From Porpolomopsis calyptriformis (lineage: Eukaryota > Basidiomycota > Agaricomycetes > Agaricales > Hygrophoraceae), in contig OX621176.1 in NCBI GenBank assembly GCA_951640195.1, positions 186,001-250,000 of the forward strand: a DNA stretch of 64,000 nt, read 5' to 3'. The notes below the pieces were generated by a model, which was not told where the DNA came from, searched no databases, and was given only the letters and a program-made list of their open reading frames with translations. Shown here piece by piece: positions 1-64,000 of the stretch. Within the stretch, counting starts at the first letter, position 1, and the number at the start of each line of letters is the position of its first letter. A program made the translations under genes and the position numbers.

Positions 1-411
1 GCAATTGAAGGAGTAGACTCTGGAGCTTGAACACAGGATAGTTTCGTGAATTGAGAGTTGGTTGGGGACGCAGACCTAATCATACATACCGTTGATTTGG
101 TTGGTTCAGGTCACCGCCCCCCCGGGAATACGTGCCAGAGGTCCTCGTATTGTGGGCACTCTCGGATAATATGTCGGCGTGACTGCAATGGTTTCCCTCC
201 AAGGGCATCTGATGTCTTCGGAGGGTATGGAACGGTCATATATATAGTCGCCCATATACTCATGTCCTGTGCGGCGTTGAGTGAAAAATCTCTCTTGTTT
301 TGTAGTCGTGCGAGGCGTTTGGTTGTGAGTTGCTGGTGCCGGTCCGTGGGGGTGGACTTCCAAGCAGTCTAAATCGACAGCCAAATGATAAATATATACA
401 ACAGATCCACT
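1..411. other. No gene recognised
   Basis: Short open frames run on both strands, but none resembles a known family and none shows a coherent exon chain. Nothing else was seen here. Confidence 0.4.
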
Positions 412-907
412 TTAAGACCGATACTCCGGCGGTGGGTCTAACTCCTCCTGCAGCGTTGTCCTGCGAGACCCACCTGCGCTACCACTCATAGTCCCCCTCC
501 CATCCCGTCGTGCGTGCTGGGCACACACTGCAAATTCTCCGTGGAGTATCCAACTGCGATCAGCCTCTGGACTGCCCCAAGTTCGTCTTTCGAGCCGGCT
601 GCGAGGATCCTGCGCGGCAACCGCAAAGGCAGGCAAGCTTGGATGTTCCACTTCCTGCTGAGGACCTCCTTCTCGGACGACAGACTGATGAGCGACATTG
701 ATCGCCCGTTGCTCCTCTGCTGCGGGGGCTGTGGATGGAGGACAGGCGGTGAGAGGCGCCAAATGGGGCCATCCTTCCCACTGTAATATGACAGGTCCGG
801 CCGTGACTGCAACCGTGGAAGAGCCGCCATCAGAAACCTGGTTGTTGGTAGGGCTCTTGGGCGGGATGAGGGATCCAGAAGAAGGTGGTTGTTACATCGG
901 GCGTTGA
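412..907 (-). pseudogene. Possible 3' end of an unrecognised minus-strand gene
   Basis: A minus-strand frame about 116 codons long from its first Met ends in DPPPEYRS. This kind of Pro/Tyr-rich tail is common at the cytoplasmic C terminus of small fungal membrane proteins. Upstream on the same strand the sequence is Ser/Pro/Ala-rich, and a second overlapping frame is also open, so the true frame is not certain. No domain is recognisable. The transposon at 965-1853 lies just upstream, so the rest of the gene may have been displaced or lost. It could equally be non-coding. Confidence 0.18.
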
Positions 908-957
908 AACCCCGCCAGCCTGTTTCAAGCCCTTGAGAGAGGTCAGTCGCACTCGTG

Positions 958-1860
958 GGTAACGCTCAGTAAAAACGGAAGTCGACTTGGTGAGTTAATA
1001 GTCTGAGTTTAGTCGATATCTAGTCGTCATTTTGGATACCAATAATTGCCATCAAACTTAGTCTACACTCAGTCAACGTTTAGTCGACGTTCGGTCGATT
1101 TCAGTGATTGAAATTTTTTCGTTCAGTGTCATCTAGACCTGCCCTCAACTGCAGTCATATGTTGGTTCATTTTGTTCCGAGTCGTTTCTCATTTCCCCAC
1201 TTATTATCCCTTTAGCCTAAGCCACTGTTTGCACCCCCACTGGCCTTTACAACCCTGCAGTCTCGGTGCTGGCGTCTGTCTCCTTGTCTTATCTTCTTGT
1301 CTCTGCTGCGCTCACTGTGGATCTGTTTATCATCTGTGCTGTGCTCATTGTGGTTCTGCTGGACGAGCTTCTCGAATGGCCATACCCTTGGTTCTGGTAT
1401 CTCTGCATCCATTGTATGGAGGGTCTCTAACATGTTCTGCCTCTTTCTAACAAGTATCTACGTAAGCTAGTTCTTGGGATTGTGAAGGATCAATGTATAG
1501 GGCTTCAGGCTCGTTATTGTGACAACGGAGGTAGCGGCCAATCCTGGTGCTACGAGTGGGGAGTGCTTGGAATGATAGTACCCTCTATGCATGCAATATA
1601 TATATATATTTCGCAATTTTTGTAAGATTTTGAGTGACTACTATCTGACTACTATCCGACTACTATCCGACTTTTAAGTGACTTTTACACCGACTTTCGC
1701 TTGGTTCCATCAGATCTGTAACGCCGATGCCAACTCGATACGACTAACCCGACTAAATCGCGTTGCCAAAATCGACATTTAGTCGCCCATCAGTCGTTTC
1801 CGACTTTTTACCGACTATATACGACAATAATCCGACTTTTCGTTTTTACTGAGGGTAACG
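958..1860. mobile_element. Non-autonomous DNA transposon with inverted ends and 7-bp target duplication
   Basis: The element proper spans 965-1853 (889 bp). Its two ends are inverted copies starting CTCAGTAAAAACG, with 13 perfect bases followed by degenerate AGTCG-rich sequence. The 7-mer GGTAACG sits directly outside each end (958-964 and 1854-1860) and is read as a target-site duplication. Both subterminal regions are packed with AGTCG or CGACT words, including a run of near-repeats around 1632-1695. The only sizeable frame inside, at about 1172-1450, has no transposase features, so the element must depend on an enzyme made elsewhere. The superfamily is not settled: a 7-8 bp duplication is compatible with hAT-like or other DNA transposons. 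Confidence 0.8.
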
Positions 1861-2200
1861 TAGGCAGCTAGAACGAGGGATAATATGAAATACCAAGTAC
1901 ACAGCCAGTGATGATTCCCAATTGCGATTGTCTTTTGTGGCTGGACGTTGGTGAAATGAGAAGAACCTGATATTTTGCTTGAAAGAACATCAGACCATCC
2001 GTGTACACAATGAGCAGTTGCTGAGGGCGCCGTTTCCGTAGAGGGTTATGGCAGACTAGTGATCTACCTTTAGGTATCTTAGAAAGTACAAATAGGCAAT
2101 CGGTTCTCCTCTCACTCCCATCGGAAATTGACTGTAACATTGTGCAGTCCGGACGGTTTAAAAAGGTCTCTAGATGACTGTCGACAGATGAGATGGCTAC
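1861..2200. other. No gene recognised between two mobile elements
   Basis: A minus-strand frame of 124 codons (1868-2242) crosses into the foldback element and resembles no family. It is probably spurious. Confidence 0.4.
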
Positions 2201-2325
2201 AGTACAATTTCTCATAATGCATAGCCCCAAATATCTATGCATTATGAGATTTATGCATTATGAGGCTATGCAATATGAGATATATGTGCATTATGAGGCT
2301 ATGCATTATGAGAAATTGTACTGTA
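2199..2325. mobile_element. Foldback MITE of Tc1/mariner type
   Basis: A 29-base arm at 2199-2227 is matched perfectly by its reverse complement at 2297-2325, leaving a loop of about 70 bases. Both outer edges are the dinucleotide TA. Taking TA as the target duplication, the element is 2201-2323 (123 bp) with ends beginning CAGTACAATTTCTCATAATG. TA targets with CAGT ends are typical of Tc1/mariner elements. The loop carries several degenerate copies of ATGCATTATGAG, so the transcript would form a long hairpin. It is far too short to encode a transposase. Confidence 0.85.
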
Positions 2326-3694
2326 TTCCGCTTTGCCACTGTGGGTCGACTTACCTTTTGAGCTAATCATTCGCAACGAGAATTCTTGTGAACACAGCCA
2401 AATGACTAACGACTATCTTAGTTTCGTCTTTCTATTGACCGTTATGACCACCATTCAGGCAGCCGATCTTCACCCCAATTCGCGACTCCAGCACCAGAGA
2501 AATGAGACAATCGGTAACAAAGACGAATGGGACAGATGTACCAAACCCCCTCATATCAATCTCGAACTCCCGCCTCAAAGAGTGGACCTCGCCACCCTTG
2601 GACGCGGTGTATGTCAGTGACGCCATGACTAAGAACTCATCAATTGATGATTTTAGTAGGCTTACTTTGGGCTGACATCTTCGACAATCATTTGTCTGAT
2701 ATAGTTAACGGCCGGCTCTGTTTACACCTCGGCGAGCTCTTGAGGCAAACACTTAGGGAAATAACGGGTAGATGATGAATATTTAGGTACGAATGCAGGA
2801 AACCCCTGCCTATCACATTGATCACTGATGATCGTCCTCACACCCACAGGCCCTTCCAAACCGCCACTGAAAACCTGGTGCATTGTTCGTATTCCATGTA
2901 AACTGGATACTGTGTGACAGGTGCGGTTGAGCGCAACTTTTTCACTTCGCATTTGTACGTTCATATGAATTCACTGTGAAGCTAGACTTGCGGCATGACG
3001 ACGAAAGTCGGATGAAGCCTCGGTGTCTCGTATGAGGTGTTACCAATCGATGACTATCGTGAAGGCCCCAACCGAAACCAGCAAGGTTAGAATGGCCATC
3101 GGAGATACGCGCCAGAAGGATTATTCTGTATCGGCGATCCGCAAACACTTCAACACCATCTACTGCGCTAATTTGCGTCGTATTAGCTTTAAAATTATTC
3201 TGTCTTGTCAGCAGCTAGCTGCGTCCTGCCAGCATCCGATCCTTGCAGGATGGTTCAAATATCTCCGAGTCATTTCTTGGTGGGATTCCCGCTAACTTGT
3301 TTAGCGGGTATTGTAGAACTGAACAGCGATGTCGACATTTTTAAGCTTTCCTAGTGTTTTTGCAAAAGTCTACAAATTATGGTTCCCACGAATACGAAAT
3401 TGTTCTCACAGTTACAAAAGTTTGTTCCCACAGTTACAAAAGCCTGCCGCGTCAGCCGAAACTCAGCAAACCTTAATAATTCTTCTCGCTGCGCGCATCC
3501 AGCTCAAATACAAACAAGCCTCTTGACCTCATCGCAGTGCCTCTGCCTCTGAAGTATCAGGTAAGCTTCTTGTTTCTGCCACCTTAAAAACTTACCGATG
3601 TTTCTGCAGGTGCCTCGAAATGTAAAAACCCCAAGAAGGGGTGCACCCCTTCCATATAGCAAAGAAAAGAAAGGCTGCCAACGATGCAGATGCT
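2326..3694. other. Gene-poor stretch, no recognised gene
   Basis: No exon chain was found. A short direct repeat, GTTCYCACAGTTACAAAAG, occurs twice at about 3402-3441. The region just before 3695 looks like a damaged first exon of the next gene: a Lys/Pro-rich frame ends in TAG at about 3655, and a 1-2 base indel would join it to the downstream frame. Confidence 0.35.
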
Positions 3695-4186
3695 ATGTCT
3701 GGGGACGAGCAGCCAAAAACTAAGACCAGCAAACCTGAGGGTAGTTGATGTTCAACTTGAATCCTTGGATTGCTACTTACAATTTTTGGCAGGTAACGCA
3801 ATCTTTGTGGGGGCCTACTACGATCTGAATTTGCTCGAAGACCACAAAGGGCCTTACTTCAAACATGTCAATGCCAAGCTGGTGCAACATGACATCAGGG
3901 ATTCCGATGGTCAGCTAATCCCACCCTGGGAGCTACACAGGAAACTTCGACCAGGGACTGTGGTTCTCATCAACACTAGCCTGCACTGCTGGCTGATCCC
4001 AGATCAAAGCAGCACCATCAAGAAGGTATGTGCAATAACCGATGTTTCCGATCTCATTCTTGTCTAATGTATGTTGACTTATCTATATTTAAGATCTACC
4101 AGATCAACGCCCACAAAATTCACATCCTGGCTGACTTGGATGAAGCTGTTGAGGCTCATATTGTGCCTTCACTTCCTGGTGATTAG
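3695..4186 (+). CDS. Short repeat-associated agaricomycete protein of unknown function
   Basis: Three exons join in frame. The first intron is about 3741-3792 and the second 4026-4093, both GT-AG. The product contains NAIFVGAYYDLNLLEDHKGP, then IPPWELHRKLRPGT, and ends IVPSLPGD. From memory, this belongs to a family of short multicopy proteins in mushroom-forming fungi, often found near transposons; no biochemical function is known to me. The Met at 3695 gives the longest clean frame. A Lys-rich N-terminal extension seems to lie upstream in another frame, so this copy may be truncated by an indel. The flanking transposons fit a repeat-associated origin, which is inference. Confidence 0.5.
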
Positions 4187-4702
4187 CGAGTCCCTCTTCA
4201 AAAGTTGGGTCTTCTGCCAAGTCTTCGCAAGCATTCGACAACTTCGTTTCTCCCTCTAGGAAGTGCATGCGTATGTAGTTTAGGATGTACATAAAACAGT
4301 TGCATACATGCAACCTTTTTTTTGGCAATTTTATTCATTCTTGTGAAAGTGTTGGCATTGGCCTGCGTTTTGTATTGTTAGCGGGCTATGCCGCGCATGC
4401 GGCCCTACGGACTTATATAGGGAATGTGCATAATCATGTCAACATGTATATAACAATTGCCACATGTGGGCTCGACGAAAAAGCAGTTCCTATGTAACAA
4501 GGGTTATCGGTGCCGTCCTGGCGCGTTGTTTATCAAAGTAGTTCTCCATCCTAAGCCGCATCAGACCTATTGCCATCTACCCCCAACCTCTATATTCTCC
4601 CGCTCCCTCTGATATCGATACCCAACAAAGTTCATCACGCTAAGATAAGGGGTGGACAGCACACGTCAGCTCAAAAGGCAGAGTATAAGCAACGCAAACG
4701 AA
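4187..4702. other. Intergenic, no gene seen
   Basis: This spacer lies between the short repeat-associated gene and the 3' end of the minus-strand F-box/WD40 gene. No coherent coding or RNA signal was found. Confidence 0.4.
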
Positions 4703-7700
4703 CTAGATGGTCCCATCAGCACAGCCGACCACGACTTCTTCATGGCTTAGTTGCATAGACATAGGGTTCTTCTCTGGAGTCGCCAGTCCCTGAAACTTGA
4801 CTGGCAATGCGCTTAGCAGACCTTTGACTTCTTCACCAGGTGTCGACAGTGCGGCCCACGCTCCTGCCATGGTAGTGACGTTTTCGTCAATATCCACCGA
4901 CGGAGACACCTGACTATTGGATGCCATTTCCTCTTCCTCCTCTTCGTCCAACTTCAGAGAACCCTTGTCAGTCTCCTTATCTTGATGGGTCGTTATAAAG
5001 ATCTATGGAAATTGTGCAAGTTCGTCAGCCCGGCAAAATGTGTGGGTCTATCATCGGCCCAACTCTCACCCTTCGATCAGCGCCTGCCCTTGTGCTGAAT
5101 CTCGTCGCAGTAACTACACGCCTCTTCCTTGGATCCACGGCCCCAACTGCCACATCTGGTGTTTCCACCACTGCCACTAACTCTGGCGGCGCGGTAAGGA
5201 TCGCAAGAGGCGACAGACCTGGTGTACCCGTGCGGGAAGACCCACTTATGGGGGTGGTGGGCGTTTGTGGAATGTTGATACTGAGGCGTCCTTTAGTGAT
5301 CGAGCTAGCATTTGAGGTTGATCTAGACAAGGTATTCCGGCGTTGCAAGGCATGCAATGACGATGTCGAACGCGAAAGTGAGAGAACATTACGCATACGA
5401 GGAAGATGTTGGTTCGTGCTTGCTGATAAAGAAATTGGTGAACTAGATTCAATGTGACTTGAACTTAAATCATTGAATGCTTTTGTTTCTCCCTCATGCC
5501 ACTGGAGATGCAGAATAAGGGATTTAGTGGCGCACTAGAAATATAATTAAGCCATCAATCTCCATTGTGAATAATCGAAGATGGACCACACCGTCATTTG
5601 AGTTCCTTTTGCAGCAAACCATCTAAAACAAACAATTCATTACCGAGCTCGACGAGTTGCGAAGAGGGAAGAGAATAACGTACTGAAGCATATTGTTCGG
5701 GGCAGCTCCTACATTGAATAACTTCGCATTCAAGATAGGATCACTCCCTCCAAGGTCCGATAATCTGAACTGCGATATCATCAGACGCGAATCTGAAAGA
5801 AAAGGTGAGAACGAGACGCCGAACAGACTACGAGATGCCTCACTGATAGAAAAAACCCGAACTATGCCATCAATCGTCACGCCGACCACATTCTCACCGT
5901 CACCGCTGCCACCTCCGGCAGCAATGATTTGGACCCCTATATTGACCGTGGTCTGTTGCCCGAACCGTACAATTTTCGTCCCAGAGCGCCAATCCCAACA
6001 CACAAGAGCTTTATCCGCACCCGCAGACACTAGATTCTTCGACGACAGAGCCACGGCGCGAATGCCGTTGAGGTGTCCCACTAGTTGCTGAAGCGGGGTG
6101 AATGTTAAGGACGAATACAAGTGGACACGTCTGCAAGATGAGGGATTGGTTTAATATCAAAGTTGACTGACGATCCCATGATAAATAACCGCGTACCCGA
6201 CATCGTGGAATCCAACGACGAAAACCTCTGCTCATGTGAAGATATGAGAGGGAATAAGTAAGTCAGGATGGCTAGGGTACTCCACCTTCTTCAGACAAAA
6301 AGTCCACACAGCTGACGGGTTTCTTCACATGCAAGCATTTTTTCATCTCCCCGGTTTCGATATCCCAGAACCGAATGGATTCATCGTACGAGCCACTGAT
6401 CAGTCGTTTGCCTGTCATCGACATGCAACATGAGACATCCTTGTGAGATCGCTCAATGGTTAGCACGTACCCCTTAGAAGTAAGGTTGTGCAAAAATTCG
6501 TGTGGCCTAACAAGAACCGGATACTCTGGGGCAGGCCATGACGAAAGTTCGATTCTCGATGGTATAGTGACCGGTAAAGTGGCTCCCTAAGGGATGGTGA
6601 ACAGGAATAGTTATGGGGCTAATTGTGGTACGCACCATCCTTCGGGAGTTCGAGGTGATTTTACAGGCGTTGGGTCTGTGGCGGTCAATTTCAGGCAATG
6701 GTATCGCCAGATAGACGGATGGTGAATTGCTTGTTGCCATTTCTTCGAAACCTGGAGGAAGAAAATTTCATACTGTTTCGTGGGAGCGACCGACAGAAGT
6801 GCTCACAGGCTCCAATTGAAGCAACTCGGGTACAGTCAAGTATTTGAAGATCTTGAATGTAAGGTCGGGAGCCAAGTGACCGACAATGTCGAAAGTTGAT
6901 TTCGCGTACTTTTCGAGTAGCAAAATCTGAAGGCGAATGTCGCCCGGCATACAGGCTATATAGTTTCTTGTTAGCAGAAATAAAGATATTAATCAAGAGG
7001 CTCACAGTCGAGAATGATGGCGATCCTGGAAATGGCGAGAAATGGAGAAACATGTTAGCTAGAACTTATTTTAGAGATGAAATCACCTACAAGCGCATCC
7101 GGTCTTCTCTTCCCAGCCCCCTGATAGCCCTCTTCACCTCGATTTCATTAAAACCACCTTTGCCATCACCCTTTAATGCACTTGTCAGACTAGCATTTCC
7201 GTATTCATCAGTTTCCCCTTCCCGACACCCGCTCCAATATCCAGTAGTTTTCTTTCCCCCGCACACACAGAATGCACTATCATCTGGAGGAGGGATAGCA
7301 ACGCTGGCCTGCCGATCATTCTCGCGCAATACCTTCACTTCTTCTTGTAAAGCGTGCAATTGAGCTGCCGTTGACGCTTGAGCCCGCTCAAGCAAACGCT
7401 TGTATTGCAGAACTTTCCGCGAATGAGTGGTACGTACACTCTCTAGAGCGGAGCTCATCTAAGTGCAGGCAAGCGTTTAACAAAGGGAGAACGGAAAGGA
7501 TATTTTAGGCTCGCCTCCTCGTCAATGCTGCCCTCATTAACATCGGTAATCAACTCCAGCGTCATGTCGTCACCATCCCACACTGAGAGTTGACTGTCGT
7601 CTTCCGTTGCAAGTGGAAAGTTCTGTGACAATTTGCTTTCGAGTAACGCGGGACTTTCTGACAACAACGCGGTCTTCTGCTTCATATACAAGCCTTGTGG

Positions 7701-8513
7701 AGGCGAGAAATTTAGGCCAGGTAACATGGAGGGTCCATAACCGTTTCTAGCGTTTGGTGACCTTAGTTCAGATATGGATTGTGAAGCGGCCTGTTCTAAC
7801 GGCGTGCTTGGATCCTGCAGGATTGACTTGAGTTTTGAAGGTGTGCGTGGCGAAGGAGACTTCCTGGCGACCGTTGTCTTTGGACTGGACGTTACAAGGC
7901 TGATGGTGGAAGAGGGCATCGCGTAAAGATTAGAGGTTGATTTTGTGAGAGGAGCTCGACGTGGAGGTGTGGAGGTTACACGAGATCGATGAAGAGGCCC
8001 CGTGGAATCCGTGTTGTCCTGGGCGTTCCGGAGGAGCAGAGGACTGTCCGGAAAATAGAGTGAGGTGGAACGCATACCGCGAAGTGATCCTCTGAGGGGA
8101 GTCGAAGGCTTGCTGGCAAGAGGAGTACCGTTTGGAAGCCCTGAAGTTGACTTCGCGAAGGATGAATTCGAAGCGTCCAAGCTAGAATTAGATTTTTCAG
8201 GATCCAATCGCGGAAAATTCTGCACAGGTGCAGAGACACGACGAGAGGCTAAAGAAGGGATGGAAGTGGTCAACCTTTTGGCGAGAGTAGATGGTTGTGG
8301 TACTGGAGTCACGTTCGGCGAATGAACTGGTGGCGTTGGTTTTGAACATGTCATGACTGAGCTGGGACCACTGGAAAGAGAAAGGTCGGGTGAAGTCTCT
8401 CGCTTCGTATTTCCGGAAAACGACACGGTCGAGGTTGGGACTGAAGTACGCGTCGTGGATTGGGAGAGACGCGTCGACGTATCAGATGGCGCAGTTCCAC
8501 TTCGAGCTAACAT
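4703..8513 (-). CDS. F-box / WD40-repeat protein, likely SCF ubiquitin-ligase substrate adaptor
   Basis: The gene reads from 8513 to a TAG at 4703. A long Ser/Thr/Pro-rich N-terminal region (8513-7515) is followed by a predicted coiled coil (about 7458-7300, [10 protein letters not shown]...[14 protein letters not shown]). An F-box comes next at about 6900-6800 ([19 protein letters not shown]). WD40 repeats follow at 6490-5650, with [13 protein letters not shown] and [13 protein letters not shown] strands. A low-complexity Ser/Arg/Pro segment covers 5396-5025, and the protein ends [12 protein letters not shown]. This order matches F-box/WD proteins that recruit phosphorylated substrates to Skp1-cullin ligases. 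The frame change at 7455 is best explained by a GC-AG intron (7459-7514) that joins the two frames in phase 0. The C-terminal half contains several further introns. The substrate is unknown. Confidence 0.82.
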
Positions 8514-8646
8514 GTTGATGAAGTTCTCGTCGCCGCAGGCGAAGAAAAAAAAAAGTAACGAGTGGCCGTCCTTGTGGTTGGCGAATAGAAAAACTGAAAG
8601 ACCTTAATTGATTAGATGTCGAAGTTGCTGTGCTGACTACACTAGG

Positions 8647-8665
8647 CTCAGATAAGATAATTTTA
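8647..8665 (+). repeat. 19-bp direct repeat, copy 1, with tandem GATA motifs
   Basis: CTCAGATAAGATAATTTTA here is identical to 12392-12410. The two copies flank NLR-A on both sides. The core GATAAGATAA contains two adjacent GATA-factor words and lies about 135 bp upstream of the F-box/WD40 start. It could be a promoter element of that gene or a footprint of NLR-A insertion. Confidence 0.7.
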
Positions 8666-8785
8666 ACGTAATAGCATAGTCGGAGGCTCTAAAGCAACCC
8701 GTGTGAGGAAAGCAAGAATTTTCAACTCGGGAGACAGCAGAAACCCCTTATCAATGGTGAAGTATGCAACGATGGCTAAGAAAAG

Positions 8786-11700
8786 CTAAAGGTTAAGAAA
8801 AAAGGCGTCCACACCAGTAAAATCAAGGATAACGACATGACCATCCTTCGTGCCAAAAGCCGCGTGAGCGTCATTTGCAGCCAACCTGTCTGGTCTGAGA
8901 GAGGCCGGAACCCAACAAATACGTCGATTCAGACTGAGTGAGTGGACCCACCCGTCCGTTGCGATATAACCGAAAATTGGACTAGTTGGGTTCAGCCCAT
9001 TGGTAGATAACGAGTTGCCGGATAAACTACACGATCTCACGATCGATTCGGCATTATTGAAAGGTTCCTCGAAGGTCTTCAGATGTTCACCGCTGGCTGC
9101 GTCCCACAGCCGAAGAGTATGGTCGTGGGATCCAGAAACGATACGCATGCCATTGGGGGAAAATGCGACCGATTCTACCGAACCGGAATGTCCCTTGAGA
9201 GTGCTGAGATGTTCACCACTGGCTGCGTCCCACAGCCGAAGAGTATAGTCAGAGGACGCAGAAACGATACGCGTGCCATCGGGGGAAAATGTGACCGATT
9301 CTACCGAACTGGAATGTCCATTGAAAGTGTTCAGATGTGCACCGCTGACTGCGTCCCACAGGCGAACGGTTTTGTCCTTGGATCCAGAAACGATACGCAT
9401 GCTATCGGGGGAAAATGAGACCGATGTTACCCAAAGAGAATGTGTGAGACAGTTCAACTGTGCACCGCTGACTGCGTCCCACAACCGAAGAGTACAGTCA
9501 TGGGATCCAGAAACAATACGCGCGCCATCTTGAGAGAATGCGACTGAGGTGACCCCACCGGAATGTCCTTCTATCGTCCGCAAGTATGATCCCCATCTCT
9601 CATCCACTCCGTTGTACACTTTTATCGGGATGTCCAACTCCTTCCTATACCTCTTCTTAATTAAGACTTGTTCGGGAGTGAACAGCAACGCAGAGTGGTA
9701 CACTTGAAGGGCACAAGTAGTGATCACCGGGAAGAATTCCAGGGTAAACCGCTGGCAATCATGAAGTAAAATCCTTGTTTCAGCCACATCGTTGCCTGCT
9801 TTCTGTCCAACTCAATCAGTTTTACATATTTCCGAGAGGGGAAATAACGAACATCAATGGCTTGTTGTGCAACATCCAACGCAAGAAGGCCATTTCGAAG
9901 GTCTCCCATCAGACTCAGTGCTTCAACCCAATAGAGGAGATATTTCAAACAAAACTCCTTCAGGAGATCAACGAGGATGTCAGAGAACATGGCATTTGAC
10001 AGGTGCCAAGCCCAGTGACGACATGCATACTGCAGTTCAGGTGGAATGCATCTCATAACCCGTGCCGAAAGGTTGTCCACTTCGCTATTGAGCACTGAAG
10101 GGTTTCTTATTCCGCATATATCTCGCTTCAGCCCTTTCATAACATCCAGACAGGCACGAGCGAGGAGAGTATGTTGGCTTCCAGTGTTAACAACCAATCT
10201 TGGATTACGACACCGGGCCGGGCTCGTTATAAAGTCGAAGAAGGATGGATGAAGGGTTCGAATCACGCGGCCATCATCCTCTGGCACCATGATCACCGAG
10301 TGAAGATAACGCAGTGTCTCTTGGACTGTTCCCGAGTGCACACCTAGTAATCGTTCAAGAGCAAGCGAAGAGAGGGGATCTCGAAGAAGTACAATCATGC
10401 CTACAATCTTCTTCAATCGACCAGAATGAGTGGTGGATATTTTAGGAAATGCATTGTTCAACACTTGATCGTATAACTGATCAAGGTTATAATGCGGTGA
10501 TGAGTCCTCCGATGTCAGTGGTACATTACATAGAAGGCGAGCAAGTTGATCCCTGGGGTTAGAATAGTTTCGGTCCTCGATGAACCTGACCGAGGTGGAT
10601 GCGAAAATGAAAAGCGCCGAAGACAAAAGCGTGAGGGAATGGATATCGGTTTTAGAAGGCCATTCATCTTTGATCCCATATAACTCTTTGGTCGAAGTGA
10701 ATTTCGATGAAAGGTAACGTTCGATATCACTCTGCACGACGTCGAGTTCAACTTCATGCAAAATGTATCGCTGAGTGACAGGTATCAGAACACTGGATTT
10801 AAAAACCGTAGTAATATGATTTTCTGGCCGACTAGTGACCAAAAACTTCAATGGGGAGAGTTCGTTGACGTGAAGAGAGAGTGACGATAAGATCACTGAG
10901 GTCGTCCCAGTCTCCTTGCATTCGTCCAGTGCATCCACTACAACAACGCACGGAGAGAATGAGCTTCCGAGTCTGCGAAGAGGTTTTACGATAAGCTCTT
11001 CGAGTTGATATGAAGGGCTAGCATAGCCGACATCGGGTTTTGATTTCATAACACGAGAAACGTCGGCTCTGAATGAATCGTTCAAGTTTCCGAGTTGGTG
11101 GGCAATGCTGGTAAAGATCAGACGGGGGTTGCTGCATTCCGCGTCGTCACGGGAGCAGAAGAAGCTTGCACCAAGAACGTCTTGTTCTCTGCAAGTTGCG
11201 GCAACAGTATAAGCAATCGTCGTTTTCCCTGTGCCGGCTGATCCATTGATCCAAAATACGCTGATATTCGCCGCAGGGGTTTTGGCCACTTGTGATTTTC
11301 CCTTCAACCTGCGACTATCTTGGCTTGCTGAATCATCCAATCCAATCCAGTTAAAGATTTGATTAAGGATATCGGTCCTCGTGCCTTCCAAGCATCGTGC
11401 TCGATCTTTACGATCGAACGAGCAGTATATGGCATATGGTAGGTGCCCGTCTACGATGCCTCCGTCATTTTATCACATATCGGTAACTAATTGGTCATCA
11501 CCTTTCATGTCCGATCTTTCCTTCGCTTGCTATAAGATAGGAAGTAAGTAGGGATCTCGTAACGATTAGTGGACCATCAACACAAACCTGAAATTCATCC
11601 ATCATGGTCTCACGAAGGCTGATGATGTCCTCCCGGATCCTAATGGCATGTTCCTGGGAGGATATGAGTACTGATCCCTTTGAGCAGCATGAACTTTACA

Positions 11701-12343
11701 AACATCCAGTGCGAATTCAATGGCAAGCGTAGTCTCAACCTACATCGACAATGCAATACCAATTCATATCAGTCAATGGTGGATGAACGCAAGCCAGTAA
11801 CCATACCGTAATACTTTGGATTGACCATGCAATTGACTGGATACAACTGCTGATTGACTGTGCATGCTCGGCATAGTGAATAAACCGCATCATAGCATTG
11901 CGGGAAGTCATCTTTCGTAGCTCTTCCAACGCCGTATTCAATGTGCTATAGAAACATAGATCAGATTCGTTCATTGTTAGCTTTAAAGAGGACGCACAGA
12001 AAGAGACGATCTATGCGGTCAATGGCCACCGAAGAAAGTGTTCCTTCATTCTTGGAGTTTTCAAGAAGTCGATTGAGACCTTGGATCTGCTCTGAAAGTT
12101 TCTCGATGTTTTCTGCTTCACTCATCAGAAGATATCAACATACACACAACGGTTGCAATCCACCTTGATAACATCCAGCACGAATAGCAGACCACCTATA
12201 CCCGTTTTGAGTCCAGGTGTTCGGGCGTCTCCAACAGCATTTTCGACTATTTGAAGGGTTGTTTGCAGGCCGTTAACAGCAGTAGAACACGCCTGCTTCA
12301 ACCTCTCTTTGCTCTCTGGGTTTAACTTGGTAGAGCGAAGCAT
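8786..12343 (-). CDS. NLR-A: NACHT-WD40 immune-type receptor with helical N-terminal domain
   Basis: The N-terminal exons (12343-11590) encode the helical domain usual in agaricomycete STAND proteins (GLKTGIGGLLFVL, then AWSIQSIT), ending in a linker VETTLAIEFALD/EHAIRIREDI across a small intron. The NACHT exon runs 11450-9853, with Walker A GSAGTGKTT and Walker B VVVVDALDE. A 50-bp phase-0 intron (9803-9852) links it to the sensor exon 9802-8786. That exon carries four WD40 repeats ending in RLWDA and a C-terminal cap. Fungal NLRs of this type oligomerise on ligand sensing and trigger heterokaryon- or defence-type responses; the ligand here is unknown. The gene appears intact. It is divergent from the F-box gene, with about 90 bp between starts. 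Confidence 0.85.
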
Positions 12344-12430
12344 TGAAGGTGGATGTGGGAAGAATCAAAGAATGTTAGATGCTGAGGCATACTCAGATAA
12401 GATAATTTTATTGGAAACTCCGTTCTCGAC
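12344..12430. promoter_or_regulatory. Compact bidirectional promoter region of NLR-A and F-box gene
   Basis: Only 87 bp separate the proposed NLR-A start (12343, -) from the F-box start (12431, +). The second copy of the 19-bp GATA-containing repeat lies inside. Shared regulation is inferred from spacing alone. Confidence 0.4.
12392..12410 (+). repeat. 19-bp direct repeat, copy 2, with tandem GATA motifs
   Basis: This is identical to 8647-8665 over CTCAGATAAGATAATTTTA. A TGCTGA hexamer lies a short distance upstream of both copies, so weak homology may extend beyond the 19 bases. This copy sits just upstream of the F-box gene. Confidence 0.7.
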
Positions 12431-13866
12431 TTGAACCACCTGACGAAAATGCTCCAGGTTTTGCCACCCGAGGGAATTCTCGCGATTTTGTCGTATCTGC
12501 CAGTCCAAGCTTTGCGAACTTTGCGGTTGGTCTCCCGGGATTGGGAGGTATTCATCCAGACACATGAGGCCTCTGTTTACAAGAAAGCGGCCTTACTACA
12601 CGGTTTCCTGCCCTCCCCGAATTTCACCTCTGTGTCTGATCTGCGATCTACATATGCCGCACGCTCATTGAGTGGACTGGATAACTGGAAGGATTTCTGT
12701 CATAGGCGTCTTTCCATTGAGAGGAGCTGGCATGGTCAGGGACCCTCTTCAATAGCAAGCATTACCGCCGCAGGCGACAGTGTCCACCGTATCAAGGTCG
12801 ACGAAAATGCGGGCTACGTCATAACGACTTCAAGGCATGGTGGCCTTGTGGTTACTGATTTGACACGGAACGAGGTGCTTTGGTCATTACCTCGAGCAAG
12901 TCATGCTTCGCTTTTAGCGAGTTTGACGATAATGAACTACGTGTTCTAGGAATATGTTCGTCCTTACGCACATTGCGAGTACGATGCAGGTTTCCTCATC
13001 TTCGACCGTTGGAATAGCTCCAAGGAGGTCTGGCGGCGGGCCTGCGACTACGATCCCGAACGACAACCAGCAGATTCTCGCCCAGACATTTGGCAAGTCC
13101 GAGCATCAGAATTGGCGGAGGCGAACGGATCGGCAAGTGGACATGGTCATTTCAAGCCTTGGGCACTGTTGACAATGCCAACCGGAACTCAAGCGTATCG
13201 TTTTGTGAACCCGACTCTCCTGGTGGCAGGTGCCAATGAGGCATATCTTTGGGATATCCCCTCAGCAACATTATCCCAAACTATCATAATCCCGGAGCCG
13301 GATGAAGATGAAGAAATACATGTCTGCTATGTGGAAATAAGCGTTCGCCACGTTTTCATTTGCGCTGAGGAAGTCCTTCGCGTATTTTCCCGGGAGGATG
13401 AGAGATTTCTTTTTGATTTGGATGTTGGCTTGATCACCATCTCATGTGCCGAGTGCAAGTTTTCTGGGAACTCAGGCGGAATACACCATCCAAATGCTGT
13501 TCTGCAACCGTCTACTCTCGAGCCCCTGCACGAATTTGGTCATCGTTGTCGTTCACAGCGAGCTTCCGACAAGTTCATTGCTGGTATGCATTCTGTGAAC
13601 TCTTGCCCCCAGGTACTCAGTCTCTCTCCTGACTAGTTCACGTATCTGCCTGTGGTTCCCATCTTGTGGCGTTGCTTCTCAGCTCAAAGCTGATTATCTT
13701 GTACGATTTTGAACGCGTTTTGAACGGAGAGATCGATGTTTTTGATGCTATGGTGGATATACAACTTGGTCTTCCCGTCTACTCTTCGAGATACCTGGCG
13801 TTTGAGAACGATAGAATTGCAGTGGCCACTGTCCGTACTTTCCAAATTTTCACCGTCCGCTCATAA
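12431..13866 (+). CDS. F-box protein, probable SCF adaptor
   Basis: The N terminus carries an F-box (LPPEGILAILSYLPVQALRTL, then LVSRDWEVF) at residues of about 11-45. The downstream part has propeller-like strands (AYLWDIPSATLSQT; SSKLIILYDFERV) but no clear WD40 repeats. Exon 1 joins exon 2 through an apparent GC-AG intron at 12896-12949 (donor GCAAGT), giving LPR/EYVRPYAHCEYDAG. A second intron at 13584-13636 joins FIA to HVSACGSHLVAL. The frame stops at 13866 (FTVRS). A further exon after 13890 (GYGLFVLSVQVAPDPREI) may extend the protein to about 14.1 kb. A downstream Met at 12449 is an alternative start. The target is unknown. Confidence 0.7.
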
Positions 13867-14542
13867 ACTGAACCCGCTGTAGGGATATGGACTCTTCGTT
13901 CTTTCTGTTCAAGTTGCACCCGATCCTCGTGAGATAACCCAGCGTCCACCGCCGCCTCATCCGTCCCCCTCCAGACTTGCTGACCATATATCGATCTCCC
14001 TGGCAAGATGCTTTAGCTGTCACATTTCCCTCCGACGCATCACTTGTCTTCAGATGACCGATACTCAAGTTTTCCTAAATTGGGATTGCAGTGACCCTTT
14101 GGTTGACACTGTGAACGAGTACCACACTCAGATTGAAGATGCCTGTGAGTGGATAAACGGATGGTGTATCAGATCCCTGTTTTGAATAAAATTACAGTTA
14201 TGGCCGACCCTGAACTCACTGATGAGGATGTCATAGGTAAGGTGATAAATGGGTACGGACAGGTTGCTTTTGCTAATGTTCCTGTTCATCTGCTTTGGTG
14301 ATGTATTATTGACAAGGCAAGTCCATTCTTTCCTGGGGACAAGCAGTCTTAACTTACCTTTCTCAGCTGTCGATATGGGCGTTGGAACGTCAAATGTCGT
14401 TTGTCTTGATTTACTACCCTCAATTATCTGACGAAGGTTGGTGAAGCTGTACTTCATATTCTACCCCCCGAGGGGTACACGTATATATAATGTATGCGAT
14501 CAAGTATTTCTGGTGCTGCCATTAACAAATACAGTTGCTGTA
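13867..14542. other. Intergenic or unresolved 3' exons of the F-box gene
   Basis: Open pieces at 13886-14165 and a short piece MADPELTDEDVI at about 14200 could be extra exons of the F-box gene or a separate small gene. I could not join them with confidence. The ORC5 3' end follows on the other strand. Confidence 0.3.
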
Positions 14543-16428
14543 TCATAATAATAAATCATTTAGCGGTACATGCAATTGTCGAGACAGGGCCAGAACCACA
14601 TCATAGGGGACAGCACACTTGAATATTGGTAGTCCATCCAGTTTGTCGGAGGGTGATACACGATGAAGAAGATGGATTGACGTGAGTTCGACCACCTATA
14701 ATCAGAGAAAGATGAATTTAGTCTACCGAAGTTAAGTGAGTCAAAGAAGTAAGTTGCTGACCAAGGCATAGACATGCACACGAGAAATCTCCATCTCAGT
14801 GTACTCTCCTGGAATGGTGAACTCAGGAGCAGGCAGTCGTGTATCAACATCGTTTTCTTCGAGTAATACACCCAAAATTGCAATTAGCCTATCCAGAGGG
14901 AAAGGTGATGGTCCGAGAAGACGCGAATGCACCTGCATATTTGATGAGGGACTAGAATAAAGACGTGATGCATTCTAATCTCACGCTGGTCGGGTCGCTA
15001 GTCGTTTTCGTTCCAATCTTTCTACGCACTTTCTTCCGCTCATCGGGCCCTCGACCAAACATCCTCAAGTCTGATTTTGCGGGATTGGTTGATGCTAAGA
15101 AAGCTGCAATAAGAATGTATTTCGACATTCTTGGTAGCGAGTCCATCCCAGAATTTACGTTATCACGATAAATTGCGACATTGCCAGATAAACTCGAAAG
15201 AAGGTTCCTCTCTGGCATATTGTCCTTGGCCCAGTCTGCGGCAGTCGTGAGGCGCGGGTAGAGTGCTTCAAGTGCCGCAGTAAGCGAGGGTGTGAACAAG
15301 CGGGTGAGACGCATGCGTACGTCCTCGTTTGGGGTCTCCAGATTTAGGGCCCCGGCATCATCCTGTGTTACATCTATTCGTCGGTGATCGTCGACAACCG
15401 GTTGAACAAAGCCTGGCCACCGGGCAGCTGAGATGTATGCCAGCTCGTCGGGGTCCTTGGTAAAAGGAGAGCATATGCTATACAATAGAGCGACAAAATG
15501 TTCATAGAGTGGCCGAAGTGTTGGATGGTAAATTTGATTTTTTGGGACCGACGATTGATTTGATGACGAGTCGAAGTATGACATTAGTCGCTGGATTGTG
15601 GCTGAAAAGGGAACTCCCTGAGAACGAGTGCTGTAAAAGGATGAAACACAAGTTATTTGCCTTGTTTATCAAGTCTTTGTATATCGATGTAATAAGGGTC
15701 CGGAGATGCTCCTAGAGGAGGTCGAATGTCCTCCCATGCCATATCTGACATGAATATGACCGAGATTTCTACCTGAGACTGTAGCAACGCAGATGAAGCC
15801 GATCAGAAGGCAATACCGTTCAATGCCGGAAAACGGACATGGAAATTAAACGTACAAATTCGGCCAAACGTGTCAAGGGCACGATTAGATCTGGCATGGA
15901 TTCCTTCAATCTTTCAGCCCGTTCAATTAAAACCACCATTCTGACAGAGCAAACTTGAGCCTTGACACCTCCTTGGCCCTTTCTCCCCGCAATTGGACCG
16001 GATTTGATCAAACCTGTACGGATCGCCCTTAAACCATGCAGGAAATTGTCAAGGTTCTCGTTAGCTGTTGGTTTTTCGCCATCGGGTGACCAGTTTTCGC
16101 AGTTGTTGTCCCAACTAACGCGCCAATTTGCCAATGAATTTAGGACCGAGTCGTATAATAAGCGGGGAGTGAAACATGCCACCGCATTTACGCGTGCGTA
16201 ACGAATGTACTTGTGAGATGTCAATGGCACAAAGAGTGGATTTGAAAGCTCTGACAAGACGCCATCCACAACAGCCGCGGCGATTCGTGGTGTCTCAGGA
16301 TCGTTGATATAGATGAAAGGAGGCGAGTGGGTTGAAACGAGGGTGGAAAGCTGGAAAATGAGATTGTCAAAACCTGGTTTATCAGCAGAATGTTTAGCGA
16401 TAAAATCTTCGATGGTCTCTGGAATCAT
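14543..16428 (-). CDS. ORC5: Origin recognition complex subunit 5
   Basis: The N-terminal AAA-like part starts MIPETIEDFIAKHS at 16428 and includes FIYINDPETPRIAAAVVDGV, VNAVACFTPRLLYDSVLNSL and ERLKESMPDLIVPLTRLAE. The C-terminal part carries the family signature LPRMSKYILIAAFLASTNPA followed by RMFGRGPDERKK, and ends VPLNDLLL at 14543. ORC5 is a core subunit of the six-protein complex that marks replication origins and loads the MCM helicase with Cdc6. At the usual P-loop position the sequence reads NDPETP, so a canonical Walker A is missing. At least four exons are present, with one intron just after LAEF. The gene is divergent from the BEACH gene with 146 bp between starts. Confidence 0.93.
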
Positions 16429-16574
16429 GGTGGTTCGAATATTCGCCGATCTAACTTGATTATATAATACACTACCACAACGCGACACAGCTCTGAGATC
16501 AGGTCTCTTGTTGCTCGCCTTCGCAATGTGCTAGGCCGTAGCTCATTAATACGCGCCCATCCAAGTCTCGGACT

Positions 16575-24470
<7,896 letters not shown>

Positions 24471-24842
24471 GGGAGAGAGGGTGATCTGGGGGGGTGAATA
24501 TATATGTATATGTGGTTATGTATTGTACATGAGCTAGTCAGCAGCTTTGGATGGCGTGTTTGGTTGATGACGTACGTAGAGGGGTGATGATCGACTGCCC
24601 TGAATGCAATGCTTGGGGCTAAAAGGCCCGCGGGGGGGCGTGGGTGTGAAGAAATGGCAAAAGGATGACTGAGTTCGGTTCTCGCGCTCCACTGCTCCCA
24701 CAGGCGTATTTCACACGTATATCAGGTCGGTTCGGGCCGCCGAAGTGGCCATAGAGTAGGTTAGGAGCGGTAGATATATAGCGCAGATCATCGCACAGCA
24801 TTTATTTTTGACAAAAAAGGACCGTGGGGATGAGATATGATT
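24471..24842. other. Intergenic spacer between convergent genes
   Basis: The BEACH gene (+) and the C2H2 gene (-) converge here. No gene was seen, and the sequence presumably holds both 3' untranslated regions. Confidence 0.45.
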
Positions 24843-25736
24843 TCAAATAATACAACCGGATCGACGATAAGGTGGTTTGAAAATCTGGATTCTATCAGCG
24901 TTCGGAGGGGGTGGTTGGGTGGTGGGGGAGGCGGAGGAGGATAAGGAGTCTGAGGAGTAGTGAGGATCGGGGCCCAAGATGCGAGGACGGCGGTGGCGAG
25001 GGTGGGTCCAGGAATGGTGGTCATTGTGGTCGTCTTTGGGGATGGTATTGGAAGGTTGGTCGAGGGGTGGTTGTGGGCGGGAGCGGCGGAGATGGCATGG
25101 GCCAGGGAGGGAATGGTTTCTGTAGTGTCGGCGCATGTTCGAGTTGACGTTGAACTCGCGGCCGCAGGTGGGATGAGGACAACGGAAGGCTGTGTGATGG
25201 TGAGGGAGGGGATGAGGAGATGGGGGAGATACGTACGTGTTGCGCCGGTGTGGGTGTTTACGTGGATTCTGAGGCTGCTGGGTCGATTGAAGCGCTTGGC
25301 GCAGATGTGACACTTGTGCTTTCGGCCTTTTTCGTGGGGAAAGCCGTCGTCATGGTCATGGTCGTTGTCGCTGAGGGTGGCTCTCCTGCGCGAGTCTGGT
25401 TTGGTAAGGGAGGGTGAGGCTGCGGGGAAGGTGATGACGGAGGAGTAGGCTGCTGGAGAGGGCGGGGAAGGGGTGGGGAGGGTGAGGTGGAGGGGTGGAG
25501 TGACTTTGAAGAGCGGGGTGGAGCCGTTGGTGATGGCGAGTGGGGAGTAGTGGTGGTGGTGGTGGTGGGAGAGGAGAGAGGAGCGGTTATGGAAAGAGTT
25601 GGTATGTGCTACGTGCTGGAGAGAGTCAGTGTCTGGATCTGGACGGAGTATATCGAATGAATAGTTATGTTGACGTGGTCTGATATAATCTGGGAATATA
25701 TCTTGTAGACTAGGTAGTGAGATGGGTGAAGACATG
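24843..25736 (-). CDS. C2H2 zinc-finger transcription factor
   Basis: The likely start is the Met at 25736 (MSSPISLPSLQDIFPDYI). A Ser/Pro-rich region contains a run of six His and an Asp-His-rich tract. It precedes two classical fingers: CHICAKRFNRPSSLRIHVNTH and, after a 47-bp intron (25190-25236), CPHPTCGREFNVNSNMRRHYRNH. The intron removes a frame break and joins HTGAT to PFRC. A Pro-rich tail ends SGCII at 24843. Two-finger proteins with NVNSNMRRHYRNH are a recurrent agaricomycete family, presumably DNA-binding regulators; the targets are unknown. The gene is divergent from the TFIIIC90-like gene with about 206 bp between starts. Confidence 0.85.
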
Positions 25737-25942
25737 ATTGGGGTTGAAAGCGAATCATGTTGTGTTAAAAAGAGAGCGCAGATCCGTAAATGACGGAAGA
25801 TCGTCGTGAGAGATCGGGGCCCGTTCTCGTCGATCAATTTAATCTCCGCTTGATCACCGACCTCCACGGATATTTCCATTCAACCTCGGACCACGGAGGA
25901 GTTGACGCCCGGAATTCCCTCGGCTTGTGAGACGCCGTTTGA

Positions 25943-28839
25943 ATGATACACACCACCATAAACCTACCCACTTTACCGCCCCGTCCTTCACACAACTCCA
26001 TTCAATCCTCAACGGACGGTCAACTCGCTCTCCTCACCAAATCCGCCGTTTACATCCTTGTAATCCTTCCTTTCGGTCTTGATCTTTCGCTAATAACTAT
26101 CGTAGACACCTGATCATGGAATCAGCTTTGATACTCGATCATGGTTCAAAACTATGATCGAGTTTAATAAACAATCCTACGATTGGACCCGTCTTTCACA
26201 AGGTAACATCTCTCTTTAACGAACATTCTCACGCTTGAAGACTGGGCAGCGATATCCCTCGGTTCACTCGACCTCATCCTTCGCGCCGCCGCTTGTTCCC
26301 CGACAAGGTAACGCACTTCACTCCCCCGCCTATCATGCTCATCTCCTTCTCAGTGGTCTCATCGCCACACTCAGCACTAACATGGATCTCTCCCTCTGGA
26401 CCGCCCCAAAAAATCATCTCAAAGGTGAATGGCTCAAGGTCAGTCACCTTCTCCGCCCTTCACTTGTTCTCTTATTCGTGTTTAGATTCAAGACGTCACT
26501 CGCGATTTGATCACCTCGTGCGAACATCAATCACCCACAGCCACGGCCCTTTACGCCCAGATAATCTGTACGTCCTTGCCTTACCTTCCCCTCAGTTTAA
26601 TAACGACCATAGGTATCGCATGGTCATCCCAGCCCGATTTCGGCGTCGAGCCTACACCCGTATCAGACGCTTCCCTTTTTATCGCCGGAAATCGAGCAGG
26701 CTCTATTCTTTTCATGAGGTACAGTCATCCGAAATCAGGAAGATTACGCATGACAGGCGACAAGACCGCTCTGAAAGTCGTCCACACCCTCACCGTCGCC
26801 GACAAGTGGATCACCCATATCGCTCTATCCTCCTGGACACTCACCCGACTCGGAACATGTACTGCCTTTTCCTTTCTTTGATCGCATGATTTAATAATAT
26901 TCGTCAGGCGAGGCTTGCTTAGCCTACGGCCTCTCTGACGGTTTCATCGGTCTGGTCAAAATAACTCAAGCCCTCATTCAGCCCTCGTCCCACGCCCAAA
27001 CGTTCGAACCAGAGTTTTCGGTACAGGCTGGATTTGAGATCGGAGGATGTGCAAGCCATGCTGACCAGCGCGGGATCACCGCATTAACATGGGTTCAAGT
27101 CCCTGGAAAAGACGTCCGTGACGTTTTCTTTCTCACAATTTAATTAAAAACTTTTCTTAGCGGATACTCGTCCATTGCAAACCGGGAGCGGTTTATTTAT
27201 GGTCCCCGTCGCCGTCGACGACCCTTGGCTGGTCCGGACATCGCGTCTTGTTTTTGCAGACCCAAAAGCTTTCTGTCGGGTCCTGTGCGTTGCACCCTGT
27301 CTCGGGGATACAATACATTGACCGCCGAGACGCGCTCATCGTCTGTCTTTTCGATGGATCGTGTCACGTCATTCACGACCTCTCTCTGGAACCAACTTGG
27401 GCAACGACGGGCGGTGACGAAGTAACGACCGAACGTCTTTCCGCCGTTTTGCGTTCCATATTCAACCAAGTTGAACAAGAGGACATGCAATATGCCGATG
27501 TCAACAAAATAAGCGGGATGCTTTCTTATGATGGATCTGCTACTTTCATGTGGCTACACGAGTTCGTCCTCGTTTGTTCACTCCTCATTGAAAAATTTCA
27601 CCCTCTCTTTAAAAAAGAGCCGTTCGGCCTACCGATTTTAGCTACAAACATGACGCACAACACCACAGCACCTTCGTCGTAGCCCGACTGTGGGATGATC
27701 CGGGCGAGGATCAGGCAGTCTTACGAGCGTTTGCTGAAATCGTTGACGCAGCACCCATCGGTAGGTGATATGATTCCCGGTGTTTGGTACCAATGACAGG
27801 GGTCTAGGTCAGGTACCTATTCACACCCTCCGGCCCACTCTGTTCTACCTTCGTCGGGAGGGCGCACTCTCCCGGGTCCACTCTCGCGTTTTGGACATCC
27901 TCCGTCACCGTCCGTCCCCCCCGCTCGATTTCTTTTCGACCCAATTCGAGGTGGGCGGGGAAGTGACTGAGGAGTTGAGAAGTGGGCTGAGAAGGAGTCT
28001 TTGGAGACATCTGTTTGGGTGGAGGTACGTTCGGTCGCTCCGGCTGCGGTTGGCTGTTGCCGATTTTGGTTGGGTAAGATGGGGTGTTAAGTTATTACGT
28101 GCTTTTGTCTTATATGGGGATGAACAGCAGAATTGCTCGGATGATCAGCAGAAACAGGCTGAGTATGGTGAGGTTGCTCAAGATATTTTGAATATGATTT
28201 CGTATAGTGTCCTCTGGACGATCGTTCAACATATCAGGAGAATAGTCAAACTTATTTCTGGTGTGTGTGTTCCCTCCATGTTTTTGTGTGTGTGCGTTTC
28301 TTATTTTCTTTTAAAAAGTAAAGGATGTCCCGTTTATCGCGAGAATAATCACTCGATCGGTACGACCTGGAGCACCTCCTGAGTTGGCTCGAGAAGCAGG
28401 GTGTTTATTAGCCGAAATGAAATCGGTTGTGCCGGTGGAAGGGGACGCGGACGAGCGTTGTCCGGTTTGTCGAGTGGATATCCCTCTTGGGGATGATATG
28501 ACCAATGCGACTTGTTCGAATGGGCACACATGGGGTACGTATGATACCTTTATTGTTTTTTTTTATTCACTCCTTTTTTTGATGTGTTGTGACTTAGCAC
28601 GTTGTTCGATTACGTCGTTCGTATTGGCGACGCCGATGGTGCGGACGTGTCTGGGGTGCACCCGGAAAGCGTTTCTCCCTGTTCCGCGCGAGGATGAGGA
28701 TGGTGATCGGGGCACGAGGAGGGGGTCGTGGTTGTCGATCGGGGAGGATGACGGGGGGATTAGCTGGGTTGTAGAAGATGTGGTCGATGCTGTCAACGTT
28801 TGCTTGTTTTGTGGGAATCGGTTTGTGAATATATTGTGA
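25943..28839 (+). CDS. TFIIIC 90-kDa-type subunit (propeller domain plus C-terminal zinc finger)
   Basis: Exon 1 (MIHTTINLPTLPPRPSHNSI ... DGQLALLTKSAVYIL) is joined by a GT-AG intron to TPDHGISFDTRSWFKT, then DWAAISLGSLDLILRAAACS. This is the N-terminal motif of the TFIIIC 90-kDa subunit (GTF3C4/Sfc9 family). Middle exons carry propeller-like strands (ASLFIAGNRAGSILFM). The C terminus has the family's putative zinc finger: CPVC, then CSNGH, CLGC and CLFCG, ending NRFVNIL. TFIIIC binds internal promoters of tRNA genes and recruits TFIIIB for RNA polymerase III. This is the only apparently intact copy in the window; two damaged copies lie downstream. The exact exon set in the middle is uncertain. 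Confidence 0.82.
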
Positions 28840-29247
28840 ATTTTGGGGCCACTTTACTGGGAGCTGTGTTGAAGCTCAGATGAACAATGAACGCCATCGT
28901 GTATAGTGAATCGGGGATAAACCATAGTCGGGACTAACGTGGAGGCTAGAGACTAGAGAGATGCATAATGAAAATATACTTGTGTCGGGTGCGCGTGCGC
29001 AGATTCGTAGTATATGGTATAATACCTAGAATATACTCGAGATTGTGATCACCTGTCCTGAAATGGGGGAGCGCGACGCGTAAGCTACTTGCTGCGCTAG
29101 ATGGTGGTCAGGAAGTAAGAGCCCTCAGTAATATCCGAGGGCCCGCTACGTCACAAGCCCAGCATTGTTCCGCTTGCCTCACTTTGCTGGGCATTGTACG
29201 ACGAGGGTACGGTCCTTTCAAAAATAATCGACCCATGGCCGACGATT
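28840..29247. other. Spacer between convergent TFIIIC90 and NLR-C genes
   Basis: The first ~140 bp match 36309-36450 after the TFIIIC90 pseudogene, showing that the spacer was duplicated with the genes. Roughly 270 bp here have no counterpart in the second copy. No gene was seen. Confidence 0.5.
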
Positions 29248-32200
29248 CTATGCATCCTGGCTAGCCTGGTGGGGGTATCTCTGTATAATGGATTCTGATT
29301 CGGCATGTCGCCCTTGTAAATAATAGATAAGAGCAAGGTTGCGGCTTGCGATCCTCGTATTCGGATGTTGGGCTCCTAGGGTCTTCTCAAAGCCAGCTGC
29401 GGCCCGCTTGTAAAGTGGCTCAGCCTCGTCGTATCGCTTTTGTGACTCGTAGACACCTGCAAGGCCGTTCACCGACATAAGCGTGTCTGGGTGGTCAGCA
29501 CCCAGATGTTCCTGTTTGCCAGCTAACGCACGCTTGAAGAGCGTCTCAGCGTCATCGTATCGTTTTTGGGCCTCGCAAATACCTGCGAGGTTGTGCACCA
29601 ACGCAAGCGTGGATAGGTGGTCAGCACCCAGATGTTCCTCGAAGCCAGCTAACGCGCGCTCGAAGAGTGCCTGAGCCTCATCGTATCGTTTTTGTGACTG
29701 GTAAACGTTTGCGAGGTTGTTCACTGATGTAAGCGTGGATAGGTGGTTAGCACCCAAATGTTCCTCGTAACCAGCTAACGCCCGCTTGTGGAGCGTCTCA
29801 GCCTCCTCGTATCGTCGTTGTGACTTGTAAACGATTCCGAGGTTGGTCACCAACTTAAGCGTGTCTGGGTGGTCAGCACCCAGACGTTCCTCTCTGCCAG
29901 CTAACGCACGCTTGTAGAGTGCCTCAGCCTCATCGTATCGTCCTTTTGACTGGTAAACGCTTGCGAGATTGTTCATCGACGCGAGCGTAAACGGATGTTC
30001 GCATCCGAATTTCGTTTCGTATGCTTCAAGAACTTGTTTCAACAGTAGTTCGGCATCACCATATCTTCCTCGGCTGTCCAAATACCTCGCGATCTGCCGA
30101 TTTGCGTCAACCAGCTCAAAGTTCGTCCCATACTCGTTACTCCATCGACTCAGCGATCGTAAATGTGGCATGAACTCTTCACATTCAGCCCAACACTTCG
30201 GTGATCTGGGGTCTTCTATCTGTCGGAACGCACCACAAACAAGCGAGACTGACGCCTGAAGCCATTCTTGATACGAGCCCTCTTTCTTCGCGCCTTCGTG
30301 CCTCACAAATCGGATTAAATCGTGTATCCACAGTGAAGAGTTTCGTTCAGTGGATCGATATTCCACCAAAGACAGCGCCTGTAGTTTCTGTAAAGCCGTC
30401 CGAAATCTGACTGTTGAGCAAATCATAGTGACCAATGAACGAAACTCGAGGGATATATCAGAATCAGGTTCGGGTTGAGACGGGGTATCCTTTGGTGGGT
30501 ATTGTGGATGCAACCACTCTTTGGCCGCTTTAGTGATCATCGCAACTGGGATATTTTCCGGGTCAAGGAAGGAAAGAAGTTTGAAGAGATTGCTGGAATC
30601 GACAGATTCTTTTTGCAGTTCATTGAACTGCTTGGTGAAAGTAGTGGCTACCGATCGCTCTTGGTATTGATTTAAGTCATTTTCCCATTCGACTACCTGT
30701 AGTCACCAGTGAATATCAAGCGAATACGATGTGAATACATGAACCTACATCTCTCTTTTCGTCACCCATGTAAAGGTTGTACGTTTCATCGAGGGTCGTG
30801 TGCGTTTCTCTCATAAACGACGCCGCTTGGACAACGGCAAGAGGAAGGCGACCAACGCATTCGACCACTTGCTCGGCAAGGCTTAATAGAGACGGGGTTG
30901 CGGTCTTCGTGTCGATACGAGCATTTCGTAGAAGAAGGTTTGCGGAATCGCGCGGTTCAAGGGGATGAAGTTGGGATATAGACTGATCATTTCCTGCCAT
31001 AGTCACCAGAGCCTCAGCGACATCTTTCGTCCGTGTAGTGAAAAGAATGTTGCCTTGCGTATTTCTGCAAGGAAGGTGCGTCTCAAAAAATTCCATTGAA
31101 TTTCTGTCGACGTTGTCGAAGATGAGAAGCCATTTATCCTGGGCTTGTTCCAACCACAGTCGAGCTGCAGTCAGTTTCGCAGTTTGATCCTGCAGGGATT
31201 GATCGGGATGACGGACCAGATCCAGAATGTTGACAAGCCCATTGTTTAGTTTGTCGGTAGTGGTAGCTGATACCCAGAAGATATAGGAGTACCGGCCTTG
31301 ATCGAACGACAATTTGACGTAGTGCAATATTAGCTGAGATTTGCCAACGCCGGGCATTCCATACATGGCACAACAGCTTGGTACGCCGTTCTGTGTCTTG
31401 CTCAAAGCATTTTGCAGAAAATCTAGTTCTTGCCCCCTTCCGGTGAAGTGCTTTGAGAGGATACCTCTTGGAGCATTAGTGACGGTACCTACAAATGAAG
31501 CGAGTCAGATATGAAAGTTGAAACGGTGCAAACAATTGGACTGAGTTGCGGGCTGGGATGATCGTGAAACACTACGAGTGATGGAGTACCCAAGAATTTC
31601 TTTGGAGATTCGAGAATAAATAGGGGGCGAGAATAAGGAATCGTTTAGGTAAATCCTTGGTATATATGGGATATTGTGCCCACAGATGAAAAAAGTCCCG
31701 AGGAATCGAACAGCAAAGCCAAAGACTCATCTCACTCACCTAACTTGATGGGGCGTGCGATATCATTTACAAAGCGCTCAATAGCCTTGAACAGTTTGCG
31801 GAACTGACTATCATCCGCCCCACTAAATTTGCACATCCCGGTGTGATCGTCGTCAATACCTTCTTCTACCTCAGACGCGTCACCAATAACCGCCGAATCA
31901 TACTCGACTATCTAATGGGGTTTCGTGGGTAAACATCATCATCAATCAGGAAGCTCAAGGTATCATACCTTCCCGCTCAGACCGGGCACCCCGGTGATAT
32001 CCTTCGTCTCATAAAATGAATGGATTTGGAATGCGTTATCTTTCAACATAATCGCAAAGTCCTTTGTGATTCTGTTCAACGTCTCGCTGTCCGGGTCCAA
32101 GGCATCGAGTATTTTGGTGTCGACACGACGAAGAGTGAGGGTGTGTATTGCCTTCGAAAGAGCAACCCAGTTGGTTCCACGATGGGGCGTTCCAAAGAAC

Positions 32201-33368
32201 ACAATAGCACGCGTCGATTTATAAACGGGTTCAAGATGTTTTTGATATTTCGCAACACTTTTTGATTTCTGAATGGCCTAGTCAAAGCATCAGTCATTTT
32301 GGCTACGAACGAGATGGATAGCTTTTACATCTTTGACCACAAGTCCGCCCAAACTGTGTGCAATGAAAATAATGGGCCTCATAGGCTGGATAGTCGTTAA
32401 TACCTTTGCATCATGACAAGTGTAAATGGACCTCACATCATTACGACGTTCGCCTTCAAGAGCAGATAGCATATCCATCGCAAGCCGGGAAATATTAGTG
32501 GTGCTCATCCTCGTAAACAGATGGGCCACATCTGTATCGTATCCGTACGTTATAATGCGAGCGTTTGGGAACTTCTTTGGAAATAGGTCGTTTGGCCAAA
32601 ATACTTCTGATTTATCATTGCCTGGACCTGGCTTATGAACTTCCTTTGTCCATGCATCCTTCGGATGTCCACCAAACCCATGAACAAGTACAATACTGTG
32701 AGAATCAGATTGAGGTCCATTAGGCGGCAGCGTAGTGGCAAGGCAGCTCACTCTACAATAGGGCCTCCTTTCCCATCGTCACCATTCGCGAGGAGTGTGA
32801 AGCCGCACCGGCTCACCAGAGGTATTGCAGCAAGGGGAATGAGTTGAACAATAATGGATCCTCGGTCCTGGTCATCGTCGTTACCGTTTGGGTTCCTCAA
32901 GGCCAAAGAAATTTCTATTTTAAAATGTGAGAAGTGTCGGTGTGGATGAACACATACGCATACCGGAATCGACAGCTTGTTGTAGCTTACGAATATCAAT
33001 TTCAATGGCCCCAAGGCATGGATCAAGTATAGATAATAGATTGGACTTCTTATGCATGATTCGAAGTGACAACACAAAAGGTTGATCCTTCACAACAGAA
33101 CTGGACCTTCTAAGTAATCCATTGGCATGGAGGAAAGGTGTAAAACGTACATTGTGAACTCTTGGTTCCATTTTGGATTCCTGCCTTGCCAGCGAATCTG
33201 GGTGTTGGCCGAAAAGCCTCCACGAATTTTTACATAGGCCTTGAGACCGCCGGGCAATATAGGCAACCTTTCCGCTCGAATAACTAGCCATATGTATAGG
33301 TGACTGTTGCCATGCGCCGTTGAACGGAACGTACCTCGAAGAGAATAAGTAGTGATAGTTGAATCCAT
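29248..33368 (-). CDS. NLR-C: C2 / alpha-beta hydrolase / NB-ARC / TPR receptor
   Basis: Reading from about 33368, a C2-like domain (LPGGLKAYVKI, then WQGRNPKWNQEF; DPCLGAIEIDIRKL) is followed by an alpha/beta-hydrolase (VLVHGFGGHPKDAWT; nucleophile elbow AHSLGG; FFGTPHRGTNW). A ~250-bp intron (31490-31739) precedes the NB-ARC exon, with P-loop GMPGVGKSQ, Walker B-like WLLIFDNVD and sensor motif NILFTTRTKDVA. A 52-bp intron (30697-30748) leads to a winged-helix region and five 42-residue TPRs plus a terminal half-repeat, ending HQASQDA. Related fungal receptors pair a lipase-like effector with a nucleotide switch and repeat sensor. The start is uncertain because the duplicated TFIIIC90 block begins about 155 bp upstream. 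No internal stop was noticed. Confidence 0.8.
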
Positions 33369-33524
33369 AGGCCAAGGTCGCCGCAGTATCAAGGATATCA
33401 GTCCAATTCGGTTGAAAGTTATCCCATTCGCACCAGTTTTTTGTACTCGAGCAAATGTGGCGTTGATCGTGGCACCGGAACACACCGTTATGTCAGATAC
33501 GGCTCCGGTCCGAGAGTGCCAGAC

Positions 33525-36308
33525 CAACTCTCCTCACCAAATCCGCCGTTTACATCCAAGTGACTCCTTCCTTTCCATCCATAATCCTTACTAACTTGAT
33601 TCGAGTAGACATCCGATCCTGGCATCAGCTTTGATATTTCTGTAACTAGTCAAGATGGTTCAGGACCATGATCGAGTTTAATAAACACACCTACGACTGG
33701 ACTTGTCTTCTCTTTAACACGAGGGCCTGGTTCACAGCCATATCCCCCGGTTCACTCGACGTCATCCTTTGCGCCGCCCAACCAATCTTACACGAGGTGC
33801 CAGGTGAGGCACTTCACTCCATCCCTCCCATTATTCTCGTCTCCCTCTCAGTGGCCTGATCGTCACACTCAGCACCAACATGGATCTCTCCCTCTGGACC
33901 GCACCAAAAAATCATCTCAAAGGAGAATGGCTCAAGGTCAGTCGCCTTCTCCGCCCTCCTTGCTTTCTTATTCATTTGATCGCCTCGTGCGAAAATCTAT
34001 CACCCATAGCCAAGGCCCTTTACGCGCAGAAAACCTGTACGTCCTCGCCCCCTGTCCTGCCCTCAGCTCACAACCACCGACAGGTATCGCATGGTCATCC
34101 CAGCCCGATTCCGGTGTTGAGCCTACACTCGTATCAGACGCTTCCCTTTTCATCGCCGGAAATCGAGCAAGCTCTATTGTTTTCATGAGGTACAGTCATC
34201 CGAAAAGAAGAAGAAAAAACGTGACAGGTTTACAGGTTTGACCGCAAGACCTCCCTTAAAGTTGTCCACACCCTCAGCCGCCAAGTGGATCACCCTTCTC
34301 GCTCTATCCTCCTGGGCACTCACCAGACTCGGAAAATGTATTCCCTTTCCCCTTCTTTGATGTCATGATTTAATACGATTCGTCAGGTGAGGCATACTTA
34401 GCCTACTGCCCTTCTGACGGTTTCATCGGTCTTGTCAAAATAACTCAAGTTCTCATCCAGCCCTCGTCCCACGCCCACACGTTCGAACCAGAGTTTTCAG
34501 TGCAGGCTGGGTTTGAGATCGGAGGATGTGCAAGCCATGCTGACCAGCGCGGGATCACCGCGTTAACATGGGTTCAAGTCCCTGGAAAAGACGTCCGTGA
34601 TGTCTTTTTTTCTTGCAATTTAATTAAAAGCTTTTCTTAGCGGATACTCGTTCATTGCAAACCGGGAGCGGTTTATTTATGGTCACCGTCGCCGTCGACG
34701 ACCCTTGGCTGGTCCGGACATCGTGGCTTGTTTTTGCAGACCCAAAAGCTCTCTATCGGGTCCCGTGCGTTGCCCTGTCTCGGGGATACAATACATTGAC
34801 CGCCGAGATGCGCTCGTCGTCTCTCTTTTCGATGGATCGTGTCACGTCATTCGCGACCTCTCTTTGGAACCAAATTGGTCGTCGACGACGGGCAGTGATG
34901 AGCTAACGACCGATCGTCTTTCCGCCGTTTGGCGTTCCGTGTTCAACCAAGTTGAGCAAGAGGACATGCAATATGCCGATGTCAACAAAATAAGCCGGAT
35001 GCTTTCTTATGATGGCTCTGCTACTTTCATGTGGCTACACAAGTTCGTCGTCATTTATTCACTCCTGATTAAAAATTACCTCTCCCTCAAAGAGCTGTCC
35101 GGCCTAGCGATTTTAGCTACAAACATGACGCTCAACACCACAGTATTTTCGTTGTAGCCCGACTGTGGGACGATCCGGGCGAGGATCAGGCGGTCTTGCG
35201 AGCGTTTGCTGAAATCGTTGACGCAGCACCCATCGGTAGGTGATATGTTTCCCGGTATTCGGTACCAATGACGGGGGGGTCTAGGTCAGGTACCTATTCA
35301 CACCCCCCGACCCACTTTGTTCTACCTTCGCCAGCAGGGCGCACTCTCTCGGGTCCACTCTCGCGTTTTGGACATCCTCCGTCACCGTCCGTCCCCCCCG
35401 CTCGATTTCTTTTCGACCCAATTCGAGGTGGGCGGGGAAGTGACTGAGGAGTTGAGAAGTGGGCTGAGAAGGAGTCTTTGGAGACATCTGTTTGGGTGGA
35501 GGTACGTTCGGTCGCTCCGGCTGCGGTTGGCTGTTGCCGATTTTGGTTGGGTAAGATGGGTGTTAAGTTATTGTGTGCTTTTGTCTTATGTGGGATGAAC
35601 AGCAGAATTGCTCGGATGATCGAGAGAAACAGGCTGAGTATGGTGAGGTTGCTCAAGATATTTTGAATATGATTTCGTATAGTGTCCTCTGGACGATCGT
35701 TCAACATATCAGGAGGATAGTCAAACTTATTTCTGGTGTGTGTTCCCTCCATGTTTTGTGTTTGCGTCCCTTATTTCTTCAGCGACAACAGTGAAGGATG
35801 TCCCGTTTATCGCGAGAATAATCACACGATCGGTACGACCTGGAGCACCTCCTGAGTTGGCTCGAGAAGCAGGGTGTTTATCAGCCGAAATGAAAACGGT
35901 TGTGCCGGTGGAAGGGGACGCGGACGAGCGTTGTCCGGTGTGTCGAGTGGATATCCCTCTTGGGGATGATATGACCAATGCGACTTGTTCGAATGGGCAC
36001 ACATGGGGTACGTATGATAACCTCTATATGTTTATTCACTCCTTTTTTTGATGTGTTATGACTTAGCACGTTGTTCAATTACGTCCTTCGTATTGGCGAC
36101 GCCGATGGTGCGGACGTGTCTGGGGTGCACCCGGAAGGCGTTTCTCCCTGTTCCGCGGGAGGATGAGGATGGTGATCGGGGCAGGAGGAGGGGGTCGTGG
36201 TTGTTGATCGGGGAGGACGACGGGGGGATTAGCTGGGTTGTGGAGGATGTGGTCGATGCTGTCAGCGTTTGCTTGTTTTGTGGGAATCGGTTTGTGAATA
36301 TATTGTGA
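33525..36308 (+). pseudogene. TFIIIC90 second copy, 5'-truncated and frameshifted
   Basis: This is a close copy of 26020-28839 that begins inside exon 1 (LLTKSAVYI), so the start codon is missing. The second exon acquires an in-frame stop after a short indel region near 33640. A 5-base deletion near 34285 (compare CTCACCGTCGCCGACAAG in the intact copy) breaks the frame again. The 3' part, including the CPVC/CSNGH and CLGC/CLFCG zinc-binding residues and the NRFVNIL end, remains open and very similar. It therefore looks like a recent duplicate that has lost its N-terminal propeller. Whether the 3' part is still transcribed cannot be judged. Confidence 0.85.
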
Positions 36309-36521
36309 ATTTTGGGGGCCACTTTACACCCTTGGGAGCTGTGTTGAATCTTATGAACAATAAAATCGAAGATCGTGTTTAGTGAATCGGGGATAAGCCA
36401 TAGTCGGAACTAACGTGGACGCTAAAGATTAGAGACGCATAATGAAAATATAATACGCGAGGCTACAGTGCGATCAAAAATAATAATTCATGAATGGATA
36501 CTCGACCCATGGCCGACGATT
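36309..36521. other. Spacer between TFIIIC90 pseudogene and NLR-D
   Basis: This is the duplicated counterpart of 28840-29247, shorter by about 190 bp. No gene was seen. Confidence 0.5.
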
Positions 36522-39500
36522 CTACGCATCCTGGCTAGCCTGGTGGGGGTATCTCTGTATAATGGATTCTGATTCGGCATGTCGCCCTTGTAAATAATAG
36601 ATACGAGCAAGATTGCGGCTTGCGATCCTCGTATTCGGATGTTGGGCTCCTAGGGTCTTCTCAAAGCCAGCTGCAGCCCGCTTGTAAAGTGGCTCGGCCT
36701 CGTCGTATCGCTTTTGTGACTCGTAGACACCTGCAAGGCCGTTCACCGACATAAGCGTCGATAGGTCGTCAGCACCCAGATGTTCCTGTTTGCCAGCTAA
36801 GGCCCGTTTGAAGAGGGTCTCAGCGTCATCGTATCGTGTTTGTGCCTCGTAAACACCTGCGAGGTTGTGCACCAACGCAAGCGTGGATGGGTGGTCAGCA
36901 CCCAGGTGTTCCTCGAAGCCAGCTAACGCGCGCTCGAAGAGTGCCTGAGCCTCATCGTATCGTTTTAGTGACTGGTAAACGTTTGCGAGGTTGTTCGCTG
37001 ATGTAAGTGTGGATAGGTGGTTATCACCCAGATGTTCCTCGTAGCCAGCTAACGCACGCTTGTGGAGCGTCTCAGCCTCCTCGTATCGTCGTTGTGACTT
37101 GTAAACGATTCCGAGGTTGGTCACCGACTTAAGCGTGGATGGGTGGTCAGCACCCAGACGTCCCTCGTAGCTAGCTGCAGCCCGCTTGAAAAGTGACTCG
37201 GCCTCGTCGTATCGGCTTTGTGACTTGTAAACGTCCGCGAGGTTGTTCACCGACGTAAGCGTGGATGGGTGGTCAGCACCCAGATGTTCCTCGGAGCCAT
37301 CTAACGCCTGCTTGCAGAGCGTCTCAGCCTCATCGTATCGTCCTTGTAACTTGTAAACGCCTGCGAGGTTGTGCACAGACATAAGCGTGTCTGGGTGGTC
37401 AGCACCCAGATGTTCCTCGCAGCCAGCTATCGCACGCTTGTAGAGCGTCTCAGCCTCGTCGTATCGTCCTTGTGACCCGTAAACAAATGCGAGGTTGTTC
37501 ACAGATGTAAGCGTGGATGGGTGGTCAGCACCCAGATGTTCCTCGGAGCCAGCTAACGCCTGCTTGCAGAGCGTCTCAGCCTCGTCGTATTGTCCTTTTG
37601 ACTTGTAAACACCTGCGAGGTTGCCCACAGACATAAGCGTGTCTGGGTGGTCAGGACCCAGATGTTCCTCGCAGCCAGCTAACGCACGCTTGTAGAGCGT
37701 CTCAGCCTCGTCGTATTGTCCTTGTGACTGGTAAACACCTGCGAGGTTGCCCAGACATAAGCGTGTCTGGGTGGTCAGGACCCAGATGTTCCTCGCAGCC
37801 AGCTAACGCACGCTTGTAGAGCGTCTCAGCCTCGTCGTATCGTCCTTGTGAGTTGTAAACGCTTGCAAGGTTGTTCACAGACATAAGCGTGTCTGGGTGG
37901 TCAGGACCTAGATATTCCTCTCTGCCAGCTAACGCCCGCTTGTAGAGCGTCTCAGCCTCGTCGTATTGTCCTTGTGATTGGTAAACACTCGCAAGGTTGT
38001 TCACAGACGTAAACGTGTCTGGGTGGTCAGCACCCAGATGTTCCTCGGAGCCAGCTAACGCCCGCTTGTGGAGCGTCTCAGCCTCGCCGTATCGTCCTTG
38101 TGACTCGTAAACAAATGCGAGGTTGTTCACCGACGTAAGCGTAGATGGATGTTCGCATCCGGATTTCATTTCGTATGCTTCAAGAACTTGTTTCAACAGT
38201 AGTTCAGCATCACCATATCTTCCTCGGCTGTCCAAATACCTCACGATCCGCCCATTTGCGTCAACCAGCTCCAGGTTCGTACCATACTCGTTACTCCATC
38301 GACTCAACGATCGTAAATGTGGCATGAACTCTTCGCATTCAGCCCACCGCTTTGGTGATGTGGGGTCTTCTATCTGCCGGAACGCACCACAAACAAGCGA
38401 GACCGACGCCTGAAGCCATTCTTGATACGAGTTCTCTTTCTTCGCGCCTTCGCGCCTCACAAATCGGATTAAATCGTGTATCCACAGTGAAGAGTTCCGT
38501 TCAGTAGATCGATATTCCACCAAAGACAGCGACTGTAGTTTCTGTAAAGCCGTCCGAAATTTGGCCGTTGAGCAAATCATAGTGACCAATGAACGAAACT
38601 CGAGGGATATATCAGAATCAGGTTCGGGTTGAGACGGGGTATCCTTTGGTGGGTACTGTGGGTGCAACCACTCTTTGGCCGCTTTAGTGATCATCGTAAC
38701 GGGGATATTTTCCGGGTCAAGGAAGGAAAGAAGTTTGAAGAGATTGCTGGCATCGACCGATTCTATTTGCAGTTCATTGAACTGCTTGGTGAAAGTAGTT
38801 GCTACCGATCGCTCTTGGTATTGATTTAAGTCGTTCTCCCATTCGACTACCTGTAGTCACCAGTGAATCACAATTGAGTACAATGTGAATACATGAACCT
38901 ACATCTATCTTTTCGTCACCCATGTAAAAGTTGTACATTTCATCGAGAGTCGTGTCGGTTTTCCTCATAAACGACGCCGCTTGGACAACGGCAAGAGGAA
39001 GACGACCAATACATTCGACCACTTGCTCGGCAAGGCTTAATAGAGAAGGGGTTGCGGTCTCCATATCGACGCCGGCATCTTGTAGAAGAAGGTTTGCGGA
39101 ATCGCGAAGTTCAAGAGGATGAAGTTGGCATATAGACTGATCATTCCCTCCCATAATTGCCAGAGCCTCAGCGACATCTTTCGTCCGCGTAGTGAAAAGG
39201 ATGTTGCCTTGCACATTTCTCCGAGGAAGGTGCGTCTCAAAAAATTCCATTGAACTGCTGTCGATGTTATCGAAGATGAGAAGCCATTTATCCTGGACTT
39301 GTTCCAACCACAGTCGAGCTGCAGTCAGTTTCGCAGTTTGATCCTGCAGGTATCGATCGGGATGACGGACGAGATCGAGAATTTTTGCAAGTCCATCGTT
39401 TAGTTTGTCGGTGGTGGTGGCTGATATCCAGAATATGTACGAGTACTGGCCTTGATCGAACGACAATTTGGCGTAGTGCAATATTAGCTGAGATTTGCCG

Positions 39501-39858
39501 ACCCCGGGCATCCCATATACTGCACAACAGCTTGGTACGCCGTTCTGCGCCTTGCTCAAAGCATTTTGCAGAAAATCCACTTCTTTCCCTCTCCCGGTGA
39601 AATGGACAGAAAGACGACCCATAGGGGAATCGTTGAATGGTGATGCGGGTCCACGCTCACGATCTAGTTAATAAAGCAAGTCAGACGGGATGTTGTGGAT
39701 GCAAGAATCAGAGATCGCTTTTTGGGAACGCAGGCTAGTCGCTGCTCGGGATATCTTTATGGCACTAACTCACCTTGCGGATAGACATGGATGTTGTACT
39801 GATCACGCCCGACAAAGCTGAGCATACTGTCATGGATTTGAGCGCTAGGCAAAGACAT
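36522..39858 (-). pseudogene. NLR-D: QIHDS motif / NB-ARC / expanded TPR receptor, frameshifted in the repeats
   Basis: Exon 1 (39774-39858) encodes a 28-residue module with AQIHDSMLSFVGRDQYNIHV. A 110-bp intron (39664-39773) links it in frame to DRERGPASPF...HFTGRG and the NB-ARC domain (GMPGVGKSQ; WLLIFDNID; NILFTTRTKDVA). A 52-bp intron (38851-38902) leads to the winged-helix region and about twelve 42-residue TPRs plus a terminal half-repeat. At about 37752 two bases are missing relative to the neighbouring repeat (TTGCCCAGACA versus TTGCCCACAGACA on the plus strand). The protein would then stop at 37702 after about three TPRs. The nine downstream repeats stay open to HQASQDA, so the loss is recent, an assembly error in identical repeats, or a tolerated truncation. 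Confidence 0.8.
39774..39858 (-). other. NLR-D first exon: short Gly/Asn/Gln signalling-type motif
   Basis: The 85-bp exon ends at CCGCAAG/GTGAGTTAG, exactly as NLR-B exon 1 does. Shared residues with NLR-B are QIHDS, a VG pair, a Q-x-N core and a final PQ. A short hydrophobic/Asn/Gln/Gly motif at the extreme N terminus of an NLR is the usual place and style of amyloid-type signalling motifs. That role is inferred. Confidence 0.6.
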
Positions 39859-40217
39859 GATGGTGGTGAAGAAGAAAGATAGGCTGCACAGCCTCAAGGG
39901 GTTCCTCAAGTTTTGAACCAAATCAGTCAATAGGCGGCAAACGCTCGAAATCGATACATATACCAATATTCTGGTCAATATTCAGAATACCCGTTCACCA
40001 TCTAATCTCGCTGTCCTGAGATACAGAAGCCGTTCCCGCTTACCCTTAACGAGGTCCGGAACGTTCCCAGAACCTGGAGATAAAAGAAGAAGGGAGGAGC
40101 GCACTGAGCAGGCAGCTTAGGTCACTGGTGCCTAGTGACGCCCAGAGCGGGAGCGAGATGTGCGTGAGTCGGTCAAAGTGGGCGAGAGAGCCATGCGCAG
40201 TAGCAACGACGAGGGAT
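39859..40217. other. Spacer upstream of NLR-D
   Basis: This is the 5' flank of NLR-D (-). No gene was seen. It presumably holds the NLR-D promoter. Confidence 0.4.
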
Positions 40218-40888
40218 GCCAGGTCAGGTACCTATTGATTCCCTCCAGTCGATTCTGGTCCACCTCTGCCGGGAGGGCTCCACTTTCGCGTTTTGAACAT
40301 CCTCCGTCACCCTCGTCTCCGTCGCTCGATTTGTTTTCGACCAAAGTTGAGGTTGGTTCTTGTGTCTTGGGTGGAGTGACTGAGGAGTTTAGAGGGGACA
40401 TCTTTAGGTGGTGGTACATTCGGTTGCCCCGAATGCGGTTGGATGTTGTGGATTTCCGTTGGATAAGATGGGTGTTAATTTATGATTTTTTTTTTTGATG
40501 TGAGATGAATAACGAAATTGCTCGGATGATCGGGAGAATCGGGGAGTTTATTGGCTGAACTGAAAGACCTTGAGCCGTTGAAGGGGGAAGAAGCGCACTA
40601 GCGTGGATATCCCTCTTCAGAATAAGGTGACCAGTGCGACTTGTTCAAATGACACACGTCGGGTACGTATATAATCCCCCTTCCCCTTTGTTTTTGTTGT
40701 TTGACATGGTACAATTTAGCACGTTGTTCGGTTACGTCGTTCGTATCGGCGACGCGAATGGTGCGGACGTGACTGGGATACACGCGGAAGGTGTTTCTCC
40801 CTGTTCCGTGGGAGGATGAAGATGAAGATCGGAGCAGGAGGGGCCATGGCTATCGATGGGGGGACTAGCTGGATTGCGGAGGACGTGA
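40218..40888 (+). pseudogene. TFIIIC90 3'-end relic, third copy
   Basis: The stretch from AGGTCAGGTACCTATT onward aligns with 27805-28830 of the intact TFIIIC90-like gene. Recognisable words include TCGCGTTTTG, CATCCTCCGTCACC, GACTGAGGAGTT and GATATCCCTCTT. It is shorter, with deletions, and more diverged than the copy at 33525-36308, so it is probably the older duplicate. It sits directly upstream of NLR-B and marks another junction of the TFIIIC90/NLR duplication. Confidence 0.75.
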
Positions 40889-40949
40889 GAATGTACTTTA
40901 CATGTATTTGTATTTGTTCCGAGTATCTTTCCTCTTGCCTGTGCCTACC

Positions 40950-43900
40950 ATGCCCACCACGCAGATTCACGACAGTACTGTCAACCTCGTAGGGGGTAAT
41001 CAGGTCAACCAAAACAACACCTATCATATACATCCGCAAGGTGAGTTAGCGCCCTAATGAGCTGTCTCAAGCAGCGATCAGCCCCGGGCGGCGATTTCGT
41101 CTGTTCGCAAAAAGCGATAGATGTATAGTGAAATTGACTAAGGCATTCTAGGCGAACACCTCCCATATGCCCTCTTGTCTCCTTTCAACTGCAAAGATCG
41201 AACGCGATGCTTAGAAGGTACCAGGGCCGACATTCTTGATGAGATTTTTCGTTGGATCGGTATTGGCGATTCACAACCTTGTCCCGAACTTGATCGAGAC
41301 AAAGACGCCGATACGGTTGCAGCGGATACTCGTGTATTCTGGATCAACGGATCGGCTGGGACTGGGAAAACAACGATTGCCTATACCGTTGCGGATGTGT
41401 GTAAAGCGTACGGTGTGCTTGGCGCAAGCTTCTTCTGCTCGAGGGACGATGCGGATTGCAGTAACCCGAATCTTATCTTCACCACCATCGCCTATCAGCT
41501 TGGGATGTTCAACGCTTTGTTCCAAGCGGAGGTTACTCGTGCTATGAAATCAAATCGCGACATTGGCTATACCACACCTCCATATCAACTTGAAGAGCTC
41601 ATCATAAAGCCTCTTCGCACACTCAGAAACTCGATCCCTCCATGCGTTATTGTATTGGATGCGCTCGACGAGTGTAAGGAAGCTGGGATGACCTCAGTGA
41701 TCTTATCATCACTCTCTCGTCGTGTCAACGAACTCTTCCCATTAAAGTTCTTAGTGACAAGTCGGCCGGAAAGCCATATTACCGCTGTCTTTAAATCAAG
41801 CAAATTGAACCCGGTCACTCATCGATACGTTTTACACGAAGTGGAATTAGGCGTCGTGCAGAGCGATATCGAACACTACCTGTCGACAAAACTCGCTTTC
41901 ACGAGAGAGTTATATTGCATCAACGATAAATGGCCTTCCGAAGCAGATATCCATTCCCTGACAATTTTATCTTCTGCACTTTTTATCTTCGCGTCCACCT
42001 CGGTTAGGTTCATCGAGGATCGAAACTATTCTAACCCCAAGGATCAACTCGCGCGCCTTCTGTGCAATTCAGCTACGGCGACAGAACCTTCATCACCCGA
42101 TTACGGCCTTGATCAATTGTATACCCAAGTGTTGAACCATGCTTTCCCCACCATATCATCTCATTTTTCTGGTCGGCTGAAGAAGATTCTAGGCACTATT
42201 ATTCTTCTTCGAGATCCACTTTCTTCACCTGCTGTCGAACGCTTACTAGGTGTGCAACCGGGGACGGTTCAAGAGACTTTGCGTCATCTTCACTCGGTGA
42301 TCATGGTGCCAGATAATGATAGCCAAGTGATTCGAACTCTTCACCCATCTTTTTTCGACTTTATAACGAATCCGGCTCGATGTCTAAATCCACAATGTGT
42401 TGTTGACCCTGGAAGCCAGCATACCCTACTTGCGTGGGCCTGTCTAGATGTTATGAAACGACTGAAGCGAGATATCTGTGGAATTAGGAATCCGTCATTG
42501 CTCAACAGCGAAGTGGGCGACCTTCCGACCCATGTGATGACTTTCATCAGACCCGAACTGCAATATGCATGTCGTCACTGGGCTTGGCACCTAGAGAACG
42601 CATCCATTGACATTCTTATCGACCCCCTAAACAAGTTTCTTTCGAAATATTTACTGTATTGGGTTGAGGCACTGAGTCTTATGGGAGATCTGCGAAATGG
42701 TCTCCTTGCCTTGCGTGCAGCACAACAAGTTATCGCTGTTCGTTGTTTCCCCTCTCGGCAATTCGCAAAACTGACTGAATTTGTCAGAAATCAGCTAGAG
42801 ACGTGACGGATACGATGGCTTTACTTCGTGATTGCGAGCGATTTACTCTGGAATTTTTCCCGGTCATCAGTGCTTGTTCCCTTCAAGTATACCACTCTGC
42901 ATTGCTGTTCACTCCTGAAGAAGCTTTAATCAAACAGACGTATAGGAGAGAGTTGGACATTCCGATAAAAGTGATCAGTGGATTGGATGAGGGATGGAAT
43001 TCATGCATCCGGACGATAGAAGGACATTCCAATGGGGTGAAGTCTGTCGCGTTTTCCCCTGATGGGTCACGTATCGTTTCTGGATCTACGGACAATACGG
43101 TTCGACTGTGGGATGCGGTTAGCGGGGCACATCTCAACACATTCATGGGACATTCTGAATGGGTATATTCGGTCGCATTTTCCCCCGATGCTACGCGTAT
43201 CGTTTCTGGATCCCTCGACAAAACCATTCGGCTGTGGGATGTAGCTAGTGGTGCACATCTGAACACTTTCATGGGACATTCCTTTGTGGTAACTTTGGTG
43301 ACCTTTTCCCTCGATGGAACGCGTATCGTTTCTGGATCCGGTTTTACTGTTAGCCTGTTGGACGCAGTCAGCGGCGCACATTTAAACACTTTCAAGAGTT
43401 CCCATTGGGTAAATTCGGTCGCATTGGCCCCCGATGGGATGCGTATTATCTCTGGATCCTACGACACAACTGTTCAGCTGTGGAATGCTGTCAGCGGCGC
43501 ACACCTGGCCACTTTAGAGGGACATTCCATGTCTGTAAATTCGGTCGCGTTTTCCTCCGATGGCTCACGTATCCTTTCTGGATCCGCTGACAAAACTGTT
43601 CGGCTGTGGGACGCGGTTAGCGGCGCGCATCTGAACACATTCGAAGGACATTCCATGTCTGTAAGTTCGGTCACATTTTCCCCAGATGGCACGCGTATCG
43701 TTTCTGGATCCTACGACACAACCGTTCGCCTGTGGGACACAGTCAGCGGTGCATTTATGAACGCTTTCATGGGACATCCTAATTTCATAAATTCGGTTGC
43801 ATTTTCCCCCGATGGCACACGTATCGTTTCTGGATCCGATGACAAAACTGTTCGGCTGTGGGACGCAGTTGGCGGTGCAAATGCGAAAACTTTCATGGCA

Positions 43901-45541
43901 AATTCCAATCTTATCAAATTGATCACATTTTCCCCCGATGGCACGCGTATCGCTTCTGGATTCGACAAAACTGTTCAGCTGTGGGATGCGGTTAGCGGAG
44001 CACATCTCAGTACTTTCAAGGGCCATTCTGGTGGGGTAAATTCAGTCACCTTTTCCCATAATGGCACGCGTATCGTTGCTGGATCTGAGGGCGGCACCCT
44101 TCGGTTGTGGGACATAGTCAGTGGTACACATCTGAACACTTTCAAGGGACATTCCAATGTGACTTCAGTCGCTTTTTCCCGAGATTACACGCGTATCGTT
44201 TCTGCACACTCCCAAAAAATCGTTCATTTATGGGACGCAGTCACTGGTGAAAATCTGAGCACTTTCGACGAAGATTCCATGTGGCCAAGCTCGGTCTCAT
44301 TTTCCTCTGATAGCACGCGTATCGTTGCTGCATCCTTCCACAAAACACTTCGGTTGTGGGACGCAGTCAGCGGTGCACATCTGAACACTTTCGAGGGACA
44401 TTCTGGTTTGGTAAATTCAGTCGCATTCTCCGCAGATGGCACGCGTATCGTTTCTGGATCCGATGACAAAACCGTTCGCCTGTGGGACACAATCAGCGGT
44501 GCGCCTCTGAACACTTTCGAGGGACATTCTGGTTGGGTAAATTCAGTCGCATTCTCCGCCGATGGCACGCGTATCGTTTCTGGATCCAATGACAAAACCG
44601 TTCGCCTGTGGGACACAATCAGCGGTGCGCATCTGAACACTCTCGAGGGACATTCTGGTTGGGTAAATTCAGTCGCATTCTCCGCCGATGGCACGCGTAT
44701 CATTTCTGGATCCCACGACACAACTGTTCGCCTGTGGGACGCAGTCAGCGGAGTAAGTCTCAACACATTCAATGATTCCAATCGGGTAATGTCGGTTGCA
44801 TTGTCCCCCGATGGCACCCATATCATTTCTGGATCCTTCGACAAAACTGTCCGGCTGTGGGACGTAGTCAGTGGTGCATGTCTGAACATTTTCAGAGGAC
44901 ATTCTCTGTCTGTAAATTCGGTCGCGTTTTCCTCCGATGGCTCACGTATCCTTTCTGGATCCAACGACAAAACTGTTCGGCTGTGGGATGTGGTTAGCGG
45001 CGCGCATCTGAACACCTTCATAGGACATTCCAATCAGGTAAATTCGGTTTCATTCTCTCCGGATGGCACACGTATCATTTCCGGATCCCACGACAAAACC
45101 GTTCGGCTGTGGGATGCTGTCAGTGGCGCACATCTCATCACTTGGGCAGAATATCCTAAATGGGTGGAATCGGTTGCGTTTTCCTTCGATAGGCCTCGCA
45201 TCGCTTCTGGATCCGGCAGCAAGACTGTTCAGCTGTGGGATGTATTCAGTGGTACACATCCGAACACCCCCCACTCGCATTCCGTCGATGCTGAATCGAT
45301 CGCTCGATCCGGAGACTTGTTATCTACCGATGGAACTAGTCCAATATTTGGTTCTATCTCACGGGACGGTTGGGTACATTCCCACACTCTGAATCGACGC
45401 ATTTTTTGGGTTCCGTTCTCTCATCGACCAATAACGTGGGATGCAAAAGGAGTTCGTGCCGCTTTTGGCACAGAGGATAATCGTCTCATTATCCTTGATT
45501 TTTCGGGCATGGAAGTCTATTTTCGTAATCTCATGCTATAA
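40950..45541 (+). CDS. NLR-B: QIHDS motif / NACHT / 18 WD40 repeats
   Basis: Exon 1 (40950-41040) encodes MPTTQIHDSTVNLVGGNQ... and ends PQ. A 111-bp intron leads to the NACHT exon 41152-42737 (HLPYALLSPF...RCLEGTRADILDE; Walker A GSAGTGKTT; Walker B VIVLDALDEC). A 50-bp phase-0 intron (42738-42787, donor GTTCGT, branch CTGAC, acceptor GTCAG) joins it to the WD40 exon. That exon carries 18 repeats of about 42 residues (SVAFSPDGTRIVSGS..KTVRLWDAVSGAHLNTF). A C-terminal cap ends GMEVYFRNLML. Repeats 12-14 are almost identical. The NACHT core matches NLR-A closely while the N terminus does not. The gene appears intact. Eighteen repeats could fold as two or more propellers. The ligand is unknown. 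Confidence 0.88.
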
Positions 45542-45808
45542 CCTCGCGATTGATGTTGCCATCGTCATGTGTCTACACGAGTTCCCCATTCTTATTATAA
45601 CATGTATGTATTTACTGTTCATTGAATTTACTATCTCTCGAAGCGCTCGGCCTGTGACGAAATGCACAGTAGACTTATGTAATAAATTTTTTACCCGATT
45701 ATCTTGTGGCTATCTCCGTCACGTTCTCCTCCTGAACTCGCTTGATTCAGTCCACTTCCCTGTACTAATACCACCTCCACCGTCTTTCTTCGCATCTTAA
45801 CCCGCATT

Positions 45809-46442
45809 ATGTCTTGGCAAGGTAAACACCTCGGCTCTTCCTCTTTACAATACCACTTACAATCGGGCATTGCCGTGTGGTGGCATTCAAAAAGGGTTAT
45901 TTGACCAGACCCAGCTCGCAGCCTCCGAAAAGGTTGCTAAAGCTGCGATCCTCGGTCAAGCTGGCGGTGTATGGGCAATATCGGCTGGATACGAAGTACG
46001 CTTCTACTTTTTGTTAACCCCAAATACTTTTAATCAGATTTCCATCTGCTTTACTTGTGTCCCACTATCTAGCTTTCTCTCGCGGACCAGACGGCTATCG
46101 TGAATGCATTCAACAATTTGGATAAGTTTCGCGCGGAAGGACTTCATCTTCACGGTAAGAAATACGTCACGATGACGGCAGAAGAACAACAAATTCATAT
46201 TCGACAGCGAGGGGTAAGTCATGCCTCCGTTACAATATCCACACTCACTTCCGATCCGGGGTTTATCGAGAGCTTCCCACGATTTGTTTCTGATGCATAA
46301 CTTGCAGGGAACCGATGGCGTGCTGATCGTCAAGACCACACAGGCCGTTTTGGTAGCCGAATACGTAGCTCCAGTTCAAGCCGGAGAAGCAATGGGTGTT
46401 GTTGGTGGCGTGGCTGACTATCTCACCGGGCAGGGTTATTAG
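45809..46442 (+). CDS. PFY1: Profilin
   Basis: Four exons: MSWQ (45809-45821), 45895-45995, 46073-46213 and 46308-46442. The introns are short GT-AG. The product has the profilin hallmarks: the N-terminal MSWQ, AAILGQAGGVWAISAGYE, then the C-terminal TDGVLIVKTTQAVLVAEYVA and ADYLTGQGY. Profilin binds actin monomers and poly-proline proteins such as formins, and delivers actin to growing filament ends. The tiny first exon encoding only four residues and one base is typical of fungal profilin genes. The length of about 129 residues fits the family. The exact exon 3/4 junction (RG/GT) could be off by one residue. It converges with the coiled-coil gene. Confidence 0.93.
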
Positions 46443-46649
46443 TTGATTCGGGGCGCATGGTGTTGTCATGATCAATGCCCGGGGCTGTTGCTTTCTTCCC
46501 AATTCACATAACACGACTGCCACATATCCATGGTACCGCAAATCCTCACTTACTTAGACCAATCTATGTATCTAACCCCATAACCCGCCGTTATTGGGTC
46601 AACAACAAAATATTGGTGCTGATACAAGACATGACTGCAAAACCGATCA

Positions 46650-47778
46650 TCACGGAAGAGTTTCCCGCAGGGACTCTCCAGTCATTTTTGAAATCGCGAT
46701 AAACGAGTGCAGTAACTCGGGCACCACGAAGGGTTCTCTATATTCTCTTTCGATGTCCTTCAATGCATTCTCAACCTCAAACCGTCTATGTCGCTCGTCT
46801 TGCAGCTCCTTTTCAAGCGCTTGCATGCGGGATTCCAGAACTGATCCATGACAGTCCACGTCATCGTCTGATCTTGCAATACAAGGATTGATAAAGAGAA
46901 AAAAGGATACACACCAATTACATTGGTGTGATCGGCATGTGGTGACGACTGGAAGATTCCTGGAACATTGAGCCGCTTCAATTGATCCAGAATTTCGGAT
47001 TCCTTTTCTGCTGCTGTCGCGATGCCTCTGCGAATTTCGGATAGTTCACGGGTGAGGCGGTTGATAGTTGGGAGATCCTCTAGGTTCGGTGCGGGCGCGG
47101 GCGGTGGGGGTGGAGATCGTCGAGATTGAGCGGGCTCTGGGACGGGAGACGGTCTTGACCGGTCCTTGAGGTCACCACGAGATCGATTTTAGAAGGCAAG
47201 AATATAAGAAGCGGTGTGTAGTTCCACTTACTGGCGGCTAAGTAAAGATTAAGCGAGGACACTCAGAACAGATTAATTTAAAACCCACTGCATTTTCGGA
47301 GAGATGATTAAGAGTACCCCGAGCAATAGAAGCTGGCGGGTAGCCGTGCTGTGGGAAATAATATTTGGTTTGCGAGTGATGAACAGAGTGGTTCTTACCA
47401 AAGTAGTCCCTCCATTAGGGGCTGCGATGGGAGATACTAGCGAGGATCGGCGAGACGATTTAGGAGAGCTAAATAGTATATGCTTGACGCAGGATGTACT
47501 TATTTTGCGAGAAATTGCACCAAATTTTTCGTGCTTACCTGAGATCCAGCAGGCTGAGCAGAACTACCGAACTGATGGAATGACCGGAAGGAATCGGCCA
47601 ATATACGCTGAGCCTCTTTGTCAATCTCGGTAGATTGTTCAGGTTGAGATGAGCTGTTGAATGTGATCTTCTCTGGTGGATACGACGACAACGTCGGAGT
47701 GCGGGTTGGGGGTAACGATTCAGAATGCGCATTGTATCCGTTGTGTACAGCGTGTTGTGGAGTCATAGGACCTCCCAA
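46650..47778 (-). CDS. Coiled-coil protein of unknown function
   Basis: The 5' part (47778-47540) is Ser/Pro-rich, starting MGGPMTPQHAVHNGY and followed by ITFNSSSQPEQ...AQRILADSFRSFHQF. A Pro/Ala-rich stretch follows at about 47.1 kb. Two coiled-coil segments come next: NLEDLPTINRLTRELSEIRR at about 47080-46980, and VLESRMQALEKELQDERHRR at about 46850-46790. The protein ends ESLRETLP at 46650. Introns are inferred near 47.5, 47.2 and 46.9 kb. No enzyme or DNA-binding motif is visible. It may be a scaffolding or cytoskeletal adaptor, but nothing in the sequence decides this. Confidence 0.6.
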
Positions 47779-49049
47779 AGGATGACGAGATGATGGATAT
47801 ACCTCCCTAGATCATGAAGACATCAGAATTCGATAACAATCTCGCGAGGCTCTACATGCCATTCTTTCAGTGTCATCGACTTTCTAAGAAAGAAAGTATT
47901 GACCGATTAGAAATCTATTTGGAGTCTCGGAATAAGTACACACATGGATAAGTTTTCGAGCAGAGAATCGAGCAAATCACTGTCTCGTGGGTGGATCCTC
48001 ACTTGCAAGTTTCGATGCAAGACCTATGCGAACAGCCATTCATCGATGTGCATTTTTTAATCCAACTCCCGAATCAACGAACTCACACTTCCTTTGAAGG
48101 TCCTCCAATAGAACTGTATACATCCAGGATAAACAAAGCTGACGTTTTCCACTTTAGGATGAGGTATTTTGAGCACGTTCAAGTCTGCTCGCAGGACGGC
48201 TATCGCTCTCTCGAACTGATGATGATCTACATCCGCTGCCTTGGTGCCTTTATACGTGATTCGAACCGAGACGTCGAGATCGTGTTGGGACATGACGGCA
48301 ACAAAGAGACAATAACTTCAGTCCTCGTTTCTAACAATAAGGAAGGCTGAAAAACCCTAAATAAGCACTTGGTGGGCATATCAGACCTCGAAAACCTACC
48401 TCACTCCATCAAGAGGAGATGCAGGACATAACACAGTAATCACACCCCTCAAGGATGCTTTGAATCACAAAATAAATTTTCGCGGCACATTATGTAATGC
48501 TATCGGCTGTCTTTACCATTTGCCACCTCCTTTCTTACAGTCCAGGTCCGCTCTCATGTAGAGCGCTTCACCCCTTTGTCACCCCGCTACCTACACGGTT
48601 ACAATTGTTCCGGACTTCCCGACCTCCTCGCATATACCCGATTTCGTCTTCGCGAAGCACTCTTTCATGCATCTTTTGGTCCTCGAGGACAGCAGAAGCC
48701 TCAAGCTCCACACCATTCGCGAAAATATTGATGTGACCTCCACATTGCAAACATTACATACCCCATACGGGGTAACGACAGCCGCACCCTTCCTTCATCA
48801 AAAATTCACCACCCACCTGTAAGTTTCTTTCGAATTCGACATGTTCGCTTACCCATAATGTCAAGACGTCCGGAACTTGAGTATAACGTAATAAACCGAC
48901 GAGCCTTTACAGTTCAAGACACTTTTGGGTATTGCGTGTTACGGAACCTTCTCAAAATAGTCGTAAGAAAGCTAGACAAACGCTGGAGACCACAAAACAA
49001 GTTCCCCTTCCCGTGGAAACGAAGTCCTCAAACACACTAAATTTGACAA
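47779..49049. other. No confidently called gene
   Basis: A plus-strand frame of 119 codons (47991-48350) and an opposing minus-strand frame (48293-48057, FERAIAVLRADLNVLKIPHP) overlap. One of them may be real, for example an upstream exon of the coiled-coil gene, but neither matches a family I know. The rest is unstructured. Confidence 0.3.
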
Positions 49050-49560
49050 AAGCCGGAGGTTGCGAAAGTAGGAGTCTATGCCAACCAGATCAAGGATAAA
49101 GGTGTGCCAATAGCGACACAATCCTTGTGCAGTCATATAGAAGAGACTGGAAATGAGCAAATGCGTCCATTCCCGATCGCTGAATGGGCCCACCCCTCCC
49201 TACCATCATCTTACAAGTTGGGGTCGAGCCCTGGAACTCGTCATCTACGAGGTGCATGATACACTATAATTTGGGGGCTTCGCCTCCAAACTATGGTATC
49301 CTCACAGGCATTATTGTGTATCTCATACACCTGGGTTCCATAACAAACCACGAGGTTGTGCAACCTGAAATGTCCTTCCGATATGCGCCCCCAACTGTCT
49401 CTCACAGCCGAAGAGGATGGTCACTAGATCCAAAGAAGATCTGCATGCCATCCGTACCCATAAAACGGAATCCGAATGACTACACAAGTGTGTTCAGAGA
49501 TGCACCACTGAGTCCCGCGGCTGAAGAGTATTATTGCAGGATCCAGACGCTATAAATGGT
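49050..49560 (-). pseudogene. Degraded NACHT-WD40 NLR relic (C-terminal cap and WD40 fragments)
   Basis: On the minus strand the fragment reads HTFILDLVGIDSYFRNLRLL, matching the C-terminal cap of NLR-B (LIILDFSGMEVYFRNLML) and NLR-A (VVILDFTGVDAFFLNL). Further upstream in the gene sense, 49370-49460 and 49495-49550 keep pieces of the WD40 repeat unit (CTCACAGCCGAAGAGGATGG and similar, compare 9104-9123). Frames are broken throughout, and no NACHT part was found. It is the remains of another family member about 4 kb beyond NLR-B. Confidence 0.75.
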
Positions 49561-49816
49561 CTGGAGAATGGCACTAAATGTACTTGCTTCCTACGCGACA
49601 GCTCTGTTTTTTCAATCATTATCCATTGTGGTAACTGCATTCTTCGGGCATCTCGCGCCAGACAACTCAAGGAGGGACTAGTCTTCAATGTCAATGAACA
49701 TTTCGGGCTTGGTGGCGTCGAGTTCGGACTTTGGAATTTGTGGTAACTTGAAAAAACAACTGATTCCACCAGATGCACAGGTATACACCGTTTACAAAAA
49801 AAATACAAGTTATTCC

Positions 49817-51642
49817 TATAGGGGTGTGAATATCAGGGCGGCGAGGGCACCTCCGAGCCCACGTCTGATAGAGTCGAGCTTCCATCCCGAACCTTCTGCC
49901 AAGTAAATGAACTGGCCTATGGTGCGCTCGGAAGAATTGAAGAGATTCATCATCTGAGCGTTCAGGAACGTGTCACGAGCAAAGGATGTGTCAGACGACT
50001 AGAAAACTCACAGATATATCAGCCACATAGACTGAAGCACTGGCTACGCCCAGGTTCGGCAGGAGCGGGTAAGGGACCTCGGGAACTTCCGCACCAGGAA
50101 TATGCGAAAATACTGTGCCTGTCGGAGAAGCGTAAGGAACGACGTTGTCAACGATGATCAATCTGGTGGTAGGTTGTGCGGATTCGCGACTGTTCTTTAG
50201 GATTTTCCTGACATATTCATCCGGCCAATCGTGGAGGATGAAACGCATGAAGAATACGGCAGCGTCCTTGATTGGCTGAGGTTCGAAGAAGTTGTACCCT
50301 TCAAAATCGATGATGAGAGATGAGAGGGAGAACAGTGGATAAACGGAACCTTGGAATTTGACACGCCCATCTGCCAGGGCCTGCGGGAACTCTGTCTCCC
50401 AGAACTACTCGAAATGAGCGAAGGGTGTAGGGAAGTTGGAAGATATAACAACCTTTATCCCTTCCGGAAGAACAGGAAGCCGGTCTTGAACGATATAGCG
50501 TAAGTGTGGATGGGCTTTGGCTAGACCAAGCGTGGTGGACCCAATCCCTCCCCCAACGTCAACTACGAGGTCATCTGGCTTCAAGGAACTCCAATCGAAA
50601 GCTTTGAACGGGAAGTGAGGTCGCAATTTACCCAATGCCGAAAGGGAAAGAACATACCTCCAACCACCAGCTCAGCCGGGTAAAATTTAGTAGTACCATT
50701 CATAGCCGCCCCAAACCGTCTGAATCGTTTCTCGTTCCCGGGTTGCTCGTACCAGTCGAAGATATTGAGGTTACCACCAAAGGCTCTGTTTCGAGGGGTC
50801 ACTCCGGGCTCTTGGGAAGCAGTTGTCAACGGATCGACCAAATGGTCTACAAAAAATGCAGACGCCTTTTGTCCTTCGTCCGCACTACGAACAGTGAGTC
50901 GAGAGGCAAGATGCAAGGACAGGGAACTGAATATACTTACAGGTGGCTTACCAGGGCTGGAATTCCAGACGTATTGTCATGCTTAGCATCCGGGTCACTA
51001 TTGATCACCTCAACAGACTTCCCAGTATCCAAAAGTGAGGATATGCGATTATTCGTGAAGACGTCGGGGTAAACTTCGCGGAAAATGTGATGGGTAGCGA
51101 GGAAACGAAGAACACGACCTGAAGGAGAGGATCCAAGTGAGTGATATGGCACAAGAGATAATCATTGTATATTATACCAATTTTGGAGGGGTCGACACCA
51201 CATTTCGATCCTATTTCCTGAACGTGTAGGCCCTAATATAGAGGTCATGAAGCGCTGGACGGAGGGTAGACTGACAACGAACATTTGGACCAGCCTCTCT
51301 CAATACTTCAGATATATTTGCGGCAGTTACTGTTCCAAGGGTTGCCGTAATGTACATCTTTAACTAACCGTCAACAAGAGGGGAAAATTATAAAGCCTGA
51401 GACCGCACCGAGCCTACAGCTTCAAGTAAGTGAAGTGCAGGATGCTTTATCGTGGCAATTAATTGAGCTGCGGCCGCGATTACGACGGTGGTGGTTTCGA
51501 CGAGCTCATTGTCATTGATCGTCTCCGGACAAAATGGTTCATTGAGAGAAGGGAAAGAGGTTTCGTGACGGGCGTATATTTCCTCGATCTTTGCAACACC
51601 GGAGGAGACAATCGTAGACAATGCATTAAGGGGGGAAGACAT
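49817..51642 (-). CDS. SAM-dependent O-methyltransferase
   Basis: The start is at 51642 (MSSPLNALSTIVSSGVAKIE). The N-terminal winged-helix region includes RVLRFLATHHIFREVYPDVF and NRISSLLDTGKS. The SAM-binding motif is DLVVDVGGGIGSTTLGLAKA. After short introns (for example GIK/FWETEFPQALADGRVKFQ/GYNFFEPQP) comes FFMRFILHDWPDEYVRKIL, with the His-Asp pair typical of the catalytic segment of plant- and fungal-type O-methyltransferases. The last exon, ERTIGQFIYLAEGSGWKLDS, ends at 49817. Such enzymes methylate hydroxyl groups on small aromatic or polyketide metabolites. The substrate is unknown, and no other biosynthetic genes lie nearby, so it is not visibly part of a cluster. At least six introns are present and no break was noticed. 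Confidence 0.88.
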
Positions 51643-52897
51643 TTCGAGGGTGAGGATAATCCTGGACTACCTGGCTTTAAATCAGCGCACGATTATGATA
51701 AATATTGAACTAGCTTACATCACTGATGTCCTAGGCCAACAGGGACGAGGCATAGACCCCATTATGTTAAACTGCATGAGGCGAAGTCTTGTGGCTGCTG
51801 TGTTTAATTGGCGCGGTGGTAGTATGAACTCCCATTACGTAATATATCGACAGCGCTTCTATTCCGACTACCCGAATTTGCAAAAAGCCAGAATCTTGTG
51901 GCCGGCTTTAGCCTAGTCTGGATGATCTCTGTTCTAAATACTGTAAGGCCCATGACTGTTATGTGTCTGAATATTGCATTGACTCGCCTATCAAGTGTAC
52001 CTGAAAATGGCGTGGCCTCGCTCTTCGAGTCTTTGTCCCAAAAAAATGAATGCGTGTTAAAAATCCATTCTCAAGAGAATGGACAGTCGGCATTTTCCAC
52101 TGGGGCTGAAGCCCAGGCTGTTAGATTCTGACTGACGAAAAATGAAGATGGAACAGCATCAGTGTCGTCAGAAATCGCATAGACTAGCCAGGACGTTTTA
52201 CTCGTTTACTGCTCGGCAAGGTGTCGGAGTTGAGAAGCCGGCCTCTGCACTAATACATTTATGGTTAACTGGAAACGAGTAAAATGAGTAAACCTCACTT
52301 TTCCAGCCCGCCAGGTCGAAAAAATGTCCTCGCCGAGTGTTGAATGGCCCACCAAGCTTTCGGCTTGTAAATCCGTGATTTCGGAGGTCTTTCGGATAGA
52401 AAATTCACAACAGAAAGGTTCTTGGTCCCGGTGCTTGGATACGACGAACATGACATGTTTTTTGGCGGGCGTCTATGATTGGAATGTACTTTGTCAACAC
52501 TCCAACTACCTAGACTTCTTGCCAACGACAACCGGTTGGCCATTGCCGAACAAAATATGCGCGACGTTGTGACATCGAGCCAAGGTTTGAAAGCTATATA
52601 GCGCTTTTCACTAAATCTTCAGACACTCTTGGCTTTGTGCATGAAAAAGCAATGACATGTATTCCGATTCTGGTTTTGGCAACTGTGTGATCTCTTAGAA
52701 CGAAAACATGACTTTGATACCAACTCCCCATGTGGTAGAGCGCGGGGTCATCTGATCATACGGCCAAGGTTAGTGGGTTATACTATATAACATTCCACCG
52801 AATGGAACTAAATATTTGAGGGTACTAATTCTCGTTATCGCTCACGAACATACTTATGTCTTGGCGATAGCGACTTGGAGGTTTGGGAAGGAGAGCG
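51643..52897. other. Intergenic, no gene recognised
   Basis: Scattered frames below 90 codons lie on both strands, for example 52324-52572 (+), and none is recognisable. A GGTAGAGCGC word at about 52733 resembles part of a tRNA D-arm, but no complete tRNA fold is present. Confidence 0.4.
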
Positions 52898-55800
52898 TCA
52901 GATTCGACGTCTCTCTTTTGTCTTTCGCTCTTTTCTTTTCCGGCCAATCAGAGATCGAATGTGGGCGCCAGGTTTGTCCGATGGCACTGGAGATTTATCC
53001 TCTGATATGCGTCGTTTCTTTGGGGAGCGCTCTTCTAGCACTTCACTTTTGGGAGGGCTTTGTGGGCGACTTGGACGAGCGGAAATCTGGTCCGAGGTCA
53101 TGGCATCAGTAAGCATCATAAAAATATGACACAAATCCAACCAACCGAGGGTTTTCTCTCGTGTTGAATGGCGTTCCGTCGGTGGACGACCTGGACATTT
53201 TCGATCGAGAACTCGACAATCAACGTTGCCGCATTTTTCTTCGCTCCGCTTGCAAGCTCATCCCTCATCCTCTTCAAACGTGTTTCTTCCTTCGTCTCCT
53301 TCGCCTTCTCCAGCTCGATCAGATCCTTGAGTTCGTCCCTCCTCCACTCCTCGAACAAGGGTCCTAAATTCGGATTATTATTGGCCCACCGCAATACCCG
53401 CAATGCATCGGCGTGTTGATGCATCTCGAGAAATCCATAGCCTTTGCTCCGTCCTTTGCCAGTGATAGGATCTACCCGCTCTTGCTGCCGCACTATTTTT
53501 GCTTGCTTGACGCCAACACGTCTCCCAGCCACCTTTCGCAATCCCTTCTTGTTACGCTCAATGTTTCTCTCTTTCGTCCCTTCCTCATGCCCACTTTCGT
53601 CGGCTACCTCCGCAAGTTCGTCCTGCGTCAACCCAACCCTCGCACCGTTCTTAACGTCATCCTCAAACTCTCGAACGGCATGATTGGCCAGCCGCTTCAA
53701 TAGCCGTTCTGTGACGAACAACGGAATTTGCCGCACGCTCAACCGGACTTTCGAAATGTACAATGAAGGATTAGACTTCAACAACTGCTTACGAGCGTTG
53801 TATGAGCGAGTTCGTTTTTCGATCTCAGCAGGACTGAGCGTCTCGGTTGCAGGCGTATTTGACGCGATGGCTAAGGGGGAAAAAAGTACAACCATCAACT
53901 GGGGAAGCAGTACGATTGAATATCAGGTACCTCCTTCCCTTAGCAGATACATATTGCGCTTATCGGTCTTTTCTCTCTTTTTTTCGCCTGCTTCCTTGAG
54001 TTTACTGGCTTCATCCCTCGTGACAGCGCGAACAACATCGAGCGTCCGCCCATGCAAAACGAGGCCTTGAGCCGATGCGGAAGAAGGATCGGGTGTCAAG
54101 ATAGAAGGGAACGAGAATGGGTTTTTCTTCACCTACGGAATTCAGTGAATAAATCAATAAATAGCGGAGGGAGGTAATAGGTGATGAACGAACAATGTCT
54201 TGGTGTAGGAGCTCACTTTGCTGAACCGGTTTATCCGCATCCTCCTTGTTCCAGAAGCAAACAAAGCCAGTGCCGCGAGAGCGACCTGTACTAGGGTCGA
54301 CAGTCATACGCGCATATCTGAGGGGACCAAAGGCACGAAAGCTGCGTGAAAAAAAAGTGTTGTGAAAACCAGGAAAAGTTGATACGTATGCATAAAGACA
54401 CACAGTGTTCGTAATTCATCTTCTGTTGCCATGAAAGGGACGTTTCGGACGAAGAGCGTTGTTCCGGCTTCTGGTGGAGGTAGTTGAGGCCTAGTCGACT
54501 TTTCCTCGGTGTCGCTGTCCTCGGGATCGCTTTGGTTGCCACTCCTGTCTGTTGTAGCATCAACACTTGAACTTGCATCCTCGTCAGTACTGTCACCCTG
54601 GTCGGCACTGGAACCAGCCTCCATCTCCGAGTCCTCGTCGTTTTTCAACATCTTCGCTTTTTCCTCCTCCCACTTGTCTTTACTCAGTGCCCAATCAACG
54701 GCAATCGCTCTCTCAGTGGCCAGTTTATCTTCCGAAATTTCCCCGCCATTTAATTTGGTTCCTGCGCCTTGATCTTCTTCGGATCCCTTTTTTCTCTTCT
54801 CCTCCCTTAGTTGCTTCTTCCGTTTTTGTTTATCTGAAACCATCCCGTCGGCCATACCGGCTCGAAGGACCATCCCGTTGCACTTTTCAATCGCTCTCTC
54901 CGCATCCTTCTTGCTCAACATCCACACAAAGGCAAACCCTGCCGGAATTTTCCTGTCAGTTCTCTCTTCGCTTGACTTTTCACGTTCTCCTGGGCCTCTT
55001 GTCGACGGAGTAGATGGTATGTGAATGGAATATATGGGCCCATATGGCAAAAAGACTGCTCTGAGGTCCCGTTCTGATGCATTGAATGGAATATTGCGAA
55101 TAATCAACCGACTGGCATGACTCGGTGCAGGAACCTTCGAATCCTGGGCCGCAGTAGTAGCCTGCCTGGTTTGAACGCCAAAATCGGAGGATTGCTCTGA
55201 GGGCCTGACAACCGGAGGTTTTACAAGGCTATCGAGCCGCTTTTTGAGGGTGGCGGAAAGAAAAGAGCCTTTGAAAATGTGGGCGTGAAGTTTGTCGACC
55301 GCATTTTGTGCGGTTGCTGGGTTTTTGAAGAGAACGTGAGCTAAGAAGGCGGATTCAGTGGGTTTCGGTCAGCAATATCCATGGTTAAATACGTTTACCA
55401 GTACTAGGATCCTCGCCGCTATCTGTTGATATTGGCCATTCTACCTTCTCTGCGCCTTCATATTTTCGAATTTTTTTCCAGAGAGACTTGGAATCGATAG
55501 ACCCTGGAAGACCTGAAAGGACAATGGTGCGAATGGCGAGGGGGTCTGAGGGACTCCGAGGATGTGATAGAGGGACTGAAGAATGCTTTGGATTCTTCTT
55601 CGCTGCTTCCTCCTTGTCTTTTGGCTAACCCAAGATCAAGCTGCGGAAAACACAAATAATTGGATAATCACCTTCTTCTCGGCCCACTGGACCCTCAACG
55701 ACCGCCCGAGCAGGGAAATGCCCTCTGTTGTTATTTTTATAAATGCTGCCTGGGCATCTTCCCTGGATGCAAAGGAAACATAACCGACACCCTTCGATAC

Positions 55801-56026
55801 ACCACCTTGTTTGAGGACGACGAAGGCAGATCGGACGGGGGCGATATCAGAGAAAAGGGTCTGGATGTCAACTGAAGTCGCCGTATAGGGAAGATTGGAA
55901 ACAAATAGTGTGGATCTGCCATTGAGCTAGTTGACGGTTGAAAAGGTTGGAATCTGAGACGCGAATACCGTACCCATGACTGGCTTGATCGTCTTCTCGT
56001 TGTTTTCGTTTGCCAAGTGTCGACAT
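52898..56026 (-). CDS. NOP4: Nucleolar multi-RRM ribosome-biogenesis protein (Nop4/RBM28)
   Basis: The start is at 56026 (MSTLGKRKQREDDQASHG). RRM1 follows a short intron (STLFVSNLPYTATSVDIQTL, GVGYVSFAS). RRM2 lies at about 55540-55200 (RTIVLSGLPGSIDSKSLWKK). RRM3 is at about 55107-54700 (RLIIRNIPFNASERDLRAVF; GFAFVWM), then an acidic Asp/Glu/Ser tract. RRM4 is at about 54470-54000 (TTLFVRNVPFMATEDELRTL; GTGFVCFW). The C-terminal RRM-like part (LSVRQIPLFVTERLLKRLAN; GYGFLEMHQHADALRVLRWA) is followed by a basic tail with IRSLIGRKRKERK. This domain order is that of Nop4/RBM28, needed for 27S pre-rRNA processing and 60S subunit assembly in the nucleolus. An intron joins YLLREG to AIASNTPATETLSP. 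Confidence 0.92.
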
Positions 56027-56925
56027 GACAGTTCAAGTTGAAGACAGATTTGACTGGTTGTTGACTTTGGACGTCGTTGCCAAACACTCTGTCGATCACT
56101 TCCGGTTCGTATCCACCTCCGCACAAAATTCTCGTGCCTTCCGGTACAGCCTCACGATCACCCATTCACCAGTAACCGGATTTATCTGCTCCGCATGCAG
56201 ATTATTAGCTGGGAAATCGTGCTGGTCCTTCTCATGGTACCTTACAACATAATGTACAAAGTAACTGAGTTAAACGATGCCGGTCGTCTCAAAACCATAA
56301 CGAAAGGGTTGTGTGTGGGCTTAGAGTAATTACAAGCATGCGCCAGCAGCGCTCAAGTATAAATTTTCTCAATCCAGGTTAAAGTTGCCGCAGGGTGCTG
56401 AATGTAACCAGAATGCGAGTGCAAATCGCCATGCGAAACATTCGAAACATTCGAAACGAATAAGGTCGGCGGTTTCGATGACCAGATGGTCTGTACTTGA
56501 ATGGCAACCCGAGGTGTCAATCCGATGCACACAGCACCATGTGCCGACCAATTCGGCAATTCACTCACACCGCAGTTCTCTATCCCCACATGCCCCCATG
56601 ATTTGACTCTACTCGGCGAGATTGGGTATGACAATTAGCGGAGCAGTAATTCCATAGTTGGGCGTGTACTTCTGTCATCTCGAAACTCGCTAAAGTCCGT
56701 TTTTAGATCATCATGATCGCGATGTTGGGGCGACCGAGATCTTCTCGTGCGGGCGTACTATATGTCAAGGATAGCATTTCCGGATGTCAGGAACGGCTTT
56801 ACTCCGGAAGGTCTCCAGGGATCGTGATCGCATGTGCGCCACCGTTTGTTTATAGACCGCAGACCAACTGGTCCATTGGTTAGCGTATCTCGCCTCCCTT
56901 CTCCATTCCTTCTCTATCCACCGTC
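56027..56925. other. Divergent intergenic region between NOP4 and membrane-protein gene
   Basis: A minus-strand frame of 93 codons (56353-56634) has no recognisable features. A small tandem, AACATTCGAAACATTCGAAA, lies at about 56438-56457. The region otherwise presumably holds two promoters. Confidence 0.4.
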
Positions 56926-58969
56926 ATGGTTCTTCATCTCGACAGTACGCTGGGGGCTGCTTATATTGGGAACGTGGCTGCCGCCGTGTAAGTTCACTCA
57001 CTCATGCCTCCTCCCAAAGTCCTGACACCCGCCCAGACTGTATGGCATAACCATCATTCAGACATTCATTTTCTTCAGAACGTGCGGCAGAGATCGCATG
57101 CCCCTTAGAATAATGGTATGATCCATTCTTGCCTTGCACAGGTCAACCAGCCTGATCACCCCTTAGGTCTTCTCTCTATGGTACACTCATCCCTCGTCCC
57201 TTGTTTCCAACCTAACACTGTGTTCAGGGTATTGGATAGCTTGCAGCTATTCCTTGTTTCACATGCTCTCTATTACTACACTGTCACCAGCTTCAACAAT
57301 CTTTTGTCTCTTTTGATGCCAACATGGTGGGTGCTTGTTGTTTTTTTGTTTCGCCTCGAGCGACTCACGCGACCCCACTCCAGGAGCATTTTGGTATTTT
57401 ACTCTCACTGCCATCTCAACTACTGGCTCAGCATTTCTTCCCCTAGGCACAGATCTTTGTGACCGTGAGTCTCAACCATTCAGCCTTTACTCAGTATCTC
57501 ATCCTTTCACCAGTGCACAAGCGACCTTCTCGTCAGATAGTAAGTCTATTGGTTAACTCCTCATTCTTCGAGACCGTTGACTGTTGGCTTCAGTATATTT
57601 GGCAGACGGGTCTGGCGATGTAAGCTTGTTCGTGTCTGGACGGAATATTTCTGACAACCCTCCGATACAGTGAGCGGTAACAGCAAATTGCTAGCGATCC
57701 TAATAGTGAGCTTCCATCATTTTTGAAATCTCCTTTAGTTACTTACGCCCGCGACCATGTCAGACCGGCTTCTCACTCTTTGTTTTCGGTGGGTCGTTGC
57801 GCAAAACATTACTTTCTAGCTTTCTCTAACCCGACTATCTCAGGGACTGGGATGAGTGGGTTTTCTGTGCATATTTCCTGACAAGGGTACTCATGATTCT
57901 TCCACAATGCCAGCCTTCGGTGTCAGGGCGTGAGCTCCTTTCAAGTTTCATCGATTGACAGAAATATTGACCCCTTGGGTCTTGCACAGATTTCAAATTA
58001 GAACCTACGCGGATACTGCCAAAATTTCGGTTCGCAAACACCAGTTGTCGTGAAAAATGCACATTCCGCTTACGTTCCCTTCACAGTGGCTGTTCTACTC
58101 CAGTCTGGCGGCTGCTGTTATCGCCGACTGCCTTATCGCTATTTCCCTTTGCGTTTTGTTGCTGCGAAGCCGGACAGGCCATAAAAGGTTTGAACCCCTT
58201 GCACCGTTAATTACAGCCTTTATTCACGCAAATGAGCTAGGACCGATTCGTTATTAAACATTTTGATGCTGTACAGCATCAACACCGGCCTGATCACGAG
58301 GTATGTTCTCAACTCATCTCTGCGTCATATCTACTCATTTCTTGTCAGTCTGGCCGCCATCGTCTGCTTCATCACGGTGAGTACCTCATCAGAAAAGCAG
58401 AGAATACCACCCTAACGACCGCAAAAAAAAAATTTCAGTATGCGATGATGCCGGATAGATACTATTACATGGGAGTCTTCTTCGTCCTGAGCAAACGTAT
58501 GTCTTCCTTTTTGGGGAATCTCCGGAGCGCCGGCATCTGACGTCTCCCGCTCCACCTCCGCAGTTAACATTAACAGCCTGCTTGCATCCCTGAATGCGCG
58601 GTCACCTCTTCGTGACCAGATCGGTCTCCCGCCCGCAAGCGGAACCAAATCCGAAACCACCAAGATCGCTGAGGTTGGAGAAGCCGATGTCCGCTCACCA
58701 TCGGTACGTGTTCTCGGAATCTATCCAAGTTGCGATCTGTCATACTTAAGCCGTGCTTCTTCCTTCTCTCTGTCGGTTATTCTTCTCAGCCGCTGACGAT
58801 TAGGATCGACACGGTGATGGAACGGAAAATGGACTCTTACAAAACTCTGACATACGTTCAAAGTCCCTCAAGCGCGTATATTCAAAGTCCCTCGAGCGCG
58901 TACATTCAAAGTCCCTCGAGCGCGTACATCCAAAATCCCCCAAGCGTGTATGTCATAAGCCCTGTATAA
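56926..58969 (+). CDS. DUF6534-type multi-pass membrane protein
   Basis: The start is MVLHLDSTLGAAYIGNVAAA at 56926. Transmembrane helices are spread over many short exons: LYGITIIQTFIFFRTCG, LFLVSHALYYYTVTSF, WLFYSSLAAAVIADCLIAIS and LAAIVCFITYAMMP. The conserved C-terminal block is LMLYSINTGLITS, followed by LNINSLLASLNARSPLRDQI. This is the layout of the large mushroom family called DUF6534 (about seven helices), whose function is unknown; a receptor- or sensor-like role is only speculation. The cytoplasmic tail ends in four tandem YIQSPSSA-like octapeptides. Exons between 57.45 and 58.05 kb are hard to place, so the middle of the model is approximate. Confidence 0.75.
58853..58948 (+). 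repeat. Four tandem 24-bp units coding Y-[IV]-Q-[SN]-P-[SP]-S-[AV]
   Basis: The units lie in frame at the 3' end of the DUF6534-type gene. The middle two are nearly identical at the DNA level (TTCAAAGTCCCTCGAGCGCG), and the outer copies are more diverged, as expected for recent slippage. Ser/Pro/Tyr-rich units in a cytoplasmic tail could be phosphorylated or bind adaptor domains, which is inference. Confidence 0.9.
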
Positions 58970-60212
58970 GGGCCAGATTGCCCATCATAGACCGCCCGCG
59001 TTGTGGATGGACCTCGACTCTTATCGACGCCTGTACTTCCTCTCGAGGACCTTACCACCCACCCTCTTTTCGAATAGTAGACCTTTTCCCTCTCTCCTCT
59101 CTCTCTCTCTTTCCCCTGGCGGATAATCCTCATTGTCGACGGAAGCCTGGTAATGGCTGTTTTTCGTTGACTGCTGTGTGACTGGGTTTATTAATGTATT
59201 TTATATGAGCGTAACCGGAGTTGCAGACAGTTACAGAAGGTTTTTGATTTATTCCCAAAAAAAAAAAACCGTCCGTTCCTTTACTTTTTTCTTTAATCCC
59301 CCTCTGCGTTAAATGTAGGATATAAACTGTGCTGTTGTATCAACTTTGGCTCAATAGATGGTCGTTTAGATCTCTTGACTTGACAAATCACTCCAGCGTA
59401 TTGAGATCAATGATCGAAGTGGCATGTTTCCTTGCAGCAGCTAACAGATGATCATGATCAAGGTAAAGAGCGAACCTGGCGTGCACATTGACAGACTCAT
59501 ACTTTTGCCCCTGCAATCGATGGGGGGGGCATGCTGCCAGGCTCAGTGACATATGTACGACAGTCGCCAGCATATAAAGGGCTGCCTCGTTGACGCCTCA
59601 CGTCCACCCTCGTTTCCTTGCGGTGGTGATAACGTATCTACGAGCAGAGGCCAGTAGGGGGCTCTGACACAATCCGAACCTGACCTCAGCGGAGACCGAT
59701 GGCGGACATTGCCATCATGATATGAGTCCGAACGGTCCACCCAGACCGAGTAACGGCAGAGGGAAACGGCAGAGGGAAAAGAACCTTGGGGTGGAAAGAA
59801 TAAGATAAGATCCGAGAATAATAACAGGACGGACAACGTTCAACATTATGACATTTTTTTTGGAGGGGTACCGTAAAGTCTATAAACTTGTACCAGATAT
59901 CGTAATATGTATACGAAAACATTAAGTCAAATAATGAAACGGGAGAAGAACAAATGCTACACGGAAGGAGACGTGAAGAATAAGCACGCAGCCAAAAAGG
60001 GTCGACCGCGTGCTCGATCTCGATAGAAGAGAAGAAAAGGGTAAAACAAAAAGGTAGCGAGTACTAATCCGATCCAGGATACTGAAGATAGTGAGGGTAA
60101 GCGTCCATGAGATAGGTGGCGTGTGCTCGTGATGTGTATCCAATAAAACGGACGAGGGAGAACGAAAAAAAAAAGGGGGCGGGGGGAGAAATTAAACAAG
60201 GGGAGAGATAGG
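58970..60212. other. Intergenic, no gene recognised
   Basis: This region holds the 3' flanks of two convergent genes. There is a CT-rich microsatellite at about 59090-59115 and a poly-A tract at 59258. Frames below 100 codons show no family resemblance. Confidence 0.4.
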
Positions 60213-61739
60213 CTATGTAGCGTTCATTGAAGACATGTATCGTGGGATAGCGGGTGTCTGAGCTCTTGCCGAGGAATAGCTGCTTCGCGCACTAGGGGCG
60301 GCGGAAGCGGGCCGAGCCAAGCCAGGAGCAAAAGCGAAGCTCTTCGGTGGGCTATACATCGTAGGGTCGTGTGGAGGGATCCAACGCTGATGAACCTGTT
60401 CCTCTTCCTTCTCCTCAGACACGGAGCGCATCATCTTGGGAGGAGACGGGTGCGAGAGCCGCCGTGGCTTCGGTGGCACGGGCGGCGGCGGAGCTGCTGA
60501 TGAAGGTGTGTGTTGTGTGGGTGCTGGCGTCTCCGAGCGCATTGAAGATCCGTGCGAACGAATGGACGGTGTGTGTGACCTGACGGAGGGCGTGTGCGAA
60601 CGGAGGGCGGCGGGTGTGGTTGGTCGGGATGTTGTGTTCAGCGATGTGGATCTCATATGGGTTGAGTTGAACCGCGAGAGAGGGGAAGGTGTGGCACCGT
60701 AAGTGGCAGGTGGGGTTGGAGAAGTAGACGGCGGACGTGGAGTTTGGTAATCGCCTGTGGGTGAGACGGAGGTCGAACGAGCTGGCGATGTGCCGAGAGT
60801 GGTTGTGATGAGCTTGAGCCGGTTAAGTTCCGACCGTAGGGATTGGCACTCTTGCAGTTTTTGTTGATATTGTACTCTCTGAAATCAAACGTTAATGTGG
60901 GTGGCATTGGGTTTGAGTGGCACTTACTTGTCTGAAAAGAAAAGGTTAGACCAAGTAGTTGGAAGGAAGGGGTTAAAGATGCTCACCTGCGTAACTCCGC
61001 CTCCAGCTTACCGTTCGTGATCTCGGCATCATCTAGCTTAGCTTTTAAATTTGATTCGACTGTTTTGGCCGTTTTACAGGCTTCCGAATGAGCTAGATGA
61101 TTCATAAGGATGGCTCGGAGGAGTGCGGCGCTGAGGGACAAGGACGAGTTCTGAGTGGAGGGTGAGTAAGGAAGAGAGAGGTGGTGTAAAAAGACATGCC
61201 TGCTCATCGGACTTCTCGTCTGACATTAACCATTGGCGTAATTCTTTATGTAAGGTGGAAACCTCCTCGACGGAGCATTTTTTAGTGGCGACTTTGGCAA
61301 CCTTGTCCTCGAGCCGGCGGGCTTGCTCCCGAGTTCTGGACTCGGAGTCCATGAACAATATACGATCCTCTTGCTTCCCATTATCAATTTGTAAATCATG
61401 AGTATCTAGAGTAATGTCCCGGAGCCGTGGAGTACTCCATCGGCTGGGGGAGAAGTCGGTGCGAATCAAACGAACGTCGTCGGTGGTGAACTGTTCGCGA
61501 CAGAAAGGGCAGACGGGTGTGAGGCGCTGGGGGGTCTTTTCGATGATGGAGTTGCAGCAAGAAGCGCAAAGGACGTGGCCTGTGGGTTGTGTTGTGAGCG
61601 GGGGAAAAATAAGGTTCAGAGTGCGGAAGAAAAAAAAAAAAAAAAAAGGCGGACCACAAGAGATTGAGTGGGGCATGCAAAGAGGGCCATAGTCCTCAGA
61701 ACAGACGTCGCAAACGGAACCAGTATTAAGAGTAAGCAT
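60213..61739 (-). CDS. RING-finger coiled-coil protein, putative E3 ubiquitin or SUMO ligase
   Basis: The start MLTLNTGSVCDVCSEDYGPL at 61739 begins a RING-HC finger: C-x2-C (CDVC), then across an intron CG/HVLCASCC, and C-x2-C (CPFC), about 60 residues in all. A long coiled coil follows (SRTREQARRLEDKVAKVATK; ESNLKAKLDDAEITNGKLEA; LQECQSLRSELNRLKL). The C-terminal third is Ser/Pro/Arg-rich, with SHTPSVRSHTPSIRSHGSS repeats and PPPPVPPKP, ending YMSSMNAT at 60213. The RING-plus-coiled-coil layout recalls meiotic Zip3/HEI10-type ligases but is not specific to them. The upstream Met at 61763 is less likely because family members start close to the first Cys pair. Confidence 0.78.
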
Positions 61740-63121
61740 TATAACCCTGCTGAGGCTGATCAAAGCCCTCGTCTTGGGAGTAAGAAGAAAAGAAAGGTTG
61801 GGCAGAGGGTAAAACCTCGCTTGACTCGATATGATGATGATAAATAATAGCTGTGAGGGTTGGGGGCCGTTGCCTGATTAAGCCAGCTCAAACTCATAGA
61901 CTGGATGTGGAGACAAACAAAGACAGTTTATCGTAGCACTCCTTTCTTTCTTCTTTCATCATTTCCATTTTTTTTTTTTTAGTCGCTCTTCTCCCATTTT
62001 TCCGCTTCATTTCTCGTCGTGAAAACCGCTTTTACCACTCAAAATTAACCCACCAACCGTTGCCCCATTCACTGCCAAGCACGAACAAACATGGTCACCA
62101 GCCTTCCCCGACGTGTAACAGACCTTGATCATCACAGCGGCCATCATGATGCTGTACACGTTTAACGTTGAGCGCCTCCTATTGTCCCCTCTTTTTATCA
62201 CGATAGCACTTTTCATACGCCACTTCACATACATTCTCAGTGGCGATTGCTTTCATGTTACCATACTACATCCGGCGCGCTCATTGCAATGCACACAATA
62301 AACAAAAAACTCATACTCCGTTTCCATGACATGTGAAGTTCTCGACTAATATGGACCCTCAAATTTTACGTTTCCCACCCGTAATTCGTTGCAGAAATTC
62401 TGAACAGCATGCCACGAGGAAAGGTAGCCACTCACAGATCGCTCGATTAGCAGTAGCGTGCATGCCAATACTTGCTGTATGCGTCGGAATTACGGGGCGT
62501 CCAGCGCCACTGGGACGTTCCAGTGCAGTTATTGCCAACTTGACGTTATCTAACGCCTGCTGCTCACATTAGACGGCCAGAGCGGGTTCCAAGGTCAGCG
62601 GTGATTAATATCGATTCCTTGTGTTGTCACGGAGCTGTCTCACCATTTATGAACAGTCATTATGATCATTGCTGTGATCTCGGATGAGTAAGGCTTTCCG
62701 GTGGCGGCGGGGTGATCATGATCATCCTTAGCTACGGACTTTGGTCGACCATATCAACCTTGGATGAGGTGAGTTCTCTGCTCACAACAGCGCTCAGTCT
62801 ACAGGCCTCTTGGACGACCCAACACCCGGTCCTGGGAACGATGAGGACTCGAATTGATCCGTTACGGACTTTTGTTGGGCGTCTCAAGTCTCAACCACCT
62901 CACGCCTGTCAGATCTGCACGGGAACACTGCATGCCCATCAATTAATCTGATTCGTCAGCGCGGTGCAAGTATATATCAAGCATAACGAACCGTCTGAAC
63001 GTCCCTAGCTGTGCTCCCCCCCATATCCAATCGGTGCTGGTCACTTCAATCTCGCTTTCATTCTTTGACGATCCCTTACGACTCTTAACGACTCTGTTTA
63101 TTTCCTAAATTCATAATCATT
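61740..63121. other. Intergenic, no gene recognised
   Basis: This 1.4-kb divergent region lies between the RING gene and the secreted precursor. A T-rich tract lies at about 61950-61980. Frames of 75-80 codons show no family features. A putative TATA-like ATATATC lies at about 62972, about 150 bp upstream of the precursor start. Confidence 0.4.
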
Positions 63122-63643
63122 ATGATGTACACTTCCGTTCTGTTCGCCCTCTCCGTCTTCTTGACCGCCATTTGTTCTTTCGCTCTTCCCCTCGGCCAAT
63201 AGTAAGCAGCCTTCCACTTCCTGATCATATAAGTCGTTTCAGGGGATTGACACTCGCCCCCCCCCCCCAGCGAAACTCGTGGTCACATTAGTGACCTCGA
63301 AGAGCGCTATGGCTTCCCGGTCCACCAAGACATGCCACGTCATCTCTCCGTCTCCCATCCTACTCTCAACCTTCCCCACCCGGCTTCGAGCGACGACAAC
63401 GGCATCGTCGATGCGCCCCAGCCTCTGGAATCCGGCGAGCCGCCCAAGAAGGTGGCGCCGGTGACACCACCTGCCCACCACGAAAAGTCCACGTCCGTTC
63501 CGAAGGCTCAGAGCTTGGAGAAACGCAGCAAGGCTGGGAACTTTTTCAAGAAGGTTGGGAACTGGTTCAAGAACAACATCGAGACGATCGTCAACGTTGG
63601 CTCCAAAGTCGCGAAATATGTCAAGATAAGGCGCTCGGAATAA
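63122..63643 (+). CDS. Small secreted precursor with Kex2-type site and C-terminal cationic peptide
   Basis: Two exons (63122-63201 and 63271-63643) join in frame as LGQ/YETRGHISDLEERYG across a 69-bp intron with a poly-C tract before CAG. The product has 150 residues. A clear signal peptide (MMYTSVLFALSVFLTAICSF) is followed by a Pro/Ser/His-rich propeptide and the dibasic site SLEKR/S. The remaining 38 residues begin SKAGNFFKKVGNWFKNN and end KIRRSE, with 9 Lys/Arg against 2 Glu and regularly spaced Phe/Trp/Val/Ile. This looks like a secreted pro-peptide cleaved by Kex2 to release an amphipathic cationic peptide. An antimicrobial or membrane-active role is inferred from composition alone. 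No Cys is present, so it is not a defensin-type or typical Cys-rich effector. Confidence 0.8.
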
Positions 63644-64000
63644 TCGTACCGGGACGGATGATCTGAGGTGGAGTGGAAACGAGAGTGTTGGGTCATTCGT
63701 GATCGAAGGAACTGGTGCAAGACAAAGCCAGGACCCGTGCTTGCTTGTTCTAATCTCATCAGCAGCAGGTTTCTTTTTTTTGGCAAGTTCGATGTTCTGT
63801 AACTGAGGTTACTAACTGGCCCGTCAGAATTTTAGAGGTGACTTTGGTTATGTGAATATTGTCGAATCCGTGTACAACAATACAATGGGAAGACATCGAG
63901 AGAAAAAGAGTGCAAGCATTAAGGCCTGATGATTCCAACCTGAAGAGTATATGATCGTTGAAGAAAGCTCGTCCATGGATACAGCAATGGCAAAAAATAC
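63644..64000. other. 3' flank, no gene seen
   Basis: Downstream flank of the secreted precursor gene. Nothing was recognised up to the window edge. Confidence 0.4.

What the first reader, a model, noticed from the sequence alone, without database searches (positions are those of the whole stretch)
29248..45541. N-terminal module swapping between unrelated NLR cores in one locus
NLR-A and NLR-B share a NACHT-WD40 core but differ at the N terminus (helical domain versus QIHDS exon). NLR-C and NLR-D share an NB-ARC-TPR core but differ at the N terminus (C2-hydrolase versus QIHDS exon). B and D, whose cores are unrelated, share the same first exon, the same donor (CCGCAAG/GTGAGTTAG) and parts of intron 1 (GCAGCGA and AAAAAGCGAT in both). 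C and D share the 3' end of the intron before the NB-ARC exon (TCTGACTYGCTTYATT). The exchange points therefore lie in introns. This is a natural record of exon shuffling that rewires sensor cores to different effector modules, between neighbouring genes.
Basis: partly seen in the sequence, partly recalled or inferred. Interest (0 to 1): 0.88.

Follow-up and report, generated by a model that had tools for sequence, protein, structure and literature searches.

The report
Shared first exon on fungal receptors
A fungus carries about a hundred copies of one tiny first exon joined to two different families of immune-type receptor genes, with the old seam still visible inside the intron, and one nearby gene is a more recent patchwork of two relatives.

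Summary
The QIHDS exon is not private to NLR-B and NLR-D: 113 places were found genome-wide (some weak), 96 of them 52-433 nt upstream of an NB-ARC (51) or NACHT (45) core. Intron 1 is a mosaic. Its 5' part is shared by both core families (NB-ARC-only profile: 15 of 21 NACHT introns, 0 of 420 shuffles). Its 3' part is core-specific (0 of 24 and 0 of 31 cross-hits) and recurs before helical-type NACHT cores (8 of 18; shuffles 8 of 900). This seam is old and genome-wide: B and D are no closer than an average NB-ARC/NACHT pair, nor are same-contig pairs (p 0.29). NLR-C is a younger chimera: the C2-hydrolase half of a gene about 105 kb away on a D-type core, switching between 31448 and 31445, about 40 nt inside the NB-ARC exon, not in the intron. 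Repeated exchange is suggested, not shown. Architecture swapping in fungal NLRs is known; my searches found no report of such nucleotide-level seams.

The parts
8786..12343 (-). NLR-A: helical (weakly MLKL-like) N terminus, exons within about 12343-11520; last intron ends 11451; NACHT exon from 11450; WD40 frame 8786-9811
   Evidence: the end of its last intron resembles that of QIHDS-type NACHT genes
29248..33516 (-). NLR-C: C2 domain + alpha/beta-hydrolase N terminus (5' end not fixed), NB-ARC exon from 31488, TPR frame 29248-30702
31446..33516 (-). stretch of NLR-C that follows gene X (C14:324.3-327.1 kb): hydrolase exons, last intron (its 3' half more weakly) and the first ~41 nt of the NB-ARC exon
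31445..31448 (-). switch point of NLR-C, inside the NB-ARC exon
   Evidence: best split of 216 sites leaves 44 X-like and 9 D-like on the left, 17 and 146 on the right; within the exon 13 of 13 sites at 31483-31448 are X-like; duplication match 29391-31450 / 37547-39604 ends here
39774..39858 (-). NLR-D exon 1 (QIHDS type), 85 nt, phase-1 end
39664..39773 (-). NLR-D intron 1 (110 nt): 5' block shared across cores to AAAAAGCGAT at 39723-39714, then NB-ARC-type 3' block
38912..39663 (-). NLR-D NB-ARC exon (3' end not fixed)
36522..38856 (-). NLR-D TPR region, reading frame shifted near 37.75 kb
40950..41040 (+). NLR-B exon 1 (QIHDS type), 91 nt, phase-1 end
41041..41151 (+). NLR-B intron 1 (111 nt): 5' block shared with NB-ARC genes to AAAAAGCGAT at 41109-41118, then NACHT-type 3' block
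41152..45541 (+). NLR-B NACHT and WD40 coding region
26028..28978 (+). neighbour block of the first tandem unit, 87% identical to 33528-36452
33528..36452 (+). neighbour block of the second tandem unit; its left end abuts the 5' end of the X-like stretch of NLR-C (33516)

Best explanation
Two events of different age are recorded. (1) Old: a cassette of about 200 nt (roughly 45 nt of 5' leader, the ~90-nt QIHDS exon and the 5' part of the following phase-1 intron) is joined, within the intron near an AAAAAGCGAT landmark, to NB-ARC-TPR cores in some genes and NACHT-WD40 cores in others. In this NACHT family it stands where 49 of 100 listed members have a helical, weakly MLKL-like domain. Both classes then multiplied, to about a hundred copies in all, so the sharing by neighbours B and D is inherited, not a local exchange. 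Whether the cassette or the cores moved cannot be told. (2) Younger: after tandem duplication of a neighbour-gene + NLR unit (order inferred), copy C took the C2-hydrolase 5' half of a gene about 105 kb away, with the switch inside the conserved start of the NB-ARC exon. Shown: seams, phase, copy numbers, chimera. Inferred: the proteins are NLR-type receptors whose C-terminal repeats sense and whose N terminus signals. The short exon most likely acts as a signalling tag of the Agaricomycete short amyloid-like motif kind, coupling both receptor families to shared downstream partners; the helical and hydrolase versions probably carry an effector in the same protein.
For: Position: 96 of 113 exon-1 places lie 52-433 nt upstream of a listed core on the same strand (51 NB-ARC, 45 NACHT; at E<1e-3 35 and 43). 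Of 100 NLR-B-type NACHT cores used, 45 have QIHDS, 49 helical, 6 neither found, none both. Helical: 0 of 60 NB-ARC cores that I picked from the 151 matches; hydrolase: 5 of those 60, 0 of 100 NACHT. Mosaic intron: (15 of 21 vs 0 of 420; 11 of 19 vs 0 of 380). A joint 5'-block profile gave 44 hits in the letters then in hand, none more than 250 nt from an exon 1. 3' block: 8 of 18 helical introns at 2 bits or more vs 8 of 900 shuffles; no cross-core hits (0 of 24, 0 of 31). Upstream cross-core likeness is confined to 38-57 nt next to the start codon: 19 of 19 matching pairs among 32 genes, collinear. NACHT core tree, 53 rows: helical/QIHDS needs 2 changes, 1 not excluded. Chimera C. Short motifs of like look, picked by eye, precede both core types in other proteins.
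Against: No transcript data. The AU test on full exon plus leader rejects one NB-ARC clade (p 0.0024), which a single old join with clean vertical descent would not predict; it is not rejected without the variable tail (p 0.145) or on the intron interior (p 0.29). Only 19 of 24 NB-ARC and 21 of 31 NACHT introns were long enough; 10 of 18 helical introns did not reach 2 bits. The AAAAAGCGAT landmark (2 mismatches allowed) is found in 9 of 24 NB-ARC and 18 of 31 NACHT introns (mononucleotide shuffles 67 of 2750). The letters searched come mostly from NLR loci. The 3' half of C's last intron is only weakly like X (34 and 40 of 60 columns). No effector bearing the motif was found, but of 17 unassigned copies only 6 were read. 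Search lists were capped (100 of 225 NACHT candidates scored, 150 of 190). Exon-1 letters were had for 60 of 96 assigned genes; 56 were used.
Confidence: 0.78

Rival explanations
1. Recent exchange between neighbouring genes (B with D, C with D) by recombination inside introns, as first proposed.
For: B and D start codons lie about 1.1 kb apart and the genes share exon 1 and the 5' intron part; C and D are tandem duplicates.
Against: B-D identity is average (65.4% vs mean 66.3%) and same-contig pairs are no closer (67.0 vs 66.1%, p 0.29). The exon is genome-wide. C's partner is about 105 kb away and the switch is exonic.
Confidence: 0.04
2. Recurrent, continuing transfer of the exon-1 cassette between NB-ARC and NACHT genes across the genome (ectopic gene conversion), on top of the old join (an addition to the best explanation, not exclusive of it).
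For: Exon-1 tree of 56 genes: the core label needs 10 changes (bootstrap 9-11), starred branches force 3, AU p 0.0024 against one NB-ARC clade. 10 of 56 genes have their nearest exon-1 core stretch only in the other core family. Mean identities NB-NB 67.2, NACHT-NACHT 66.9, NB-NACHT 66.3%. B differs from its closest paralogue more in exon 1 and leader than in the intron.
Against: AU no longer rejects on conservative columns (p 0.145) or intron interiors (p 0.29). Core labels are still clustered: shuffled labels need 18.3 changes, and shuffled labels give 19.1 other-core nearest genes on average against 10 observed. The tail is rich in indels and the bootstrap had not settled. No link to proximity.
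Confidence: 0.3
3. No exchange: the short exon and the intron block resemble each other through selection (a signalling motif, a splicing element) or chance.
For: Short motifs of this look precede NLR cores in proteins of other sources, so the peptide is probably under constraint.
Against: Intron interiors match across cores far above shuffles, in the letters in hand only next to this exon, while the 3' halves do not cross cores.
Confidence: 0.08
4. The core moved, not the exon: an ancestral gene with exon 1 and intron 1 had its NOD core replaced (same seam, other direction).
For: It gives the same seam; unrooted trees cannot polarise it.
Against: In the NACHT family a large helical-type group carries a like 3' intron block without the exon (8 of 18), which fits arrival of the exon more simply on that side.
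Confidence: 0.25

Closest known systems
Combinatorial domain assortment of fungal NLRs (Dyrka et al. 2014, PMC4986451; passages seen)
   Same: Highly similar NOD domains carry different N-terminal domains; repeated architecture invention is inferred.
   Different: In the passages seen the inference is from protein architectures, and a term search found no 'intron' in the main text. Here the nucleotide seams are located.
Short amyloid-like motifs of Agaricomycete NLRs, NLR05/08/22/29/44 meta-family (Wojciechowski et al. 2022, PMC9815663; sections 19 and 28 read)
   Different: Membership of the QIHDS peptide could not be tested (no profile here). Exon and intron structure is not treated in the sections read.
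Exon shuffling in brown algal NB-ARC-TPR genes (Zambounis et al. 2012; Teng et al. 2023; known here only from a passage in PMC10197012 and citations there and in PMC12258605; the 2012 paper is not held)
   Same: NB-ARC-TPR genes diversified by exon shuffling.
   Different: From recall, that concerns the repeat exons; here it is the N-terminal module, between two NOD families.
Sordariales NLR survey (PMC12258605; passages seen)
   Same: Amyloid and sesB-like N termini occur with both NACHT and NB-ARC.
   Different: Protein-level assortment in ascomycetes; no intron seams in the passages seen.

Membership tests
Fungal NLR (NB-ARC-TPR) | NB-ARC domain followed by TPR repeats | tested here: met
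   NLR-C and NLR-D: PF00931 77.8 and 75.3 bits (cut-off 23.5), TPR_12 230 and 181.8 (cut-off 30.1); the D frame is broken in the TPR array
Fungal NLR (NACHT-WD40) | NACHT-type NTPase followed by WD40 repeats | tested here: met
   NLR-A PF05729 28.5 (cut-off 26.7); NLR-B PF05729 23.9 (below), but PF24883 91.4 (cut-off 24.8); WD40 615.5 bits in B; A's WD40 frame was read, not scanned
Agaricomycete amyloid-like NLR motif (NLR05/08/22/29/44) | short motif at the extreme N terminus before the NOD | tested here: met
   exon 1 gives 25-36 residues before the core exon in the 24 aligned copies
Agaricomycete amyloid-like NLR motif (NLR05/08/22/29/44) | match to the published motif profiles | not testable with these tools
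   profiles not held; only the textual description was read
Agaricomycete amyloid-like NLR motif (NLR05/08/22/29/44) | same motif on the C terminus of a separate effector protein | tested here: inconclusive
   96 of 113 copies lie upstream of NLR cores; of 17 others 6 read: 5 look like NLR remnants, 1 shows exon 1 and a NACHT-type intron with its core unread; 11 unread
Agaricomycete amyloid-like NLR motif (NLR05/08/22/29/44) | aggregation or prion behaviour | not testable with these tools
   needs experiment
MLKL-like (HeLo/BaMLKL) N terminus for NLR-A | profile match above cut-off | tested here: not met
   PF22215 MLKL_N is the best match, E 2.3e-4, 21.1 bits, below the cut-off of 27, with a peptide whose exon joins I guessed; no relevant solved relative
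Exon shuffling (seam in an intron, phases compatible) | seam in an intron: QIHDS between NB-ARC and NACHT | tested here: met
   exon 1 ends CAAG| in 54 of 55 genes
Exon shuffling (seam in an intron, phases compatible) | seam in an intron: NLR-C | tested here: not met
   switch at 31448/31445, inside the NB-ARC exon that starts at 31488

The most novel reading that the evidence does not exclude
A roughly 200-nt leader-exon-half-intron cassette behaves as an interchangeable signalling tag that is still being copied between two NLR superfamilies throughout the genome. Sensor family and downstream pathway are thereby uncoupled by recombination at a fixed non-coding seam.
Probability: 0.27. Interest if true: 0.75.

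Novelty: new variant of a known kind. Interest (0 to 1): 0.5.

Why it matters
[quoted passage not shown] This one genome keeps two kinds of DNA seam: an old one inside an intron shared by two NOD families, and a younger one inside an exon with relatives of both parents identifiable. That makes the mechanism of NLR diversification testable by strain comparison. It also suggests that NB-ARC and NACHT receptors may feed one common signalling partner.

Tried and rejected
Neighbour exchange for B/D: not supported by the proximity test. Intronic switch for C/D: rejected by diagnostic sites; note that in the intron part of that alignment D is poorly aligned, so the sites that count are those inside the exon. 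A repeated-exchange claim from the exon-1 tree alone: the first tree had badly trimmed rows and was redone; the AU result there was not reproduced on conservative columns or intron interiors, so it is kept as a rival only. Pairwise B-D intron comparison alone is weak. Unassigned exon copies as effector partners: six of 17 read. Five look like NLR remnants (L034 and L041, L046 and L055, L106); the sixth (L105) shows exon 1 and a NACHT-type intron, core not read. Pfam and PDB searches of the exon-1 region and the helical domain gave nothing decisive. Exact-string searches for the intron element found 8 of 103 loci and nothing in the window; the element is diverged.

Rows dropped or doubtful: one pseudogene (C14:634107) for lack of a donor; three of the other 59 genes (no start codon found, or a doubtful peptide); one helical gene without a recognisable acceptor, and another probably cut at a wrong acceptor that stayed in the count; one of two identical NACHT rows; an NACHT gene without a picked acceptor left out of the intron tests (55 of 56 used). 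Letters were had for only part of the genes: 53 of 94 typed NACHT cores and 56 of 96 assigned exon-1 genes. The NB-ARC list typed for N-terminal kind was 60 of 151 matches, picked by me; the helical search list was cut by the tool.
Full report
Setting. The window is part of a 33.5 Mb, 17-contig genome. The best named relatives of its NLR proteins are mostly agaricomycete ones, so I treat it as an agaricomycete fungus; the species is not known. NACHT and NB-ARC cores are abundant: 69 and 120 Pfam matches, and 101 and 151 matches to the NLR-B NACHT exon and the NLR-D NB-ARC exon. These include fragments and are lower bounds, since only the best candidates are scored (100 of 225, 150 of 190).

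All four NLRs exist. A lies outside the stated coordinates. A/B and C/D share cores. B and D share exon 1, the splice donor and parts of intron 1. For that single pair the intron likeness is modest (4 of 2000 and 1 of 2000 shuffles as good).

Genome-wide view. A DNA query and a typed consensus peptide (matches down to E 0.57) together give 113 exon-1 places. Of these, 96 lie 52-433 nt upstream of a listed core on the same strand: 51 NB-ARC and 45 NACHT, out of 127 and 113 cores listed. At E<1e-3 the numbers are 35 and 43. Among 100 NLR-B-type NACHT cores, 45 have this exon, 49 have the helical N terminus of NLR-A, 6 had neither found and none both.

Is it an intron? In 55 genes with letters the interval is 49-134 nt, lengths mod 3 are 20/18/17, and exon 1 ends CAAG| in 54. 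Unspliced reading would stop or shift frame in 50 of 55. No transcripts were available.

The seam. A profile of NB-ARC introns (donor hexamer and last 40 nt removed) hits 15 of 21 NACHT introns at 2 bits or more, and 0 of 420 dinucleotide shuffles; the reverse profile hits 11 of 19 against 0 of 380. A joint profile run over all letters then in hand (the window and L001-L103, mostly NLR loci) gave 44 hits, none further than 250 nt from an exon 1. The last 40 nt behave in the opposite way: no cross-core hits (0 of 24, 0 of 31), while the NACHT block hits 8 of 18 last introns of helical-type NACHT genes at 2 bits or more (8 of 900 shuffles); the other 10 do not reach that. One helical gene had no recognisable acceptor and was left out; another was probably cut at a wrong acceptor and stayed in the count. 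So the shared piece ends inside the intron, near an AAAAAGCGAT landmark, which with 2 mismatches allowed is found in 27 of 55 introns (67 of 2750 mononucleotide shuffles). At the 5' end, cross-core likeness among 32 genes with enough upstream sequence is confined to 38-57 nt next to the start codon in 19 of 19 matching pairs.

Age and direction. In a tree of 53 NACHT cores, helical versus QIHDS needs 2 changes and one is not excluded, so A and B differ through an old event. In the exon-1 tree (56 genes, 162 columns, bootstrap not settled) the core label needs 10 changes (shuffled labels 18.3), and one NB-ARC clade is rejected (AU p 0.0024). On conservative columns (p 0.145) and intron interiors (29 genes, p 0.29) it is not. 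10 of 56 genes have their nearest exon-1 core stretch only in the other family, against 19.1 on average with shuffled labels. Mean leader-plus-exon identities are NB-NB 67.2, NACHT-NACHT 66.9, NB-NACHT 66.3%; same-contig cross pairs are not closer (67.0 vs 66.1%, p 0.29), and B-D stands at 65.4%. I conclude that the sharing by B and D is inherited from a genome-wide cassette, and that repeated exchange is possible but not shown.

NLR-C. The hydrolase of C is 87% identical (protein) to one before the NB-ARC gene at C14:324-327 kb (gene X), about 105 kb away, whose core is only 62% identical to D's. At DNA level C follows X through the hydrolase exons and the first part of the last intron (about 88% over 33520-31607), more weakly through the 3' half of that intron (34 and 40 of 60 columns), and again at the start of the exon; from there it follows D (90.2% over 850 bp). 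The best split of 216 diagnostic sites lies between 31448 and 31445 (left 44 X-like and 9 D-like, right 17 and 146). D is poorly aligned in the intron part, so the telling sites are in the exon: 13 of 13 at 31483-31448 are X-like. The switch is thus about 40 nt inside the exon that starts at 31488. The window self-comparison independently ends the C/D duplication at 31450/39604. The two copies sit in tandem units with an 87% identical neighbour block (26028-28978 and 33528-36452).

Function. By Pfam these are NACHT-WD40 and NB-ARC-TPR proteins. The helical N terminus of A is closest to MLKL_N but below the cut-off, with a peptide whose joins I guessed; C's N terminus matches C2 and alpha/beta-hydrolase models below their cut-offs. 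Short motifs of like look, picked by eye, stand before NB-ARC cores (P0006, P0045) and NACHT cores (P0066, P0073, P0143, P0170) in proteins of other sources. Wojciechowski et al. 2022 (sections 19 and 28 read) report a basidiomycete family of such short amyloid-like motifs with both NOD types. I infer that the QIHDS exon is a tag of this kind, but the published profile could not be run, and no effector carrying it was found: of 17 unassigned copies 6 were read, 5 of them NLR remnants by look and 1 an exon 1 with a NACHT-type intron whose core was not read.

Known or new. Dyrka et al. 2014 (passages) already infer frequent N-terminal/NOD reassortment from proteins. Five literature searches (listings) and passages of PMC12258605, PMC10197012 and PMC4986451 showed no description of intron or exon seams in fungal NLRs; brown algae are the cited case. 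I therefore call it a new variant of a known kind.

Noticed in passing
window 36522-38856: NLR-D's TPR array changes reading frame near 37.75 kb, so as assembled D does not encode a full-length receptor (or the assembly has an error there).
   Followed up: partly
window 40200-40538 and 40603-40887: Two fragments 71-76% identical to parts of the duplicated neighbour block (27.8-28.7 and 35.3-36.3 kb) lie between D and B, perhaps the remains of a third unit.
   Followed up: no
L046 (C9 near 209.5 kb) and L055 (C1 near 3899.4 kb): Near-identical copies (by eye) of a degenerate QIHDS-NACHT gene lie on two different contigs, suggesting recent dispersal of a pseudogene.
   Followed up: no
window 40895-41151 compared with L031: Between NLR-B and its closest paralogue the leader (21 of 51) and exon 1 (62 of 90, 12 gap columns included) are less alike than intron 1 (96 of 111), unusual for a coding exon (exon cut about 2 nt off).
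   Followed up: partly
window 43019-45268 and 36660-38164: The WD40 and TPR regions repeat with a 126-nt offset and high internal likeness, as described for fast-evolving fungal NLR sensors.
   Followed up: no
window 42779-42806 and 9724-9811: In both NLR-B and NLR-A the NACHT frame and the WD40 frame overlap in different frames, perhaps a short intron that was not resolved.
   Followed up: no
C14:459674 and C14:483864 (L029, L028): Two QIHDS-NACHT genes 24 kb apart on opposite strands have identical leader and exon 1 and, as printed, the same intron 1.
   Followed up: no
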